A stretch of 64,000 bases of DNA, from contig NZ_WIXM01000003.1 of NCBI RefSeq assembly GCF_010993965.1, forward strand, positions 1 through 64,000. The letters are read 5' to 3'. Position numbers and translations under genes: made by a program. A model generated the notes under the pieces. The model searched no databases. It was not told where the DNA came from and worked only from the letters and a program-made list of their open reading frames with translations. This document shows, in pieces, positions 1-64,000 of this stretch (position 1 is its first letter; every line of letters begins with the position of its first letter). Source of the DNA: Gracilibacillus sp. YIM 98692 (GTDB lineage Bacteria; Bacillota; Bacilli; Bacillales; Amphibacillaceae).

Positions 1-131
1 TCACCAATTAGCAATGAACGGCTTGCTAGGCACGCGGCAGCACCTCAGCCTCCTCACTCACCAAAACCGTTCGCTGTGGGGTCTTCGGAAGCTGCTCTTC
101 CCCCAGGAGTCTCGCATTTTTCCGCCGCTTG
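1..131 (-). repeat. R1 intergenic repeat, inverted copy cut by the window edge
   Basis: This GC-rich stretch (cctcagcctcctcactc, then gtggggtcttcgg, then ccaggagtctcgca) is the reverse complement of the element at 34765-34975 and closely resembles the copy at 44483-44610. No ribosome site or convincing reading frame is present. It faces the second R1-type copy at 222-390, and the same head-to-head pair recurs at 44483-44826. Such elements are common non-coding repeats in Bacillaceae genomes; their function is unknown to me. Confidence 0.6.
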
Positions 132-221
132 TGTGAGTTTTCGTATTTAGTAAGAAAAAATTCTAGTAGCTTTTATATATGATGCGTTTGCACAAAAAAT
201 TCACCATCCTAACAGCGTAGG

Positions 222-390
222 AAATATACGTAGACTCCTGCGGGAACAGCAACGGCTGAAGATCCCGCAGGAAGTGTATTTTGCTTCCGAGGAAGCTGAA
301 GCGTTGCCCGCGGAAAGCGAAGTATATTTCTGGAGCGGTATTCAGAGCTTTTTTAAGGCTTATTGCGCAGTTTTGTTCTACTGTGTAGTA
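222..390 (+). repeat. R1 intergenic repeat, forward copy
   Basis: The segment starts aaatatacgtagactcctg, passes through gatcccgcagg and gaggaagctgaag, and ends agtatatttctggagc followed by a conserved tail up to the ctactgtg motif. It matches 44661-44826 over its whole length, including the tail. Shorter, decayed pieces lie at 11304-11362 and 25859-25878. It lies just downstream of the EAL-like gene on the minus strand. No coding content was recognised in 1-435. Confidence 0.6.
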
Positions 391-415
391 AAAAAAGACC
401 CTAAATAGGGCCTTT
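389..415 (-). terminator. Rho-independent terminator of the EAL-like gene
   Basis: Read on the minus strand, an AAAGGCCCTA / TAGGGTCTTT hairpin is followed by a run of T residues, about 20 bp after the stop codon of the EAL-domain gene. Confidence 0.7.
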
Positions 416-435
416 GATAAGGAATATTCTCTATG

Positions 436-1656
436 CTACCAAAGTAAATATTCGTGTTCGTCGATGTACATTCTTGATATATCCATAAATAAGTATAAGT
501 CTTGATTAACCGGGTAAGAAAAGGTGCGAATTAATTCGCCTGTTTCAATATCACTATATAAATCTGATAAAAATCCTACCTTTTCTTTGTTCATACGTAT
601 CACATTTTCTATAAAATATGGACGCCAGCTCCAGTTTTTTTCTAATGCACTTGTATCTAACTCCCATTTCCCATTGGTATTTAATACAATATTAGAAGTT
701 TTTTGAAAACCGTCTTCATCTGTTAAATACAATCTGAAAGCAATATTTGAAATTTTACCAGCTATTTCTAGTAATTGCTTATCTAAATCGCTATTCTTTT
801 TCCATGACTTTGTTAAGTTGGACATTGTTTCGTTTATGTTGGCAGTGAACTGAAATATTTCCTCTAATTTTGATCGCTCTATTTGAATGAACTGTTGAAT
901 ATCCCCTTTAATACTATCTTTCCATCTGTTTTTATCAACGAACGATGGCATAGCCTGAGCAAATAAAGTACCTTGATAATAACGGCCATTTTTACGCCAT
1001 GCATAATGAAACGGATAGTTAGAATCGATACCTTTATATAAGATCTCTGCTCCAACTTTCCTTGCAAGTAGTGTAAGCGAATATATAACATTATGGTGCA
1101 TACTTGAAAGGGATGGATTCTGCAATGATTGCAAATCAATGATAATTATATTTGGTTCAAGCTTGCTAATACGCGAAAACTGGTTTGAACCACTATCGAC
1201 ATCATGAATGGCAATTTTTGTTCCAAGTGCTTTTAAATACTTTAGGGAATTCCAAAACACATGATCATCTATTGATTTATCTAATTCTGCAACCGCAATT
1301 ATAATTTGAGACAAATTCAAACCTTTTTCTTGAAAACGTAGCAGCTGTGGAATAATAGCATTATCAGACTCTTTTACAATATTAGTTGCATGAACCGTTA
1401 AAAATAAAGACGTATCCTGTGGTTGTTCTAGACACTGCTTTAGTGCATGATAATAGACGTGTTGGTCCAATTCTTGCTTAAAATCATCTGGCACATTCGG
1501 ATCTTGAAAAAAGAATTGAATATTTTCTACTTTTTCGCCCTTTTCCATCACTGCTACCGTCTGATACCCTGTTACCTCATGACTATCTGCACTTAGAACT
1601 GGCTCAAAATATGCTTTCACCTTATCCTTATATAACATCACATCAAGCGGATCCAC
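436..1656 (-). CDS. YkuI-like protein with a degenerate EAL domain
   Basis: The 406-residue product matches Bacillus subtilis YkuI in length and in its opening (DPLD near the start). YkuI is a c-di-GMP-type EAL domain followed by a PAS/Cache-like C-terminal domain. Here the EAL glutamate is Gln32 (GYQTV), the usual Asn of the vNlS strand is His (TVHAT), the Glu of the Eit-E motif is Ala (IIIAVAE), DDFG is HDVD, and the Lys of KiD is Ile (IIIID). Metal binding and phosphodiesterase activity are therefore unlikely. A binding or scaffold role is my inference. The start is GTG at 1656 behind GGAGGG. It appears monocistronic. Confidence 0.8.
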   Translation of the reverse strand: MDPLDVMLYKDKVKAYFEPVLSADSHEVTGYQTVAVMEKGEKVENIQFFFQDPNVPDDFKQELDQHVYYHALKQCLEQPQDTSLFLTVHATNIVKESDNAIIPQLLRFQEKGLNLSQIIIAVAELDKSIDDHVFWNSLKYLKALGTKIAIHDVDSGSNQFSRISKLEPNIIIIDLQSLQNPSLSSMHHNVIYSLTLLARKVGAEILYKGIDSNYPFHYAWRKNGRYYQGTLFAQAMPSFVDKNRWKDSIKGDIQQFIQIERSKLEEIFQFTANINETMSNLTKSWKKNSDLDKQLLEIAGKISNIAFRLYLTDEDGFQKTSNIVLNTNGKWELDTSALEKNWSWRPYFIENVIRMNKEKVGFLSDLYSDIETGELIRTFSYPVNQDLYLFMDISRMYIDEHEYLLW

Positions 1657-1730
1657 TCTTAAATCCCTCCATCATTTAGACAAAAACATGACAAGTGTTA
1701 TTTCCTTTTCAAAATTTGTGTCGAATGAAT

Positions 1731-1764
1731 AAAGCCTGTATTTCGATGTGAAATACAGGCTTTT
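1731..1764 (-). terminator. Terminator downstream of glutamine synthetase
   Basis: A perfect stem AAGCCTGTATTTC / GAAATACAGGCTT with a short loop lies just after the stop of the glutamine synthetase gene. It is followed on the minus strand by a T-rich tract. Confidence 0.8.
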
Positions 1765-1779
1765 ACTTATTATATCATA

Positions 1780-3150
1780 TTAGAATTTTGCTTGGTAGCG
1801 ATCTAGCTCCCATCCTGTTACAGCAGTTCGATAGCTATCCCATTCTTCTTGTTTTAAATCTACGTACTCGTTAAATGCAAATTCTCCAAGTACTTTTTTA
1901 CCAATTTCACCGTTTGTTAAAGCTTCGATAGATTCACCTAAAGTTGTTGGTAAGTTATCGATTTTTCTTTCATCACGTTCCTCATCAGACATGCTGAAGA
2001 TATCGTCTACTGTTTCTTCTGGAGCTTCTAATCCTTTTTCGATTCCATCAATACCTGCTGCTGCGATAGAAGCAAAAGCATAGTATGGGTTAGCAGATGG
2101 ATCTGGACAACGGATCTCTACACGTGTACCTGCTCCACGAGTTGCCGGAATACGTACAAGCGCAGAACGGTTAGAAGAAGACCAAGCGATGTAGCATGGA
2201 GCTTCATAACCAGGTACTAAACGCTTATAAGAGTTTACTAGCGGGTTAGTAAATGCTGCAAAACCAGGAACATGGTTTAATAAACCAGCAATGAATTGGT
2301 AAGCCTGATCAGATAATTGACGAGAATCTGATTCATCAAAAAATGCGTTTTTACCTGCTTTTTCATCAAATAGAGACATGTTTACGTGCATACCGTTACC
2401 ATTCTCACCGAATACTGGTTTTGGCATAAAAGTCGCACGTAAGCCAAATTGTTGCGCTACTGTTTTTACAACCCATTTAAATGTTGTAGCATTATCTGCA
2501 GTTGTTAGGGCATCATCAAATTTAAAGTTAATTTCATGTTGACCTTTAGCAACTTCGTGGTGAGATGCTTCGATAGTAAAGCCCATTTTTTTCAACGTTT
2601 TATAGATTTCTAAACGAACGCGCTCCCCTAAGTCATATGGAGCTGGCTCGAAATATCCAGCTTGGTCATGAACTTCTTGTGTTGGTTGACCTTTTTCGTC
2701 TTGTTCAAATAAAAAGAATTCAAGCTCTGGACCTACATTAATAGAAAAACCTTTTTCTTCTGCGTTATCTACTGTTTTTTTTAGTACGTTACGTGGATCT
2801 CCTTCAAATAAAGAACCATCTGGATTTGTTACACTGCACAAGAAACGAGCTTCAGAGTAATCTTCTTCTTCAGTCCAAGGAAGAACAGCAAAGCTATTCA
2901 AGTCTGGTAATAAGTAAAGATCAGATTGGTTAATCGGTGTAAAACCAGTAATAGAAGAACCATCAAACATTGTTTCGCCTTCTACTACATCATCTAATTG
3001 TTCCGCTGTAACGGTTACCTGTTTTAAGGAACCTTCAATATCTACAAATTGTAAGTGTAATAATTCTACATGCTTTGCTTCTATTTCTGCTTTAATATTT
3101 TCTAATAACTCATTAGTATTAGATGTTTTTTCTGGTGCTACAGTTGCCAT
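1780..3150 (-). CDS. Type I glutamine synthetase, orphan (no glnR beside it)
   Basis: The 456-residue protein is a GSI-alpha type enzyme making glutamine from glutamate, ammonia and ATP. Visible motifs are MFDGSSITGF (about 61-70), GPELEFFLFE, MPKPVFGENGNGMHVN and NRSALVRIP. It has about 12 extra N-terminal residues compared with B. subtilis GlnA. The residue aligned with B. subtilis Arg62, which takes part in glutamine feedback inhibition, is Pro72 here, while the PGYEAP loop carrying Glu304 is kept. No glnR lies upstream, unlike the standard glnRA operon, so this is probably a second paralogue. A perfect GlnR/TnrA box lies 93 bp upstream of the start. The ATG follows AAAGGGGATATG. Confidence 0.9.
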   Translation of the reverse strand: MATVAPEKTSNTNELLENIKAEIEAKHVELLHLQFVDIEGSLKQVTVTAEQLDDVVEGETMFDGSSITGFTPINQSDLYLLPDLNSFAVLPWTEEEDYSEARFLCSVTNPDGSLFEGDPRNVLKKTVDNAEEKGFSINVGPELEFFLFEQDEKGQPTQEVHDQAGYFEPAPYDLGERVRLEIYKTLKKMGFTIEASHHEVAKGQHEINFKFDDALTTADNATTFKWVVKTVAQQFGLRATFMPKPVFGENGNGMHVNMSLFDEKAGKNAFFDESDSRQLSDQAYQFIAGLLNHVPGFAAFTNPLVNSYKRLVPGYEAPCYIAWSSSNRSALVRIPATRGAGTRVEIRCPDPSANPYYAFASIAAAGIDGIEKGLEAPEETVDDIFSMSDEERDERKIDNLPTTLGESIEALTNGEIGKKVLGEFAFNEYVDLKQEEWDSYRTAVTGWELDRYQAKF

Positions 3151-3242
3151 AAGAATTCATATCCCCTTTTTTCTTTTCATGTTTTGTAACATCAATATTT
3201 ATCTATAATCCTACTATCCGACTTTTTATTTGTCATGGCCTT

Positions 3243-3287
3243 TGTCAGAAAATCTGACAAACTTTTTTAATGTAATTTTTTATAAAA
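3243..3287. promoter_or_regulatory. GlnR/TnrA operator, perfect site plus a weaker second site
   Basis: Positions 3243-3259 read TGTCA-N7-TGACA, an exact match to the TGTNA-N7-TNACA consensus shared by GlnR and TnrA. A second, imperfect match (TGTAA-N7-TAAAA) lies at 3271-3287, with centres 28 bp apart, much like the paired sites upstream of B. subtilis glnRA. The sites sit upstream of the glutamine synthetase gene, so nitrogen control of that gene is the natural reading. Confidence 0.75.
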
Positions 3288-3356
3288 ACCGTCATAATGG
3301 GTTTTATCGTTATAAAAAATTTTTTTTTAAAATGTATTCTTCAAAAATGACTTGCT

Positions 3357-3380
3357 ATCTTCCAAACATTATTGGAAGAT
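3357..3380 (-). terminator. Hairpin after the symporter gene, possible terminator
   Basis: ATCTTCCAA and TTGGAAGAT form a perfect 9-bp stem with a 6-nt loop about 40 bp past the symporter stop codon. The T-run that should follow on the minus strand is poor, so termination is uncertain. Confidence 0.35.
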
Positions 3381-3418
3381 GTTAACACGATTTCCCATAT
3401 TATAACTTCCATTTCTTT

Positions 3419-4897
3419 TTATCGATACATTTTTCTCGTTTTCATCTGTTCTCTTACATAACCTATAAAAGCATCCGCTTTTCCCCAAGGAGCATTAGTT
3501 AGTAAACTAATCACTATAAATAAGACAGCAGAGACGAAAATACCCCAAATTCCTGATTTTAAACCTAGTGGGATTAATTGAAAAAACTCTAGTATAAAAA
3601 CAAGTACACTGCCTACAAGCACACTAACAATGACTCCAGCAGCGGTACCCTTTTTCCAAAAAAATGCACCTATAATTGCTGGAACAACCACAATAAGTCC
3701 AGCAGAAGACGAAACAGATAGTACAGCAATTAAGTCCAATTGCAATTGAGCGAATAAAAACGCAAGAATTGCAATAATTGGAATAACCAGTTTCCCTACC
3801 ATTAATTGTTGTTTATCATTTGCGTCTTTCTTCACATTTCGAAAAACATCTCTTGAAAATATAGAGGATAAAGTCAACATAATCGAATCTATGGTGGAAA
3901 TAGCAGCTGCCATAATTCCTACCATCACAATAACTCCTAACAATGGCGGCACATGTTCAGATGATAAAAGCATCGGAGTTGCCAGATCAGCATTTTCTAA
4001 GCCTGGAAATAACACAGAAGCAGAAAAACCCCACACTACCGAAACAATCGTATAAATAAAACCAAATATTAAAAAGCCTAACAGCATATGCCGCATGCTT
4101 TTTAATGAAGCTGGCATAAATAAGCGCTGACTAACTTGCGGATTAGAAATACTAAAGAAAAACCAAGGTAAAGTCAAGCCCAAGAATGTCCAAAAGTCAA
4201 AAAATCCATTTCCTGGTACAGCTAATGCTTGTGGATCACTGGATTCTATTGCATGAAAAAATCCTCCTAAACCGCCAAGCCCATTTATAATTAAAATCAC
4301 TACAATAGTAGATGTAATAATCATCATTAGTGATTGTAAAGAATCTGTCCAGGCAACCGAACGAATTCCCGCTATATAGGAAAAAACAAGTGCCAGTATA
4401 GTGGCTATCACTACACCTGTTGTAAAAGGTATGGCGTTATTTGTAACACCTTGCAATAAATAACCAATTCCTGTTAATTGAACGGCACTATACGGAATAA
4501 GGAATAAGCAACTAGCAAGTGCCGTTATAATAGCAACCCATTTACTTTCATAACGATCTCCTAACATCTCAGAGGGTGTTACATAACCATATTTTTTTCC
4601 TACAAGCCAAAAACGAGGACCAAATATTGCTACTAGTGAAACACCCATAAAATAAATAATTTCAAAACCAAAAGCGCCTATACCTCCACTATATGTTAGT
4701 CCAGCTAAGCCTACTAACATAAAAGCACTGTATGTAGTCGCACTATAGCTTAATGCCGATACAAATCCATTTAATTTTCTCTCACCTAAAAAATAGCCAG
4801 TCATACTATTTTGCTTGCCATTCCTAGATAAAAAAGCAATAACTAAAGCAAATGCTATATAAACTCCTATTGTTCCCCATACTAATACTGTACTCAT
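3419..4897 (-). CDS. Sodium:solute symporter (SSS family), YhjB-like
   Basis: The 492-residue polytopic membrane protein has about 13 hydrophobic segments and SSS-type features: YFLGERKLNGFVSALSYSATTYSAFM in the first third (split across helices 2-3) and SISNPQVSQRLFMPAS in the middle. It should import a small solute with sodium; the substrate cannot be read from sequence. Its start codon overlaps the stop of the 62-residue protein by 4 nt (ATGA), so the two are translationally coupled. The same arrangement is known for B. subtilis yhjC-yhjB. A palindrome in the promoter suggests a dedicated regulator. Confidence 0.85.
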   Translation of the reverse strand: MSTVLVWGTIGVYIAFALVIAFLSRNGKQNSMTGYFLGERKLNGFVSALSYSATTYSAFMLVGLAGLTYSGGIGAFGFEIIYFMGVSLVAIFGPRFWLVGKKYGYVTPSEMLGDRYESKWVAIITALASCLFLIPYSAVQLTGIGYLLQGVTNNAIPFTTGVVIATILALVFSYIAGIRSVAWTDSLQSLMMIITSTIVVILIINGLGGLGGFFHAIESSDPQALAVPGNGFFDFWTFLGLTLPWFFFSISNPQVSQRLFMPASLKSMRHMLLGFLIFGFIYTIVSVVWGFSASVLFPGLENADLATPMLLSSEHVPPLLGVIVMVGIMAAAISTIDSIMLTLSSIFSRDVFRNVKKDANDKQQLMVGKLVIPIIAILAFLFAQLQLDLIAVLSVSSSAGLIVVVPAIIGAFFWKKGTAAGVIVSVLVGSVLVFILEFFQLIPLGLKSGIWGIFVSAVLFIVISLLTNAPWGKADAFIGYVREQMKTRKMYR

Positions 4898-5082
4898 TCC
4901 TTATCACTCCAATCTTTCGTTAATCTGTAATTTGCAATGATAACGAAAATACCTAGGATTGACCAAAGCAAAAAGCTTCCATACCATTTCGTTATATTAC
5001 TAAGAAACGTGTAAGGAATAAGATATCCTAAGAAAACGAAGCATAATAAAATAAGTCCCCATACTTTCTCTCTCTGATTCAT
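4894..5082 (-). CDS. Small two-helix membrane protein, partner of the symporter (DUF3311/YhjC-like)
   Basis: The 62-residue protein has two hydrophobic helices (about 9-28 and 34-52) and a charged tail (KDWSDKE). Proteins of this size and shape precede SSS transporters in many bacteria and are annotated as DUF3311 or DUF997; a stabilising or accessory role is assumed rather than proven. It is the first gene of a two-gene operon, with AAAAGGAGAGG as ribosome site, and overlaps the symporter by 4 nt. Confidence 0.75.
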   Translation of the reverse strand: MNQREKVWGLILLCFVFLGYLIPYTFLSNITKWYGSFLLWSILGIFVIIANYRLTKDWSDKE

Positions 5083-5117
5083 TGTTACACCTCTCCTTTT
5101 CTTAATGGTTCCGTTCT

Positions 5118-5159
5118 ATTATACATATAATAAGACATCTGTAAAGACATCTTTACAGA
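5118..5159 (-). promoter_or_regulatory. Promoter and perfect palindrome upstream of the symporter operon
   Basis: On the minus strand a TATAAT -10 box lies at 5118-5123. The expected -35 position carries no TTGACA but falls inside a perfect inverted repeat at 5138-5159 (TCTGTAAAGA, CA, TCTTTACAGA). An operator overlapping the -35 region is therefore likely. The site resembles a TnrA box but its spacing is one base too long, and it is not a good cre site. The regulator is unknown. Confidence 0.55.
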
Positions 5160-5162
5160 CGG

Positions 5163-5194
5163 AAAAAACTTGCCGCTAAAGCAACAAGTTTTTT
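5163..5194 (-). terminator. Terminator of the BCCT transporter gene
   Basis: AAAAAACTTG and CAAGTTTTTT form a 10-bp stem with a 12-nt loop, 15 bp after the BCCT stop codon, with T residues in the 3' arm on the minus strand. Confidence 0.75.
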
Positions 5195-5208
5195 CTAAAT
5201 TGATTGAT

Positions 5209-6837
5209 TTATTCATCTTTATTGCGACCCTGATCCTTATCTTCTAACACCTCTAAAGAGGATCTTTTTTTACGTCTTCTCCAGCGCTTAATATAGATCG
5301 TTGGTGATTCATAATCATCTGATTTTGTAATATCTCGGTTAGATGCTCGCATAAAAGACCAAGCCAGCAGAAACATGATAAAAATTAATGGAAAACCACC
5401 GATAATACTAGCCGTTTGCAATGTACCTAATCCTCCAAGAAATAGAAGAACAAGTGGCATAATACACAACGAGAACGCCCAAAAGAGTCTATTCCAGCGA
5501 ATCGGTTCTCCCTCTACTTCTTTTTGTACGACAGAAGCTAAAATATAAGAAGAAGAGTCAAAAGTGGTGGCTAAGAAAATGACCGCCAAAATCGTGAAAA
5601 CTAATACGATTAAATTACTAAAAGGTAATTGATTGATGATCGCAATAATTGTAGCTGCAGGGCCATTTTGATCCATAAACGCAATCGCATCAAATGAACC
5701 GGTAAGCTGCATATATAAACCGAAATTACCTAAAATCCCAAAAAACAATACACATCCCAATGTCCCATAAACCATCGTTCCTAATACCATTTCACGAATG
5801 GTTCTTCCTCTTGAGATTCGTGCTACAAATAAACCTACAAATGGAGCATACACAAGCCACCATGCCCAATAAAACACAGTCCACCCTTCTGGGAATCCAG
5901 ATTCTGTAAAACCACCTAAATTCCCGAATGGCTCCACCCATGTAGACATTTTAAAGAAATTATCCAACAAGATACCAAGTGAATTAAATGTTGTTTCAAC
6001 AATAAATCTAGTTGGACCTAAAATCAATACAAACGCCAGGATAAATAATGCTAACCATAAGTTAATATCACTTAATAACTTTATCCCTTTCCTTAAACCT
6101 GAATATGCACTAATAGCAAAAATGGTAGTACAGACTATCATGATTACAGCTTGCATAAATAAGGTTACAGGAATTCCTGTTAGTAAATGAACCCCTTCCG
6201 CAATCATAGGAGTTCCTAAGGCTAACGTTGTTCCTGCCCCGCCAAGTAAACCGAACATAAAAAGGATATCGATTAGGTTTCCAATAGGGCCGTCCACCCA
6301 ATTACCTAATACAGGACGAACCGCTTCACTAACTTTTAAAACTGGCCTTTTTCTCACGTAGAAAAAGTAAGCGATCGGTAATGCCGGTAACGTATAAATA
6401 GCCCAAGCAATTGGACCCCAGTGAAAAATACCATAAGCAGTCGCCCATTGTATGGCTTCATTTGTCTCGGCTTCTACGCCAAATGGCGGACCTTGAAAGT
6501 AATAAACCCATTCAATTACCGACCAATATAAAATACTAGACCCAATACCTGCAGCAAAAAGCATGGCTGCCCAAGACAATGTATTAAATTCGGGCTTTTC
6601 TCCTTCCTCCCCTAATTTAACATGACCATTTTTACTAAAGGCTACAAAAATTAAGAATGAAAAAATAATTAACCCCATAGCTAAATATAAAACACCAAAA
6701 TTCGTTGTAACAAACGTATTTGCTATACTTACAAATTCTTTCCCTTCATCAGGAAAGATAATAAGCGGTACAGTGACTAATAACAATAAAATAAAGGCAC
6801 CAATAAATGTGGGCCAGTCAATATACTTCTGTTTCAT
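5209..6837 (-). CDS. BCCT-family betaine/carnitine/choline transporter
   Basis: The start is taken at 6837 because AAAAGGAGG lies 9 nt upstream; the longer frame to 6912 has no ribosome site. The 542-residue product has about 12 transmembrane helices and the BCCT signature WAWWLVYAPFVGLFVARISR followed by GRTIREM. It should take up trimethylammonium osmolytes in salt stress or for catabolism. The segment aligned with the glycine-rich GAGMGIG motif of sodium-coupled betaine carriers reads AAGIGSSILYW, so substrate and coupling ion may differ from OpuD. The C-terminal tail is rich in Lys/Arg then Glu/Asp, as in osmosensing members. It is transcribed alone. Confidence 0.85.
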   Translation of the reverse strand: MKQKYIDWPTFIGAFILLLLVTVPLIIFPDEGKEFVSIANTFVTTNFGVLYLAMGLIIFSFLIFVAFSKNGHVKLGEEGEKPEFNTLSWAAMLFAAGIGSSILYWSVIEWVYYFQGPPFGVEAETNEAIQWATAYGIFHWGPIAWAIYTLPALPIAYFFYVRKRPVLKVSEAVRPVLGNWVDGPIGNLIDILFMFGLLGGAGTTLALGTPMIAEGVHLLTGIPVTLFMQAVIMIVCTTIFAISAYSGLRKGIKLLSDINLWLALFILAFVLILGPTRFIVETTFNSLGILLDNFFKMSTWVEPFGNLGGFTESGFPEGWTVFYWAWWLVYAPFVGLFVARISRGRTIREMVLGTMVYGTLGCVLFFGILGNFGLYMQLTGSFDAIAFMDQNGPAATIIAIINQLPFSNLIVLVFTILAVIFLATTFDSSSYILASVVQKEVEGEPIRWNRLFWAFSLCIMPLVLLFLGGLGTLQTASIIGGFPLIFIMFLLAWSFMRASNRDITKSDDYESPTIYIKRWRRRKKRSSLEVLEDKDQGRNKDE

Positions 6838-6898
6838 CTTTATTAGCCTCCTTTTCGTCATTTTAATTTTAATGTACCCAAGTTGTTTTATTCCAAAC

Positions 6899-6928
6899 AA
6901 AAAAGGCAACAAAAATTGCTGCCTTTTT
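6899..6928 (-). terminator. Terminator overlapping the end of the 54-residue membrane protein gene
   Basis: AAAAGGCA and TGCCTTTT pair around an 11-nt loop; the hairpin begins at the stop codon of the small gene and ends in T residues on the minus strand. Confidence 0.7.
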
Positions 6929-7092
6929 CAGTCGTTATTTTTTTGCTTGCGATAAGCGTTTCGGCGTATGTAGATATTAAAAACTATTAATCCAAAAGCT
7001 ATTAGAAATATCACAAAAGCTGGAACATGTATAATTCCCGTCAGATCTAATACCATAAGAATGACTAGTATGATTAATAAAGGTATTCTCAA
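6928..7092 (-). CDS. Small membrane protein of unknown function
   Basis: The frame is open from a TTG at 7110, but AGAGGAGAG is itself the ribosome site, so the likely start is the TTG at 7092, giving 54 residues. Two hydrophobic segments (roughly 3-19 and 24-42) are followed by a basic tail (RRNAYRKQKNND). I do not recognise a family. It has its own terminator and lies between the BCCT gene and the monooxygenase, all on one strand, without clear operon linkage. Confidence 0.55.
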   Translation of the reverse strand: MRIPLLIILVILMVLDLTGIIHVPAFVIFLIAFGLIVFNIYIRRNAYRKQKNND

Positions 7093-7164
7093 AAAAAACT
7101 CTCCTCTCAAACGCTTTCATCTATTTGTTATTATATAAGATATAAGTACAAAAAGCACGGACTA

Positions 7165-8184
7165 TCATATATTAAAATGCGGCATCACTTTATTTGCTAA
7201 TAAATGAATCGTCTTTTTCACCTCTTCTAATGGCTGTCCGCCAAAATCGACTTGTGCTAAAAACCGTTGATGTCCAAACAGTTCCTGCTGATAATGGATT
7301 TTTTCAATGATTTGCTCAGGGGTACCGACAAATAAAGTCGATTCTTTACTTGTGATAAACCCGATATCGGTACGCGCTGCCCCCATGGCACCACCGATTC
7401 CTTGACTTGTGAGATGCTTCCAATATTGCGCATAGTATGGATAGAATTCTCGTTCTATTTCAGCATTAGTTTCTCGAATAAAAGTATGTCCCGCTATAGA
7501 TAGAAAAGGCTTATCTCCTTGAAAACTGCCTTGATAGGTTTGGACTAAATTCTCATAACGCTTCACTACACCACCTATCATAATAACAGCTAAGCGACAG
7601 CCTAATTCTCCTGCTCTTTGCGCACTTTCAATCGTCCCGCCAACTCCAATAGATATAGGTATTTTTGACTGAACAGGTCGCGGTGAAATGTCAGCATTTC
7701 TTATACTTGGGCGATGATGACCGCTCCAAGATACACGACTCTTTTGATTTAATTCCAACAATAATTCCAGATGTTCTTGAAATAAATCATCATAATGCTG
7801 CTCATTATACCCGAATAAAGGAAATGATTCGACAAAAGCTCCTCTTCCTGCAGTTATCTCTGCTCGACCATTAGATATTAAATCAAGCGTCGCATAATCT
7901 TCAAACACGCGAACAGGATCAGACGTATTTAAGACATTCGTAAGCCCGGTTAACTTTATTCGCTTTGTTATTTGGGCAATCGCTGACAACATCATTTGCG
8001 GAGAAGAAACAGCATAATCCAACCGATGATGTTCTCCTACTCCAAAAAGGTCTAAACCTTGTTGATCAGCATACCTCGCCATTTCAATGATATCCTGTAT
8101 ACGTTTGTCAAATGTTGTTTGTGATTTGGATAACGGATGGCTATGCATTTCTCCTAATGAATAAATTCCAAATTCCATTTTCAT
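7165..8184 (-). CDS. Luciferase-like (LLM) flavin-dependent monooxygenase
   Basis: The 339-residue protein begins MEFGIYSLGE and has the bacterial luciferase-like TIM-barrel pattern: GVGEHHRLDYAVSSP near residue 48, TGLTNVLNTSDPVRVFEDYATLDLISNGRAE around 98-130 and a GVGGTIESAQRAGELG segment. Members use FMNH2 or F420; the substrate cannot be predicted. The gene starts 15 bp after the pseudouridine synthase stop codon, so the two are probably co-transcribed. Either of the first two ATG codons could be used, behind AAAAAGGTAG. Confidence 0.8.
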   Translation of the reverse strand: MKMEFGIYSLGEMHSHPLSKSQTTFDKRIQDIIEMARYADQQGLDLFGVGEHHRLDYAVSSPQMMLSAIAQITKRIKLTGLTNVLNTSDPVRVFEDYATLDLISNGRAEITAGRGAFVESFPLFGYNEQHYDDLFQEHLELLLELNQKSRVSWSGHHRPSIRNADISPRPVQSKIPISIGVGGTIESAQRAGELGCRLAVIMIGGVVKRYENLVQTYQGSFQGDKPFLSIAGHTFIRETNAEIEREFYPYYAQYWKHLTSQGIGGAMGAARTDIGFITSKESTLFVGTPEQIIEKIHYQQELFGHQRFLAQVDFGGQPLEEVKKTIHLLANKVMPHFNI

Positions 8185-8199
8185 CTTCTACCTTTTTCT

Positions 8200-8874
8200 T
8201 CAAATATTTTTCCACATCGTCCATGGATATCGATTAGGCGGACGTGATACACCGCAAACTTCTTCTTTTTTTACTGGGTGTACAAAAGAAAGTTCATGGG
8301 ACCATAAAGCGATTTGTTGACCTGGTTTATTCACATGACTGCCGTATTTTTGGTCACCATATAATGGGAAACCTCTTGATGCAAACTGGACTCTAATTTG
8401 ATGCGGCCTTCCTGTTTCTAACTTAATTTTGATAAGACTTAAATCATGCTCGGTTTCAAGTACTTGGTAATGAAGCCTTGCCTTTTTCCCTTTTTTATCT
8501 TGAGGAGACACGACAGATACTTGATTTCTTTTTTTATCTTTATGTAAATAGTCGACTAACGTATCTTGTTGTTCAGGAACTCCACGTACAACCGCAAGAT
8601 ATTCTTTCTCCCACTCATTTTTACGAATGATATTCGATAATCTAGAGGCAGCTTTTGATGTTTTAGCAAACACCATCACCCCGCCCACTGGCCGGTCTAA
8701 CCGATGTACCAATGCTAAATAAACATTACCTGGCTTTTGATATCTTACTTTAATGTCTTGTTTTAATAAGTTTAATAAGTCTTGATCATTACTTTTGTCT
8801 TCCTGAACAGGTATATTTGGTTGCTTTTCTACCATTAACAGATGATTATCTTCATATATAATTGGAATATCCAT
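8200..8874 (-). CDS. RluA-family pseudouridine synthase
   Basis: The 224-residue enzyme isomerises uridine to pseudouridine in rRNA or tRNA. It carries the catalytic block VHRLDRPVGGVMVFAKTSKA with the conserved Asp, and the later ETGRPHQIRVQFASRG motif. It lacks the N-terminal S4 RNA-binding domain of RluD, as in the short RluA/YhcT-type members, so target specificity is uncertain. The start is ATG after AAGGAG. It lies directly upstream of the LLM monooxygenase on the same strand. Confidence 0.88.
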   Translation of the reverse strand: MDIPIIYEDNHLLMVEKQPNIPVQEDKSNDQDLLNLLKQDIKVRYQKPGNVYLALVHRLDRPVGGVMVFAKTSKAASRLSNIIRKNEWEKEYLAVVRGVPEQQDTLVDYLHKDKKRNQVSVVSPQDKKGKKARLHYQVLETEHDLSLIKIKLETGRPHQIRVQFASRGFPLYGDQKYGSHVNKPGQQIALWSHELSFVHPVKKEEVCGVSRPPNRYPWTMWKNI

Positions 8875-8952
8875 GTACGATTTACTCCTTATTTTTTTGA
8901 CTCGTGTTATTTATCACGGTTAAGACTTAGAATAAAAAATAGATGTATACGC

Positions 8953-9023
8953 TAGCACACTGAGAAGTTTCACTAACCATCAGTGGAGGACGAGAAAACT
9001 TCACTGATGGAAGTCTCTCTTTA
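8953..9023. repeat. R3 hairpin repeat
   Basis: CCATCAGTG and CACTGATGG form a perfect 9-bp inverted repeat around gaggacgagaaaactt, followed by gaagtctctctttat. Related copies are at 26433-26490, 35100-35149 and 39228-39414. No coding content is visible. Confidence 0.6.
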
Positions 9024-9046
9024 TATTAACATAATAACGAATACAA

Positions 9047-9079
9047 ATACCACAGCACCTTAACGACACTGTGGTATTT
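9047..9079 (-). terminator. Terminator of the CuA-type lipoprotein gene
   Basis: AATACCACAG and CTGTGGTATT pair perfectly around a 13-nt loop, 14 bp after the lipoprotein stop codon. The T-tract on the minus strand is weak (ATTTGTATT). Confidence 0.6.
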
Positions 9080-9092
9080 ACCATTCTAACGA

Positions 9093-9482
9093 TTATTGAA
9101 CAATGAGAGTAGATACCATTTCACTGTGGCCTGTCCCACATTGAATGGAACATCTTATCGTATATTCACCAGGTTCAAGCACACCAGTTGCAGACCCTTC
9201 TCCATCCACTGCAATATCAGTACCTACGACTTCAATGCCATGAAAACCTTCTTCGTTAGTTAATTCTACTGTTACTTCTCCAGCTGGCACCGTATACTCC
9301 TCTTGATCAAATTGCCAATTCGATGCGGTTAGATGAACCACTGATTCATCACCTGCTGCACTTTCGTTATTTTCTTCTGTGTTCTCTCCATTATTACCTT
9401 CTGAATTATCTGCTTCGCCTCCACATGCTGCTAAAACAAAAGCAAGTGTTAAAAGCACTAAGATGAACATAAACTTTTTCAC
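9093..9482 (-). CDS. Lipoprotein with a CuA-type cupredoxin domain
   Basis: The 129-residue protein has a lipoprotein signal ending LAAC (Cys20), an acidic Asn/Glu-rich linker (21-47) and a cupredoxin domain. All CuA ligands of cytochrome oxidase subunit II are present: His81, Cys111, Cys115, His119 and Met122 (RCSIQCGTGHSEM). There are no subunit II transmembrane helices and no oxidase subunit I gene nearby. It probably sits on the outer face of the membrane as an electron carrier, copper chaperone or nitric-oxide reductase type subunit. The start is GTG behind AAAGGAG. Confidence 0.82.
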   Translation of the reverse strand: MKKFMFILVLLTLAFVLAACGGEADNSEGNNGENTEENNESAAGDESVVHLTASNWQFDQEEYTVPAGEVTVELTNEEGFHGIEVVGTDIAVDGEGSATGVLEPGEYTIRCSIQCGTGHSEMVSTLIVQ

Positions 9483-9596
9483 TTAAATTTCTCCTTTCCG
9501 TTCCCATAATTGAAATATATATGTATTATAACCCTTCTGCGATCGACTCTTCTAGTGCCAGTATCATTCTTCACAAAATATACAAAAATTAACCAA

Positions 9597-10184
9597 TTAC
9601 GATGAAAACCACAAATATTTATAGTAAGCTGGAAATTCCCTTATTGTTGAATAGACATCACGCCATTCTAAAAAATCTGCATGGGCTCCATAAACCTGTT
9701 CAAAACCTGCTTCTTTAAAAGCTAATTTAGATCTTGTTATATGAAAATGCTGTGTTATCACCGTTACCTTTGTCGTTTCAAGACTCATTTCCAAATATTT
9801 CAAGAAAGATCTCGCATTTTGAGCTGTTTGCATCGTGTTATAACCATTTTGATCAACCAAAATAACTTCTGCTGGAATAGCATGGTCCACAAGGTACTCT
9901 TTCATCACTTTCGCTTCATCATAACCTTCGACTCCTACCCCTCCACTCACTATTACTTGATCTAAAAGTCCACGTTGATGAAACTCCACTGCTTTATCAA
10001 GCCTAGCCTGTAAACGTTCTGATGGAGAACCATCTTCCATCACTTTATTACCAAGGACAACCCCTATATGAGATTCCTTTTCTTCATCATTCCATCCATC
10101 CCACAAGATATAGGCTGTATGTATCATGAACCAAAGAAAAAATAGAAGTAAAAACATTTTGATTACAGGAAATAAAGACTTCAT
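9597..10184 (-). CDS. YdcF/SanA-like DUF218 membrane protein
   Basis: The 195-residue protein has one N-terminal transmembrane segment followed by a DUF218 domain: GVVLGNKV, a conserved SERLQARLDKAVEF, VSGGVGVEGYDEA and NTMQTAQNARSFL. Family members such as SanA and YdcF are linked to envelope integrity, but the reaction is unknown. The start at 10184 is chosen because AAGGAGGAGG lies just upstream; the frame continues upstream to 10235 without a ribosome site. It is divergent from the nuclease gene. Confidence 0.75.
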   Translation of the reverse strand: MKSLFPVIKMFLLLFFLWFMIHTAYILWDGWNDEEKESHIGVVLGNKVMEDGSPSERLQARLDKAVEFHQRGLLDQVIVSGGVGVEGYDEAKVMKEYLVDHAIPAEVILVDQNGYNTMQTAQNARSFLKYLEMSLETTKVTVITQHFHITRSKLAFKEAGFEQVYGAHADFLEWRDVYSTIREFPAYYKYLWFSS

Positions 10185-10334
10185 CTGCACCCTCCTCCTT
10201 TCATTATGACTTGCCTTTCCTATTTCATCAATCATTTATCGGAGCATTCAGTCGTTTTTTCCTATTTTCAACCACCAATATGATATAGTAAAATATTCTT
10301 CTAACATATGTTTCTACAACAAGGGGATGACAGA

Positions 10335-11111
10335 ATGTTTCAAAAAAGTTCTTTATGGATTTGTTATTTCATTATAATGGTGTTGATTAGTGCGTGTGGA
10401 ACTGGATCACCATCAGTGGATGAAGAGAAACATCAAATAGAAGAAGATGTTCAACTAAATCAACAACCAGATCAGTCGGATGTCACAGATAACACGAATG
10501 CCTCTGAGAAAGCCCCGAATGCAATGGTAACAAGGATAGTAGATGGCGACACTGTCAAAGTACAATATCAGGGTGAGGAAGAAACGGTGAGGCTTTTATT
10601 AGTCGACACTCCGGAAACCAAACATCCTGACATGCCTATTCAACCATATGGACCAGAGGCTTCTAAATTTGCAGAAAAAACGTTAGCAGGTGAAGAAATC
10701 TATTTAGAATTTGATGGACCGAAAAGGGATCACTATGATAGATTACTGGCTTACATATGGATAAACGAGCAATTATTCAATCAAATGCTTTTAGAAGAAG
10801 GATTGGCTCGGTATGCTTATGTCTATGATCCACCTTATACCCATTCAGAAGAGTTGATGAAAGCTCAAAATCGAGCAAAGGATGCAGAAAAAGGAATATG
10901 GAGTATCAATGGTTATGTAACTGATGAAGGTTTCCAAGCAGAGCCTAACCAAAATGAAACACAAGACTCTACAGACCATTCCGAAGATGATGAAGTCTAT
11001 TATCAAAACTGTTCAGAAGCTCGTGATGCCGGTGTTACCCCACTTTACAAAGGTGATCCAGGCTATGGAACACACATGGATGGCGATGGAGACGGTGTGG
11101 CATGTGAATAA
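10335..11111 (+). CDS. Secreted lipoprotein nuclease: SNase domain plus excalibur domain
   Basis: The 258-residue product has a lipobox (LISAC), a disordered acidic linker, a staphylococcal-nuclease domain (VTRIVDGDTVKV, VRLLLVDTPET, FDGPKRDHYDRLLAYIW, EEGLARYAYVY) and a C-terminal excalibur motif with the DGDGDGVACE calcium-binding loop. The catalytic pattern Arg-Asp-Glu of SNases is present. It should degrade extracellular DNA or RNA with calcium, anchored to the outer membrane face. ATG at 10335 follows AAGGGG; the frame from 10308 has no ribosome site. Confidence 0.85.
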   Translation: MFQKSSLWICYFIIMVLISACGTGSPSVDEEKHQIEEDVQLNQQPDQSDVTDNTNASEKAPNAMVTRIVDGDTVKVQYQGEEETVRLLLVDTPETKHPDMPIQPYGPEASKFAEKTLAGEEIYLEFDGPKRDHYDRLLAYIWINEQLFNQMLLEEGLARYAYVYDPPYTHSEELMKAQNRAKDAEKGIWSINGYVTDEGFQAEPNQNETQDSTDHSEDDEVYYQNCSEARDAGVTPLYKGDPGYGTHMDGDGDGVACE

Positions 11112-11303
11112 ATTTATATAGCGGAAAGTAATGAACCTACTCAACAATCAGCCCAAAGTTACGCGCTTAGATACACTCACTTACTTTCACCAAATTTGCA
11201 CTACTTGTTAAAACCGGCTCTTTTTCTTGTTGTTTTATATACATTTTCTGAACTAGTAAAAGAGCTTCAAATAATAGCCTTACTAAAAACAGTGAGCTTA
11301 GAC

Positions 11304-11362
11304 CAGCGGAAGAAATAAACGGAGACTCCTGTGGGAAAGCGAAGTGTATTTCTGGAGCGGTA
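11304..11362 (+). repeat. R1 repeat fragment with an internal deletion
   Basis: Between 11112 and 11534 there is no gene. The only recognisable content is this shortened R1 copy (gcggaagaaataaac, ggagactcctgtggg, then directly gtatttctggagcgg), which lacks the middle of the full element, and the terminator at 11470-11510. Confidence 0.5.
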
Positions 11363-11469
11363 CCATAGTACTGATCTTAAAGCAGTAAGTGCTAAACTTG
11401 TTCTCATTTTATCCGCAGTGTATAGCTATTGAGATATTAGCCTGAAGCAAAGTTAGTTAACCTCATAAA

Positions 11470-11510
11470 AAAAGTTCCATTTTGCGCTGACTTCCCAAAA
11501 TGGAACTTTT
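11470..11510. terminator. Strong terminator of the catabolic operon
   Basis: AAAAGTTCCATTTTG and its exact reverse complement form a 15-bp stem around an 11-nt loop, with A residues on one side and T residues on the other, so it can work in both directions. It lies 25 bp after the aldehyde dehydrogenase stop codon. Confidence 0.85.
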
Positions 11511-11534
11511 AAAAATATTTACTTATTTTATCTT

Positions 11535-12980
11535 TTAGAATCTTTGATTTAGTTTAAAGCTCACTACCTTTTGTTCTGTCATGGCTTTGATCGAGGATTT
11601 GACACCTTCTCTTCCTAACCCCGATTGCTTCACCCCGCCAAACGGCATAGCATCAATACGATAATCACTGCTATCATTCACCATGATACCGCCGACTTCT
11701 AACTCCTGTATCGTTAAAAATGCATTCTCTACGTCTTTTGTAAATATTCCTGCTTGCAGTCCATAATCAGCAGCGTTGGATCGAGCAATCGCTTGATACA
11801 CATCCTCTACTGGATAGACAAGCACGACAGGGCCAAATATTTCTTCTTGGGCAATTACTGCATCAATAGGGACATCTGTTAAGATAGTAGGATAATAAAA
11901 GGCTTTTTCTCGTTTTCCACCAATTTGAATTTTTGCCCCTTCTGCTACCGCTTCATTCACCCAGGATTCTACCCTCTTCGCTTCTCGTTCATTAATCATT
12001 GGACCAACGTCTGTTAATTCATCTAATTTATCTCCCAATTGCAGTTTAGAAGTCCTCTGTTTATATAATTCTAGGAATTGACCATATACTTCTTTCTCTA
12101 CATAAACTCTCTGGACACCAATACAGTTTTGCCCTGCAACTGTAAAAGCACCAGAAACGCAAGATGCCACTGCTTCCTCAATATCTGCATCTTTTAACAC
12201 AATAACGGGAGAATTGGACCCGAGTTCCATACCGATCTTCTTGATTCCAGCTTTATGTGCTATTTTCTTTCCAACATCTACCCCACCCGTGAATGTAATC
12301 ATTTTAATGGTAGGGTGTGTAACGAGTACATCTCCCACATCTCTGCCTGATCCAGTCACAACAGACAACATGCCTGCAGGTAAGCCAGATTTTGTAAAAG
12401 CTTCTGCCAAAAGCAATGCACTCAACGGCGTATCAGAAGCTGGTTTAACAATAATCGCATTTCCAGAGGCAATCGCTGGACCAACCTTATGAGCTACTAA
12501 ATTTAAAGGATCATTAAAAGGGGTAATAGCTCCAATCACACCTACTGGAAAGCGATAATAATAACCAACTCTATTTTCTCCACTTTCACTTTGATCAAAA
12601 TTAATCGTTTCTCCATTTATCCTTCGCGCTTCTTCTGCGCTGATTTGAATCGTTTGTATCGCACGTTTCACTTCGCCACGAGCCTCATGAATCGTTTTAC
12701 TTCCTTCTAATGCTATCGTTTCTGCATAACGTTCTTTATTTTCCTCTATATAGGAGGCTACTCGTTGAAGCACAGCCATCCTCTCATGAGTTGGCCAAGG
12801 TTTGTTGCTTAGATAAGCCTCCTCTGCTTTTTCAATGGCCATCAACATATCATTTTCTGTAGCTAATGGTACTTTGGCAATTAGTCGATTATCTTGCGGA
12901 TCATATACATCAAATGTTTGCTCAGCAGCTATCCACTGTCCTGCAATCAACATTTTTTCCTGTTTAACTTGTAATTGCAT
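11535..12980 (-). CDS. NAD(P)-dependent aldehyde dehydrogenase, likely aspartate-semialdehyde type
   Basis: The 481-residue enzyme has the full ALDH fold: PFNDPLN (proline-rich cofactor site, about 154-160), TFTGGVDVGK (229-238), active-site base Glu252 (MELGSNSP) and nucleophile Cys286 (AGQNCIGVQR). It oxidises an aldehyde to an acid. It is the last gene of an operon after a homoserine dehydrogenase, so aspartate semialdehyde to aspartate is the likely step, as with DoeC in ectoine breakdown or in homoserine breakdown. This assignment rests on context. The ATG follows AGGGGGTGAT and lies 14 bp after the preceding gene. Confidence 0.85.
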   Translation of the reverse strand: MQLQVKQEKMLIAGQWIAAEQTFDVYDPQDNRLIAKVPLATENDMLMAIEKAEEAYLSNKPWPTHERMAVLQRVASYIEENKERYAETIALEGSKTIHEARGEVKRAIQTIQISAEEARRINGETINFDQSESGENRVGYYYRFPVGVIGAITPFNDPLNLVAHKVGPAIASGNAIIVKPASDTPLSALLLAEAFTKSGLPAGMLSVVTGSGRDVGDVLVTHPTIKMITFTGGVDVGKKIAHKAGIKKIGMELGSNSPVIVLKDADIEEAVASCVSGAFTVAGQNCIGVQRVYVEKEVYGQFLELYKQRTSKLQLGDKLDELTDVGPMINEREAKRVESWVNEAVAEGAKIQIGGKREKAFYYPTILTDVPIDAVIAQEEIFGPVVLVYPVEDVYQAIARSNAADYGLQAGIFTKDVENAFLTIQELEVGGIMVNDSSDYRIDAMPFGGVKQSGLGREGVKSSIKAMTEQKVVSFKLNQRF

Positions 12981-12994
12981 GGAATCACCCCCTA

Positions 12995-14050
12995 TTAAAG
13001 TTTGGTTAGGGCGTTTTGTCTATGATAATGAATGATATCAATAAATAGTGAGTAACCTGTTTCGATTAACCCTGCACCTGCACCTGTTAACATAATTGGA
13101 CCAGATAAATCACATTCGTAGACAATCGCATTTGTTGGACCATTAACACCAGCTAATGGATCGTTATCATCAACTAGCTCCGGCTTTACAGAAGCTTCGA
13201 TCGAACCATCTTCCCTTTTGGTTAAACGCGAGAGCAGACGCCATTTTTGATTTTTATCTAATGCTTTTTTCACCATCTCTAAAGTTAAATCGCTAATTCC
13301 TTTACAATAAATATCTTCTGATGCTATATTTTCACCCATTAAATATTTCGCTAAAATCGCTGTCTTGTATCTCGCATCATAACCTTCTACATCACTAGTT
13401 GGATCGGCTTCTGCATAGCCAAGGCTTTGCGCTTTTTCCAAAGCTTCCTGATATGTCTTGCCTTTTTCCATTTCTGTAATCATATAGTTAGTCGTCCCAT
13501 TTAGGATACCTTTTATTTCTGTTATTTCATTACCAGCTAGTGTCATAATAGGCAATCTGAGAGCTGGTGTACCGCTCATTACCGTCCCCTCAAATCCCCA
13601 GAAAACTCCATTTTTTTCTGCTAATGCTGATAATTCATCATAAGCTAAGGCAACAGGACCTTTATTGGTCGTCACTACACTCTTTTTATGTTCGAAAGCT
13701 GTTCGACAGTGCTCAATGGCTGGTTGACCTGTCTTCACATCGGTGAACGTTACCTCTACAATCATATCTGCGTTAGTCTTCTTGATTGTTTCCATACTAT
13801 CCCAGCCTCTAACCAGCCCCTTTTGATCTGGATAAGCATCTAACCCTCCAGAATCTCTAACGGCAGATAACAACTCTTCAATGTTTAAGCCATCTGGATG
13901 ATAAACGGATCCTTTCATAATATCAGAAACAGCGACAACCTCGGGCTCAAAACCATACGACGGCTTTTCACCTTTTTGTTGTTTTAAGAAAATCTCTGCC
14001 AATGCCTGCCCAACACCGCCGAACCCAACAAAAGCGACCTTCATAGTCAA
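12995..14050 (-). CDS. Homoserine dehydrogenase without ACT domain
   Basis: The protein of about 350 residues has an NAD(P)-binding GFGGVG near the start and the homoserine dehydrogenase motifs VTTNKGPVALAY, GTVMSGTP, ILNGTTNYMITEM and ADPTSDVEGYDARYK. It interconverts aspartate semialdehyde and homoserine. The regulatory ACT domain of biosynthetic Hom is absent, which fits a catabolic role in which homoserine is oxidised. The start is uncertain: TTG at 14050 lies 8 nt from GGAGG, while ATG at 14044 is 14 nt away and 14068 has no ribosome site. It is flanked by the PLP enzyme and the aldehyde dehydrogenase in one operon. Confidence 0.85.
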   Translation of the reverse strand: MTMKVAFVGFGGVGQALAEIFLKQQKGEKPSYGFEPEVVAVSDIMKGSVYHPDGLNIEELLSAVRDSGGLDAYPDQKGLVRGWDSMETIKKTNADMIVEVTFTDVKTGQPAIEHCRTAFEHKKSVVTTNKGPVALAYDELSALAEKNGVFWGFEGTVMSGTPALRLPIMTLAGNEITEIKGILNGTTNYMITEMEKGKTYQEALEKAQSLGYAEADPTSDVEGYDARYKTAILAKYLMGENIASEDIYCKGISDLTLEMVKKALDKNQKWRLLSRLTKREDGSIEASVKPELVDDNDPLAGVNGPTNAIVYECDLSGPIMLTGAGAGLIETGYSLFIDIIHYHRQNALTKL

Positions 14051-14136
14051 TCTCATCACCTCCAGCATTTTTAAAAAATAATGAGTGTCATTCGTTTTGG
14101 TTAAAAAGCATTCTTTTCATCAAATGTGTGCTTTAT

Positions 14137-15333
14137 TTAATTAACAAATAGACTTTCTGGCAAGGATTGAAAAGCTTGCTCTAAATCATGAATTAAGTCA
14201 TCCTTATCCTCAAGTCCTGCTGAATATCGAATTAACCCTTCTGGTATCCCCATTGCAGCTCTTTCTTCTGGTGTACATTCTACATGGCTTGTTGTGCGTG
14301 TAGGTCCTACAATGGTTTCAACAGAGCCAAGATGTGCTGCACGGTTCACATACTTTAGCTTTGGAAGCAGGTGTCTTAGTGTGTCCACTCCACCTTTTAC
14401 GGAGAAACTTAACATGTTTCCAAACCCGTTCATTTGTTTCTTAGCAATTTCATGACCTGGATGGTCCTCTAACCCTGGATAAAATACCGATTCAACTGCA
14501 TCAACTGATTTCAAATAGCGTGCAACTGTCATTGCATTTTCGCTTTGTTTTTCCATCCTTAATTGTAGTGTTTTCATCCCTCGTAATAATAAATAGGCTG
14601 ACATTGGATCAAGCGTTGCCCCATTAATTTCTCTATAATGATAAATACTTTCAACTAATTTTTTAGATCCACAAACAGAGCCACCTAATGCATCTGCATG
14701 CCCGCCTAAAAATTTCGTAGCACTATGAATTACTAAGTCTGCTCCTAACTCAAGCGGATTTTGGTTAATCGGAGTAGCGAATGTGTTATCAACAATGACA
14801 ATTGCCCCTGCTTTTTTTCCAGCTTTCGCCATTCGTTCAATATCTGTGATTTTTACCGTTGGGTTTGTCGGGCTTTCTAAATAAAGAACTTTACATCCTT
14901 TCGCTACCTCTTTTTCAATCGCTTCATGATCCCCCGTGTCACATAAAACCACTTCTACTTTTTGCTTTGGCAAAAATTCGGTAAATATTTTATTAGTCCC
15001 GCCATAGGTGTCTTTAATGGAAACAATTCGGTCACCAGGATATAACAGAGTTCCAAGTGTGTTACTAATCGCTGCCATTCCAGTGGAAAAGCTAGTAGCT
15101 GCTTCAGCTCCTTCTAAAATTCTAATTTTTTCTTCAAATGCATCAACTGTTGGATTGGTATTACGACCATAAATATGCCCTTCTTTATTACCGATTGCCA
15201 CTTCATACCATTCGTCCATATCATCATAGTTATAAGATACACTGTGTACAACTGGAACTTGAGTGGCTCCGAAAGCTAGTGAATCTTTTTCCCCTGCCCA
15301 TATCGCTTTTGTACCCATTTTTACATTTTTCAT
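14137..15333 (-). CDS. Cys/Met-metabolism PLP enzyme (gamma-lyase/gamma-synthase family)
   Basis: The 398-residue enzyme is a trans-sulfuration-type PLP protein: IYGRNTNPT (Tyr55, Arg57), SFSTGMAAI, DTYGGT (Tyr110), DNTFATP and the PLP lysine Lys207 in HSATKFLGGHAD. Such enzymes act on gamma-substituted amino acids, by elimination or replacement. It does not sit with methionine or cysteine genes but between a DoeA-like hydrolase and a homoserine dehydrogenase. Canavanine gamma-lyase, which releases homoserine, belongs to this family and has the same partners. The exact substrate cannot be read from sequence. The ATG follows GAGGAGGG. Confidence 0.85.
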   Translation of the reverse strand: MKNVKMGTKAIWAGEKDSLAFGATQVPVVHSVSYNYDDMDEWYEVAIGNKEGHIYGRNTNPTVDAFEEKIRILEGAEAATSFSTGMAAISNTLGTLLYPGDRIVSIKDTYGGTNKIFTEFLPKQKVEVVLCDTGDHEAIEKEVAKGCKVLYLESPTNPTVKITDIERMAKAGKKAGAIVIVDNTFATPINQNPLELGADLVIHSATKFLGGHADALGGSVCGSKKLVESIYHYREINGATLDPMSAYLLLRGMKTLQLRMEKQSENAMTVARYLKSVDAVESVFYPGLEDHPGHEIAKKQMNGFGNMLSFSVKGGVDTLRHLLPKLKYVNRAAHLGSVETIVGPTRTTSHVECTPEERAAMGIPEGLIRYSAGLEDKDDLIHDLEQAFQSLPESLFVN

Positions 15334-15375
15334 GCTAAGCCCTCCTCATCTATGTCAATCTAATAATCTTTATAA

Positions 15376-16584
15376 CTAGCTGATGATTCCGCCATGTTCT
15401 TGAAACGGAAAGGGATCTTGCACAATTAGATCTCTTGGGATTTTGGTGAACGTTTCACCGCCATATTTTGTTACTCGAAATGATTCACTGATCTCAATTC
15501 CATAGGCATCAAACCACAAGGCAGGAATAAGGTGAAAAGTCATGTTTGGTTGTAAAACGGTTGAATCCTCTGCTCGAATGCTTGCAGTATGCTCTCCCCA
15601 ATCTGGCGGGTAACCTAAACCTACGGAATATCCTAGTCTTGCCTCTTTTTCAATCCCATATTTTTTGAGACAGTTATACCAATACCTCTCTAGTTCTCCA
15701 CAAGTAATTCCAGGCCTTACCGCATCTAAAACGGTATTCAAACCTTCTACTACAATCGGAGCAATTTTCTGCAGCTGCTTTGAAGGTTCACCTATCGATA
15801 CCGTTCTAGCTACTGGCACATGATACCTCTTGTAACAGCCTGCTAGTTCGATGACAACAGACTCTCCTTCTTTAAATCTTCTCTCCGACCATGTTAGATG
15901 TGGTGCACCAGTATTATCTCCAGACGGAAGCAATGGAACAATAGATGGATAATCCCCTCCATAATCATCCGTACCTGAAATCATTTGGTGATATATCGCT
16001 GCTGCTGCATCACATTCTCTGTTTCCTACCCGTACATTTTCAACTCCTTTATACATTGCTTGATCAGCAATTTCCGCTGCCCGCTTCATATATTCAATTT
16101 CTTGCTCTGATTTGATAATCCTTACATAGTTCACTAATAAATCCGCATTTTTAAATGTAGCATTCGGAAGTCCGTGCTTTAACCTTTCATAAGCTTTAGC
16201 TGTGAAATAATAGTTATCCATCTCAACGCCAATTTTTCTATTTCCTTGCCCTATCTGTTTTAAAATTTCTGCAATGAAATCCATTGGGTGGTAAATCGAT
16301 GATTGGACATAATAATCTGGGAATGGAATAATATTTTCGTTGTAAATCCATGTGGTAATTTTCGCGCCATTTGCATCTTGATAACGACCAATCCAAATTG
16401 GCTGTGGCTCATCAATGATGATAATTAACATTTGGTGAACATAGAATGACCAAGCATCATAGCCTGATAAATAATTCATATTAGCGGGGTCTGTAACTAG
16501 CAACACTTCAATGCCGTTTTCGGCCATCCTCTGTTTCGTCTTCGTTAAACGTTTTTGATATTCTAAAATATCAAAGGCTAACAT
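15376..16584 (-). CDS. DoeA/EutD-like ectoine hydrolase (M24 creatinase/prolidase fold)
   Basis: The 402-residue protein has the M24 N-terminal creatinase domain and C-terminal pita-bread domain. Segments I associate with ectoine hydrolase DoeA/EutD are present: GYDAWSFYVHQ (41-51), GVEMDNYYF (119-127), PLLPSG with APHLTW (217-232), AGCYKRYH (248-255) and YPPDWGE (325-331). The metal ligands of true M24 peptidases are mostly lost: the two Asp are Glu246 and Pro257, the His is Tyr319 and one Glu is missing, while Glu366 remains. DoeA opens the ectoine ring to N-acetyl-diaminobutyrate. The partner deacetylase (doeB/eutE) is absent here, so another substrate is possible. It is the first gene of the operon. 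Confidence 0.75.
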   Translation of the reverse strand: MLAFDILEYQKRLTKTKQRMAENGIEVLLVTDPANMNYLSGYDAWSFYVHQMLIIIIDEPQPIWIGRYQDANGAKITTWIYNENIIPFPDYYVQSSIYHPMDFIAEILKQIGQGNRKIGVEMDNYYFTAKAYERLKHGLPNATFKNADLLVNYVRIIKSEQEIEYMKRAAEIADQAMYKGVENVRVGNRECDAAAAIYHQMISGTDDYGGDYPSIVPLLPSGDNTGAPHLTWSERRFKEGESVVIELAGCYKRYHVPVARTVSIGEPSKQLQKIAPIVVEGLNTVLDAVRPGITCGELERYWYNCLKKYGIEKEARLGYSVGLGYPPDWGEHTASIRAEDSTVLQPNMTFHLIPALWFDAYGIEISESFRVTKYGGETFTKIPRDLIVQDPFPFQEHGGIIS

Positions 16585-16620
16585 CGGATCCCCCCTCCCC
16601 CTAACAAATATTCCTTATAG

Positions 16621-16769
16621 AGGATGTTCAAAAAGTCCGGGAAATATCACTTGAACTTCTTCGTTGGCTTACTTCTTAAGTTCCTCATGCATCTATAAGC
16701 ATACATTCCAGTACTCGAAGCGCGCCCTTGAATTTCTTTGCGCTTTTTATCCTCCTTTTTGAACATTCA
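16621..16769. repeat. R4 intergenic repeat with terminal inverted repeats
   Basis: The element begins ggatgttcaaaaagtcc and ends cctcctttttgaacattc, so its ends are imperfect inverted repeats of each other. It has the look of a roughly 150-bp Bacillaceae palindromic repeat; I see no second copy in this window. It lies inside the predicted leader of the DoeA-like operon, between the promoter at 16832-16864 and the start codon. The rest of 16585-16979 holds only that promoter and a terminator. Confidence 0.5.
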
Positions 16770-16831
16770 CTTATAAAGTTTTATTTCTTACTTTTATCTT
16801 ATTAAACAGCGGTTTGAAATGTAATGTTCAG

Positions 16832-16864
16832 ATTGTATGAAGTTTTTCCTTTTCTGTCATACAA
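16832..16864 (-). promoter_or_regulatory. Promoter and operator-like palindrome of the DoeA-like operon
   Basis: On the minus strand ATGACA (16855-16860) and TACAAT (16832-16837) are separated by exactly 17 bp, a good sigma-A promoter. The inverted repeat TTGTATGA-N16-TCATACAA (16833-16840 and 16857-16864) overlaps both boxes, so a repressor or activator site is likely. The neighbouring PucR-type protein is the obvious candidate. The leader to the first gene would be about 240 nt. Confidence 0.6.
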
Positions 16865-16946
16865 CATGAATAAAGGCACAAACGCCCGTACATTCAGGCA
16901 TACAGGGTAATTTTTTACACAAATCATGTGTACTTTCATATAAAAA

Positions 16947-16972
16947 AATGCCCTATTATATAACAGGGCATT
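16947..16972 (-). terminator. Terminator of the PucR-type regulator gene
   Basis: AATGCCCT and AGGGCATT pair around a 10-nt loop just after the regulator stop codon, followed by a run of T residues on the minus strand. Confidence 0.8.
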
Positions 16973-16979
16973 GAACCTA

Positions 16980-18662
16980 TCATTTTATTTTATTCAACAT
17001 CCATAGACGGACACTTAACTCTAATAAAAAAGAATCATCAGCATCAATTAAGGATAAATGCGTCAGAGACTCTATTTTTCGTAGCCGATGCAATAACGAT
17101 TGACGATGTAAATTTAATTCCCTTGCTGTTTGGCTGACATTTCCTTTGTATTTATTGTACGTCATGAAAGTAAAAATAAGATCGGTCTGTCTCTTTTTAT
17201 CGTATTCTAACAATGGTTTCAATGTATCTTTTATAATCTCATGAATATTCTCTTCTTGAGATATTGCCATTAATAGCCGGTTAATTCTTGTATCACTATA
17301 AAAGGTTCTATTGCCAGGACCATTATGCTGCAGTCCGATTTCTAGAGCCGTCCTTGCTTCTTCATAGCTGTCATAAAAAGGATACGAACTTTCTTTTTGA
17401 AGTGCAATTCCCCAGGAGATATCAATATCAGCAAGTAACTGGCTTAACCGTCGTTCAATCGTATCTAAAAATTGGTTCGCTACATCATGATAGAAACGAT
17501 CCTCTACTTGCAGATAAAGAATGACTTCCCCTTTTTCAAAGGTAGTCATCGTTTTTCGTTCAAAAAGTCTACCTGCGTAAGTAATTTCCTTTTGAATATA
17601 ATAATTCAAGCTTCTTAACGATGAATGATAAGGGTTATCTAAAGTATCATGCTTATCTGATCCTAAATCTTTATCTCTAATATCTCCAACTATGCAAACA
17701 TAAGGAAGATTTAAATCATATCCCAATAATTGAGCTTTAGTTAATAATTGATGATCGACTCTCATTTTATTTTTAGCAAGGTTTAAAACAAAATTATCCT
17801 TAAGCCGTATCTCAGTTAACTCAATGGCATTCTCTTTTACAAAGTATAACGCACATGCCGTCAATGCATGTTCTAACACATTCATCACAAACCAAGTCAG
17901 TTCTTTATTATCTCGCGGCTGAAATACAATATATCCTTGCACTTTATGGTTGTTGAGGATTTTCAGCTGGAAAAAACGATCTTTATAGAATTTGTATTCC
18001 TTCATATGGTAATACAACGGATGCTCTTGAAATTTCATTTCAGATAGTGGTATCGGTTGTAAGTGACTTTCTTGGACTTCAAGACTATAACTTTCTAAAA
18101 TATCTTTGTTAAAAAACTTAAATGCTCTCAATCTCTTTTCAGAATCTGTGATGGCAACAGGAATTTTAATATGTTTATATAAAGTGTGTGCAATATCTTC
18201 TAGTCCTTTATCCTGCAGCACACAATTAATTAATTCTTGTCTGGCATCTTCTACTTTATTACGTTCCTTTTGTTTTACTTCTGTAATTTTATCCATCACA
18301 GATTGCCAAATATCCGTAAAACGAATTTCCCAAGGAACATCAATGATAATTAAATCATTTTCATCAGCCTTTTTCAAAATTCGATCAGGGATATCATAAA
18401 CATATCGTCCTGTGGCAAAACCTAAAACAGATGCTCCTGCTTGAATCACATCTTTAACAAAAGATTCCAATAAGTCTGGATTATCTTCGCATCCTATACC
18501 GGTACTTAAAACAAATTCATTCTTTCTGACAAAGTTTTCAACAGGAAGCTCCATAACCGAAACCCATTCAATCGTTTTTTGCTCTAGTAAATGCTTTCCT
18601 GCCTTCACTTCACAAGCTTTCATCACCGGCAATTGCATAATAGTACTTACCATCAAACCCAT
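16980..18662 (-). CDS. PucR/CdaR-type transcriptional regulator
   Basis: The 560-residue protein has an N-terminal PucR domain (TIMQLPVMKACEVKAGKHLL at the start, about residues 1-125), a central region, and a C-terminal PucR-type helix-turn-helix (YNKYKGNVSQTARELNLHRQ, continuing SLLHRLRKIE, near 510-540). Relatives activate or repress catabolism of purines, sugar acids, proline or GABA, usually from beside their targets. Here the target is probably the adjacent DoeA-like operon, which runs in the same direction downstream. The ATG at 18662 follows TGAGGTGA. A long inverted repeat upstream may be its own operator. Confidence 0.85.
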   Translation of the reverse strand: MGLMVSTIMQLPVMKACEVKAGKHLLEQKTIEWVSVMELPVENFVRKNEFVLSTGIGCEDNPDLLESFVKDVIQAGASVLGFATGRYVYDIPDRILKKADENDLIIIDVPWEIRFTDIWQSVMDKITEVKQKERNKVEDARQELINCVLQDKGLEDIAHTLYKHIKIPVAITDSEKRLRAFKFFNKDILESYSLEVQESHLQPIPLSEMKFQEHPLYYHMKEYKFYKDRFFQLKILNNHKVQGYIVFQPRDNKELTWFVMNVLEHALTACALYFVKENAIELTEIRLKDNFVLNLAKNKMRVDHQLLTKAQLLGYDLNLPYVCIVGDIRDKDLGSDKHDTLDNPYHSSLRSLNYYIQKEITYAGRLFERKTMTTFEKGEVILYLQVEDRFYHDVANQFLDTIERRLSQLLADIDISWGIALQKESSYPFYDSYEEARTALEIGLQHNGPGNRTFYSDTRINRLLMAISQEENIHEIIKDTLKPLLEYDKKRQTDLIFTFMTYNKYKGNVSQTARELNLHRQSLLHRLRKIESLTHLSLIDADDSFLLELSVRLWMLNKIK

Positions 18663-18736
18663 ACCACTCACCTCATTTTGCTACAAAAGTTCATGATCAT
18701 ATAAACATAAGGGGCTTTACATAACGCAGCATTTTT

Positions 18737-18779
18737 TTATACTATCAGAAAGTATAAATTATTATGGATGATAGTATAA
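18737..18779. promoter_or_regulatory. Long-spaced inverted repeat upstream of the PucR-type gene
   Basis: TTATACTATC (18737-18746) and GATAGTATAA (18770-18779) are perfect 10-bp inverted repeats separated by 23 bp, about 75 bp upstream of the regulator start codon. Autoregulation is a guess. I see no good TTGACA/TATAAT pair here. Confidence 0.4.
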
Positions 18780-18991
18780 GTAAAACTAAGGCTTTCGCCA
18801 TTAACACTTGTCGATAAGCCAAGTTTTTCTGTATGAAAAAAGCGATTAAAAGGAGAATTTCGTGATAATCGAGTTTGCAACATTTAAAGGATTTCTGTCG
18901 TTATGAGTTTTCAATTAAAAGAGGGAATAAAGAAGCAAATAATTTTCCAGTTATATCATTTTTACGCTTAAACACAGTACAATATGCCTTT

Positions 18992-19385
18992 TCATTCGTT
19001 ATGCAGCTCAGCTTTTAAAGTCTGGTAAATATCCTTCTTCACTTGTAAAAAGTCAGATGTTAACAACAAAGATTCTTCACGCGGCCGCTTAAAAGGAATC
19101 GTGAATTCATTGACAACATGAGCAGGATATAACTAATAGAATCTTTTCTGCCCTCTGTCTAATAAAACTTTCCCTTTTTTTGGTTGATACAAACCTCTAA
19201 TTTAGATGAAAAATGGTACTTTATCCACTGCCTAATGGATCTAGAAGGGAAACAAATTTACCTTCCTGTATACCTACTGTTATCACAAAAGGAACTGTGG
19301 GTGAGCTGGGGCAATTATCAGCACCATATCACGTTCACTGTTCAACTGACGTTAATAGGGGTTGTATTTTCCATGTAATGAAAAA
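18992..19385 (-). pseudogene. Decayed gene remnant, family not recognised
   Basis: On the minus strand three reading frames give protein-like pieces in consistent order: PTVPFVITVGIQEGKFVSLL (near 19300), then YQPKKGKVLLDRGQKRFY (near 19160), then YPAHVVNEFTIPFKRPRE and more up to a TGA at 18992. Stops and frameshifts separate them and there is no start or ribosome site. I do not know the family. Short plus-strand frames here (19184-19428) lack ribosome sites. The remaining 18672-18991 holds only the inverted repeat. Confidence 0.35.
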
Positions 19386-19450
19386 CTTGACTATCGGCCA
19401 AGCCTTATGGCGCAGTGCGGTAGCCTAGTTGCACTTATCTATATTCTTAC
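19380..19450 (-). repeat. R2 repeat, decayed copy
   Basis: This stretch keeps the order of the R2 element (aaaacttg, gccaagcctt, ggcgcagtgcgg, agttgcacttatctat) but the hairpin has diverged from the CTCGGC/GCCGAG form in the other three copies. It lies just downstream of the WrbA gene on the minus strand. Confidence 0.45.
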
Positions 19451-19459
19451 CTATACGGT

Positions 19460-19492
19460 AAAAAAAGGACCTTCCGATTGAAGATCCTTTTT
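19460..19492 (-). terminator. Terminator of the WrbA gene
   Basis: AAAAAGGATCTTC and an imperfect GGAAGGTCCTTTTTT arm form a hairpin ending in T residues, a few bases after the WrbA stop codon. Confidence 0.75.
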
Positions 19493-19497
19493 GGCGT

Positions 19498-20094
19498 TTA
19501 ACCATGTATTTTGTTGGCTATTTCTACGACACGCTTGGCTTGATGTTTAACTGACCCTTCAACATCTTCTACCATATTGCCTTCTTGATTTTGCGTAACA
19601 CTTGTGCCATAAGGGTTTCCACCAGAAGTAAAGATAGCATCATCTGTATATCCAGGTGCTACTACAATTGCCCCCCAGTGCATCATCGAGGTATATAAGC
19701 TTAAAATGGTTTGCTCTTGACCACCATTCGCATTTGTGGCAGATGACATGGCAGTTACTACTTTATTTACTGTCTTACCACTCATCCAAAGCCCGCCTTG
19801 TGAATCAATATATTGCTTCATTTGAGATGGTACATTTCCAAAACGAGTCGGTATACTAAAAATAATCGCATTAGCCCATTCAATATCATCAGATGTTGCT
19901 TCTGGAATGTGTTTCGTATCCTCTAAATGCTTTTCCCATGCTTGATTTGAAGCAACTGCTTCTTTAGGTGCTGTTTCCGCTGCTCTGACTAATCTCACCT
20001 CTGCTCCAGCATCTTTTGCAGCATCTGCTGCCCAATTAGCTAGTTGATAATTCGTTCCCGTTGAACTATAGTAAATAACCGCTACATTGACCAT
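19498..20094 (-). CDS. wrbA: WrbA-type NAD(P)H:quinone oxidoreductase (flavodoxin fold)
   Basis: The 198-residue protein has the flavodoxin start (AVIYYSSTGTNYQLANWAA, the FMN phosphate loop), FSIPTRFGNVPSQMKQYIDS and PGYTDDAIFTSGGNPYGTS, all typical of WrbA. It carries out two-electron reduction of quinones with NAD(P)H in the cytoplasm, protecting against redox stress. It is monocistronic, with AAAAAGGAGT before the ATG and its own terminator. Confidence 0.85.
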   Translation of the reverse strand: MVNVAVIYYSSTGTNYQLANWAADAAKDAGAEVRLVRAAETAPKEAVASNQAWEKHLEDTKHIPEATSDDIEWANAIIFSIPTRFGNVPSQMKQYIDSQGGLWMSGKTVNKVVTAMSSATNANGGQEQTILSLYTSMMHWGAIVVAPGYTDDAIFTSGGNPYGTSVTQNQEGNMVEDVEGSVKHQAKRVVEIANKIHG

Positions 20095-20191
20095 GATTCA
20101 GACTCCTTTTTCAGCAATTTTGTTACATCTCTAATCATTGCCCTTTTTTGGTTATTTTTATACGTCAACAGGAACTTAACCAATCAACATA

Positions 20192-21166
20192 TTAGGATGA
20201 AACGTCGATATACGTATTATAGCGAATCAAGTTTCCATCTTGGTAATAGTCAAACTCAATATCTGCTTTATCCCCTTCTAGTATTAGTTGTCCATCTGGT
20301 GCCATTAATGACATGGTTATCACCGATTGATAATTCGCTTCTCTTATTTTAGTGATAAGATCGTTTATTGTTTCTTTATCCTTCGATTCTTCTAATACTT
20401 CACCATCAATCACTATTTTCCATCCTTGATAATCCTGATCCGGTATGAATATATCAGAAGGGGTTGATGCTTGGAAAATTGGTAACGAACCTCCTTCATT
20501 TTGACATTCCGTCCATTGAAATTGTAAGGATTGATCCTCTGTTAAATAATATTCCATATGATCACAAGAAACTTGTCGCACATTTTCTGCAGTGCCATAG
20601 TTATCTTGGCGTGCGTCTACATAAATCTGATAAGCCCCCTCCCCATTATATTGGATATTATAAAAAATGGGATCTCCTTCCGTTGTATATCGTACTACTC
20701 TTAATTGTGTTTCTTCTTCCTTCTCTACCTTTTGCATAAATGATTCAAAGAAGATAGTATTTTGAATGCCACCATGCTCATCGATAACATCAAAATCTTC
20801 ATCAAGTTTGCGAGAAATGTCTTGAGCACTGCTTTGACCAGGATAAGATTCTGCCACTGCTCCATGCTTTACTGAAATCCTTTCTTTTTTAGTAAGCGAT
20901 TTTCGCAAATTGTCATCTATTTCATCCAAGCTAAAATACACGGCATTGCCTGCTTTTTGATTCATTTCTTCTGGTTCTAAATCTGAAAAACTCTCCTTCA
21001 ACCGATTTTCAGTTATTAAAACTCGATTCTCATCGATTTCCTCCACAAATCCAACCATATAGTTTGCTGATGGGTCATCATTACTAGCTCCACTATGTTT
21101 TTCATTATTCCCTGTACCACATGCTACAAGTAAAAATAACATGAACAGACTTACATAATATTTCAC
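20192..21166 (-). CDS. Lipoprotein with DUF3221-like and DUF4362-like domains
   Basis: The 324-residue protein has a lipobox (LLVACG) and a short polar linker. A DUF3221-like domain follows (YMVGFVEEIDENRVLITE, about 37-110), then a DUF4362-like domain (HGGIQN, VVRYTTEGDPIFYNI and DARQDNYG, about 135-225). A C-terminal part of about 90 residues is unassigned. Both domains occur singly in small Bacillus lipoproteins of unknown role; their fusion is unusual to me. The start is GTG behind AAGGGG. It is on the outer membrane face and seems to be transcribed alone. Confidence 0.65.
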   Translation of the reverse strand: MKYYVSLFMLFLLVACGTGNNEKHSGASNDDPSANYMVGFVEEIDENRVLITENRLKESFSDLEPEEMNQKAGNAVYFSLDEIDDNLRKSLTKKERISVKHGAVAESYPGQSSAQDISRKLDEDFDVIDEHGGIQNTIFFESFMQKVEKEEETQLRVVRYTTEGDPIFYNIQYNGEGAYQIYVDARQDNYGTAENVRQVSCDHMEYYLTEDQSLQFQWTECQNEGGSLPIFQASTPSDIFIPDQDYQGWKIVIDGEVLEESKDKETINDLITKIREANYQSVITMSLMAPDGQLILEGDKADIEFDYYQDGNLIRYNTYIDVSS

Positions 21167-21231
21167 TTTAATCCAACCCCTTATTTGTTATTTTGATTTA
21201 TTTGTCGCTCCATCATGAAAAAAGTTACCAA

Positions 21232-21355
21232 TAAAGAAAACTCGGCGAGTGCCGAGCCTTTAGGCGACAGCAGAGCCGTAGTTGCACTTATACTTCGCAC
21301 CTTAAAATTTTTGCTACGTCGAGTAACTTCCCTGCTAAAATTTTATACTTTCCTA
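21232..21355 (-). repeat. R2 repeat with terminator-like hairpin
   Basis: On the minus strand this roughly 120-nt element runs from AGGAAAGTATAAAATTTTAG through CAACTACGGCTCTGCTGTCG to the perfect hairpin CTCGGC-ACTC-GCCGAG (21241-21256) followed by TTTTCTTT. The shape is that of a small RNA or 3' end with an intrinsic terminator. Clear relatives lie at 32911-33031 and 53331-53400. It sits downstream of arsC. Confidence 0.65.
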
Positions 21356-21363
21356 AGAGTATA

Positions 21364-21402
21364 AAAAACAGAAGACAGCTACTTTCAAAAGTAACTGTCT
21401 TC
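21364..21402 (-). terminator. Terminator of the ars operon
   Basis: GAAGACAG and CTGTCTTC, with inner ACTT/AAGT pairing, form a hairpin just after the arsC stop codon, followed by a T-rich stretch on the minus strand. Confidence 0.75.
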
Positions 21403-21409
21403 CTAGTTA

Positions 21410-21829
21410 TTACTCTCCTGTTTGTGCAAAATGTTTAATTCTCTCTCCGATTTTATCACGCACACGCTGGAACACACTCCATTTTTCTTCGTCTGTTCCT
21501 TCTGCTTTTGCAGGATCATCAAATCCCCAATGTTCATTTCGAACGGTTGGCGGTATTACTGGACATTTATCTCTAGCATCACCGCACAATGTAACGACCA
21601 TATCGGCGTTATTTAAAATCTCTGTGTCAATTTTATCTGATGTTTGATTAGAGATATCAATATCTATTTCATTCATGGCTTTGACTGCATTTTGGTTTAA
21701 ACCATGCGTTTCTATTCCAGCACTGTAAACATTCCAATCTTCACCTAGATGATGTTTTGCCCACCCTTCAGCCATTTGACTTCGGCAAGAGTTTCCGGTG
21801 CATAAAAAGTAGATAGTTTTTTTCGTCAT
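21410..21829 (-). CDS. arsC: Thioredoxin-coupled arsenate reductase
   Basis: The 139-residue enzyme reduces arsenate to arsenite. It has the P-loop CTGNSCRS with nucleophile Cys10 and the redox pair in [10 protein letters not shown] (Cys82 and Cys89), as in B. subtilis and S. aureus ArsC of the low-molecular-weight phosphatase fold. It is the last gene of arsR-arsB-arsC, 15 bp after the efflux gene, with AAAGGAGAG as ribosome site. Confidence 0.93.
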
Positions 21830-21844
21830 TTTTTGTTCTCTCCT

Positions 21845-23146
21845 TTAATAATAAAGTAACAAGCTGATAAACAAGCCGACAAGTGTGATAAATAAAATAG
21901 GAATGGTGAGAATAATACCTGTTTTAAAATATGTTCCCCATGAAATTTTAACTCCTTTTTGTGCTAAGACATGGAGCCACAACAAGGTAGCCAATGAACC
22001 AATTGGTGTGATTTTCGGACCTAAGTCAGACCCGATCACATTAGCATAAATCAATGCTTCTCTTACCACTCCTGATGTATTTGTTTCGGCAATGGCTAAT
22101 GCATCTATCATCACAGTTGGCATGTTATTCATAATGGAAGATAAAATGGCGGCAATAAAGCCCATAAATATTGTTGCTGCAAATAAACCTTGATCTGCAC
22201 TCCATTGAATCAATTGAGCTAATACTGTCGTTAATCCTGCGTTTTTTAAACCATAAACAACTACGTACATCCCAATAGAGAAGAAGACAATCTCCCAAGG
22301 AGCTCCTTTCACAACAGATGTCGTGTTAACCACTGCACTATTTCTAGCCATGATTAAGAAAAAGATCGCAACAATACCTGCGATAATGGAAACAGGAACA
22401 GCTATAAATTCACTAGCAAAATATCCTATTAATAAAATAGCCAGTACATACCATGATAAATGAAACATTTTAAGATCTTTTATCGCTTCAGCTGGATTTT
22501 TCAACTGGGATAAATCATAAGTTTTCGGGATATTTTTTCTAAAGTACAAATAAAGCACAATGATAGTAGCTATGATAGAAAATAAGTTTGGAATAATCAT
22601 TCTAGAAGCATACTCTACAAAGCCAATTTCAAAAAAGTCAGCAGATACAATGTTCACTAAGTTACTCACAACAAAAGGTAATGAAGTCGTGTCCGCAATA
22701 AACCCGCTAGCCATAATAAACGGGAACACCATTTTCTCTTCAAAACGGAGATTTCTTACCATTGCTAAAACGATGGGCGTTAGAATGAGAGCTGCTCCAT
22801 CATTAGCGAAAAAGGCAGCAACTAGTGCTCCAAGTAAACTGATATACACAAACATTTTAATCCCATTGCCTTTGGCTATTCTTGCCATATGTAATGCGGC
22901 CCATTCAAAAAATCCAATTTCATCTAAAATTAAAGAAATTAGAATAATCGCAACAAATGCTAAGGTAGCATTCCAAACAATTCCGGTAACTTCCCATACA
23001 TCACTAAAGCCTACTACACCTACAAGAAGAGCTATGACAGCTCCACCACAAGCTGACCAGCCAATAGATAGGTCTTTTGGCTGCCAGATAACCAATATTA
23101 ACGTAACTAAAAAAATGAGTACTGCTAAAATCGATTCAAGCAACAT
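21845..23146 (-). CDS. arsB: Arsenite efflux transporter ArsB
   Basis: The 433-residue protein has about 11-12 transmembrane helices and the ArsB pattern: [47 protein letters not shown] and [19 protein letters not shown]. It exports As(III) and Sb(III), driven by the membrane potential. It follows arsR by 15 bp and precedes arsC, forming one operon. Confidence 0.92.
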
Positions 23147-23161
23147 AATTCCCCCCGCAAT

Positions 23162-23509
23162 TTAACAACACGTGATTCTTGTTCCTTTTTTCTCTAGTTC
23201 TTTTAATTTTTCTTCTTGACTAGGTAAATTTTCTAAGATAGAAGTAACGAACGGATACCATTCACTATCGTTATTTAATGAATAAAAAATCCATTGACTC
23301 CGGCGTTCTTCTCGAATCAGTCCTGCGTCTCGTAATTTACGAAGATGTTGGCTGATAGATGGTTGACTCATTTGAAAGATCTCCACAAATTCGCATACAC
23401 AACATGTCTGATTTTCCAACAACTTTACCATCGTTAACCTAGTTTTATCACCAAGCAGTTTTAATATGACAGCCGCTTTTTGCATATCAGGAACAGTCTG
23501 TACAGACAT
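23162..23509 (-). CDS. arsR: ArsR-family arsenic-responsive repressor
   Basis: The 115-residue winged-helix repressor carries the metalloid motif CCVCEFVE in the alpha-3 region and the DNA-recognition helix SQPSISQHLRKLRDAGLI; two further Cys close the C-terminus. As(III) binding releases it from the operator. ATG at 23509 follows GAGGGGGATATTTT; the upstream extension to 23551 would run through the operator and lacks a ribosome site. Confidence 0.92.
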   Translation of the reverse strand: MSVQTVPDMQKAAVILKLLGDKTRLTMVKLLENQTCCVCEFVEIFQMSQPSISQHLRKLRDAGLIREERRSQWIFYSLNNDSEWYPFVTSILENLPSQEEKLKELEKKGTRITCC

Positions 23510-23541
23510 AAAATATCCCCCTCTCAATATCCATGTATAAC

Positions 23542-23563
23542 TATATAACAATTTACTTATATA
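23542..23563. promoter_or_regulatory. Probable ArsR operator
   Basis: TATATAA-N8-TTATATA is a perfect inverted repeat 33 bp upstream of the arsR start codon, in the promoter region. AT-rich dyads of this type are usual ArsR-family operators. Confidence 0.55.
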
Positions 23564-23571
23564 ATCAACAA

Positions 23572-23603
23572 AAAAACACTAGCTTTGCTTAGCTAGTGTT
23601 TTT
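23572..23603 (-). terminator. Terminator of the zinc-binding lipoprotein gene
   Basis: AAAAACACTAGCT and AGCTAGTGTTTTT pair around a 6-nt loop directly after the stop codon; T residues follow on the minus strand. It separates this gene from the ars promoter. Confidence 0.8.
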
Positions 23604-23607
23604 AAGA

Positions 23608-24723
23608 TTAATAATCTAATGCTTCTACTAATACGTCTAGGTTTCGTTCCATTAAACTAAAGTAGTCTTCTTCATTATCGATATCTTCTTCGGTTAATAC
23701 GGATAGGTTATGCAATTCTAATGATTCCACATTCGTCTCTTGTTGGATTACTTGCGCTACTTTTGGCTCCACATTTTGCTCAAATAGTAGATATTGGATA
23801 CCATGTTCTTTCACATGACCTAACAATCTCTCTAATTGTTTTTGAGATGGTTCATCTGATGGGGATAAACCGGAAATAGCTAGCTGCTGTATACCATAGC
23901 TTTGCTCCCAGTAGCCATAAGCCGCATGTGTTACCAAAATCTCGTGATTCGGAGCTTGTTCTAACTGTTCATGGAAAGCATCATCTAAAGCAATGAATCT
24001 TTCTTCTAATTCATGAAAATTAGATTCAAAGAATTCTTCCTGTTCAGGATATTGTTCAATCAATGCATCTTTTATATTTTCTGCTAAGGTAATCGCACGA
24101 ATTGGATCTAACCATAAGTGTGGGTCTACATCGCCATGTTGATGACCATCATGATCTGCATCCTCTTCATGTGACTCTGTTGATTCATCTTCATGATCAT
24201 CATGCTCGTGTTCGCTACCCTCATGTTCGTGTTCATCATGAGCTTCTTCTTCATGCGCGTGATCCTCTTCATGTTCATGAGGATCTTCGTCATGAGAGTG
24301 ACTCTCTTCTTCAGAATCGACGTGATCATGCACATGCTCCTCTAACGATACTCCTTCAGACGCTTCTATCATCAATACCTCTTCGTTTTCCAGAGCTGAT
24401 TGAATATCTTCTGCGTATGCTTCCATGTTCGCTCCATTGTATAAAAATATATCTGCTGAAGCGATGTCTACCATTAATTTAGACGTTGGCTCAAAGTTAT
24501 GCGGATCTGCACCAGCAGGAAGAATCGTAGTTACATCGACATAGTCCTGTCCAATTTCCTCTGCAAAAAACGCTAACGGATATAATGTAGCATAAACTTC
24601 GATTATTTCTTTCTCATCTTCTATCTCTTCTTGTTCTGATTGTGAGACAGATTCATTACTACAAGCTGCAAGTATAAAAGCCAAAATAACCATTAACGTC
24701 CCAAATTGCCATATTCGTTTCAT
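23608..24723 (-). CDS. ZnuA/AdcA-like zinc-binding lipoprotein of an ABC importer
   Basis: The 371-residue cluster A-I solute-binding protein has a lipobox (LAACS), the TLYPLAFFAEEIG start of the family, ADPHNFEPT with a first His ligand, a very long His/Asp/Glu-rich loop (about 125-200), HLWLDP, and the C-terminal EQNVEPKVAQ region. It should capture Zn(II) for uptake. No permease or ATPase gene lies nearby, so it must share one encoded elsewhere. ATG at 24723 follows AGGGGGAAATGGG; the frame extending to 24786 runs into a Zur box. Three Zur boxes lie upstream. Confidence 0.88.
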   Translation of the reverse strand: MKRIWQFGTLMVILAFILAACSNESVSQSEQEEIEDEKEIIEVYATLYPLAFFAEEIGQDYVDVTTILPAGADPHNFEPTSKLMVDIASADIFLYNGANMEAYAEDIQSALENEEVLMIEASEGVSLEEHVHDHVDSEEESHSHDEDPHEHEEDHAHEEEAHDEHEHEGSEHEHDDHEDESTESHEEDADHDGHQHGDVDPHLWLDPIRAITLAENIKDALIEQYPEQEEFFESNFHELEERFIALDDAFHEQLEQAPNHEILVTHAAYGYWEQSYGIQQLAISGLSPSDEPSQKQLERLLGHVKEHGIQYLLFEQNVEPKVAQVIQQETNVESLELHNLSVLTEEDIDNEEDYFSLMERNLDVLVEALDY

Positions 24724-24758
24724 CCCATTTCCCCCTATTTCATATATGTATATCTTTA

Positions 24759-24862
24759 AAACGTAATTATTACGTTTCGAAAACAAAAAGGTAAAGCGTA
24801 ATAACTACGATTTATAGTATAGCCTATGATTGTTCTGATGTAAATAGTAATTGTTACGATTT
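24759..24862. promoter_or_regulatory. Three Zur boxes between divergent zinc genes
   Basis: AAACGTAATTATTACGTTT at 24759-24777 is a perfect palindrome. Near-matches to the Bacillus Zur consensus follow at 24793-24813 (AAAGCGTAAT, then ACTACGATTT) and 24842-24862 (AAATAGTAAT, then GTTACGATTT). The first lies 36 bp before the ZnuA-like start; the third lies 26 bp before the promoter of the divergent lipoprotein. Repression of both genes by Zn-loaded Zur is the straightforward inference. Confidence 0.8.
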
Positions 24863-24887
24863 ATTTGTTTTTTTCACGATTTGTTCA

Positions 24888-24916
24888 TTGCATTTCTACT
24901 ATTATAGGATTATAGT
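24888..24916 (+). promoter_or_regulatory. Promoter of the His-rich lipoprotein gene
   Basis: TTGCAT and TATAGT are separated by 17 bp, 37 bp upstream of the start codon. The -35 box is weak, the -10 box good. The nearest Zur box ends 25 bp upstream. Confidence 0.45.
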
Positions 24917-24953
24917 ATGAAAGGAATCATAAATATTGGGAGGTCACCACATA

Positions 24954-25718
24954 ATGAAAATACATAGAATTTTGATTGTTTTTCTTCTTTTTTTAACAGC
25001 TTGTGGCAATAATGCACAACAACAAGATGAGCAAGAAGAATTAAAAGAGTTAACAGTAAACTTCCATGTTCCTGAAACGGCAGAAGCTGGTGAAAATGTC
25101 ACTCTAGAAGCTAAAGTCACCTATGGAGAAGAACCCGTAACAGATGCTGAATATGTACAGTTTGAATATTGGCATGAAGATGATGAAGAGCACTCGACAA
25201 CGGTAGAAGCACAGCATCAAGAAGGTGGTAACTACACTGCAGATATATCTTTTTCCAATAGCGGTACCTATGAAATATATGCACACACACAAGCAAGACA
25301 ACTGCATACCATGCCAAAAAAATCGATTGTTATAGAAGGTGACGAAGAGAAATCAACAGATGAAGCACAACATTCTGACGAACATACCGAAGAGGAAGAT
25401 CATCATCACCATCATGATCAAAGTTTATCGATCGATTTGGAACAAGCAAATGGATTTGTAAAAAGTGAAACAGCGAAATTTACCATCCATCTACAAATGG
25501 ATCACGAACCATTAACGGATGCCAATGTTAGACTGGAACTGTTCACCGATGAAAGTGAAAAGCATATCTGGATTGATGCAGAAGAATTGGAGGATGGCAC
25601 TTATGTTGGTTCACATGAATTTCAACAAGTAGCCACCTACACCTCAGTGATACATGTTACAAGCGATAATGGTTTACATGAGCATAAAGAATACGATATT
25701 CAGGTTAAAAATGAATAG
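24954..25718 (+). CDS. Lipoprotein with two YtkA-like domains joined by a His-rich linker
   Basis: The 254-residue protein has a lipobox (FLTACG), a first YtkA-like immunoglobulin-type domain (about 25-120), a linker with EEEDHHHHHHD, and a second related domain (about 150-250). Both domains contain a conserved DGTY/GGNYTA-type strand and a closing Y-I-V-strand. YtkA-like proteins are extracytoplasmic and poorly understood. Sharing Zur boxes with the zinc-binding protein and having its own His cluster suggest a zinc-handling or zinc-transfer role, which is inference. The ATG follows GGGAGG. Confidence 0.65.
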   Translation: MKIHRILIVFLLFLTACGNNAQQQDEQEELKELTVNFHVPETAEAGENVTLEAKVTYGEEPVTDAEYVQFEYWHEDDEEHSTTVEAQHQEGGNYTADISFSNSGTYEIYAHTQARQLHTMPKKSIVIEGDEEKSTDEAQHSDEHTEEEDHHHHHDQSLSIDLEQANGFVKSETAKFTIHLQMDHEPLTDANVRLELFTDESEKHIWIDAEELEDGTYVGSHEFQQVATYTSVIHVTSDNGLHEHKEYDIQVKNE

Positions 25719-25858
25719 ATAATTGATTCCAAAGAGCTGGGGATTACCTTAGCTCTTATATATTATTTCCCACTAAAAATCTGTTAGTGTTTCAAGCGGA
25801 ATTTCTACAAGTGCGTTCCTTGGCCACTTTTTCCGTACTACAACAAAGATGTAATATC

Positions 25859-25878
25859 AGCGGAGGAAATACACGTAG
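25859..25878 (+). repeat. R1 repeat fragment
   Basis: The short stretch agcggaggaaatacacgtag matches the start of R1. The plus-strand frame 25787-26020 that spans it has no ribosome site and ends inside the next gene, so I regard 25719-25983 as non-coding. Confidence 0.35.
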
Positions 25879-25983
25879 GTTTCGAAGTAACTGTTGTGTA
25901 ATGAGCTTTACTAGAAAACGGCCGAACAAAAAAACAGCTCAATTATGGAAAGTTTCCAGAACTGAACTGCTTCATATCATTCA

Positions 25984-26307
25984 CTATTTTATAAAGCGAA
26001 TGACTAGTGGAATACGATAGTGTTCTCCGTTGTATGCTTTTACTAATGCAATAATAGTAAAAATAAAAGCTAAAATACCGACGATCGGCAGCAAAATAAT
26101 TCCAATAAGTACTAAAATGAGAATACCACTGACAATCGAGTAAATTGTAAAAGATATGAAAAAGTTAAAATACTCCTTACCATGATAATCAATCAATTCA
26201 GATTCTTCCCTTTTCATTAACCAGATAATTAATGGTGCTAAAACTGGAAAGAAAAAGCTAAGTAAATACATTAACATCGCAAATAAGCGTTCATCCTTTT
26301 CCGCCAT
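25984..26307 (-). CDS. DUF4870-family membrane protein
   Basis: The 107-residue protein shows the DUF4870 layout: a short N-terminus (AEKDERLFAMLMYLLSFF), helix 1, LIIWLMKREESELIDYHGKEYFNF (the conserved central block), two more hydrophobic helices and AYNGEHYRIPLVIRFIK at the end. The function is unknown. ATG at 26307 follows AAGGGGGAG. Confidence 0.8.
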   Translation of the reverse strand: MAEKDERLFAMLMYLLSFFFPVLAPLIIWLMKREESELIDYHGKEYFNFFISFTIYSIVSGILILVLIGIILLPIVGILAFIFTIIALVKAYNGEHYRIPLVIRFIK

Positions 26308-26432
26308 ATTGCTCCCCCTTTCTTCCTCCAATTATTGTATCACATATTGTAACCATATTCAGATATTTGCCATTCTTTCCATATTTTTTAACAAACTCCA
26401 AACCTTAGATAATTTTGGTGGAACTGGTATAT

Positions 26433-26490
26433 AATAAAGAGAGTCTTCCATCAGTGGAGGGCTTACGAACGATTGTTCACCGTGATAATA
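26433..26490. repeat. R3 repeat, partial copy
   Basis: The copy reads aataaagagagtcttccatc, agtggagg, then acgaacgattgttcaccgtg, and lies between the promoter region and the start codon of the N-hydroxylase gene. It is in the opposite orientation to the copy at 8953-9023. Confidence 0.5.
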
Positions 26491-26516
26491 AAAAGTAAAA
26501 AAAATGAGGGTAAGCT

Positions 26517-27821
26517 ATGTCACATCATTCTATTTATGACTTTATCGGAATCGGAATCGGTCCATATAATTTAGGTCTTGCAGCATTAACAGAAGAAAAA
26601 AGTGATTTAAAATCGATCTTATTTGACCAAAACGGCCAATTTGCATGGCATCCAGGAATGCTCATAAATGGTGCAGACTTACAGGTTCCTTTTTTAGCAG
26701 ATCTGGTTACCTTTGCAAATCCAACAAGTAAATACTCCTTTCTAAACTATTTGCATGAGAAAAATCGCCTATATAAATTTTACTTTTTTCATAAACTAGA
26801 AATGCCTAGACAAGAATACGCAGCGTACTTAAAATGGGTTACGGATCAACTGACAAAGTGCCACTTCAAATCAGAAGTAATCGATTGTATAGATCACGGA
26901 GATCACTTTGAGGTAGTTGTCAATCACTGGGATCAACAAGTACATACTTCCTATTTTGCTAAACATGTAGTGTTTGGCACAGGCAGCACTCCGCTCATTC
27001 CATTTGAGGTAAATGATATCGATATAGAAGATGTTCATCATTCTAGTCAATATTTATATCTTAAAGACCGAACGGTGAAGTCTAGAAATATTAGTGTGAT
27101 TGGATCTGGTCAAAGTGCATCCGAAATATTTTTTGACCTATTAAAGTTACAAGAAAATTATGACTATCATTTGAATTGGTACACAAGATCGCCAGGCTTT
27201 TTACAACTAGACCGATCTAAACTTGGACAAGAAGTATTTACACCAGATTATGTCGATTATTTTCATAACCTAGCATTTCAAGAGAGGTTAGAATCACTCG
27301 ATCATTTAGGGCAATTACGAAAAGGGATAGATGGTGATACATTACACCGTATTCATGAACTGCTTTATCATCGCTCTGTTGAAAATAACCGAGTACCGGT
27401 GACGATTCAACCATTAACAGAAATTAATCAAGTCATACAATCAGGAGATCGCCTTCTAGTAGAAGGAGAACAATGGCAGAAGAAAGAAAAAATCGAATTT
27501 TATACAGATAAAGTCATCGTAGCAACTGGATACAAACCAAACATCCCGGATTGGTTTTATCAAAGATTTGAGGACAAAATCGATTGGGAAGATGATAAAA
27601 GATTTAAGGTGGATAAAAATTTCAAGCTATCCTTCAAGGATAAAAATCGTGCTCATCATTTTTACACTTCAACCAATTTAGAACACTCCCATGGGACAGG
27701 TGCGACTAATTTAGGATTAGCAGTAGACAGAAATATTCAAATCATTAATGAAATAGCGGGTAAAGAAGTATATAAAAAGCAGCGAAATACGATATTTACG
27801 CAATTTTTCCCAAATAAATAA
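26517..27821 (+). CDS. Lysine/ornithine N-monooxygenase (IucD/SidA family)
   Basis: The 434-residue flavoenzyme has an FAD-binding GIGIGPYNLGLAAL at residues 12-25, the SFLNYLHEKNRLYKFY block, an NADPH-binding VIGSGQSASEIF and a C-terminal ATGYKPNIP motif. These enzymes hydroxylate the side-chain amine of lysine or ornithine in hydroxamate siderophore synthesis. No siderophore synthetase, acyltransferase or transporter is adjacent and I see no clear Fur box, so its pathway partners must lie elsewhere. The ATG follows GAGGGTAAGCT. Confidence 0.88.
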   Translation: MSHHSIYDFIGIGIGPYNLGLAALTEEKSDLKSILFDQNGQFAWHPGMLINGADLQVPFLADLVTFANPTSKYSFLNYLHEKNRLYKFYFFHKLEMPRQEYAAYLKWVTDQLTKCHFKSEVIDCIDHGDHFEVVVNHWDQQVHTSYFAKHVVFGTGSTPLIPFEVNDIDIEDVHHSSQYLYLKDRTVKSRNISVIGSGQSASEIFFDLLKLQENYDYHLNWYTRSPGFLQLDRSKLGQEVFTPDYVDYFHNLAFQERLESLDHLGQLRKGIDGDTLHRIHELLYHRSVENNRVPVTIQPLTEINQVIQSGDRLLVEGEQWQKKEKIEFYTDKVIVATGYKPNIPDWFYQRFEDKIDWEDDKRFKVDKNFKLSFKDKNRAHHFYTSTNLEHSHGTGATNLGLAVDRNIQIINEIAGKEVYKKQRNTIFTQFFPNK

Positions 27822-27825
27822 ACAA

Positions 27826-28329
27826 TTAATAGAAATTGGCCGCATATAAATGAACCACTCTGCCATCGATTGTGATGACTTTATCTACTTTCATTCCTAA
27901 CTTCCTCGCAATGTTAGCAGAAGCATAGTTACCTTCTTGAACGAGAGCTATCAGCCGATTACGATCTAAATATTGGATCGCAAACTGCTTTAATGCTTCT
28001 GCTATTTCTGTTGCATAACCGTTCCCCCAGTAAGAATGAGCAATCCAATAACCTATTTCTAACTCCTTTTTCCCATCTATCGTTTGCGGTACGAGCCCAG
28101 CATGTCCAATAGGCCTATGATCAGATTTACGAATCATAATTCTCAGACCAAACTCTTCCCCTAATTGATACATTTGAAAAATCCAATGGAGAAAGTCTTT
28201 CGCTTCTTTCCTCGATTTTGTGTGGCCATTCCCTATAAAATGCATCACTGCTGGATCTGATACAAGATGATATAAAAATGCAAAGTCATGTTGTTGATAA
28301 GGACGTAAAATAAGACGTCTTGTTTCCAT
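27826..28329 (-). CDS. GNAT acetyltransferase, RimJ/RimL type
   Basis: The 167-residue protein begins METRRLILRPYQQHDF, the standard start of RimJ/RimL-like N-acetyltransferases, and has ELEIGYWIAHSYWGNGYATE (acetyl-CoA loop region) and NIARKLGMK. The substrate is unknown. The start at 28329 follows AAGGTGGTG; the upstream extension to 28380 lacks a ribosome site. It ends 4 bp from the convergent N-hydroxylase gene. Confidence 0.8.
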   Translation of the reverse strand: METRRLILRPYQQHDFAFLYHLVSDPAVMHFIGNGHTKSRKEAKDFLHWIFQMYQLGEEFGLRIMIRKSDHRPIGHAGLVPQTIDGKKELEIGYWIAHSYWGNGYATEIAEALKQFAIQYLDRNRLIALVQEGNYASANIARKLGMKVDKVITIDGRVVHLYAANFY

Positions 28330-28515
28330 CAAAAAAAACACCACCTTCTTATTATGAAACTCAATGCGCTTTCGTGCCAACTTTACCCGAATCGAGTCAT
28401 CTTTTGTCTTTTTTGAGTGACTCCCCCTTTAAAATTGAAAAAATAACGAATTATATACCAAATAATTGAAACTTTTCTCTATTTTCATCCGTCATATATA
28501 AAAAAGGAGGAGTGG

Positions 28516-28791
28516 ATGTTGGAGATGCTGCTCGTTTTAGGTGCACATTTTCTATTGATGGGAATGGTTGTGTTGTTAGTCAACATGATTGTTAGTTACT
28601 TTGTGTCCCATCCTTACATTTGGATTTTTGTCGTTGTCAGTATGATAGCAGGTTACGTCTATTTTAGTCCATACGGTACGTTCATTTTATCTGTTTTTGC
28701 CATTATATTTAATGGAATCATCTCGTTGTTAGGAATTGGATTAGTCAAATTAGGACTTTATGCAAAGCACAAGGCAGAAAAAGAGGCTTGA
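28516..28791 (+). CDS. Small membrane protein of unknown function
   Basis: The 91-residue protein has three hydrophobic segments (about 4-26, 33-50 and 54-80) and a basic-acidic tail (KHKAEKEA). I do not recognise a family. It has a strong ribosome site (AAAAGGAGG) and its own terminator, so it is very likely expressed as a single gene. Confidence 0.65.
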   Translation: MLEMLLVLGAHFLLMGMVVLLVNMIVSYFVSHPYIWIFVVVSMIAGYVYFSPYGTFILSVFAIIFNGIISLLGIGLVKLGLYAKHKAEKEA

Positions 28792-28815
28792 AACATTATG
28801 TTTCAAGCCTTTTTT
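28785..28815 (+). terminator. Terminator of the 91-residue membrane protein gene
   Basis: GGCTTGAAAC and GTTTCAAGCC form a perfect stem around a 5-nt loop, followed by six T residues; the stem begins just before the stop codon. Confidence 0.85.
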
Positions 28816-28856
28816 GGCAAGTATTTTCTAACGGGGGAATATAAAAGCACTGTTAA

Positions 28857-29585
28857 CTATACCCCTCTTTTATTCCCCCATACGAGTGTGTGTAGTTGTG
28901 GGAGAACTCGAACACGATTTAAGGTATTGGATGTGACTACTTGATCGATTAACCATTCATATTTCTCTAATAGTCTACTAGCTAATTGGTCAGGCTGCAT
29001 TTCATCTAAATCGTCATTACCTACTTGTACATAGAATGGAATGTTTTGGTATCGTTGATGGATTTGTTCTGCATATTGTAAATCTGCATGATCAAATATC
29101 ACGACTTTTAGGCTGGTATAAGATAACCGGTCACTAGATTTTAATTTTTCGATAATATCATCTAATACCATCCAATTTGTTTTCATTTTAGAGCTTGGCG
29201 GCTTCGGTGATATCGTTAAATCATCAATAGATACAAACCAATCCTGCCATCGGCTCCCTTGTGTTTCTAGTGCTACTTCTATATTTAATTCATGAAGATC
29301 GTCTACCAGTTCATCTAGATGTTTGAGAAGGGCTGGATTTCCTCCGGAGATGGTAACATGGTCAAATTGATCGCCGCCGATATCTTTCAACCTTCCTATA
29401 ATTTCCTCACTGGTCAATTTTTCGATTTCATCTTTTGCACTTCCGTCCCATGTAAAGGCTGAGTCACACCATGCACAGCTATAATCGCAGCCTGCGGTTC
29501 TGACAAACATTGTCTTGCGCCCCACGACCATTCCTTCCCCTTGAATCGTTGGGCCGAATATCTCTAGTACCGGGAATTTATTCAC
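28857..29585 (-). CDS. queE: 7-carboxy-7-deazaguanine synthase
   Basis: The 242-residue radical-SAM enzyme converts carboxy-tetrahydropterin to CDG in queuosine synthesis. It has PVLEIFGPTIQGEGM, the cluster motif CDYSCAWC, HVTISGGNPAL and a C-terminal RVLPQLHTLVWGNKRGV, almost as in B. subtilis QueE (243 residues). The start is GTG at 29585, which overlaps the queD stop by 8 nt; the longer frame to 29633 lies inside queD. It is the last gene of queC-queD-queE. Confidence 0.92.
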   Translation of the reverse strand: MNKFPVLEIFGPTIQGEGMVVGRKTMFVRTAGCDYSCAWCDSAFTWDGSAKDEIEKLTSEEIIGRLKDIGGDQFDHVTISGGNPALLKHLDELVDDLHELNIEVALETQGSRWQDWFVSIDDLTISPKPPSSKMKTNWMVLDDIIEKLKSSDRLSYTSLKVVIFDHADLQYAEQIHQRYQNIPFYVQVGNDDLDEMQPDQLASRLLEKYEWLIDQVVTSNTLNRVRVLPQLHTLVWGNKRGV

Positions 29586-30045
29586 CGTACATCCACTCCC
29601 GTCTAGCTTCTGCATAGCTTGTTGGCGTCTCATATAACTTTACAAACTCTACTCGGCACTTATTTGGATGTTTTTCTAGTGCTTGTTCCATTTTTTCAAA
29701 AATCCAAACGACCATATTTTCTGCTGTTGTATTCATTTTCGGTAATGTTTCATTTAAATAACGATGATCGAGATAAACTTCAATTTGTTCCTTCCAAATC
29801 TCTTTGATGTCCCCAAAATCTATCACAATTCCAATCTCATCCACAAATCCACTGATGCCAAATACAACTTTATAGGTATGGCCATGCAAGTTTTTACATT
29901 TTCCTTCATAGCAATGCAAGTGATGGGCAGCATCAAAAGTGAATTCTTTGCTTACCATTACTCGCTTTTGATGATATTTTAGTTGATCTCTTTTAATATC
30001 TTGATCTATTTTTTGTAATTCCTCTACGATACGAAACCCGAACAT
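29578..30045 (-). CDS. queD: 6-carboxy-tetrahydropterin synthase
   Basis: The 155-residue enzyme makes 6-carboxy-tetrahydropterin from dihydroneopterin triphosphate. It shows the zinc-binding FDAAHHL and HGHTYKV motifs, DFGDIKE, LDHRYLN with PTAEN-like TTAENMV, and the closing LYETPTSYAE. Its ATG shares one base with the queC stop codon (TAATG), so translation is coupled. No queF is seen in this window. Confidence 0.92.
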   Translation of the reverse strand: MFGFRIVEELQKIDQDIKRDQLKYHQKRVMVSKEFTFDAAHHLHCYEGKCKNLHGHTYKVVFGISGFVDEIGIVIDFGDIKEIWKEQIEVYLDHRYLNETLPKMNTTAENMVVWIFEKMEQALEKHPNKCRVEFVKLYETPTSYAEARREWMYGE

Positions 30046-30716
30046 TAATGAGATCCCTCCTCCGTACGTTTCTCTAGGTATTGTTCTAAGCCGTTTTGAC
30101 GGAGTTTACATGCTGGACATTCACCGCAACCATCTCCGCGAACACCGTTATAGCAAGTTAATGTATGTTCTCGTACATAGTCAAAGGCGTTCAGTTGGTC
30201 GGCAAGTTCCCAAGTTTCGGCTTTATCCAACCACATTAATGGTGTGTGTACAACGAATTCATCATCCATGGATAGATTTAGAGTCACGTTAAGAGATTTA
30301 ATAAATACATCTCGGCAATCTGGATAGCCGCTAAAATCTGTTTCACAAACGCCTGTTATAATATGTTTGGCATCGATTTGTTTTGCTAGAATCGTAGCAA
30401 AGGACAAAAATAGAAGATTTCGCCCAGGAACAAATGTAGATGGTAATTCACCATCTTCCCCTTCTTTCACTTCTATATCATCTCTTGTTAAGGCATTTGG
30501 TGCTAGTTGGTTTAATAATGACATATCTAGAATATGATGCTTCACTCCTAAATCATTCGCAATCTCTTTTGCCACTCCAATTTCTTCTTGATGACGTTGG
30601 TTATAATCGAATGTCACTACTTCTACATGCTTATATTTTTTAAGGGCCCAGAACAGACATGTCGTACTATCCTGACCTCCACTAAAAACGACAACCGCTT
30701 TATCTTGTTTATCCAT
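30045..30716 (-). CDS. queC: 7-cyano-7-deazaguanine synthase
   Basis: The 223-residue enzyme turns CDG into preQ0 with ATP and ammonia. It has the PP-loop [26 protein letters not shown] and the zinc ligands [19 protein letters not shown]. It is first in the queCDE operon, which is preceded by a preQ1 riboswitch and terminator. Confidence 0.93.
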
Positions 30717-30772
30717 AAAAAAATTCTCCTTTCACACATTGAAAAGAGAGAAATTCACTCACCCCAAAACAA

Positions 30773-30838
30773 AAAATCATACCTAAGGCATTGGTATGAT
30801 ATCCTTAGTTTTTTATAGAGGGTGTAGCTAGAACCTCT
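30773..30838 (-). promoter_or_regulatory. PreQ1-I riboswitch with terminator, controlling queCDE
   Basis: On the minus strand the aptamer (30804-30838) has AGAGGTTC, TAGCTACACC, CTCTA and the A-rich TAAAAAACTAAGG tail, essentially the B. subtilis queC preQ1-I aptamer. It runs into ATCATACC / GGTATGAT with TTTTTTG (30773-30800), an intrinsic terminator. The CCTTAGG in the terminator loop can compete with the aptamer end ACTAAGG. PreQ1 binding should therefore end transcription before queC. Confidence 0.93.
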
Positions 30839-30881
30839 CCTGCAAAGAACGCAGACTTTAATGAAATTTTGCACTTTCTGT

Positions 30882-30909
30882 AGTATAGCATATTCTATAG
30901 ATTTGTAAA
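30882..30909 (-). promoter_or_regulatory. Promoter of the queCDE operon
   Basis: TTTACA (30904-30909) and TATACT (30882-30887) are separated by 16 bp, with an extended -10 TG. The transcript would begin about 35 nt upstream of the preQ1 aptamer. Confidence 0.7.
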
Positions 30910-30964
30910 TAATTATAGCATTTTGGTAAAAAATATAAGAAGGGTTCTGATTGAAATTTTATAT

Positions 30965-31037
30965 TTGACATCATATACCATATGTATTATATTACTAAAG
31001 GCGAATAATGGGTTTAACTTTATAAATATCGTTCGCC
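30965..31037 (+). promoter_or_regulatory. guaC promoter and leader hairpin
   Basis: TTGACA (30965-30970) and TATATT (30988-30993) are separated by exactly 17 bp. The transcript should start near 31000, at the beginning of the hairpin GGCGAA (31000-31005) / TTCGCC (31032-31037), which ends just before the ribosome site. The structure is too short for a purine riboswitch and matches no riboswitch I know. Confidence 0.7.
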
Positions 31038-31053
31038 TATAGGAGTGTTAACT

Positions 31054-32037
31054 ATGGAAAATGTATTTGATTACGAAGATATTCAATTAATTCCCGCAAA
31101 ATGTGTCGTGAACAGTCGATCTGAGTGCGATACTTCTGTCGTATTAGGTGAGCACCGTTTTCGCTTACCAGTAGTACCTGCGAATATGCAAACAATTATT
31201 GATGAGAATATTGCTAAATTTTTAGCCGAAAAAAATTATTTCTATATTATGCATCGTTTTGAACCAGAAACAAGAAAAACGTTTATTCAAGATATGCATT
31301 CCAAAAAATTAATCGCTTCCATTAGTGTTGGTGTAAAAGACGAAGAATACAGCTTTATAAAGGAATTAGCGGAAGCAAATCTTTTACCTGAATATATTAC
31401 GATTGACATTGCACATGGTCATTCTGATGCAGTCATCAGCATGATTAAGCATATCAAACAGCATTTACCTAACAGTTTTGTTATTGCTGGAAATGTTGGA
31501 ACACCCGAAGCTGTAAGAGAACTAGAAAATGCTGGAGCTGATGCAACAAAAGTAGGGATTGGTCCAGGTAAAGTTTGTATTACGAAAGTAAAAACAGGTT
31601 TCGGTACAGGTGGATGGCAGTTAGCTGCATTACGTTGGTGTGCAAAAGCTGCATCCAAACCTATTATTGCTGATGGCGGTATCCGTACACACGGTGATAT
31701 TGCCAAGTCAATTCGCTTCGGGGCATCCATGGTGATGATTGGCTCTCTATTTGCAGGACATGAGGAATCGCCCGGTACCACAGTAGAAGAAGATGGAAAA
31801 CTTTATAAAGAGTATTTCGGATCAGCTTCTGAATATCAAAAAGGTGAAAAGAAAAACGTTGAAGGAAAGAAAATGTACGTAGAATACAAAGGACCACTTC
31901 AAGACACACTGACTGAAATGGAACAAGACTTGCAGTCATCTATTTCTTATGCAGGCGGAAGAAAGCTGGATGCCATCCGTACAGTAGACTATGTAGTAGT
32001 GAAAAACTCTATTTTCAACGGAGATAAAGTATACTAA
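31054..32037 (+). CDS. guaC: GMP reductase
   Basis: The 327-residue TIM-barrel enzyme converts GMP to IMP with NADPH. It has the IMPDH/GMPR family phosphate and catalytic loop [20 protein letters not shown] (catalytic Cys), [13 protein letters not shown] and [12 protein letters not shown], typical of the GuaC2 form. No CBS domains are present, which separates it from IMP dehydrogenase. ATG at 31054 follows TAGGAG. Confidence 0.92.
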
Positions 32038-32049
32038 AAGTTTAAATGA

Positions 32050-32078
32050 AACGCTCAGTGACTACTGAGCGTTTTTTT
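32050..32078. terminator. Terminator of guaC, shared with the convergent gene
   Basis: AACGCTCAGT and ACTGAGCGTT form a perfect 10-bp stem with a 4-nt loop, followed by seven T residues on the plus strand. Its end overlaps the last codons of the convergent membrane protein gene. Confidence 0.9.
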
Positions 32079-32772
32079 GCTTCTTATCATCTTGGACAGG
32101 ATTCATTTTTCTTCTATAATACACCGAAAACCCAACGATGACAGGAACGATCACAACTGCTGGAGCAAACCATAATAAAATGCTTACTGTCTCCACTTCT
32201 AACAATCTAGGAGCACCGAATACAACAAACGCAGTGACAGTAGCAATACAACAACTCAGCATTCCAATTAGATGCTCTATTAACCAATGTCCTTTTATTT
32301 TGGGTTTTTGCAACCAATAAGCTAATTGCGAACCTCCTAAAAATAGACCTACAATCGGAAAGTAAGTGAGCAATGCAACCTCTACTTGTATGCCATACCA
32401 TAAAATGATGATCGAACAAACAAATAAGAGGATCGGCACTCCTAAATCCCATCCGTTACTATGTCTACTTTCCCGCTTCTTATAACGAAGCACTCTAATA
32501 CCGTACCAAGCCGTTGCAGAACTTAATATCGCAATATATATTAAAAACCATGAAAAAGAGATTACATCTTGACCACTGTTTTGAAAAAAAATACGGTAAA
32601 ACCCCATATAAAATGCGGATATAGCTACCATCGCCATTGCTCCTACATACGTCCAGCCAATTTTTCGATGAATAGAGCCTCCTTTTTTCACTACTACCGG
32701 AATCCAAAATATAAATAATGCGAGAAATCCTGCTATAATATGAGCTATTCTAAATACATCAAACCAAAACAT
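32062..32772 (-). CDS. DUF2306-like multi-helix membrane protein
   Basis: The 236-residue protein has about seven hydrophobic helices and the pattern FRIAHIIAGFLALFIFWIP then KGGSIHRKIGWTYVGAM, reminiscent of DUF2306 proteins, and a later HWLIEHLIGML with paired His. The His residues might bind heme, but this is a guess. The start at 32772 is preceded by GGGGGAG; earlier ATG codons lack a ribosome site. Confidence 0.6.
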   Translation of the reverse strand: MFWFDVFRIAHIIAGFLALFIFWIPVVVKKGGSIHRKIGWTYVGAMAMVAISAFYMGFYRIFFQNSGQDVISFSWFLIYIAILSSATAWYGIRVLRYKKRESRHSNGWDLGVPILLFVCSIIILWYGIQVEVALLTYFPIVGLFLGGSQLAYWLQKPKIKGHWLIEHLIGMLSCCIATVTAFVVFGAPRLLEVETVSILLWFAPAVVIVPVIVGFSVYYRRKMNPVQDDKKQKNAQ

Positions 32773-32910
32773 CCTCCACTCCCCCATCTCCATGTACGAT
32801 AATCTTTATATGTACATTCTAATTCTTTGGAATGATTTGTAAATAAGAACACTCATTTTTTAATAAATTTTTACATTAAATTAGTCTTATTTGTTCGATT
32901 AGAAAATACA

Positions 32911-33031
32911 TAAAGAAAACTCGGCGATTGCCGAGCTTTTGACGACAGCAGAGCCGTAGCTGCGCTTATCTATCTACTTCAAATTGGCCTTCTCATCGAA
33001 TTACTTCCTTGCTGACAATTTACTTTCCTGA
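32911..33031 (-). repeat. R2 repeat with terminator-like hairpin
   Basis: On the minus strand the copy runs from CAGGAAAGTAAATTGTCAGC through GCTACGGCTCTGCTGTCG to the hairpin CTCGGC-AATC-GCCGAG (32920-32935) and TTTTCTTTATG. It is about 100 bp downstream of the P450 stop codon, in the same orientation as the other copies. The interval 32773-33149 contains no gene. Confidence 0.65.
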
Positions 33032-33128
33032 CGTGTAAAGACAATCCGGGTAAAACCTGCCCGGTTCTTACATGAACAAATTCTCATCAGAACAAAATGC
33101 AACATAGTGAAAAGTCTCATAAATAAAG

Positions 33129-33156
33129 CTGTAAAAAATAATAAATTTTTTACAGT
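33129..33156 (-). terminator. Terminator of the P450 gene
   Basis: CTGTAAAAAAT and ATTTTTTACAG pair around a 5-nt loop, overlapping the P450 stop codon. Confidence 0.65.
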
Positions 33157-34406
33157 TTTTCATTCTTTTGAAGCTTCATCACAAATCCGCTTGTTGGTAA
33201 TGTTGGAATTTCATTCAGTTTATAACGAAGATCTTGTTTTGGTATATCATATTTTATATCGTGTAATAAAAAGGATAAGCTTGCCTTTATTACCTCAACT
33301 GTTATCCCTTCTCCTGGGCAACGATGGCCTTTTTCTACATCACCACCGCCTTGCGGCATAAAATGATAAGCATTTTTCGGCATGTGATCAAACCGTTCTG
33401 GATAAAACTTTTTCGGTTGTTCCCATAGATTTGTATCATGATTTGTTCCATACAAATCAAGTAATACAAGCATCCCCTTTGAAAACTTGCAATCATTCCA
33501 AATAAATGGCCTATTTACTCTTGCTCCAACAAAAGGAGCAAATGGATAATAGCGCCGTACTTCTTGGGAAAAGTTTTCTAAATCTTTTTCACTGCCGTGA
33601 CGAAGTTTTTCTATATAGTGAGGATGCTCATATAATGCTAATGCAGCAAAGGTGATAAAAGTAGAGATAGCAACAATAGGGCGCAGAACATTGATTAATT
33701 CAATCGCAGCCATATTTAAATCAAACGGATTTCCATTTAATTGCTGATGAAATGCCATTTGATGCGTAGCTGATTCTTTTGGTACTTGCAAACGTCCTTT
33801 TCTAACATCTCGAATAATATCTTTTATCCATGCTTCTGCTCTTTTTCTAGCTTTTCTCCCTCTCCAATGTATCGGGCCTACGGTACCAAAAGCATATACC
33901 ATGTCCGTAAAATCCTTCGCTCTCATTGGCAACTCTTTTTGCTTTAACGGTACCCCAGCCCATTCACAAGCAGCCTCACACAACACTTTTCTTGCTTCTT
34001 CAAATAAAATAACCTTTCCGCCATTTGTACGCTCGCTGAGAAATTGTCTCCATTTATGTAATGTAAGCTCAGCAATCTGCTTTTGATGTGTTGGTGTCAT
34101 TAAAGCATTAAATAATACTTTTCGGTGCCTATGTACTTGTCCATCCATCGATTGAATGGCCCCCACTCCAAATAATGTTTTTTGTACACGCTTTGGTGCT
34201 GCACCTTGACGTTTGAATTTTTCAGAATCATAAAAGATTCTTGCAGCCTCGGCACCACTCATGCAAATAACTTTCTGTCCAAATAAGCGTGTTTCCACTA
34301 TATTTGATTGAAAATAATCCAAACGATTTTGGATAAAGAGATACCCTTCTTGCATGATCGCAAGAGTATGATCTAAACCTCTTTCCTTTGGCGCACTTGT
34401 ATTCAT
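33150..34406 (-). CDS. cypC: CYP152-type fatty-acid peroxygenase (cytochrome P450)
   Basis: The 418-residue protein closely follows B. subtilis CypC (YbdT): EGYLFIQNR, KRVQKTLFGVGAIQSMDG, HRHRKVLF, ELINVLRPIVA with the substrate-carboxylate Arg, EVRRYYPFAPF, and the heme loop GHRCPGEGITVE with the Cys ligand. These enzymes use hydrogen peroxide to hydroxylate or decarboxylate fatty acids without a reductase partner. It is monocistronic, with GGAGGTGG before the ATG. Confidence 0.92.
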   Translation of the reverse strand: MNTSAPKERGLDHTLAIMQEGYLFIQNRLDYFQSNIVETRLFGQKVICMSGAEAARIFYDSEKFKRQGAAPKRVQKTLFGVGAIQSMDGQVHRHRKVLFNALMTPTHQKQIAELTLHKWRQFLSERTNGGKVILFEEARKVLCEAACEWAGVPLKQKELPMRAKDFTDMVYAFGTVGPIHWRGRKARKRAEAWIKDIIRDVRKGRLQVPKESATHQMAFHQQLNGNPFDLNMAAIELINVLRPIVAISTFITFAALALYEHPHYIEKLRHGSEKDLENFSQEVRRYYPFAPFVGARVNRPFIWNDCKFSKGMLVLLDLYGTNHDTNLWEQPKKFYPERFDHMPKNAYHFMPQGGGDVEKGHRCPGEGITVEVIKASLSFLLHDIKYDIPKQDLRYKLNEIPTLPTSGFVMKLQKNEKL

Positions 34407-34764
34407 TTACACATCCACCTCCATCTTTCCATCAACATTAGTATGAACACAAGTTTAAATGCTATTACATTTTTGATAACATCGTTGTGAGAACAGCCTT
34501 GTGAACAGTTTTCACCCCAATGCTTCTGTTAAAAAACGGGCATAACTCATCCGATCCCATCTGCTTTACTCAAAACTAATTCGCAATAGAACCAAACTGT
34601 GCAATAGTGAAATGTAAATGGAGTGCGACTATATCTCCCTCATTTTGGTTACTGCTATTATGACGCTCCAACAACATACTTCGCTGGTAGTAATTACCTG
34701 ATGTTTAAAAGGAGAAAGCTCATGAAATCAACATTTCCAGAACTTCTTTTTACACATCAATAGA

Positions 34765-34975
34765 AAAGCTTACTAAGCTGCGGAAAAATGCGAGACTCCT
34801 GGGGGAAGAGCAGCTTCCAAAGACCCCACAGGATGCACCTGCGTCTTCTAGTAAAGCTTCGTAGTAGGCTTCCTCGGTGCAAGGGAGCAAAGGGGTTATT
34901 TCAAGTAGCCCCTGGCTGAGGTGCTGCCCCCCCCGGAAAGCGAGTGTTTTTCCGCAGCGTCGATTAAGCACTCAT
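34765..34975 (+). repeat. R1 intergenic repeat, full-length copy
   Basis: The GC-rich element reads gcggaaaaatgcgagactcc, gaagagcagcttcc, caaggggttatttcaagtag, ctgaggtgctgcccc, ggaaagcgag and tttttccgcagc. Its two ends are inverted repeats (ctgcggaaaaa and tttttccgcag), so it can fold into one long hairpin. The surrounding 34407-35144 contains no gene that I can support. Confidence 0.6.
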
Positions 34976-35053
34976 CGTGAAACGAGTTTTCAAAAGTTAT
35001 GTCGTAGTATATGGATTATGTGTACTATTTTATTTACTCCCTAACGTGCATAG

Positions 35054-35088
35054 AAAAAAACCATGAAGAGTTTTCTCCATGGTTTTTC
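35054..35088 (-). terminator. Terminator of the glycerophosphodiesterase gene
   Basis: AAAACCATG and CATGGTTTT pair around an AAGAG/CTC-containing loop, with T residues following on the minus strand. It lies about 55 bp after the stop codon, behind an R3 piece. Confidence 0.65.
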
Positions 35089-35099
35089 TTGTTCATCAT

Positions 35100-35149
35100 T
35101 CCTTACGGTGAACAATCGTAAAACTCCCTTATGGAAGTCTCTCCTTATA
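35100..35149. repeat. R3 repeat, partial copy
   Basis: The copy reads tccttacggtgaacaatcgt, then cccttatggaagtctctcctt, matching the ends of the composite at 39228-39414. It overlaps the 3' end of the phosphodiesterase gene. Confidence 0.5.
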
Positions 35150-35993
35150 GTGGATTCTCTATTAACACGTGTTCTTCTAAAAACCAGTCATTGTAATCGG
35201 TTACAATAGAATCTACACCTAAATAAATAGCTTTGTTTAATTGAGGTTTTTTCTTTAATGTCCATGTCAAGACTTTTAAATCTCTTTGATGTGCTTCGCT
35301 TACTATACGCTCTCTTAAAAGTTTAATATTGTAGCCGATATATGACATGTACTCGGAAATTTCATCCCATTCGTTTGTGGAAATGGGATGTTGTTTTCTT
35401 GACACCAACAGTCCGACCTCTACATTTGGCAAAAGATAACTGATTTTTTTCATTGATTCAAAATCAAATGATTGAATAAAAATTTGACTATTTGGGTAGT
35501 CTTTGACTATGTTCGCTACCTTTTCTTCTATTCCTATATATAGTTCAGGATACTTTATATCGATGACAATTCCTACCTTGTCATGTAATTCTTCTAACAA
35601 TTCATTTAATGTAATAATTCTCTCTTCTTTGTAATCAGCATGAAAATGGCTGCCAACATCCAATTGTTTTATTTCTTCAAGGGTTAAATCTTTGACTTTT
35701 CCCTTGCCATTTGAAGTTCGATTTACGGTTAGATCATGTATAATCACTAACTCATCATCTTTTGTCACATGAACGTCGACTTCAATAAAATCAGCACCAT
35801 AATCGACCCCTTTTTGGAATGCAGACATGGTATTTTCTGGTGCTTGATCTGATGCACCTCTATGGGCGATAGTTTTCACACCCTCAAGTGTAACAACACT
35901 TTCCACTGGATTGTTGATAAAACCTACTGAAAAGATAAGACTGACTAATAAGACGGTAATAATAACGGATACTTTTACTTTTCGCATTTTCAT
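35145..35993 (-). CDS. Glycerophosphodiester phosphodiesterase (GDPD), membrane-anchored or secreted
   Basis: The 282-residue protein has an N-terminal hydrophobic signal or anchor (about 5-25) and a GDPD barrel: TIAHRGASDQAPENTMSAF, DFIEVDVHVTKDDELVIIHD and NRTSNGKGKVKDLTLEEI. It hydrolyses glycerophosphodiesters to glycerol-3-phosphate and an alcohol outside the membrane. The C-terminus is IVTDYNDWFLEEHV. Its promoter contains a cre-like site, suggesting CcpA control. Confidence 0.88.
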   Translation of the reverse strand: MKMRKVKVSVIITVLLVSLIFSVGFINNPVESVVTLEGVKTIAHRGASDQAPENTMSAFQKGVDYGADFIEVDVHVTKDDELVIIHDLTVNRTSNGKGKVKDLTLEEIKQLDVGSHFHADYKEERIITLNELLEELHDKVGIVIDIKYPELYIGIEEKVANIVKDYPNSQIFIQSFDFESMKKISYLLPNVEVGLLVSRKQHPISTNEWDEISEYMSYIGYNIKLLRERIVSEAHQRDLKVLTWTLKKKPQLNKAIYLGVDSIVTDYNDWFLEEHVLIENPL

Positions 35994-36041
35994 ATAAATA
36001 CAAATCCCTTCTACTGCTGCTCAACTGGTTGTCCTACCTTT

Positions 36042-36070
36042 ATTGTATAATGAAAGCGCTTTACTTTCAA
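36042..36070 (-). promoter_or_regulatory. GDPD promoter with a cre-like site between its boxes
   Basis: TTGAAA (36065-36070) and TACAAT (36042-36047) are separated by exactly 17 bp on the minus strand. The spacer contains GTAAAGCGCTTTCA (36051-36064), which matches the CcpA cre consensus except at its first two bases. Carbon catabolite repression is likely. Confidence 0.65.
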
Positions 36071-36195
36071 GAGAATTTGGGTATATGGATTCATTTTCTT
36101 TACTTCATATTATGAACAAACGCTCTAAAGGTGTACTTTTGAGCCAAAAAATTTTTAACATACACAGCAGTAGTCAAATGGGGAATGTACATTAT

Positions 36196-36852
36196 TCAAA
36201 CTTTTTCAATGAGACTTTGGTCATTATTCCCTGGATTATTAACTGCTTTAGAAACAGGGTGTGCTGACATGTCGTTAGCAGAGTAAGGCATTAATAGACT
36301 TTTTAAATATTTACGATCTTCTACTTCCTTATCAAGCCAATATTTCCGTTTTTCTTCCTCTAAAATAACCGGCATCCGATCATGGATAGAAGACATTAAT
36401 TGGTTTGGTTTCGTTGTTAAGATCGTGCAAGTCACGATTTCTTCTTTATTATGTCTCCATCTATCCCATAGGCCAGCAAAGGTAAACACATTGCCGTCAT
36501 TCACCGTGATTCTATATGGGAACTTTTCCTTTCCAACTCTTTTCCATTCATAAAAACTATCCGCGATGATCAAGCACCTTCTGCGAGATAATAACCTTTT
36601 AAAAGACGGCTTTTCATCTACGGTTTCACTGCGAGCATTGATCATTTTATGGCCTATTTTAAGATCTTTGGCCCAACTAGGAATAAGTCCCCATTTTAAA
36701 AGGCCAGCTTTCCTGCCATCATCTGTGCCAACTACAGCTAAAACGTGCTGTGCTGGTGCAATATTATAGCTAGGTTTCCATCCCTCTATTCCAATTCCTA
36801 ATTCTCTTTCTATTAATTCTGTTGAAGTTGCTAATGTAAAACGACCGCACAT
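36196..36852 (-). CDS. SOS response-associated peptidase (YedK/HMCES, SRAP domain)
   Basis: The 218-residue protein starts MCGRFTLAT; Cys2 is the residue that crosslinks to abasic sites in single-stranded DNA once the Met is removed. Also present are NIAPAQ (the Asn of the active site), WGLIPSWAKD, NARSETVDEKPSFK, FYEWKR and IHDRMPVIL (conserved Glu and His). It protects abasic sites at replication forks. The start at 36852 follows AAAGGAGG and leaves Cys at position 2. Confidence 0.9.
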   Translation of the reverse strand: MCGRFTLATSTELIERELGIGIEGWKPSYNIAPAQHVLAVVGTDDGRKAGLLKWGLIPSWAKDLKIGHKMINARSETVDEKPSFKRLLSRRRCLIIADSFYEWKRVGKEKFPYRITVNDGNVFTFAGLWDRWRHNKEEIVTCTILTTKPNQLMSSIHDRMPVILEEEKRKYWLDKEVEDRKYLKSLLMPYSANDMSAHPVSKAVNNPGNNDQSLIEKV

Positions 36853-37110
36853 TTTTACTCCTCCTTTTACAAGTATTATCATCTTATCCGATACGGCTTA
36901 TTTCCATTCTATTACTAGCATATCTCCCCATTACAGTTCTATTTTCAAATATAGTCTAAGCGCAGCACACCTTCTCATTTATCCCCAAACATTTTTCACA
37001 AAAGAAGGAGGTTGAAGGAGATATATTGTAAAAAATCGAATAATCAGTATGTGATTAGGCTTGATTGTTCTTGATTCGCTTACATTTGCTTACATTTAGT
37101 GTGATCAGGT

Positions 37111-37139
37111 TTGAGTTTCCTGCCTTGGATTCTTATACT
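37111..37139 (+). promoter_or_regulatory. Probable ectD promoter
   Basis: TTGAGT and TATACT are separated by 17 bp, 45 bp upstream of the ectD start codon. The interval 36853-37110 holds nothing else I can name apart from a GGAGG-rich patch without a following frame. Confidence 0.5.
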
Positions 37140-37184
37140 GGTAGTGCACAACAAAATATCACTTTTTTACAAAGGAGTGGATGG

Positions 37185-38117
37185 ATGATGGTAGATTTAT
37201 ACCCTTCTAGAGTAAAAGGCAATCCTTCTATTTTGGAAAGGAAAGATCCCGTAATTCATGACTCCACGGAAAAAGATGGGCCTTTAAGCCAGCAACAACT
37301 AGATGATTATGAGAAAAATGGTTATCTATTTTTACCGAACTTATTCTCAGGTGAAGAGGTAAAAGTTTTACAACAAGAATTAAAACGTAATATGGATCAA
37401 AACAAGGGATCTAATGAACCACATATAGTAAAGGAATCCCAAAGTGAAGAAATTCGCTCTGTTTTTGATGTTCACCAGAATGATGAATTCTTTCACCGTT
37501 TATCTTCCGAAAATCGAATTGTTCACATTGCAGAGCAACTTCTCGGCAGCCAGGTTTACATAAATCAATCAAGAATTAATTTTAAACCTGGCTTTAAAGG
37601 AAAAGATTTCTATTGGCATTCCGATTTTGAAACTTGGCACATGGAAGATGGAATGCCTAATATGAGAGCGGTAAGCTGCAGTATTATTCTTACCGATAAT
37701 TATCATTATAATGGGCCTTTATTATTAATACCAGGATCTCACCGTTATTATGTACAATGTATTGGAGAAACACCTGAGAATCACTTTGAACAATCATTAA
37801 AAATGCAAAACATTGGTGTGCCAGATCATGATAGTGTTCATTGGTTGTTAGAAAAAGGCGGCAAAATTGATAGTGCGACAGGTCCTGCAGGCTCTGTTCT
37901 ATTCTTTGAATGTAACACCATGCATGGATCTAATAGTAATATTTCACCAATGCCTCGAAGCAATGTTTTCTTTGTATTTAATAGTATAAAAAATCAATTG
38001 GTTGACCCATTTGCAAATGTTTCACCACGTCCAGAATTTATAGCGAATCGAACAAATATTAAGCCAATTGAGCCTGTTGCAATGGACTTAACTAAGAAAA
38101 TTATTGCTGCATCATAA
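37185..38117 (+). CDS. ectD: Ectoine hydroxylase
   Basis: The 310-residue non-heme iron dioxygenase hydroxylates ectoine to 5-hydroxyectoine using 2-oxoglutarate. The EctD signature runs WHSDFETWHMEDGMPNMRAV then SCSIILTDNYHYNGPLLLIP; iron ligands are His145, Asp147 and His247 (NTMHGSN), matching the H146/D148/H248 pattern of EctD. The start at 37185 follows AAAGGAG; the upstream frame to 37065 has no ribosome site and would cross the promoter. ectABC are not in the window, so ectoine must be made from a distant locus or imported. Confidence 0.93.
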   Translation: MMVDLYPSRVKGNPSILERKDPVIHDSTEKDGPLSQQQLDDYEKNGYLFLPNLFSGEEVKVLQQELKRNMDQNKGSNEPHIVKESQSEEIRSVFDVHQNDEFFHRLSSENRIVHIAEQLLGSQVYINQSRINFKPGFKGKDFYWHSDFETWHMEDGMPNMRAVSCSIILTDNYHYNGPLLLIPGSHRYYVQCIGETPENHFEQSLKMQNIGVPDHDSVHWLLEKGGKIDSATGPAGSVLFFECNTMHGSNSNISPMPRSNVFFVFNSIKNQLVDPFANVSPRPEFIANRTNIKPIEPVAMDLTKKIIAAS

Positions 38118-38124
38118 TAGAAAA

Positions 38125-38160
38125 AAAGCTCAACATCCGTCTTAGGATGTTGAGCTTTTA
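38125..38160. terminator. Bidirectional terminator between ectD and azoR
   Basis: AAAAGCTCAACATCC and its exact complement GGATGTTGAGCTTTT form a 15-bp stem around a 6-nt loop, with A and T tracts on the two sides, between convergent genes. Confidence 0.88.
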
Positions 38161-38167
38161 CTATTTA

Positions 38168-38803
38168 TTAGAATGTTTGTGCTAGTTCTGTTGCGCGTTT
38201 GATACCATCGTCTTTAATTTGTTCTGCTTTATCCGGCATAGCATTATGCCCTTCGATAAATAGTCCTTCAAAGGATGGAACACCAAAGAAGTTCATCACT
38301 GTATTCAAGTAACGATGGCCCATTTCCATTCCAGCAGCAGGACCTTCTGAATAAACACCGCCACGTGCCTGAATGTGTAGAGCTTTTTTATCTGTTAATA
38401 GACCAACTGGGCCTTCTTCTGTATATTTAAAAGATTTTCCTGCAACAGCTACTGCATCAATATAAGCTTTCATGACTGGTGGGAAAGAGAAATTCCATAA
38501 TGGTGTCACAAATACATACTTATCCGCTTCAATGAACTGTTCATTTAATTCAGCTAAACGGCCAACTTTTTTTTGTTCTTCCTCAGAAAGGTCATCAAAT
38601 CCTTGTCCTGATTGAAGTTTACCCCATCCTTGGAATACATCCCCATCAATAAATGGTACGTATTCTTTGTATAAATCAATGTGAGTAACCTCATCGTTAG
38701 GGTTTACCTCTTTATATGTTTCAATAAAAGATTTTGCAGCAGCCATACTAAATGATTGCTTCTCATCGTTTGGATGTGCTGTAATATATAATACTTTTGC
38801 CAT
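38168..38803 (-). CDS. azoR: FMN-dependent NADH-azoreductase
   Basis: The 211-residue flavodoxin-like protein has [16 protein letters not shown] (FMN phosphate site), [20 protein letters not shown] and [21 protein letters not shown]. It reduces azo dyes and quinones with NADH as a dimer in the cytoplasm. It is convergent with ectD and transcribed alone. Confidence 0.9.
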
Positions 38804-38946
38804 ATTTCCTCATCCTTTTCCTAATATGTTGTAATTTATCTCGAATTAAAGATAATTTAAGCACAAAATTATACTAAATGATAAGACTACTAAAAGTCAA
38901 TCTATTAAACTCAGAAAGGTTCCAAGAAACTATATCTTTTATAGTA

Positions 38947-38973
38947 AAAAAGAGCTGTCCTAGAAGACAGCTC
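38947..38973 (-). terminator. Terminator of the 44-residue ORF
   Basis: GAGCTGTC and GACAGCTC pair around a 6-nt loop and are followed by six T residues on the minus strand, 25 bp after the small ORF. Confidence 0.8.
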
Positions 38974-38997
38974 CCTGATATTTTTGAGTCATTTCGT

Positions 38998-39132
38998 TTA
39001 ATTTGGCTGGTATGGGTTACCACATAAATTTTTTCGTACTTCTTTTGTAATGTTGATTGGCTTAGACTGCTCCATCACTTTGTTTCCATTTAATGGACCA
39101 GATCCATCATAATAAATCGGCTTCTGTTTCAT
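38998..39132 (-). CDS. Small soluble protein, 44 residues, unknown function
   Basis: This short frame starts with ATG behind AGAGGAGGATTGGTAA and ends with TAA, then a strong terminator. The product begins MKQKPIYYDGSGPLNGNKV, continues with a KPINITKEVRKNLCG segment containing its only Cys, and ends NPYQPN. It has no hydrophobic segment. Codon use is ordinary and the signals on both sides are good, so I consider it a real gene. I do not know a function. Confidence 0.6.
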   Translation of the reverse strand: MKQKPIYYDGSGPLNGNKVMEQSKPINITKEVRKNLCGNPYQPN

Positions 39133-39227
39133 TTACCAATCCTCCTCTTTTCTTCATATTATATATGAAATCGCATACATATTCTAGAACAAAAAGAAGA
39201 ATGCTGTGAAATTTGCAAAACATTCGT

Positions 39228-39414
39228 TCGTATCCCCTACTGATGGAAGTTTCTCTTTATTACGGTGAACAACCGTCCGTAAAATCCCTTTTTCTAGACT
39301 TAGAATTATAAGAAGGATAAGTGGGGGATAGCGGACGGTAGCACCCTGATAAGTTTCGCTAACCATCAGTGGGAACTCTTCATTCCCCCACTGACGGAAG
39401 TCTCTCTTTATAAA
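39228..39414. repeat. R3 repeat, longest composite copy
   Basis: Two R3 halves flank a central part: ccctactgatggaagtttctc and cggtgaacaaccgtcc at one end, and gtttcgctaaccatcagtgg with ccactgacggaagtctctc at the other, with matching GGACGG/CCGTCC segments. The minus-strand frame 39184-39477 is only a translation of this repeat. Confidence 0.6.
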
Positions 39415-40820
39415 ATGAAAATCCGAACTTGTATATAAACTTGTACCATGATATACAGCGTCAACCCGTATTTCCAATTAAACTGCAATCCATTTTTCAC
39501 TGGATTCAAACCATTTACACTACTTAGTGCAATTAAAGGCATTATTAATGGAGATAATAAAATCGATATCGCACTCCCCGAACTAATGGCAAGGACAATT
39601 AATTCAGGTGGATAAGGTAACTGGATCGACTGTAATATACCTCCGACTAAAACCATTACAGTTAAAGGGCCAAGTCCGATAAATCCCAATATAATAATAA
39701 TAAATGGAAGGAAATATAACACATTCAAAAAAGGAATGTGTTCTTGCAGCTGATAGATACCGTTCACAACAACTGAAGCAAATGCTGTTTGATTAAGAGC
39801 AAAAATTAATGTACCGGCTCCAAGCATGACGCAAAGTTGATAAGCTTGTTTGTCTACCCCTTTTTGTACAAAAAAGTGCACTTCTTTCCATAGTTTTTTC
39901 GCTCTTCCTTTAACTACATAAAAGCTTAAAATCCAAACCAATACTACAAGCGGAATGAGCACTAATAATTCTATTGTCAAAAATGCCTGCAGCACAAAAA
40001 TCGAACCAAATAAGGTGATAAATAAAACCACAAACTCAATGACATTTCGAGTCATTTTACTATAATTGGTGTGTTGATGTAATACTTCATCTATTTCCGT
40101 TTGCAGTCCTGTTGTTAACGATACTCCATATCGCTTTTCATCCAGATAGGAAAAAAGAAGAGCAATAACAACGCCACCGATGGAAATCAATAATCCTTGG
40201 AAAATGGATATACCTAATGGCGCATTGATCACTTCTATCGCATAAGCAAAGCTGGGTATACTGACTACCCACATAACAGAAAGGGAAAAACCTCTGATTA
40301 ATGCTGTTCCTTTATAATTTTCCCATACTTCCCCTTTTTCATCTTTTAAGATGTAGCTTGCAAATTGATACATCATGGTGATAGAACCAAATAGAAGAAA
40401 ATAAGCAATGATCTGGGTAAAAGATATAATTCCAAAATAAAATTTTCTGCTTGTATCAAGTAATTTATGAGCGATACCTAAAAAGGATTCAATATAGTCC
40501 TCTTCATGAAGTACCCAACTAATCATTGGCACAACGACTAATAGGGCAATCATATTACGCATCTGTAACATGCCATTGTATACCCCGTCCATCAGCGACG
40601 TATCTGTCACTAATATAATAACAAGTCCCGCTATGACAAGACCAAATGGCATTTTAATTTGATGTATTGGTGTTTTTAATAAGGTAAAAAACAATAAGCA
40701 TATCCCCCATATCACCAGAAAAATATTTCCTGTCTTACTAGGGTGAAAATAGGTTAAGAAATGGGATATTGTATATAAAATAATAGAAAGCCTTAACCCC
40801 CAATGGATAAACTGCTTCAT
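39408..40820 (-). CDS. Polytopic membrane protein, unknown transporter-like family
   Basis: The 470-residue protein is very hydrophobic, with about 11-12 helices, a soluble loop near residues 225-265 (YLDEKRYGVSLTTG, then EIDEVLHQHTNYS) and a C-terminal hairpin with GLGPLTVMVLVGGIL and SSGSAISILLSPLIMPLIAL, which looks like the paired re-entrant regions of ion- or organic-acid carriers. I cannot assign it to a named family. It is preceded by GAGGAG and a 270-bp gap in which I see nothing. Confidence 0.6.
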   Translation of the reverse strand: MKQFIHWGLRLSIILYTISHFLTYFHPSKTGNIFLVIWGICLLFFTLLKTPIHQIKMPFGLVIAGLVIILVTDTSLMDGVYNGMLQMRNMIALLVVVPMISWVLHEEDYIESFLGIAHKLLDTSRKFYFGIISFTQIIAYFLLFGSITMMYQFASYILKDEKGEVWENYKGTALIRGFSLSVMWVVSIPSFAYAIEVINAPLGISIFQGLLISIGGVVIALLFSYLDEKRYGVSLTTGLQTEIDEVLHQHTNYSKMTRNVIEFVVLFITLFGSIFVLQAFLTIELLVLIPLVVLVWILSFYVVKGRAKKLWKEVHFFVQKGVDKQAYQLCVMLGAGTLIFALNQTAFASVVVNGIYQLQEHIPFLNVLYFLPFIIIILGFIGLGPLTVMVLVGGILQSIQLPYPPELIVLAISSGSAISILLSPLIMPLIALSSVNGLNPVKNGLQFNWKYGLTLYIMVQVYIQVRIFIL

Positions 40821-41093
40821 AAATAAATCTCCTCAATGCTTTAAGTGTACGATGGACAGCTATTTTAGTATACCATTAATGAAAAGGTTCAAGCCATGGA
40901 TGACGATCATTTTCTACTTTAGTTAATTGATCCTCTTCGTTAACGATCATTGGTTGGCAAGATTTACATGCGGATTGAAAGAGCCTCCCATTGCCAATAA
41001 GCTAATTTTCGGAGATTTGAGAAAGCATTAGTATTCTATTAGCTACTTTATACGGCTTTTCTTGTCTCATAGAATATAAAACTTGGATAGTCA

Positions 41094-41960
41094 CTAAGTC
41101 TTATATTCTTTTAAGTCAAACTTCTTATTTTTCAACTCCATAAACCACTCTATCTCTGTTGGATAAGCCCCTAGAACAGATTGCGTATCACTATAAAAAC
41201 CATGAAAGTCTGAACCGCCTGTTTTACATAATTGGAATTCTTCTGCTAGCTTCATTGCTTTTTTACGGTCAGTCTCATCGTGAAGTGGGTGATGGACTTC
41301 TATTCCTTGTAAACCAACGTCTACCCAATCACTTACAGCTTCGAAATTATTAAATTGTCCTGGATGTGCTAAAATCGGAATACCACCTGCTTTTTTAACC
41401 ACTTGAATCGCATCTATAGCATCTATATAGCGAATAGGAATATAAGCAATCCCTGGTGATTGACCGTTCGTTCCTCTAGAAAATAACTTTTTATAAAGGT
41501 CACCAAATATTTGATTGGTATATCCTTTTGCTAGTAAAGCATGCATAATATGTTGTTTATAAACACCTGTACCGTTTTGACTATAGCTCTTTACTTCCTC
41601 CCAAGTAATATCATATCCTGCTTTGATAATCTGACAAACCATTTCATAACAAGCATGATGCCGTTTTTCTATGAGCGGTTTACATAATTGGTCGATGGCT
41701 TGGTGACCTGGAGTAACAAATACCCCTAATATATGAGCACGTCTATTACGTTTATAATCATATGCTGAAATCTCAATACCTGGTATAATTTCTATTCCGT
41801 GTTCTTTGCCAATTTGGATCGCTTTTTGTAAACCAATGGTTGTATCATGATCGGTAATAGCAAGGTGTGTTACCTCATGTTGTTTCGCTTCATAAATAAC
41901 TTCTTCCATAGACATTGAATTATCGGATATATTAGTATGACAATGTAAATCTATCTTCAT
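41094..41960 (-). CDS. PHP-domain phosphoesterase of the C-P lyase operon (PhnPP-like)
   Basis: The 288-residue protein has the PHP metal motifs DLHCHTNISD (5-13), ITDHDTT, PGIEIS, ILAHPGQF and GGSDFHG. Its start overlaps the upstream acetyltransferase stop by 4 nt and it ends the phn operon. A PHP enzyme from Eggerthella lenta is known to hydrolyse the 1,2-cyclic ribose phosphate product of C-P lyase in two steps, replacing PhnP. The same role is likely here because no phnP is present. Confidence 0.8.
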   Translation of the reverse strand: MKIDLHCHTNISDNSMSMEEVIYEAKQHEVTHLAITDHDTTIGLQKAIQIGKEHGIEIIPGIEISAYDYKRNRRAHILGVFVTPGHQAIDQLCKPLIEKRHHACYEMVCQIIKAGYDITWEEVKSYSQNGTGVYKQHIMHALLAKGYTNQIFGDLYKKLFSRGTNGQSPGIAYIPIRYIDAIDAIQVVKKAGGIPILAHPGQFNNFEAVSDWVDVGLQGIEVHHPLHDETDRKKAMKLAEEFQLCKTGGSDFHGFYSDTQSVLGAYPTEIEWFMELKNKKFDLKEYKT

Positions 41961-42412
41961 TCGACCAACTCCGTGACATAGCTTATGCCGTGTTGTTGAA
42001 AACCTAACGATTCATAAAAAGCATGAGCATTTTTTCTCTGTTTATTGCTTGCTAATATTAATTTATAACAGCCATTCTTTTTTGCAATATGAAGCGCTTG
42101 TTGCATCATAAACTTACCTATCCCCATGCGTTGCATATCTGGATGTACGACCACATTCTCAAGCACTCCAAATTTTAATCCGCCATGAGCAAAATTATCA
42201 ATCACAATTAGGGTAAATGATCCAATGATTTCATCGTGCTGTTTGATTGTGTAAATATGATAAAAAGGGTAATTAGAAATTTTCTCAAATAATGTTTCCG
42301 CTTCTTCTAATGAGATTGGGTTTTCTTCGCCCAGTTCTGATAACAATTGAACATATACTGCTAACTCTCTCTTATACAGGGGTTGAATATTAAGTTCTAC
42401 TGCACTAACCAT
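41957..42412 (-). CDS. GNAT acetyltransferase of the phn operon (PhnO-like)
   Basis: The 151-residue protein has the GNAT core VLENVVVHPDMQRMGIGKFM (acetyl-CoA loop) and KLILASNKQRKNAHAFYESLGF. In enteric bacteria PhnO acetylates aminoalkylphosphonates; a similar job is inferred from its position between phnL (8-nt overlap) and the PHP gene (4-nt overlap). Confidence 0.75.
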   Translation of the reverse strand: MVSAVELNIQPLYKRELAVYVQLLSELGEENPISLEEAETLFEKISNYPFYHIYTIKQHDEIIGSFTLIVIDNFAHGGLKFGVLENVVVHPDMQRMGIGKFMMQQALHIAKKNGCYKLILASNKQRKNAHAFYESLGFQQHGISYVTELVE

Positions 42413-43127
42413 GAGTCATCAACCTCTTTTCCATTTGTCCATTAGCAAGCATGTATGATTGATCTACTACTTCTTCCATAAAATCTAAATCATGAAAAAT
42501 ACCTATCATGGTTGTTCCTTCTTTTTTTAATTGTATAATCATTTCTTTTACCGATTGTTTGGACTGGTGATCTAAAGATGCCGTCGGTTCATCTAATAAT
42601 AATAGTTTAGGACGTTTCACCATAGCTTTTGCCAGATTTAAACGAAGCTTTTCCCCTCCGCTAAAGGTACGAGGAAAAGAATCCCATAACGCAGAAGGTA
42701 AACGGAAATGAGTTAAAATATCTTTTGCTTTTTGTTCGGCAATATTAATATCTTCGCCCATCTCCACAATGGCGTCCATCACCATTTTTAATGCAGTAAT
42801 TCTTGGCATGGCATGTAGAAACTGAGACACATAACCGATCTCATTTTTTCGAACGGCAATCATCTTTCGGTCCGACGCGCGAACTAAATCGATCATTCCA
42901 AAACGGTTTGATTGATAATGTATACAACCTTTTGTCGGTGTGTACGTACGATAAATACTTTTTAAAATAGTTGATTTTCCAGCACCACTTTCACCAGTGA
43001 TGCCAACAAATTCGCCTGTGCGTATAGTAAGATTTATCCCTTTACATCCTATGATTTTTTTCTCATCATTCATTTGATTCATCTGAAACGTTTTTTCTAA
43101 GTCTTTTATGACTAATAATTCATCCAT
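42405..43127 (-). CDS. phnL: C-P lyase ABC-type ATPase PhnL
   Basis: The 240-residue ABC protein has Walker A GESGAGKS, the signature FSGGEKLRLNLAKAM and Walker B LLLLDEPTASLD. PhnL belongs to the C-P lyase machinery rather than to a transporter. The NEIGYVSQFLHAMPRITALK block is typical of PhnL. It follows phnM by 13 bp and overlaps the acetyltransferase gene. Confidence 0.88.
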   Translation of the reverse strand: MDELLVIKDLEKTFQMNQMNDEKKIIGCKGINLTIRTGEFVGITGESGAGKSTILKSIYRTYTPTKGCIHYQSNRFGMIDLVRASDRKMIAVRKNEIGYVSQFLHAMPRITALKMVMDAIVEMGEDINIAEQKAKDILTHFRLPSALWDSFPRTFSGGEKLRLNLAKAMVKRPKLLLLDEPTASLDHQSKQSVKEMIIQLKKEGTTMIGIFHDLDFMEEVVDQSYMLANGQMEKRLMTHG

Positions 43128-43140
43128 TTATACCAACCTT

Positions 43141-44346
43141 TCACACGTTAGACGTAGATAGTTCTTCCTCTTTTACAGGAAGTTGATAGTTCATTTCACA
43201 AATAACCTTCCCTTTTACCATCACTGTCTCTATCACAGGACGTTTACCATCTTCACTAATGAGGAGGATATCAGCGTCTTTTCCGATCTCAATCGATCCT
43301 AATTGATCCGAGATATTTAATGCTTTAGCGGGATTTAACGATACCATATTCACAGCCTGATGCAGCGGCATTCCTTGATGATATAGCTTAAAAGTTGTAT
43401 GCAATAAAGAAGATGGATAATAATCAGAACAAAACATGTCGACTGCATTATGCTTTACTGCCTCTAATGCAGATAAATTGTTACTATGAGATTTCCCTAA
43501 CAATGCATTAGGTGCTCCCATTACTACAAATAATCCCATTTCTTTAGCTTTCTTTGCCACTTCTAATTCGATAGGAAATTCACTAATTTGGGCATTCCAA
43601 TCTTTTACCAAGGATAATTTTTCTACTGTATCATCATCATGTGAAGCTATAGGAATATGATAGTCATGAGCGAGATTGGCTAATTTTTGTAACGCTTCTG
43701 GATCTAATTTTTTTTGTTTTTTACTCTCTTGAATTAATTGTTCTGCTGCTTCCTCCGTATGATGACGGTGTGCCATTAGAAAATGCTTATGAACCTCTAA
43801 ATCTCTAAATTGCCCTTGCCCTGGAGTATGATCCATGAAAGATAACTGATCAATTTGATGATCGCGTATCATTTGTTTTACTTCTTCAAACGCTGATAGA
43901 TTGGTAATTTCATATCGAAGGTGTGTCTTGTGCCTAATTAGGTGCTGACCAATGGATAATCGTTTGATATCCCGAATCATTTGCAGTGCGGTGTCTGTTC
44001 TGCGAATCCATTTATTCGCATTATCTTCTAATAAGGATAACGAGTGATAAATCGTCGTAATACCTTCTCCAACTAATTTTTTTTCTAATTCATAGAATGA
44101 TATTTCCATCGGTACATTGCTGTTTGGCCTTGGCTCCAACTCCATTTCGATTGCATCGCTATGGGAATCTATTAATCCAGGAATCACCCATTTTCCTGAT
44201 GCATTAATATCAACTGATTGGACATTAGTAGGATTTCCTCTGTAAATCTTAGTAATCGAATTCCCTTCTATTACGATACTCCCCTGTTTAATCACTTCCG
44301 TCGGTGTCACAATATTGGCATTATAAATGGTTCGCTTTAGATGCAT
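43141..44346 (-). CDS. phnM: Alpha-D-ribose 1-methylphosphonate 5-triphosphate diphosphatase PhnM
   Basis: The 401-residue amidohydrolase-fold enzyme removes pyrophosphate from ribose 1-phosphonate 5-triphosphate. It has VIPGLIDSHSDAIEMELEPR, SHDDDT and MVSLNPAKALNISDQLGSIE. It is separated from phnK by a 510-bp gap filled with two R1 repeats, whereas downstream phnL, the acetyltransferase and the PHP gene are tightly packed. Confidence 0.9.
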   Translation of the reverse strand: MHLKRTIYNANIVTPTEVIKQGSIVIEGNSITKIYRGNPTNVQSVDINASGKWVIPGLIDSHSDAIEMELEPRPNSNVPMEISFYELEKKLVGEGITTIYHSLSLLEDNANKWIRRTDTALQMIRDIKRLSIGQHLIRHKTHLRYEITNLSAFEEVKQMIRDHQIDQLSFMDHTPGQGQFRDLEVHKHFLMAHRHHTEEAAEQLIQESKKQKKLDPEALQKLANLAHDYHIPIASHDDDTVEKLSLVKDWNAQISEFPIELEVAKKAKEMGLFVVMGAPNALLGKSHSNNLSALEAVKHNAVDMFCSDYYPSSLLHTTFKLYHQGMPLHQAVNMVSLNPAKALNISDQLGSIEIGKDADILLISEDGKRPVIETVMVKGKVICEMNYQLPVKEEELSTSNV

Positions 44347-44482
44347 AAGTCACCTCGTCCTTTTTATTTCTATAAAGTCAGACTATTTTCTAAAAAAATG
44401 TAGCTATTACAATAAACCTTATGGCACAATATCCATAAACTACGCAATAACTTATCCTACTCGTCTTCAATGAGTGCTTAAT

Positions 44483-44610
44483 CGTCGCTGCGGAAAACCA
44501 CTCGCTTTCCGTGGGGAACGCTTCAGCCTCCTCACGAGCAAAAAGCGCTCGCTGCGGGGTCTTCAGACTGTTCCTTTCCCACAGGAGTCTCGTAGTTTTC
44601 CGCAGCTTGG
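44483..44610 (-). repeat. R1 repeat between phnK and phnM, inverted copy
   Basis: The segment (gctgcggaaaaccactcgc, tgaggaggctgaag reversed, gcggggtcttcag, ccacaggagtctcg, ttttccgcagc) resembles 1-131 and has inverted ends. It lies inside the phn transcription unit. The plus-strand frame 44474-44704 is a translation of this repeat and has no ribosome site. Confidence 0.6.
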
Positions 44611-44660
44611 ATGGGTGCTCGTTTTAAGTGAGAAAAAAACATATTCTTACTACTCACAAA

Positions 44661-44826
44661 CGGAAGAAATATACGTAGACTCCTGGGGGAACAGCGCGAG
44701 CTGAAGATCCCGCAGGCAGCTTGCTGCCGAGGAAGCTGAAGCCGTGCCCCCGGAAAGCGAAGTATATTTCTGGAGCAGTATTCAGAGCTTTTTTAAGGCT
44801 TATGTCGCAGTTTTGTTCTACTGTGT
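44661..44826 (+). repeat. R1 repeat between phnK and phnM, forward copy
   Basis: This copy matches 222-390 throughout, including the tail gtattcagagcttttttaag and the ctactgtg end. Together with 44483-44610 it makes the same head-to-head pair as at 1-390. Confidence 0.6.
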
Positions 44827-44855
44827 TATAAAACAACAAATAATGTGAAAGAAAC

Positions 44856-45719
44856 TTATAATAAAGAATGTACTAGTTGCTGAGTGTATGCGTGGTGGGG
44901 ATCTTCTAATATTTGGTCTGTTAAACCTTCTTCTACTACACTTCCATACCTCATGACCATGGTTCGATCTGCTAACATTCGAATAACTCCTAGATCATGG
45001 GATACAACGATCATGCCAACACCAAATTCCCGCTGAATGTTTCGAATCAAATCTAAGACCCTAGCCTGAACGGATAAATCCAGCCCTGTCGTTACCTCAT
45101 CCAATAAAAGAATGGGCGGGTTATTCGCAAGCGCCTTAGAAATTTGCACACGCTGCTGCATACCTCCACTAAAATTTTTCGGCAATTCATCCATTCTACT
45201 TAGTGGAATCTCGACATGTTCTAGCAATTGAGATGCTCGATCCCGAATATTACCCACATGATAAGTTCCCGCTGAAATTAACTTCTCTGCAATATTTCCT
45301 CCACTAGAAAAGGACATCTTAAGTCCTAACCAAGGGTTTTGATAAACCATTCCCATTAAATGATTACGAATATATCGTTTTTGTTGTGAGGAAACTTGAA
45401 ATATATTGCGCTGTCCATGTTTGTACTTGGAGATTGTGGCACTGCCAGATAAAACATCATCATCAAAATATAAACTTTTCACTAAAGAACTTTTACCTGA
45501 ACCACTTTCGCCAACGATTCCAATAATTTCCCCCTCATATAAATCAAAGCTAACTTTTTTACAAGCCCAGACACTTCCACAATGAGGGCATTGATTAGTT
45601 TCTTTATCCAGCATGTCAAAAGATTCACAATGCTTGCATCCTTTTCCATATCGTTTGTTTAAATGCCGCACAGATAAAATAGGGTTTTCCTCCATATCTT
45701 TTACAGATCCCCATTCCAT
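44856..45719 (-). CDS. phnK: C-P lyase ABC-type ATPase PhnK with N-terminal Cys cluster
   Basis: The 287-residue ABC protein has Walker A GESGSGKS, signature FSGGMQQRVQISKAL and LLLLDEVTTGLDLS. Before Walker A it carries an insert with Cys28, Cys31, Cys44, Cys47 and Cys53 (GCKHC and CPHCG), a likely zinc ribbon absent from E. coli PhnK. PhnK binds the PhnGHIJ core. The start at 45719 has AAAGGGGG upstream and overlaps phnJ by 19 nt. Confidence 0.88.
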   Translation of the reverse strand: MEWGSVKDMEENPILSVRHLNKRYGKGCKHCESFDMLDKETNQCPHCGSVWACKKVSFDLYEGEIIGIVGESGSGKSSLVKSLYFDDDVLSGSATISKYKHGQRNIFQVSSQQKRYIRNHLMGMVYQNPWLGLKMSFSSGGNIAEKLISAGTYHVGNIRDRASQLLEHVEIPLSRMDELPKNFSGGMQQRVQISKALANNPPILLLDEVTTGLDLSVQARVLDLIRNIQREFGVGMIVVSHDLGVIRMLADRTMVMRYGSVVEEGLTDQILEDPHHAYTQQLVHSLL

Positions 45720-46576
45720 TCTACCTTCCCCCTTTCTTGTTGCCTTGCTTCACAGTAACCAGTATCAGAACATTGATACTTTTTCTCGCCCGAATCAGCG
45801 TCATACACTTCGTCCAAAAAGGAAGAGTCACTGCCACATAAGTGACACATTAATCCTTCAAAGCTTTCTACTTGGAAAGGATAATCTTCAAACTGTAATG
45901 GCACGACATCTGTATATGGCGGAACAGCATATATTTTCTTTTCTCTTCCTGCACCAAATAAATAGAGTCCATTTGCTTGATGCAGCTTCGGTAAGTCATA
46001 TCGTGGGATAGGACTTGGATTAAATACATACCGTTGATGGACCATACAAGGATAATCCGCACCGATCGTAATATCTCCCCATTTGATAATATCTTCATAC
46101 AAGCGAAGCCAAATACTGCTATATTCCATTTCCGCATGTAATCGTCTTGTAATTTCCTCTTTTGGCTCTGTTCTTCTTAGTGGTTCTGGCAAAGGTACTT
46201 GAAACACTAATATTTGATCTTTTCTTAATGGAATTTCTGGTATACGATGTCTTGTTTGTATCAATGTAGCTTGCTCTGATTGATTCGTTGTTGCTACATT
46301 CGTGCAATTTTCAACTAAACGTTTAATACTAACAGCGTTCACACTATCATCATTTCCTTGGTCGATTACCTTCAAGCGATCATTATCACCAATTAAAGAA
46401 AGAGTTAATTGTAAGCCTCCAGTACCCCAGCCTCTTCCAATGGGCATTTCTCTTGAAGCAAAAGGCACTTGACAACCAGGGATAGCAATAGCTTTAAGTG
46501 TGGTTCTTCTAATTTCTTTTTTGGACCCTTCATCTAAAAAGGCATAATTATATTCTCTTACGACTTGAAAACTCAT
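45701..46576 (-). CDS. phnJ: C-P lyase radical-SAM subunit PhnJ
   Basis: The 291-residue subunit cleaves the carbon-phosphorus bond of ribose-1-alkylphosphonate 5-phosphate. The cluster and active-site Cys lie near the end: CHLCGSD, then YQCSDTGYC. The N-terminal FAFLDEG-like NYAFLDEGSKKEIRR and GWGTGGLQLTLS are typical. It lies between phnI and phnK in order. Confidence 0.94.
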   Translation of the reverse strand: MSFQVVREYNYAFLDEGSKKEIRRTTLKAIAIPGCQVPFASREMPIGRGWGTGGLQLTLSLIGDNDRLKVIDQGNDDSVNAVSIKRLVENCTNVATTNQSEQATLIQTRHRIPEIPLRKDQILVFQVPLPEPLRRTEPKEEITRRLHAEMEYSSIWLRLYEDIIKWGDITIGADYPCMVHQRYVFNPSPIPRYDLPKLHQANGLYLFGAGREKKIYAVPPYTDVVPLQFEDYPFQVESFEGLMCHLCGSDSSFLDEVYDADSGEKKYQCSDTGYCEARQQERGKVEWNGDL

Positions 46577-46610
46577 ATCGATACCGATCCTTTCTTTTTA
46601 AATTTTCACT

Positions 46611-47708
46611 TTAACTTTTGACTTCTATTTTTTCTTGTTCTTTCTGCGCTGTTCGGATTCGGTCTAACATCGACTGAAAAGTGGTATAATGGGGTAGTTT
46701 CAAATGGGACACAAAGCCATTTGCTTCCACACTATCAATATGCAATAATACAAACTCTTCATCTTGTGTTGGAGATGAACCAGATGTTTCTAAGCTTCGC
46801 TCTAAAATAGCCATTGCAATAGCCTTTACTTCGTTTTGACCAAATGTCATCCCATAACCGAGCATAAATTCCACATCATCTTGATCGTTCTGTGTAAAAG
46901 AATTAATCGTTTCTACTTCTGTAGTCAATATCTCTCCAATATAAATAGAATCATCATCGTCAAGTGGATATGGTATATGTACTTCTAAGTATCCTACTCG
47001 AAGCTCACCAATAGTTGGGTGTACGGCACCATAACCTCTCATACTGCTATATGCTAAAGCTGTCATCGCCCCTGTTTCTCCTCTTGATAAAAGCTGCAAT
47101 CTAGCAGATCTTGTTGTTGGGAAGTTCAATTTATCTCTAGTAATATCAAAAGGTATTTGATCGTCTGATGTTCTTTCTGCCATTAAGCCTTGTTCTCGTA
47201 ATAGATCTATCACCTTTTGAAATTTTCCTGATGAAGAAGCGTTCTCTATCTCCTTTTCCCCCAAGCCAAGTCTTTCTAAAAACTCCTTTACAGCACCTTT
47301 TTCATTTCGCATATCAAAATTTAACAACCGGTGTGTGTAGTCATATGTGGGGCCAAGCATTTGTCCACCAGGAATGTCTTTAAAGGAAGAAGAGATTCTT
47401 CGTATCACGCGCATATCACCGGGCTCTATTAGACGAGAATAATAATTCCTTGGTAATGTAGAACGATAGGCACGTAGAAGGAAAGCAGCCTCTGCTGGGT
47501 CACCTTCTGCTTGCTTTAAAGCTATGGCAGCATATTCTGGTGCATAAAGCCCACCTTCTCCCATTACTCGATCTATCAGTAATCGTAATTGGCTCTGAAT
47601 TTCATTTGTTTCTAAAGCCTTCTCCGCATCTTGCAATCGATACTGATCAACCAATTGATTCGCCTTTTCAATCGCCCTTTGCCCTCCGGTAACCGCTACA
47701 TAACCCAT
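46611..47708 (-). CDS. phnI: C-P lyase subunit PhnI
   Basis: The 365-residue protein has the PhnI opening GYVAVTGGQRAIEKA, PEYAAIALKQAEGDP, AFLLRAYRSTLPR and the later LNFPTTRSARLQLLSRGETG and GYGMTFGQNE. PhnI, with PhnG, H and L, couples the phosphonate to ATP, displacing adenine. It directly abuts phnH. Confidence 0.93.
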   Translation of the reverse strand: MGYVAVTGGQRAIEKANQLVDQYRLQDAEKALETNEIQSQLRLLIDRVMGEGGLYAPEYAAIALKQAEGDPAEAAFLLRAYRSTLPRNYYSRLIEPGDMRVIRRISSSFKDIPGGQMLGPTYDYTHRLLNFDMRNEKGAVKEFLERLGLGEKEIENASSSGKFQKVIDLLREQGLMAERTSDDQIPFDITRDKLNFPTTRSARLQLLSRGETGAMTALAYSSMRGYGAVHPTIGELRVGYLEVHIPYPLDDDDSIYIGEILTTEVETINSFTQNDQDDVEFMLGYGMTFGQNEVKAIAMAILERSLETSGSSPTQDEEFVLLHIDSVEANGFVSHLKLPHYTTFQSMLDRIRTAQKEQEKIEVKS

Positions 47709-48335
47709 TTAAACTCCCTCCGTTTCCACAACAGTTGTTCTAGGAATCGCAATGAATTCTCCAGATTCTGTTGTAAAAATGAAATCTACTCCCATTGGAT
47801 ATTCAGAGTTAAGACTTTCTCTAAATGTAAACCACGAATTTGATATGCCATTCATATAACAGATGGAGCTGCCATTAATTCCAGGACCACTAAGTTTTAA
47901 TATGTTCCCGTTGCTTTTATTGCTTGATATATTGTCGACCCGAATGATCAGTGTTGCACTATTGTATGGTTCTTCTAATGACCCTTTTTTGACTTTCTGT
48001 AATAGTTGTGCTATTTCTGCTTCATTTAATAACTGGTTTACAAAAAGATAATCCGCTTGTTGTATCGTTTCCGGCTCACTGAATGTCTGCCATTTAATAT
48101 AATGGTTCCATTCTTCCTTATCATTTGTCATAAAGTGAAAAGATGCTTCCTTATCTAATAAAGTAAGTGCTATAGCTAGAAGAGACGCACCTTCTTTTGA
48201 AATAGCTGATAATTTTTGTGCAGATTTCTGAATTGATTGTATGCTGCCTGGTCGTGCCATGCCACCTAATAATTTTCGATAAATTTCTTGTGTATCACTC
48301 GTTACATCAAATGGATTGTTATTAGCTTTTATCAT
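47709..48335 (-). CDS. phnH: C-P lyase subunit PhnH
   Basis: The 208-residue protein has the PhnH pattern: NPFDVTSDTQEIYRKLLGGM then ARPGS near the start, TLLDKEASFHF, KLSGPGINGSS and a closing YPMGVDFIFT with AIPRTT. It is a structural member of the C-P lyase core. It overlaps phnG by 14 nt. Confidence 0.92.
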   Translation of the reverse strand: MIKANNNPFDVTSDTQEIYRKLLGGMARPGSIQSIQKSAQKLSAISKEGASLLAIALTLLDKEASFHFMTNDKEEWNHYIKWQTFSEPETIQQADYLFVNQLLNEAEIAQLLQKVKKGSLEEPYNSATLIIRVDNISSNKSNGNILKLSGPGINGSSICYMNGISNSWFTFRESLNSEYPMGVDFIFTTESGEFIAIPRTTVVETEGV

Positions 48336-48759
48336 TGTAATCCTCCATTGTATTAAAATGTACTTTTGTTTGATTCACCATTGCTAACTCTTTTTGTTGT
48401 CGTTTATCTATATTTTTCTCTTCCTGTAAAAGTAGATGGAACCAATCTTTCGTCATCGGCAAATTACTGTTCATCGCAGCATCTATAATGGCAATTTGAT
48501 AGGCAGTTTCCGCTTTTTCTCCCATAATTACACTCATTCCAAATGTGCCATTAATGGAAACCGTACATTCCGTAACAAGTACTTCTCCCATATAGAATGG
48601 ATTATTCGATATCGAATCTTTTACTTTAACCATAGTTAATCCTGTTTGAGGTGGTTTTTCTGTTTGTATAAGGTAATTATTTTCCACTTGTGACGCTAAA
48701 TCTTTTATTAATTGAGAATCTCCCTCTATGAGTATTTTTGTTAATCTAGATTTTTTCAT
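48322..48759 (-). CDS. phnG: C-P lyase subunit PhnG
   Basis: The 145-residue protein has the PhnG features GLTMVKVKDSISNNPFYMGE, VLVTECTVSINGTFG and IAIIDAAMN. It forms the core complex with PhnHIJ. It is the first structural gene after the regulator phnF and overlaps phnH. Confidence 0.92.
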   Translation of the reverse strand: MKKSRLTKILIEGDSQLIKDLASQVENNYLIQTEKPPQTGLTMVKVKDSISNNPFYMGEVLVTECTVSINGTFGMSVIMGEKAETAYQIAIIDAAMNSNLPMTKDWFHLLLQEEKNIDKRQQKELAMVNQTKVHFNTMEDYNDKS

Positions 48760-48778
48760 AATAGCTCCTTTCTAAAAC

Positions 48779-49501
48779 TTAAAATTCTACCACGCATTGG
48801 TGCATATCTCCTCTTATCCTAGAAATGTTATATTCAATAGGTACCCCATTTGGATGGTTCACCATGCTTTCCATTTGGATAATGGGTATATTTTCAGGAA
48901 TTCCCAACATTTCCGCATCGCTTAATAATGGCAAAATCGCTTGAAATTTAGTCATTGATCGTACTGGTTGCAACTGGTAATGATCTAAAAAAATACGATA
49001 CAACGATTTAAAATGAATGAAATGTTTTTCCAAATTAGGAAATTCCACTTTCGGTAATGTTGTCGTTGTTATCGACATTGGCTGCTTACGAGCGAATCTT
49101 ACAATTTCTAATCGATAGACTTTTTCACCATTTCCAAGTTTCAGTTTAGATTTTTCCTCCTGATTAGGATTGGTTATTTCCCAGTCAATAAGTTTACTTG
49201 TATGATCAATCCCTTGTTCTTGCATGTTGTTAGAGTAGCTTGTCTCGGCTGATAGGATATAGGGAATAGGTTTTGGCTTTTGCTTAATATAGGAACCTTT
49301 TCCTTGGACAGGGGTAACCCAGCCTAGGTTTGTAAGTCGTGCAATAGCTTGTCTAACCATATGACGCGGAACTTGATACTTCTGACATAATGTATGTTCT
49401 GATGGGATTTTCTCGTTTGCTTGGTATTCCCCTAGACGAATCTTAGTGATTAAATCCTCAGCAATTTGCAGATGAGAGGTTACAGTCTTCGCTTGTTTCA
49501 T
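48779..49501 (-). CDS. phnF: GntR/HutC-type regulator PhnF
   Basis: The 240-residue protein has a GntR winged helix (IRLGEYQANEKIPSEHTLC, RHMVRQAIARLTNLGWV) and a UTRA ligand domain (about 95-235). PhnF-type proteins repress phosphonate genes. It is the first gene of the phnFGHIJK unit and is preceded by four Pho-box repeats, so both PhoP and PhnF may act here. Confidence 0.85.
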   Translation of the reverse strand: MKQAKTVTSHLQIAEDLITKIRLGEYQANEKIPSEHTLCQKYQVPRHMVRQAIARLTNLGWVTPVQGKGSYIKQKPKPIPYILSAETSYSNNMQEQGIDHTSKLIDWEITNPNQEEKSKLKLGNGEKVYRLEIVRFARKQPMSITTTTLPKVEFPNLEKHFIHFKSLYRIFLDHYQLQPVRSMTKFQAILPLLSDAEMLGIPENIPIIQMESMVNHPNGVPIEYNISRIRGDMHQCVVEF

Positions 49502-49561
49502 TACTCTACTCTCCCTTATTGGATGTCTTACTGATAATCTAACTTATTAACAAGTGACAAT

Positions 49562-49599
49562 GGTAAAATGAGTGTAAATTTATGATTAAATTATGTAAA
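49562..49599 (-). promoter_or_regulatory. Pho box upstream of phnF
   Basis: On the minus strand four hexamers related to TT(A/T/C)ACA start 10, 11 and 11 bp apart: TTTACA, TTAATC, TTTACA, TTTACC (plus-strand positions 49594, 49584, 49573, 49562). This is the arrangement of PhoP-binding Pho boxes in Bacillus. A weak -10 region follows towards phnF. Confidence 0.7.
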
Positions 49600-49674
49600 T
49601 TTTGAGATTTTTCAGTATTAGGACTTAAACTCATCTCCCAATTGTGGAAATCCTTCATTATTAGAGTGTAAATG

Positions 49675-49715
49675 AAAAAACCGTATGAAAAGCCGCCCTT
49701 TTCATACGGTTTTTT
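49675..49715 (-). terminator. Terminator after phnE2
   Basis: AAAAAACCGTATGAAAA and TTTTCATACGGTTTTTT form a 17-bp stem around a 7-nt loop just after the phnE stop codon. It separates the transport unit from the phnF unit. Confidence 0.9.
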
Positions 49716-49717
49716 CG

Positions 49718-50563
49718 TTAAGCTGTTTTCAGATGACGTTTTACTCTTATTGCTACAACTTCTAACAAAATAGCAAAGATAAGAATATAGACAGTAATCG
49801 TTCCTAATTCACGTAAATCTAAGTAGAAAGAACTTGCCATAAAGAGATCATATCCAATACCTCCTGCGCCAGCTGCAGCTCCCATTGCAACTGCGACAGC
49901 AAAATTAATTTCAAATCTGAGGAAAGTCCACGATATGAGGTATGTAATACTAGAAGGAAGTACTGCTTGCCAAATAATTTGCCACCAATTGGCACCACTC
50001 GCCTTTAATACTTCAATAACTCCTTCATCTAATTCTTCAAATGATTCAGAATATGCTTTAATTAAATAACCTACAGTGTGAAAAGTCATACCAATCACAG
50101 CAGCCACACTGCCAAGACCAGCAGCAACTGCAAAAATTAATACCCATAAGACAGTAGGAACCGCCCGAATAAATGCAACAATAGTTTTAATACCATTGGA
50201 AACCTTTCGCGAAGATAAGTTTTCAGAAGCAAATAACCCTAAAAACAATGAAATGACCGCTCCGATTAAGGTTGTTAATAAGGCTAATCCAATTGTAATC
50301 AAGACTTGGTATAGACCTTCGGTAAATGTAAAATGACTAAAATGCGGTTCTGTAAACATTACCGTAAAATTAGCAATGGTTGATAAAATCCCTTCGACTA
50401 GACCCACTTCTTTATAATCATAAGTCCAAAAACCTAAAATGGTTAAAGCAATTAAACAAAAAAGAGTAGACCGAATAACTATCGCAGTCTTATTTAATGG
50501 CTTAACCTTTATTGGTTTACTTTGAGTCAACACGGTACTTTTATTAGTATCTTCCATTCTCAT
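49718..50563 (-). CDS. phnE: Phosphonate ABC permease PhnE (second copy, intact)
   Basis: The 281-residue permease has six hydrophobic helices and the EAA-type loop IEVLKASGANWWQIIWQAVLP. It should import phosphonates with PhnC and PhnD. The start directly abuts the stop of the frameshifted first phnE; AAGGGTG lies upstream. Confidence 0.9.
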   Translation of the reverse strand: MRMEDTNKSTVLTQSKPIKVKPLNKTAIVIRSTLFCLIALTILGFWTYDYKEVGLVEGILSTIANFTVMFTEPHFSHFTFTEGLYQVLITIGLALLTTLIGAVISLFLGLFASENLSSRKVSNGIKTIVAFIRAVPTVLWVLIFAVAAGLGSVAAVIGMTFHTVGYLIKAYSESFEELDEGVIEVLKASGANWWQIIWQAVLPSSITYLISWTFLRFEINFAVAVAMGAAAGAGGIGYDLFMASSFYLDLRELGTITVYILIFAILLEVVAIRVKRHLKTA

Positions 50564-51348
50564 TTACAAAATCACCCTTCTAATATAATTAGAAACAGCT
50601 TCAAGCATTAAAATAGAAACGGCAATTGCAATTACTACTAAACTAGCTGTATTATAATCAACTGATTTATAATATAAATCAAAGACAAACCCAATACCTG
50701 TACCAGTTAGAATTCCAATCAAGGTAGCACTTCTAATATTTGTTTCAATCATAAATAAGAGCCAGCTTAGCATTTGTGAAGCACTAGAAGGGATTACAGA
50801 ATGAATAATAATGGAGCTATAGCTTGCTCCAGTTGCACGTAAAGCCTCTACACCACTATTACTAACTTCATCAATCGTTCAATAAAAGCCCTTGTCAAGA
50901 AACCAAAAGAAACAAAAAACAAGGCAAAATAGCCTGTTAACGCACTCTGTCCAAAGGAAAATAGTAAGATCATAGACCAAACAGCGACATCAATATTCCG
51001 AAAAAAAGTAGCACAGAAACGGCAAATCGTAGCGAAAAAATTATTAACTTTTGTTGTGTTAGATCCCAACACAGCAAAAACAAGGGCAAACATTGCTGCG
51101 ACCGTTGCAGCACCTATTGAAATTAAAATAGTTTCCCATAAACTCAACATAATGGTTGGCAGTTTATCCAACGAAGCAACTGTTGGATAAAAATTAGTTA
51201 CTCCCCAAACAATCGCCAACGGGATAGAAGTAAAACCTTCTATCACGTTATATTCCGTAATGATGATGGCACCATAGGTGATAAACAATAAAAAAATTAG
51301 TATAAAAATAGATTGTAATCGTTTCTTAAAGAAGAAATTATCCTGCAT
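50564..51348 (-). pseudogene. phnE: Phosphonate ABC permease PhnE (first copy), interrupted by a frameshift
   Basis: The first 166 residues (51348 to about 50876) are a normal PhnE N-terminus ending FGFLTRAFIE, then the frame runs to an early stop at 50848. In the next frame the expected continuation IDEVSNSGVEALRATGAS and MLSWLLFMIETNIRSATLIG reads to 50564. Adding one base in the GAACG at 50876-50880 restores a 261-residue permease. This may be a true mutation, a sequencing error or a programmed shift. The EAA loop lies right at the break. The neighbours phnC (11-nt overlap) and phnE2 are intact. Confidence 0.85.
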
Positions 51349-52135
51349 GATTTTTCTCCTCTTCCGTATCCATGATTAATTCACCAGCTTCTGATCCATA
51401 AATATGGTGAATTTGCTCTTGTGTCATTTGTGCTGGTGATCCATCATAAACAATTTCCCCTTGGCTAACTCCAATAATGCGGTCACTATATTTTAAGGCA
51501 ACATCAACTTGATGTAAGTTAACCAATACAGTAATCCCCATCGACCTTGAAATATTCTGCAGATAATCCATAATAACTTTTGAGGCATTCGGATCTAAAG
51601 AAGCAATTGGTTCGTCACATAACAACATCTTAGGATCTTGCACTAATGCTCTAGCAATACCTACTCTTTGCTTTTGCCCCCCACTTAGTTGATCGCTTCG
51701 TTTAAATATTTGGTCTTCCAAACCAAGCATATTTAATAAATGAATCGCTTGTTCTTTTTCTTTCTGTGTATACAAACCTAATGCACCTGCTAGGGTAGAT
51801 TTATAGCCTAATCGGCCATGTAATACATTCTCAATGACTGACAATCTTTCTACCAAATTATAGTGTTGAAAAATCATTCCAATCTTTGTTCTAAGTCTTC
51901 TTAAGTCTCTTTTTTTCAACTCCAGTGCATCGACACCATCAAAAACTATTTCTCCGCTTGTCGCATCAATCATACGATTAATACAACGAAGGAGAGTTGA
52001 CTTTCCGGCACCGGAAGGACCAATGACGGAAATAAACTCTCCTTCTTTTACGGAGAAGTTAATATTAGATAATGCTATAGTGTTTTGGCCATATTGCTTA
52101 GACACATCTGATAATTCTAGCAAATTAGACATCAT
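51338..52135 (-). CDS. phnC: Phosphonate ABC transporter ATPase PhnC
   Basis: The 265-residue ATPase has Walker A GPSGAGKSTLLR, the IFQHYNLVERLSVIENVL block, signature LSGGQKQRVGIARAL and Walker B MLLCDEPIASLDP. It powers phosphonate import. It lies between phnD and the permease genes. Confidence 0.93.
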   Translation of the reverse strand: MMSNLLELSDVSKQYGQNTIALSNINFSVKEGEFISVIGPSGAGKSTLLRCINRMIDATSGEIVFDGVDALELKKRDLRRLRTKIGMIFQHYNLVERLSVIENVLHGRLGYKSTLAGALGLYTQKEKEQAIHLLNMLGLEDQIFKRSDQLSGGQKQRVGIARALVQDPKMLLCDEPIASLDPNASKVIMDYLQNISRSMGITVLVNLHQVDVALKYSDRIIGVSQGEIVYDGSPAQMTQEQIHHIYGSEAGELIMDTEEEKNHAG

Positions 52136-52161
52136 ATTAACTCCTCTCTTTTATTATTCTA

Positions 52162-53187
52162 TTAATTAGAAAGCTCACGAATTGGATCAAACCAAGCATC
52201 ATCAACTTCTAAAAATCTTTCGTCACCTGATTTATTAAATAATCCACCTTCTTCAGAATCCTCTGGTATGAAGATATTTTCATTGTTTGCTACTTCATCC
52301 GATGTAAAAGCTTCTATAATAGCTTGTTGATCTTCTTCACTTAATGTTTCTGTATTCATTGTAAACGGAGCATTTAACACTGGTGTAACAGAGATTAATA
52401 CAAACTCCTCTCCAGCTACCGTATTAAAAGGTTCTGCAGCATCATTTTTTACTCGATAAATAGCACCAGGTCTGTTTTCTTCCCCTTCTACATGTTCTAC
52501 ATAGTTATCAACACATACATCGCAAAATGCCGCTACATCGACTTTGTCTGAAAGTAAATTAACAGCTGAACCTTGATGTGATCCGCCAAACAAAACTTCA
52601 CTAAAGAAAGCTCCACCTTCTAATAAATCCTCTTGCGTTAAATCTTCGTATCCATCTTTCTCATTAAAGTAAGAAACAATACCTTCTGACGGGACCTTAA
52701 AACCAGAAGTAGAACTGTTGGAAACAAATGAAAAAGACTTATCTACAAGATTATCAATAGAGTACTCTTCTCCATTCTTGTGATTCTCTTCGTTCCCTTT
52801 TTTTACGTTTAACCAGCTATGATACACTGCATCTTCTAAAGTACCGGAAGAGCCAGAGGCGACCGCAATTGGTAAAACATTCTCATTCTTCGCATGTGCT
52901 TCTACGTAACCTTGTGCACCTAAAAATGCCAAATCAGCATTACCGCTTGCTAAAGCCTCGATTGCTACAATATAGTCTGTTGTTGTCTGATGTTCTACTT
53001 CTTTTCCTGTTACTTCTTCTACTATGTTCCCAATCTCTTCTCTAGCTGATTTAAGATCTTCACCTGATTCATTTGGCAACCATGTAAAAGTAATTGTATC
53101 TCCTGTACTTGCTGAACCTTCTTCCGAGCACGCACTTAAAAATACAACAAATAACACAACAAAACACGACATTACGACTTTTTTCAT
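52162..53187 (-). CDS. phnD: Phosphonate-binding lipoprotein PhnD
   Basis: The 341-residue substrate-binding protein has a lipobox (FLSACS), TFTWLPNESGEDLKSAREEI at the mature start, HQTTTDYIVAIEALASGNAD and SFVSNSSTSGFKVPSEG, typical of PhnD. It captures phosphonates outside the cell. It is the first gene of the transport unit, behind GGGGGAATATTTA and a Pho box. Confidence 0.92.
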   Translation of the reverse strand: MKKVVMSCFVVLFVVFLSACSEEGSASTGDTITFTWLPNESGEDLKSAREEIGNIVEEVTGKEVEHQTTTDYIVAIEALASGNADLAFLGAQGYVEAHAKNENVLPIAVASGSSGTLEDAVYHSWLNVKKGNEENHKNGEEYSIDNLVDKSFSFVSNSSTSGFKVPSEGIVSYFNEKDGYEDLTQEDLLEGGAFFSEVLFGGSHQGSAVNLLSDKVDVAAFCDVCVDNYVEHVEGEENRPGAIYRVKNDAAEPFNTVAGEEFVLISVTPVLNAPFTMNTETLSEEDQQAIIEAFTSDEVANNENIFIPEDSEEGGLFNKSGDERFLEVDDAWFDPIRELSN

Positions 53188-53226
53188 TAAATATTCCCCC
53201 TGTATGTATTATTTCTTTCAACACTA

Positions 53227-53280
53227 ACTATATAGCTAGAAAGTTAAGCTTGTTTTAATTATCTGTAAAATATCGGTAAA
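53227..53280 (-). promoter_or_regulatory. Pho box and -10 region upstream of phnD
   Basis: On the minus strand TTTACC, TTTACA, TTAAAA and TTAACT start exactly 11 bp apart (plus-strand positions 53275, 53264, 53253, 53242), followed 9 bp later by TATAGT (53227-53232). This matches PhoP-activated promoters of Bacillus, which have four TT(A/T/C)ACA-type repeats and no -35 box. Confidence 0.82.
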
Positions 53281-53330
53281 GTTTTTATTTATACATATTA
53301 AATCTAGTAACCTTGCTCGTTAACCTATAG

Positions 53331-53400
53331 ATAAAGAAAACTCGGCGATTGCCGAGCCTTGGCGACAGCAGAGCCGTAGTTGCCCTTATCTATCTTCCTA
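53331..53400 (-). repeat. R2 repeat with terminator-like hairpin
   Basis: On the minus strand it reads TAGATAAGGGCAACTACGGC, TCTGCTGTCGCC, then the hairpin CTCGGC-AATC-GCCGAG (53341-53356) and TTTTCTTTAT. The upstream third of the element is less conserved than in the other copies. It lies between the small gene at 53484 and the phnD promoter. Confidence 0.65.
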
Positions 53401-53462
53401 ATCGTGGAATCTACACCGAATTCACTTCATATGTAACACGATATAAATTGTGATATGGATAA

Positions 53463-53512
53463 AAAAGCAAAGAAGGAATCGGTTTATAACCAACTCCTTC
53501 TTTGCTTTTGCT
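53463..53512 (-). terminator. Terminator overlapping the end of the 98-residue gene
   Basis: AAAGCAAAGAAGGA and TCCTTCTTTGCTTT pair perfectly; T residues follow on the minus strand. Its upstream arm is part of the last codons of the gene. Confidence 0.8.
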
Positions 53513-53780
53513 TTTGCTTTGGGAAATCGTAAATTTTTGGTTTTGACACACCGTTTGAATCAATATTACGTCTCTTTCTATCTTCCTCTACTAATGAATC
53601 TAATTTATGAATCCCTTTTTGTAATTGATGTTCTGTTAAATCTCCCTTAGCATATAAACTGCATAGCATGCCATAAGCAATAACCTTTGTATCTACTTCC
53701 ATATTAACTACTAAATCTACATCGGAATTCCCGCTATCCTGAATAATAGATTTCAATTTATTTTCAGTTGCATCTTGCAT
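53484..53780 (-). CDS. Small protein with DSGNSDVDL motif, function unknown
   Basis: The 98-residue protein has an N-terminal part with IIQDSGNSDVDLVVNMEVDT (about 12-31), a helical middle (AYGMLCSLYAKGDLTEHQL) and a basic Gln/Lys-rich end. The DSGNS followed by alternating Asp/Val residues recurs in the next protein upstream. The style recalls spore-coat CotX-like segments, but I cannot prove a relation. AGGAGG precedes the ATG. Confidence 0.6.
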   Translation of the reverse strand: MQDATENKLKSIIQDSGNSDVDLVVNMEVDTKVIAYGMLCSLYAKGDLTEHQLQKGIHKLDSLVEEDRKRRNIDSNGVSKPKIYDFPKQKQKQRRSWL

Positions 53781-53804
53781 GTGGAACCTCCTATTCTATT
53801 AAAA

Positions 53805-53832
53805 AGGAGATACTACTTTTTTAGCATCTCCT
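53805..53832 (-). terminator. Hairpin between the two small DSGNS genes
   Basis: AGGAGAT and ATCTCCT pair around a 14-nt loop; on the minus strand TTTTT follows. It probably ends the 89-residue gene transcript, perhaps only partly. Confidence 0.55.
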
Positions 53833-53843
53833 ATCATAATATA

Positions 53844-54113
53844 TTACACATCAAATTCTTGATCCTGATCTGCTTTTGATCTAGCACGTACTCTAGCTTT
53901 CGAATCACTATCTACTTTTATATCTATATCTAATTTTGAATTTCCAGAATCTATAACTTTTGCATCTGCTTTATTTAGGTTTTTATCCTTTAAACGCACA
54001 TCATTCTCATTATCTAATTCACTGTCTAGTTTACTGTCTAGTTTGGCATCAACATCTAAATCATTTTTGTTTTTATTCTTTAAAATGTCTTCTTCTTCCC
54101 AGAATTTACTCAT
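53844..54113 (-). CDS. Low-complexity Asp/Lys/Asn-rich small protein with DSGNS motif
   Basis: The 89-residue protein begins MSKFWEEEDILKNKNKND and continues with repeats such as LDSKLDSELDNENDV, then VIDSGNSKLDIDIKVDSDSK and RVRARSKADQDQEFDV. It is hydrophilic and repetitive, without a signal. The DSGNS block resembles that of the adjacent gene, so the two may act together, for example in a spore or cell-surface layer (a guess). The start at 54113 follows AAAAGGGGGGATATCT. Confidence 0.6.
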   Translation of the reverse strand: MSKFWEEEDILKNKNKNDLDVDAKLDSKLDSELDNENDVRLKDKNLNKADAKVIDSGNSKLDIDIKVDSDSKARVRARSKADQDQEFDV

Positions 54114-54256
54114 AGATATCCCCCCTTTTCTAATGTTAATACCAATATATGTACTTTGATAAATGGTGTATGGACAAAGGTGCCATTTTTTCATAGACTA
54201 GAAACTATTTTTATACTAATGAAATATTGTTTAATATTTAAATAAAATTAGATGAC

Positions 54257-54291
54257 AAAAGCCAGCGTCATATACTATGAAGCTGGCTTTT
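54257..54291 (-). terminator. Terminator of the drug exporter gene
   Basis: AAAAGCCAGC and GCTGGCTTTT form a perfect 10-bp stem around a 15-nt loop at the 3' end of the exporter gene; on the minus strand it is followed by TTGTCATC, a weak T-tract. Confidence 0.6.
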
Positions 54292-55510
54292 CCTCATCGT
54301 TTTCTTCTTTTGTCAGTGTAAAAAATGCGATAAAACCTACTAAAGACGTCGTAAATAGTGACGCTCCCATTGGTACTGCAGTGGTTTCGTCAATCCCAAC
54401 AAGTGGAGCTATAATGGATCCCATTAATAACGGCGACATGCCTAATAGTGCACTTGCACTACCTGCTCGATGTCCTTGCTTTTTCATTGCAAGTGAAAAA
54501 GAACTTGTTAAAATAATACCGATTGTATACATGTGAATAAAAATAGGAATAACAATCAGAGCAAGTGGCCCTTGTATAATGGTCATTACTAAAAGGAAAG
54601 CATTTGCGCATAGGGATACGATAACCCCTGTCCGTAATAATGAACGATCCTGTACTCTGCCACTTAACCTACCAACCGTAAAGCTCCCTGAAATAATCGC
54701 TAAACCGTTTATACCAAATAATATACTGAAAATCTGTGGTGAAACTTGGTAGATTTCTTGATAGACAAAGGGTGTCCCTGCTACATAAGCAAAGGTTCCA
54801 CCTTGCACAAAACAGACAACAATAGCATATCCAATAAAAGACCGATCAGTTAGCAATCCTCCCATTGTTCGTACTGTATGGGCAATAGAGCTAGGCTGTC
54901 TTTTTTCCAGTGGCAGGGATTCTTTTAATCTAAAAACGACCATGGCAACAAGCGAAAATCCAAAAATACTTAAGAATATAAAAATCGTATGCCATGTAGC
55001 AAATGGTAATAGCAGAACTGCTCCTCCACTAATAGGAGCAATCATTGGTGCTGTTGCATTAATCACCATCAGCAAGGCGAAAAATTGTGTAAGGTCCTTT
55101 CCATTAAAAATATCTCTGACCACTGCACGCGACAGTACTATTCCTGCAGATGCAGTAAAACCTTGTAAAAAGCGAGCGATAATTAGAACAATTATATTTG
55201 GAGCAGCTGCACAAAGCAATGAAGCAATAGCAAAAAAAGTAAGCGATATAATCATAGGCTTTCTTCTACCGTGTGCATCACTGATTGGACCAAATACAAG
55301 CTGACCACTTGCTAGTCCAACCAAACATGCTGTTAAACTAAGCTGTACTAATGATGCTCTTGCATCAAAATCATCTGCTATCGCAGGGAAACTAGGTAAA
55401 TACATATCAATATTAAAAGGCCCTAACATCCCAAGCATAGCCAATAAGAAAGCAAGAGCTAAACGCTTTTTCCCTTTAGGGTTTCTCTCCAAAATATCCT
55501 GTTGTGGCAT
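54275..55510 (-). CDS. MFS multidrug exporter, Bcr/CflA type
   Basis: The 411-residue protein has 12 transmembrane helices and Bcr/CflA marks: LGPFNIDMYLPSFPAIADDF at the first helix, GQLVFGPISDAHGRRKPMI in loop 2-3 and RFLQGFTASAGIVLSRAVVR in helix 4-5. It is expected to export drugs with proton exchange. The start at 55510 follows AGGAAGGTGAAGG. Confidence 0.88.
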   Translation of the reverse strand: MPQQDILERNPKGKKRLALAFLLAMLGMLGPFNIDMYLPSFPAIADDFDARASLVQLSLTACLVGLASGQLVFGPISDAHGRRKPMIISLTFFAIASLLCAAAPNIIVLIIARFLQGFTASAGIVLSRAVVRDIFNGKDLTQFFALLMVINATAPMIAPISGGAVLLLPFATWHTIFIFLSIFGFSLVAMVVFRLKESLPLEKRQPSSIAHTVRTMGGLLTDRSFIGYAIVVCFVQGGTFAYVAGTPFVYQEIYQVSPQIFSILFGINGLAIISGSFTVGRLSGRVQDRSLLRTGVIVSLCANAFLLVMTIIQGPLALIVIPIFIHMYTIGIILTSSFSLAMKKQGHRAGSASALLGMSPLLMGSIIAPLVGIDETTAVPMGASLFTTSLVGFIAFFTLTKEENDEEKPAS

Positions 55511-56012
55511 TCCTTCACCTTCCTCACTTCTCCCCATTATAATAGATTAGGAAAATATAGTATAATAATTGAACTGCACCACATTTACACATGAAAGGCA
55601 TCAGAAATATTTTTATAATAATACTTCCGCCAACAAACGATGCGTTCCAATTATGCACCTTTTCCGATTTTGCTTCATTTTATTTTTATATCATCTTCTG
55701 TGAACTGAGCTACTTCTTATGTATTAGCTAAAGTTTTTTCAGGTATATCCCCTCTTGTAATGGGAGAATGATCCAATACACTTAATCTGACTTTTATTCT
55801 CCTTTTCCTAAATACTGTAATTATTATTATAAAGATCTTCTAAATAGAAGTGAAAAAAGGATGTTTATTATTTTTCTAAAAGTGAATATATAAATAAAAG
55901 ATATTTTTAGTGGAAAGGAGATATTCATTAAAAGCTATTTCCATCCATTACATCCAGTTCGAAAGCGTGCTCAAGTTTGTCTAAAATTATATCTCAAAAA
56001 GGAGTGAAAACT
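55511..56012. other. Intergenic region between divergent genes, nothing recognised
   Basis: This 500-bp AT-rich gap lies between the exporter and the universal stress gene. I see no repeat, RNA or coding region. A GTTTAT with a GTGAAT 13 bp later near 55865 only weakly resembles a sigma-B promoter. Confidence 0.4.
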
Positions 56013-56507
56013 ATGACCAAAGAATTCACAAACATTCTTGTCGCTTATGATGGATCAATGGATAGTGTGGAAGCATTAAAAGCAGCGGAGAATTTGGCAA
56101 AAGTAAATCAAAGCAGATTAACCATTGTTCATGTAAAAGAACAAGGTGATCGTATCCCTCTTCATCATCAACAGTCTTTTCCAATCGGACAGGGGTATAC
56201 AAATACTGCTCCTATAGCTCCCCAATTGAAAACAGGTTCAGATTTTAAAACAGATCTTGAAGATGATAATTCTGATCATATTCTTGCAGAAGCAAAAAAT
56301 CATTTGACTAGTGCGCGTACCGAAGCTGAATACGAAAAACTTTTAGGAACACCATCTAAAGAAATTGTGCGATTTGCCAATCAAAATGAAGTAGATCTAA
56401 TCGTAATCGGAAGCAGAGGTTTAAGTGGTATTAAAAAATTAGTGATGGGAAGTGTTAGTCATAAAGTAACCAATAACGCTAACTGTCCTGTCCTTGTTAT
56501 TAAATAA
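56013..56507 (+). CDS. Universal stress protein, UspA family
   Basis: The 164-residue protein has NILVAYDGSMDSVEAL at the start and the ATP-binding GSRGLSGIKKLVMGSVSHKV then NCPVLVIK at the end (G-2x-G-9x-G-S pattern). A low-complexity insert sits around residues 45-85. The exact stress role is unknown. ATG at 56013 follows AAAGGAG; the frame from 55977 has no ribosome site. Confidence 0.88.
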   Translation: MTKEFTNILVAYDGSMDSVEALKAAENLAKVNQSRLTIVHVKEQGDRIPLHHQQSFPIGQGYTNTAPIAPQLKTGSDFKTDLEDDNSDHILAEAKNHLTSARTEAEYEKLLGTPSKEIVRFANQNEVDLIVIGSRGLSGIKKLVMGSVSHKVTNNANCPVLVIK

Positions 56508-56514
56508 AGAAAGC

Positions 56515-56550
56515 GCTGCATTCTTTAAAAAAGAGTGCAGCATTTTCTTT
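56515..56550 (+). terminator. Terminator of the UspA gene
   Basis: GCTGCATTCTTT and an imperfect AAGAGTGCAGC arm form a hairpin followed by TTTTCTTTTG, directly after the stop codon. Confidence 0.8.
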
Positions 56551-56805
56551 TGTATCGAAACCTGTATTTTCCTTCTCTTGTTATCCAAACCATTTCTTTA
56601 ATATTTCTTATTCATTTCATGTAATATTACCGATTATCCATCATAGAATATAAATAGTGGCAAATTCATTTCTATCAAATGAAAACCACTCTCCTATTAT
56701 TGTTAGAAAAAGGAACAATAACATAGCATGATGATAATCTATTCTTTTAATAGATTCATGATTATAAATGGTAAATATTTGATATTAGTCTGAGGGGGAT
56801 TTAAC

Positions 56806-57957
56806 ATGAAACAAGAATGTGTCACAATGCTTCTAGCTGGAGGCGTCGGTAAACGCCTTGGTTTATTAACCCAAAACATAGCAAAACCCGCTGTTCCTTT
56901 TGGTGGAAAATACCGTATTATTGACTTCACATTAAGTAATTGCATGCAATCTAATATGAACACAGTTGGGGTCGTTACACAATACAATCCGTTTGAACTT
57001 CATAAACATATTGGCGCAGGCGATACATGGGATCTGAATAAAAATAATGGCGGACTCACTATTTTATCTCCTTTTACTGAACAAAATGGAGGTGACTGGT
57101 ATCGTGGTACTGCTGACGCTGTAACGAAAAACATATCCTTTATTGATCAGTATGATCCAGAATATGTCATGATTTTATCTGGTGACCATATTTATCACAT
57201 GGATTATGACAAGTTACTGCATCATCATAAGCAAAAAGATGCAGATGTTACCATTTCCACGATAAAAGTGCCATGGTCAGAAACTTCACGATTTGGAATT
57301 CTCCATACTGATGAACATTTCAAGATCTATGATTTCGAGGAAAAACCTGTACAAGCCAAAAACAACCTTGCTTCCATGGGAATTTATATTTTTAACTGGA
57401 ATATTCTAAAACAATATCTAGAAATGGATGCAAGTGCAGTAAGTTCCGATCATGATTTTGGGAAGGATATTATTCCTGCTTTGATAGAAGATCAAGTAGA
57501 TGTGTATGCCTATCAATTTCAAGGTTATTGGAAGGATGTTGGTACAATAGAGAGTTATTGGGAAGCACATATGGATTTATTACAAGAGAATTTTCCATTT
57601 TCTCTTCATCAAAATGAATGGAATACCTATTCTCATAATTCTTTATATGGACCACAACTTGTTGATGAGAATGGTATAGTTCGGCAATCACTTATTCATG
57701 ACGGATGTATGTTTTCTGGGGAAATTGATAGGTCTGTGTTATTTGAAAATGTGCATGTAGGGAAAGGTTCCGTTATAAAACAATCGGTGGTTCACCCTGG
57801 TGCTCGAATTGGCTCTGATGTTGTACTTGATAGAGTTATCATACAAGAGGATGTCATAATTCCAAATAATGTGAACATAGTTGCTGCTCTGGATGAAGAA
57901 CCTATTGTTCTTTCAAAAAATAACATAGAATCAAAATTACTAGTTAAGACATCATAA
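56806..57957 (+). CDS. glgC: Glucose-1-phosphate adenylyltransferase
   Basis: The 383-residue enzyme makes ADP-glucose for glycogen. It has LLAGGVGKRLGLLTQNIAKP with AVPFGGKYRIIDF, GTADAV, YVMILSGDHIYHMDY and FEEKP, then a C-terminal left-handed beta-helix. No glgB, glgD, glgA or glgP follows, which is unusual because they normally form one operon in Bacillus. GAGGGGG precedes the ATG and a terminator follows. Confidence 0.92.
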   Translation: MKQECVTMLLAGGVGKRLGLLTQNIAKPAVPFGGKYRIIDFTLSNCMQSNMNTVGVVTQYNPFELHKHIGAGDTWDLNKNNGGLTILSPFTEQNGGDWYRGTADAVTKNISFIDQYDPEYVMILSGDHIYHMDYDKLLHHHKQKDADVTISTIKVPWSETSRFGILHTDEHFKIYDFEEKPVQAKNNLASMGIYIFNWNILKQYLEMDASAVSSDHDFGKDIIPALIEDQVDVYAYQFQGYWKDVGTIESYWEAHMDLLQENFPFSLHQNEWNTYSHNSLYGPQLVDENGIVRQSLIHDGCMFSGEIDRSVLFENVHVGKGSVIKQSVVHPGARIGSDVVLDRVIIQEDVIIPNNVNIVAALDEEPIVLSKNNIESKLLVKTS

Positions 57958-57965
57958 GCATGTTT

Positions 57966-57993
57966 AAGCCTGCTAATTAAGCAGGCTTCCTTT
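57966..57993 (+). terminator. Terminator of glgC
   Basis: AAGCCTGC and GCAGGCTT pair around a 7-nt loop and are followed by CCTTT. The stem starts 9 bp after the glgC stop codon. Confidence 0.8.
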
Positions 57994-58031
57994 ACGTGGT
58001 TCCAAACTATTTTAACTAATAATGAAAAATT

Positions 58032-58775
58032 TTAATTCAATTCCTCTGTATTTTTCCTTGATTGATACCCCAATTCCTCTTTAGCATTGGAGATATCCCA
58101 CGGTTTACCTGGATTATCAGATACGCCATAATAAGTTCCATACTTCACATTGGAATTTATGGCGGATTCAAATACATTCACTAAATCTTCCCTCGAGAGT
58201 AACGTTCTTTTTAAACGATCATTTTTTGCTAAAGCTACCTTCTCCTCTTCATGAGGAACAGATCCAATACGTATATTAATAACCGATAAATCAGAATGTA
58301 ATGAGAAAATGAAACCTGCTTGTTCGGAAGCAATTTTTAACACACCGTATAAGCCTTTTGGGTATGGGTAGTCGTCTGTTGTTATTTCCCGTCCAAGCTT
58401 GGAATGCCCATTCTTTTCATAATAATCCGTCACATGATTGCTACTAGCAAAGATAACTTGGGGTATTTGGTATTTTTCAGCGGCTAGCATTAGATAATAA
58501 GAAGCTTTAAAGAAGACATCTGTCATCGAATCAAACTTAACCACATCTTCTATTGCTTTATCAGTTTCCATTCTTAGTAAGTTGATGATCACATCCGTAT
58601 CTCGTGGAATGGTTGATAATAAACTTTTATAATCTGTTGCATCAACATAGTGATGTGTTTTGGTATTCTCTTTTATAGTTTTATCCAGAACTAGAACATT
58701 GTATGTTTTGCTTAAGGATTGAAAAAGTATTTCACCAACTGTCCCTGCCCCGCCGACAATGACAAGATTCCTCAT
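58032..58775 (-). CDS. NAD-dependent epimerase/dehydratase (SDR) family protein
   Basis: The 247-residue protein has the Rossmann motif LVIVGGAGTVGEILF, a VIFASSNHVTDYY region and YPKGLYGVLKIASEQ with the YxxxK catalytic pair (YGVLK). The general layout resembles uronate dehydrogenases and related sugar-modifying enzymes, but the substrate is open. The start at 58775 follows GGGGGAG. It is convergent with glgC and divergent from the CAP gene. Confidence 0.8.
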   Translation of the reverse strand: MRNLVIVGGAGTVGEILFQSLSKTYNVLVLDKTIKENTKTHHYVDATDYKSLLSTIPRDTDVIINLLRMETDKAIEDVVKFDSMTDVFFKASYYLMLAAEKYQIPQVIFASSNHVTDYYEKNGHSKLGREITTDDYPYPKGLYGVLKIASEQAGFIFSLHSDLSVINIRIGSVPHEEEKVALAKNDRLKRTLLSREDLVNVFESAINSNVKYGTYYGVSDNPGKPWDISNAKEELGYQSRKNTEELN

Positions 58776-58941
58776 TTTAACTCCCCCGTTCATTTACTTA
58801 AAATAGTATTACCAGACTGTTTAAACATTATTATAAAATGAGTACTTACTGACGTATTAAACTTCTTATACCCTCCCTATTTGTTCCTAGACTAAAATCT
58901 TGGTAAAATAAAATAATCAAAAGTAGGACAGGAGTGGGATT

Positions 58942-60072
58942 TTGCCAAAAATACGAAACATTATCTTTTTATTGCTTATAGCATATGGATTTTGGCATTT
59001 TTATGGAGATACGTTCAATCGCTCAGGTGTAGAGGGCGTGTGGGACGATATGAAAACTGATGTTGATGAAATAAAAGAGAATCCTCGAGTTGCCGCTTTT
59101 TTAGACACAATGAACCAGGAAATCCAATTATTTCTCGGGAAATTAAATGATAATTTTGCAGAAAATAAGCAGCCTACCCAGCCTGCTCCAGACCACCCAG
59201 AGCTAAGTCAGCCTTCAGATCAATCCTTCTCTGTTCACAATATCGAGATAGGAGATGACCGTTCAGAGGTGGAAAATCAAGCAGGTAATCACAAACGTTC
59301 ATCGCAAAATGAATATGGGGTTAATTGGGTGGCTTATCATGAAAATTACGCTAACTTTTTTATGGTGGCATATGATGAGGAAAATAAAGTGGCTGGTTTA
59401 TACACCAATCAAAACCTACTCTCATCAAACGAAGAAATCACCCTTGAATCGTCTAAGGAAACAGTGGTTTCTAAATTAGGAGAGCCGATAAAAGGAATAC
59501 GGAAAGGGTTTGTTCATTATCAAGTTCAAAACAACGAAGAATACGATACTTTTCTTATAGACAATAATTATGTGACCATTTTTTATGATAAGCACGAAAA
59601 CAACACCGTTACAGCCATTCAAATCATTAGTGGTGGACTGGAAAAACAAAAAGAAGGCTTTTTTGCAGAGCCCAGCAATGCACTTAGAGAAGGATTTGAA
59701 TATCAATTGTTTGACTTAACCAATGCGGCAAGAGTAGCACATGGACTTTCGCCGTTGGAGTGGAAAGAACCCGTAAGAACAACTGCTCGTGATCACAGCC
59801 AAGATATGGCAGACAATAATTATTTCAGTCATACCAATTTAGATGGACAAACTCCATTTGACCGTCTGTCAGAGGATGATATTCGCTACCGAATGGCTGG
59901 GGAGAATCTTGCTGCAGGACAATCAAGCAGCGTTTTTGCACATGAAGGTCTGATGAATTCGCTTGGTCACCGCGAAAACATTTTAAAGAACGGGTATAGG
60001 TTACTAGCGATAGGCGTGGCTTTTAATGAAGAATCACAGCCTTATTATACGGAAAACTTTATAACAGAATAG
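58942..60072 (+). CDS. CAP-domain protein with CAP-associated N-terminal domain
   Basis: The 376-residue protein has an N-terminal hydrophobic anchor (IRNIIFLLLIAYGFWHFYGD), a proline-rich linker, a CAP-associated domain (GDDRSEVENQAG to TAIQII, about 93-230) and a C-terminal CAP/SCP domain (FDLTNAARVAHGLSPLEW, SHTNLDGQTPFDRL, AGENLAAG, GHRENIL). It resembles B. subtilis YlbC-type proteins, sited at the cell surface, function unknown. The start is TTG behind AGGAGTGGGATT. Confidence 0.85.
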   Translation: MPKIRNIIFLLLIAYGFWHFYGDTFNRSGVEGVWDDMKTDVDEIKENPRVAAFLDTMNQEIQLFLGKLNDNFAENKQPTQPAPDHPELSQPSDQSFSVHNIEIGDDRSEVENQAGNHKRSSQNEYGVNWVAYHENYANFFMVAYDEENKVAGLYTNQNLLSSNEEITLESSKETVVSKLGEPIKGIRKGFVHYQVQNNEEYDTFLIDNNYVTIFYDKHENNTVTAIQIISGGLEKQKEGFFAEPSNALREGFEYQLFDLTNAARVAHGLSPLEWKEPVRTTARDHSQDMADNNYFSHTNLDGQTPFDRLSEDDIRYRMAGENLAAGQSSSVFAHEGLMNSLGHRENILKNGYRLLAIGVAFNEESQPYYTENFITE

Positions 60073-60076
60073 TACA

Positions 60077-60114
60077 GAAAGGCAGGGTTTGCTTATTTGC
60101 AACCTTGCCTTTTT
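60077..60114 (+). terminator. Terminator of the CAP-domain gene
   Basis: AAAGGCAGGGTTTGC and GCAACCTTGCCTTT pair with one mismatch, followed by TTTTC, right after the stop codon. Confidence 0.75.
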
Positions 60115-60237
60115 CATTCGTGTGTTATATCCTACACATTATTTACAATCTGCAAGCTTAATCTCATATATGATCATGTGGGTAGCGATGAAAATTATTG
60201 TTTTATCCATTTTGGTATTGCACTTGACTGATTCAGA

Positions 60238-61791
60238 TTATTTCTCCATCACTCTTTTTGCGCGATACTCACCGGGAGTGGTGCCTACCTTTTTTTTGAA
60301 TACTAAATGAAAATAACGTTGATTGTCATACCCTATTTCCTGGCATATTTCTCTCACTTTATATTTAGTTGTTCTTAATAAATCCTTAGCTTTATTCAGA
60401 CGAAGTTGGGTAACATATTCTGAAATGGTTACATTTACCTTTTGAGAAAAAAGACAGCTTAAATAGGCTGGACTTATATGGTATTTCTCTGCCAGTTCAT
60501 TTAAACTAATAGACTCATTAAAATGTTGATTTAAATATGTTTTAACATCTCTTATTAATTTATCATTATACGTTAGTCGATGATCAGTAATATATTGCAG
60601 GATTTCCTGGATAGACGTTAATAGCCAAACTCGAATTTCATTAATGGAATGCAGCTTATTTAATTCCTCATAAACAGGATTATTTGTCTTTAAAATGCTG
60701 TATGCATCCACTTCATATTCCGTCCTTACATACGTAAAAAGTCCAGAAATAAGCTTATAACAAACATATTTGGTTTTTTCAGGAGGAAGAGCTTGATCCC
60801 TACAGTACCTAATCACTTCATCTACTAAAGATAGGATGTGATGAAGTACATGATCATTTTGGGCAAAAAACTCCTCCATTATTTTAAAAATATCATTTCC
60901 AATATGGTGATTAATATTTTCATATTCATCATAGTGAGTGCAGATTTTATTTAGAAAAAAGCCTATTTTAAAGGCTGATTTGGCTTGCTTATACAGATCG
61001 TGTAGTGAATATGATGTAGCGTAATATCTACTAACACCAATTATGGGATCAAATGGAAAATCGTCTCCTAATTTATCAAAGAAATCGATTAGTAACCGTT
61101 CATCATCGATCTGTTGGTCCGATTTTTCATATAAGAAAATTAAATTATCTTCGATCACATAACTATATGCTATATGCCCCTGTTTTTCGAATGTTTTTTG
61201 AAATAGATCTCTATATTGGTTATTATTTATATTTAAAATTTTTTTCCAATCTGTTTCATGATGAAATCCGATACAAGCTATTGTAAGACCATGACTTTTT
61301 TGTAATATATTAGATTCTTCTTGATTTCCGCTCAGTATACAGTCTAAAATGTTTTTTTCTTCTAATTGGTTTTCATAGTAGCGAATTTGTTTGTTTGTTT
61401 TTTTCCTTAATATTTCTTTTTTATATTTTTCTATTGCTTTTTGTATAGCTGAAATAATATCTTCCACTTCTATAGGCTTTACTAAATAATCAACGGCTTG
61501 CAGTTCTATAGCCTTCTTCGCATACTCAAATTCCGTATAACCGCTAATAATAATAAAGATTGTGTCAAGTCCTAACTTTCGTGTTTCCGTTATTAACTCT
61601 AAACCAGTTAATCCTGGCATTCGTATATCCACAAGTACAATATCTGGTTTTTTCTCTTCTATTAATTCTAAAGCTTCTCTCCCATTAGATGCAGAGCCTA
61701 ATAATTCAACTTCGTAGTCTTCCCAGCATATGATAGATTTTAAAACATCTACCACTATCTTTTCATCATCTACGATTAATAATTTAAACAA
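60238..61791 (-). CDS. YesN-like response regulator with AraC-type DNA-binding domain
   Basis: The 517-residue protein has a receiver domain (FKLLIVDDEKIVVDV, phospho-acceptor Asp in DIVLVDIRMPG, YLVKPIE) at 1-120, a long middle region, and a C-terminal AraC HTH pair (NELAEKYHISPAYLSCLFSQ and VREICQEIGYDNQRYFHLVF). Such regulators control carbohydrate uptake operons. It follows its histidine kinase. The start is TTG at 61791 behind GTGGGGTG. Confidence 0.88.
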   Translation of the reverse strand: MFKLLIVDDEKIVVDVLKSIICWEDYEVELLGSASNGREALELIEEKKPDIVLVDIRMPGLTGLELITETRKLGLDTIFIIISGYTEFEYAKKAIELQAVDYLVKPIEVEDIISAIQKAIEKYKKEILRKKTNKQIRYYENQLEEKNILDCILSGNQEESNILQKSHGLTIACIGFHHETDWKKILNINNNQYRDLFQKTFEKQGHIAYSYVIEDNLIFLYEKSDQQIDDERLLIDFFDKLGDDFPFDPIIGVSRYYATSYSLHDLYKQAKSAFKIGFFLNKICTHYDEYENINHHIGNDIFKIMEEFFAQNDHVLHHILSLVDEVIRYCRDQALPPEKTKYVCYKLISGLFTYVRTEYEVDAYSILKTNNPVYEELNKLHSINEIRVWLLTSIQEILQYITDHRLTYNDKLIRDVKTYLNQHFNESISLNELAEKYHISPAYLSCLFSQKVNVTISEYVTQLRLNKAKDLLRTTKYKVREICQEIGYDNQRYFHLVFKKKVGTTPGEYRAKRVMEK

Positions 61792-61818
61792 TGAAACACC
61801 CCACTTTCTAAAGGAAAC

Positions 61819-63558
61819 TCACGAAATTTGATGTTTGGCTTTCGCAATAAGTATGGTTGCCTTAGTTCCTTTATTTACTTGACTCTCCATACTAAGACCA
61901 TATTTATCCCCATAATAAAGCTCTATTCTTTCTTTAATATTTTGAAGCCCATAACCAAAAGAATTGTGCTGATCAAACCCTACTCCGTCATCCATAATTT
62001 CAAACATAATCCCTTTTTCGTAATACTTCCCATTAATTATGATACAGCCTTGTCCCTCTTTCGGTTCTAATCCATGGTAAACAGCATTTTCAACTAGTGG
62101 TTGTAATAATAATTTTATAATACGTTCCTCTAGAATCTCTGGATCAATATTGATTTGATAATCAATTTTATTATTAAATCGAATATTTTGAATAAAAAGA
62201 TAATGCTTAATTTGCTCTATTTCATTTTTTACTGAAGTCATATAATTTCCATTGTTTAATGTTAACTTAAATAATTTAGATAAACTTATCGCCATTTTGG
62301 CAATAGGACGCATTTTTTCCTTTTCTGCCATCCAGTATATTAGATTCAAAGTATTATATAAAAAATGTGGTTTAATATGATTATGCAATGCTCGTAACTC
62401 TGCTTCTTTTTCTTTGAGTTGTGATGTATATAATCTCATGGTCAATTCTTTGTTTTTATTATACACTTCAACTAAACGGTTTCCTATTTCACCAATCTCA
62501 TCATTGGTATCAAAATCTAGTGGAGTAATCAACGTATCTTTTTCCATGTTCTTTGAAACCTTCCTTAACAAGGATAAATGTTTAGTAATTTTTCTCGATA
62601 TTAAAAAAGCAAAAATAACCACTAAAAGAAAGGATAAAAATAAAAGTGCAATTGTAATAAGACGAATTTGAATGAATTCCTTAATAAAACTGTTATAAGG
62701 GATTAAACTAACCATTGTCCATTGGATTTCATCATTATTATACGAATTGATGAAGTATTTCGTACCGTTTACCGATTTAATTTGAGTCGTCTTTTCCTGA
62801 GAATATTCAAAAATTTCAGATAAATTTTCTTGTTTAATTTTATTCTTATCACTAAAGTAAATAGGAGTATTTCCATTATAAATAACAATAGTTCCATCTA
62901 AATCAATGCTGCTAAGCATATTGTCAAAAAAGCTTTTGTCTAAGCTAATTAAAGACAGCCCTAACTCTTCTGATGAACTTAAATCTCGAATTACTCGTCC
63001 AAACATTAAAGTATCTGTTTTATTTGAATAATTTTCAATCAGTTTAGTTTGATTTGCATCAAACCAAACACCTCCCCACTCACTTTTTTTTAATTTTGTA
63101 TACCATGTGGCTTTTTGAATGATTTCGTGGTTATTATCCTTGTGTATGGCGTAACCTGAGTTAACTTTTAAAAACTCATTGTCTTCATTCCCTATATAAA
63201 TACCATTAATATAAGGTTTATTAACAACAGTTATATTGTTCAAAAGTTTTCTTGACGAATTTTCTAATTGATATAGCCGTGGAGAGGTTTGTTGATGACT
63301 TAAATAATTCTGAATTTCATTGGATAGAAAAATGATATTCGACATATTTTCAACATCTTTAATTAAACTAGCTACGTTCCGGTCTACCATTTTCAAAAAG
63401 TTATCAGCAGTATTGGAAACTTTATTCTCAATAATTTTATTTTGATAATAGAATGTAAATGTTCCAATAACAACCAGTGGTACTAATGTGGAAAAAAGAG
63501 CTAATAAAACAATTTGCGTTTTAATGGTCAATCTCTTTTTTACATGTAATCTTTTCAT
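61819..63558 (-). CDS. YesM-like sensor histidine kinase
   Basis: The 579-residue membrane kinase has an N-terminal helix (about 15-35), an extracellular Cache-like sensor (about 40-290), a second helix (about 300-325), a HAMP segment, the His-kinase block ALHNHIKPHFLYNTLNLIYW with the phospho-His, and an ATPase domain with ENAVYHG and GVGFDQ. It pairs with the adjacent response regulator to sense an outside ligand, probably a sugar brought in by the ABC system upstream. Confidence 0.88.
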   Translation of the reverse strand: MKRLHVKKRLTIKTQIVLLALFSTLVPLVVIGTFTFYYQNKIIENKVSNTADNFLKMVDRNVASLIKDVENMSNIIFLSNEIQNYLSHQQTSPRLYQLENSSRKLLNNITVVNKPYINGIYIGNEDNEFLKVNSGYAIHKDNNHEIIQKATWYTKLKKSEWGGVWFDANQTKLIENYSNKTDTLMFGRVIRDLSSSEELGLSLISLDKSFFDNMLSSIDLDGTIVIYNGNTPIYFSDKNKIKQENLSEIFEYSQEKTTQIKSVNGTKYFINSYNNDEIQWTMVSLIPYNSFIKEFIQIRLITIALLFLSFLLVVIFAFLISRKITKHLSLLRKVSKNMEKDTLITPLDFDTNDEIGEIGNRLVEVYNKNKELTMRLYTSQLKEKEAELRALHNHIKPHFLYNTLNLIYWMAEKEKMRPIAKMAISLSKLFKLTLNNGNYMTSVKNEIEQIKHYLFIQNIRFNNKIDYQINIDPEILEERIIKLLLQPLVENAVYHGLEPKEGQGCIIINGKYYEKGIMFEIMDDGVGFDQHNSFGYGLQNIKERIELYYGDKYGLSMESQVNKGTKATILIAKAKHQIS

Positions 63559-63654
63559 TCTACATTCCTCATTGTGTTCAAATATATATCTTCATTCTAT
63601 CAATTTTTTACATGATATATTAAATGTTTTTTCTAATTTTTTAAAAAGAGGACA

Positions 63655-63999
63655 TCATTCTTTTACTGCACCTAGTGTCATACCACTAACAATATATTTT
63701 TGTACAATAAAAGAGAAAATCATTACAGGTAAACTAAATGAGATTGCGGCAGCTGTCATGGGGCCCATATCTAGACTATAAGCTGTTAAAAATTCTGAAA
63801 TCCCTACAGTTGCTGTTTTGGACTCAGAACTCGTTATTAATAAAGCGAATAAAAAATCATTCCATGCCAGCATAAAAGTAAAAATAGCTGTAGTAGCAAG
63901 ACCAGGTAGAGATACGGGTAAGATAATTCGGAAAAAAGCACCGACACGACTACAGCCATCCACTCTTGCTGCTTCATCAAACTCCCTCGGAATAGAATC
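63655..63999 (-). CDS. Carbohydrate ABC transporter permease (MalG type), partial at the window edge
   Basis: Only the C-terminal part is present; the frame continues open to the window end (DSIPREFDEAARVDGCSRVG) and contains the EAA-type motif EFDEAARVDG. The remainder (AIFTFMLAWNDFLFALLITS, PMTAAAISFSLPVM, YIVSGMTLGAVKE) is typical of MalG-like permeases. It lies upstream of the YesM/YesN pair, on the same strand, so it is likely the transporter they control. Confidence 0.88.
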   Translation of the reverse strand, partial: DSIPREFDEAARVDGCSRVGAFFRIILPVSLPGLATTAIFTFMLAWNDFLFALLITSSESKTATVGISEFLTAYSLDMGPMTAAAISFSLPVMIFSFIVQKYIVSGMTLGAVKE

Positions 64000-64000
64000 A

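Follow-up and report, generated by a model that had tools for sequence, protein, structure and literature searches.

A minus-strand gene cluster of Gracilibacillus sp. YIM 98692 is probably an operon for ectoine catabolism in which the 2,4-diaminobutyrate (DABA) transaminase DoeD is replaced by a gamma-family PLP enzyme (PLPg) and a homoserine dehydrogenase (HSD), with a route through homoserine. The cluster was analysed in a stretch of 64,000 nucleotides (the window), and gene content, conservation, replacement pattern and phylogeny were demonstrated. If true, the proposal adds a second ectoine route from DABA to aspartate, including the reaction of DABA to homoserine and ammonia, and fills seemingly missing steps in halophilic Bacillaceae; a homoserine route could also explain possible ectoine use by Gram-positive bacteria without the expected genes.

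Gene content and proposed route

The following features were annotated in the window:

11535..12980, minus strand: ALDH gene, aldehyde dehydrogenase (Pfam Aldedh)
12995..14068, minus strand: HSD gene, homoserine dehydrogenase without ACT domain (Pfam Homoserine_dh; PRK06270)
14137..15333, minus strand: PLPg gene, gamma-family PLP enzyme (Pfam Cys_Met_Meta_PP; PRK08249)
15376..16584, minus strand: putative DoeA/EutD-like ectoine hydrolase gene, M24 fold (Pfam Peptidase_M24 and Creatinase_N)
16608..16775, minus strand: dispersed structured repeat of 168 bases within the doeA leader, with the ends TGTTCAAAAAG and CTTTTTGAACA
16833..16864, minus strand: candidate PucR operator, palindrome TTGTATGA-N16-TCATACAA
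16947..16972, minus strand: terminator-like hairpin 3' of pucR, 11-pair stem followed by a T-run
16980..18671, minus strand: PucR-family regulator gene, GTG start (Pfam PucR, GGDEF_2 and HTH_30)

The earlier note on this DNA had described consecutive minus-strand enzyme genes with a PucR regulator, and all five genes were confirmed; for pucR it had used an in-frame ATG at 18662, and the GTG start is at 18671. The genes for DoeA, PLPg, HSD and ALDH, in turn, are separated by 42, 68 and 14 bases. The reading as a catabolic operon with a DoeA-like first enzyme and a gamma-family PLP enzyme was upheld.

Judged from homology, DoeA would open ectoine to N-acetyl-2,4-diaminobutyrate, from which a deacetylase would release DABA; this enzyme is probably an M20 amidohydrolase in the majority of relatives and, in Klebsiella, DoeB. 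PLPg is proposed to expel the gamma-amino group and to add water, giving homoserine and ammonia; no PLP enzyme that converts diaminobutyrate to homoserine was found in the open-access literature searched. In the next proposed steps, HSD would convert homoserine to aspartate semialdehyde by oxidation, and ALDH, as aspartate-semialdehyde dehydrogenase in the role of DoeC, would oxidise the latter to aspartate. This tail had been suggested before and is likely from the families of HSD and ALDH and the company they keep. PucR presumably responds to ectoine and would induce the operon upon an ectoine-derived signal.

The window DoeA is approximately 45% identical to the solved ectoine hydrolase 6twk and we infer that it is a DoeA/EutD-like ectoine hydrolase. 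It scored 496.7 bits against TIGR02993, under the curated cut-off of 613, which was reached by DoeA in none of the 299 genomes of the order; an alignment of 19 sequences, 6twk and the Klebsiella enzyme included, has 94 invariant positions. HSD passed the cut-off of PRK06270 (419.3 bits, cut-off 373), and a Pfam scan revealed no ACT domain in it. HSD and ALDH are 46 and 45% identical, respectively, to the enzymes of an adjacent gene pair near a homoserine kinase on plasmid pRL8 of R. johnstonii, and a Rhizobium plasmid HSD is assigned to a type that strongly favours the oxidation of homoserine (PMC10228743). For ALDH, no listed NCBIfam model passes its cut-off.

The hairpin after pucR may leave the pucR transcript separate from the enzyme genes, but it is weak evidence, since six terminator-like sites were observed in the surrounding 10 kb and 6.5 are expected by chance (shuffles). 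The core of the candidate operator, TGTATGA-N16/17-TCATACA, was found 5' of DoeA in five of 81 upstream regions scanned, i.e. in the window, in three other Gracilibacillus loci (L076, L077, L081) and in Alkalicoccus (L098). L076 and L077 lack the repeat of the doeA leader at the corresponding position, and relatives of it occur at other sites in four other Gracilibacillus genomes; it is probably an insertion and not part of the system. A riboswitch in this leader was rejected: an Rfam scan of positions 9000-22000 gave no element at threshold, guanidine riboswitches included, and the structured 168-base leader is the dispersed repeat.

Conservation and ectoine context

A search with PLPg only gave 345 candidate loci, of which the best 80, all from Bacillota, were fetched and labelled by longest-ORF gene calls and BLAST (at least 45% identity, same strand, six genes upstream to eight downstream). 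DoeA was near PLPg in all of these best 80 of 345, one or two genes upstream in 79 and at +4 in one. HSD and ALDH were both present in 71, neither ever without the other, and both were missing from the remaining nine. A PucR gene was found on the same strand, at most six genes upstream or eight downstream, in 59/80, EutC in 38/80 and EutB in 22/80, but a same-strand class-III aminotransferase in 0/80 (EctB of ectABC not counted). The gene-order check suggested in the earlier note thus showed an order that recurs far beyond chance.

Among 299 genomes of the order, 83 had PLPg and DoeA, four PLPg alone, two DoeA alone and 210 neither (Fisher p 3e-66; the genomes are related and not independent samples, and this is not a phylogenetic test). 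Both DoeA-only genomes have aminotransferase-type clusters. Of the 90 PLPg copies, 85 were at most 6 kb from DoeA; the other five belong to the four genomes lacking DoeA and to one with an additional, DoeA-linked copy, and therefore the PLPg subfamily is not confined to ectoine.

The replacement was examined at 46 DoeA loci, with PLPg defined as at least 60% identical to the window enzyme and at most eight genes away. PLPg was present in 28, a class-III aminotransferase in 13, both in none and neither in five. Paralogues of 35% (L071) and 42% (L062) were not taken for PLPg; neither EctB (L031-L034) nor a second class-III type (L052, L054, L058) was scored as the pathway aminotransferase. HSD accompanied PLPg in 21/28 but was found in 0/13 loci with aminotransferase and in 0/5 with neither; seven PLPg loci lacked HSD and ALDH. 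ALDH of the window type occurred with PLPg and HSD in 21 and with the aminotransferase in three loci, and EutB/EutC homologues were commoner beside the aminotransferase (8/13) than beside PLPg (5/28). From the mutual exclusion of PLPg and aminotransferase and from the distribution of HSD, PLPg and HSD appear to replace DoeD. The absence of a transaminase, pointed out before, holds for the operon, but its place appears to be filled.

Ectoine genes are found in the neighbourhood. ectA and ectB were identified adjoining the operon in L031, and ectC lies approximately 5 kb from DoeA in four of five operon-bearing Gracilibacillus genomes. In Aquibacillus loci, doeA is followed by PLPg, M20, HSD and ALDH. 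Klebsiella plasmids carry ehuBCDA together with an EutB-like gene on one side and an EhuR-type ectoine regulator, doeA, doeB and PLPg on the other, with PLPg directly after doeA-doeB at the place expected for doeD and without HSD and ALDH beside it; EhuR, DoeA (758 bits against TIGR02993) and DoeB are each above the cut-off of their own model. No copy of this doeA-doeB-PLPg stretch was found in E. coli genomes. Hydroxyectoine use by Gracilibacillus was rejected, with an EutC-type match at 1e-40 in 0/5 operon-bearing genomes and in four of the 15 genomes searched. A choice between canavanine, ectoine and another gamma-substituted amino acid had been left open before; the context strongly favours ectoine, and canavanine is unsupported.

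Alternative roles of PLPg and the deacetylase

PLPg passed the cut-off of PRK08249 (NF006097; 736.6 bits, cut-off 600), missed that of the methionine gamma-lyase model (393.3 bits, cut-off 549.7) and was below the cut-off of the other cystathionine synthase/lyase-type models among the best 25 of 52 listed. In a tree calculated with IQ-TREE, which gave a long-branch warning among the outgroup enzymes, PLPg formed its own clade (support 100/100), apart from methionine gamma-lyase and cystathionine synthases and lyases; the tree test proposed in the earlier note thus did not place it with the ordinary synthases or lyases. The nearest solved structures are methionine gamma-lyases and the Klebsiella clusters and 9/80 loci do without HSD and ALDH, both of which would suit a methionine-gamma-lyase-like PLPg that forms 2-oxobutyrate and two ammonia, with HSD and ALDH serving another compound. 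This is very unlikely, as HSD and ALDH are present in 71/80 loci and the C, K and D of five solved methionine lyases, which we take to be C116, K240 and D241, are G112, R234 and E235 in PLPg, although an annotated Paracoccus megL likewise lacks these residues. H232, E235 and G343-P344 are specific to the PLPg clade and are predicted pocket residues. Canavanine use, in which PLPg would cleave canavanine as a gamma-lyase and the DoeA-like M24 protein would be an accessory hydrolase, is extremely unlikely: a Mesorhizobium plasmid does combine a Cys/Met PLP enzyme with HSD and ALDH in the same way, and canavanine gamma-lyase chemistry yields homoserine (PMC10018355), but the Mesorhizobium PLP enzyme is only 34% identical to PLPg, far outside its clade and below the PRK08249 cut-off (284 bits, cut-off 600), and PLPg is tightly linked to DoeA, EutB/EutC, ehu and ect genes. 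With the Mesorhizobium enzyme as comparison, tree and context thus leave canavanine unsupported as main substrate, and no guanidine riboswitch at threshold in the Rfam scan of positions 9000-22000 speaks for it. The match to the canavanine trio seen before stands for HSD and ALDH, which lie downstream of the PLP enzyme as in canavanine gamma-lyase clusters, but not for the PLP enzyme.

Within ectoine catabolism, PLPg could be a transaminase that gives aspartate semialdehyde directly, with HSD and ALDH as two alternative outlets. It sits in the same slot as the gene labelled atf in the published order eutD-eutC-atf-abgB-thrA-adh (PMC13188858), but it belongs to Cys_Met_Meta_PP/PRK08249 and not to class III, and an outlet role would not predict HSD with PLPg only and never with the class-III aminotransferase; we give this reading a small chance. 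Similarly improbable is that in Gracilibacillus and other genera without M20 PLPg acts on N-gamma-acetyl-diaminobutyrate and releases acetamide and homoserine, which would make a deacetylase unneeded; if true, DoeA, PLPg and a dehydrogenase would do the work of hydrolase, deacetylase and transaminase. The window operon has neither M20 amidohydrolase nor DoeB, no close M20 was found in the five operon-bearing Gracilibacillus genomes, in 18 of the 71 loci with PLPg and HSD (from the best 80 of 345) no M20 on the same strand reaches 45% identity, and DoeA of H. elongata expressed in E. coli gave alpha- and gamma-ADABA at 2:1 according to a review (PMC5924519). Against this, a gene of deacetylase type accompanies PLPg in most relatives (M20 in 59/80, best 80 of 345; DoeB in Klebsiella), an M20 of 38-39% identity lies nearby on the opposite strand in two of the 18 loci (L089, L129), and the distribution of an FmdA/AmdA-type acetamidase does not follow that of the operon. 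The latter was rejected as a marker, being present in 2/5 operon-bearing and 4/9 operon-less Gracilibacillus genomes and in 2/4 of other genera. A deacetylase had been called absent before, which is true of the window operon but not of most related loci. A hidden deacetylase in Gracilibacillus was likewise rejected: M20 enzymes were just 36-40% identical in all seven genomes examined, two operon-less species among them, and G037 was positive at 54% in the same search. DoeB gave no match in eight genomes, Gracilibacillus included, in a search run without positive control. A survey of Aquibacillus and its kin from 2023 lists doeA for every genome it covered and doeB for two strains only, and regards ectoine in its new isolates mainly as an osmolyte and not as a nutrient (PMC10203224).

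Comparison with known systems

The canonical ectoine route encoded by doeABCD or eutABCDE-ssd-atf (Halomonas, Ruegeria) uses a DABA transaminase; EutD-EutE were reportedly treated by Mais in 2020. Like this route, the window operon has a DoeA-type hydrolase first, a dehydrogenase to aspartate last and the same end product, but it lacks DoeB, the class-III transaminase DoeD, for which PLPg and HSD would stand in, and an EnuR-type regulator.

Canavanine gamma-lyase was reportedly described by Hauth in 2022. The canavanine clusters of Rhizobiales and Pseudomonas share with the window a gamma-type PLP enzyme that would supply HSD and ALDH (PMC10018355), but the Mesorhizobium cluster, which we infer to be of the canavanine type, has a non-orthologous PLP enzyme and no DoeA. 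Among four annotated HSD-linked plasmid loci, only that of Mesorhizobium has a Cys/Met-family PLP enzyme; that of R. hidalgonense has a class-V enzyme, as pRL8 does, and those of Agrobacterium and Streptomyces have no PLP enzyme annotated nearby. The homoserine cluster on pRL8 (R. leguminosarum/R. johnstonii) resembles the window in HSD and ALDH but differs in its class-V PLP gene, in the homoserine kinase and in that homoserine is thought to be external; neither DoeA nor PRK08249 was found in the stretch of pRL8 examined. If true, the proposal suggests a general rule by which a PLP enzyme that releases homoserine goes together with an HSD lacking ACT and with an ALDH, irrespective of the leaving group.

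The earlier note knew of no such unit in Bacillaceae, but a Bacillota cluster, pucR-eutBCD-atf-abgB-thrA-adh, was described in 2026 as putative ectoine catabolism (PMC13188858). It shares with the window type PucR, EutD/DoeA, the PLP gene, amidohydrolase, homoserine dehydrogenase and aldehyde dehydrogenase and is evidently the same cluster type, with atf as PLPg, although the window operon lacks eutB, eutC and abgB. In the sections of PMC13188858 consulted, the PLP gene is named atf, abgB, thrA and adh are assigned to enzyme families without a step in the pathway, and a route through homoserine is not proposed; the homoserine step was not found in print in these sections or in the open-access literature searched. 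If true, our proposal gives the homoserine dehydrogenase of the 2026 clusters a role in the pathway. A putative role of the Bacillota cluster in ectoine breakdown is thus already published, and the new part, as far as these sections go, is the homoserine step.

Operon structure and encoded proteins

The earlier note had described a set of minus-strand genes with a PucR-type regulator, and this arrangement was recovered: five genes were located in the window and assigned by family search.

18671-16980, minus strand: PucR-type regulator
16584-15376, minus strand: DoeA-like M24 enzyme
15333-14137, minus strand: Cys/Met-family PLP enzyme (PLPg)
14068-12995, minus strand: homoserine dehydrogenase (HSD)
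12980-11535, minus strand: aldehyde dehydrogenase (ALDH)

The four enzyme genes are separated by 42, 68 and 14 bases, and a terminator-like hairpin lies 3' of the PucR gene. The DoeA-like protein scored 496.7 bits against TIGR02993, below the cut-off of 613; its closest solved relative is the ectoine hydrolase 6twk (~45% identity). PLPg is 94-95% identical in three named Gracilibacillus species, which places the window in Gracilibacillus or a closely allied genus. It exceeded the cut-off of PRK08249 (736.6 bits) and stayed under that of every other model among the best 25 of 52. It retains Y55, R57, Y110, D182 and K207, invariant across the 11 family members aligned and presumably involved in PLP binding and the Schiff base; G112, R234 and E235 are C, K and D in five solved methionine gamma-lyases. 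The HSD scored above the PRK06270 cut-off and a Pfam scan found no ACT domain in it. All 8 genomes examined contain a longer frame for an HSD of 425-464 aa, with 32-36% identity; the six of these that have the operon-type HSD carry both, so the operon HSD is an extra copy.

Upstream of doeA, the palindrome TTGTATGA-N16-TCATACAA at 16833-16864 is a candidate PucR operator; its core recurs in 5 of the 81 regions scanned, namely in the window, at three further Gracilibacillus loci and at one of Alkalicoccus. The doeA leader also contains a structured repeat of roughly 150 bases (16608-16775) with the ends TGTTCAAAAAG/CTTTTTGAACA, flanked on both sides by TATAA. It was not found at the equivalent position in L076 and L077, two loci of other genomes, and diverged copies occur elsewhere in four other Gracilibacillus genomes. 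The repeat resembles a small mobile element and might influence expression. Arsenic-resistance-like genes, on the minus strand, and one further gene were seen in the region 21410-24786:

23608-24786, upstream of the ars-like genes: ZnuA-type zinc-binding protein gene
23162-23551, minus strand: ArsR-type HTH protein
21845-23146, minus strand: ArsB pump
21410-21829, minus strand: LMWPc-fold protein, arsC-like by reading

Two types of DoeA-containing clusters

A DoeA search of 101 genomes gave 46 strong-match places in 43 genomes; the 45 loci besides the window were collected and gene-mapped, with identities assigned from representatives. Two cluster types were recognised. Type A consists of DoeA, a GabT-like class-III aminotransferase and a different ALDH, often with RidA, M20 and EutB homologues. 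Type B, that of the window, comprises PucR, DoeA, PLPg, often an M20 amidohydrolase, HSD and ALDH, and at some loci EutB and EutC homologues as well. PLPg was found at 28 of the 46 loci, the aminotransferase at 13, neither at 5 and both at none. HSD was present at 21/28 PLPg loci, 0/13 aminotransferase loci and 0/5 loci with neither. M20 was found at 17/28 PLPg versus 8/13 aminotransferase loci, and EutB or EutC at 5/28 versus 8/13. The window-type ALDH also occurs at three aminotransferase loci (L046, L057 and L060) and, therefore, the same last enzyme is supplied by PLPg with HSD at some loci and by an aminotransferase at others. Assuming that this aminotransferase has the role of DoeD, which converts diaminobutyrate to aspartate semialdehyde, the simplest reading is that PLPg and HSD bring about the same change by way of homoserine.

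Scanning named genomes with PLPg alone gave 345 candidates, the best 80 of which were analysed. Among these, DoeA was near PLPg in 80/80, lying one or two genes upstream in 79 and four genes downstream in one. HSD and ALDH were each present in 71/80, neither without the other; M20 and PucR were each found in 59, EutC in 38 and EutB in 22, and a same-strand class-III aminotransferase in 0/80. In 299 genomes sampled from the order, PLPg was present in 87, DoeA in 85 and both in 83, and 85 of 90 PLPg copies lay no more than 6 kb from DoeA. G035 and G053, the two genomes with DoeA but no PLPg, carry aminotransferase-type clusters. Across the phylum, PRK08249 was detected in just 2/299 genomes, one being the window genome; the other (L191) has homologues of EutC, PLPg, M20, HSD, ALDH and PucR at a contig start.

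Ectoine as probable substrate and the deacetylation step

On Klebsiella plasmids, a PLPg 62-63% identical to that of the window directly follows doeA and doeB, whose products score above the model cut-offs. Divergent to and adjoining these genes are ehuBCDA and a EutB-like gene (402.9 bits versus a cut-off of 413), and the regulator between both gene groups matches the EhuR ectoine-utilisation model (568.5 bits, cut-off 480). In the two stretches read (L156, L163), neither doeC nor doeD is annotated; an ALDH of L163 lies in a separate gene group beyond an IS5 copy, and a gene annotated as ornithine cyclodeaminase, incomplete at the locus edge, may be EutC. The doeA-doeB-PLPg stretch is matched by 36 plasmid records, 28 of which cover at least 80%. 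This uptake and breakdown cluster is carried by plasmids of clinical and environmental isolates, the L156 and L163 records being typed IncFIB, and gave no megablast match among 5,426 E. coli genomes.

A Priestia megaterium plasmid has the order PucR, EutB, PdxS, M24, cyclodeaminase, PLPg, M20, HSD, ALDH, ProP; its pdxS, for PLP synthesis (L157:5549-6433), is flanked by eutB and the DoeA gene, a position that would suit a supply of cofactor to the cluster's PLP enzymes. Four other Gracilibacillus genomes (G002, G008, G014, G016) carry an ectoine synthase gene ~5 kb from DoeA, and in G002 (L031) EctA and EctB, both above cut-off, adjoin the operon; ectC of the window genome is on a different contig. 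From gene context, it is well supported that this cluster type acts on ectoine.

At the deacetylation of acetyl-diaminobutyrate there is a gap in some of the clusters. Among the 71 PLPg and HSD loci (best 80 of 345), 18 have no same-strand M20 of at least 45% identity. These 18 include the three named Gracilibacillus loci, as well as two loci where an M20 of 38-39% identity is encoded nearby on the opposite strand. Five operon-bearing Gracilibacillus encode M20 enzymes just 36-40% identical, as do two operon-less species, and a DoeB search, run without a positive control, gave no match in the operon-bearing Gracilibacillus searched. Either a general deacetylase would cover this step or PLPg would take an acetylated substrate, with no deacetylase required. 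An acetamidase marker test of the latter reading was negative.

Homoserine as proposed intermediate and comparison with known systems

Two adjoining genes of the R. johnstonii plasmid pRL8, which lie close to a homoserine kinase gene, encode an HSD 46% and an ALDH 45% identical to those of the window. By its position, this HSD is likely pRL80071; PMC10228743 describes the orthologous R. leguminosarum plasmid HSD as of a type that is strongly unidirectional in favour of oxidising homoserine, and refers to a nearby gene cluster for homoserine catabolism. Family, gene company and the replacement pattern support homoserine as a putative pathway intermediate, and the most likely substrate of PLPg would be diaminobutyrate, an acetylated form being less likely.

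Five PLPg copies in the 299 genomes of the order have no DoeA nearby; they form one clade nested in the ectoine-linked tree. In G516, G541 and G589 a solitary PLPg lies 3' of apparent acetoin-type dehydrogenase genes (this family assignment comes from L194, the remaining two loci being similar in layout). In G534 and G624 a divergent GntR-like regulator precedes PLPg, HSD, ALDH and a permease (L193:8742-14073, L196:8429-13754). For the L193 permease, the one whose family was tested, the nearest model is that of the S-methylmethionine permease, with 665 bits versus a cut-off of 716, making this operon a candidate for the cleavage of S-methylmethionine to homoserine and dimethyl sulfide. We infer the same chemistry here, which would fit a homoserine-forming enzyme with an altered leaving group.

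The tree, with MetB, MetC, MccB, one solved and one annotated methionine gamma-lyase, three window-genome paralogues and a Mesorhizobium HSD-linked enzyme as outgroups, placed the PRK08249 sequences in a single clade (100/100), in agreement with FastTree. PLPg thus did not show the placement among ordinary cystathionine synthases or lyases that the earlier note had named as refuting its reading. The Mesorhizobium enzyme, whose cluster is presumably of the canavanine type, shares 34% identity with PLPg and falls outside the clade and, therefore, the PLP enzyme-HSD-ALDH architecture has been assembled with different PLP enzymes. In PMC13188858 (2026), which presents a putative Bacillota ectoine cluster, the gene labelled 'atf' has the position of PLPg in the 38 EutC-bearing loci (best 80 of 345), and for this reason we take it to be PLPg. 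Our new claim is that 'atf' encodes a gamma-family enzyme which, together with HSD, forms a homoserine bypass of the transaminase.
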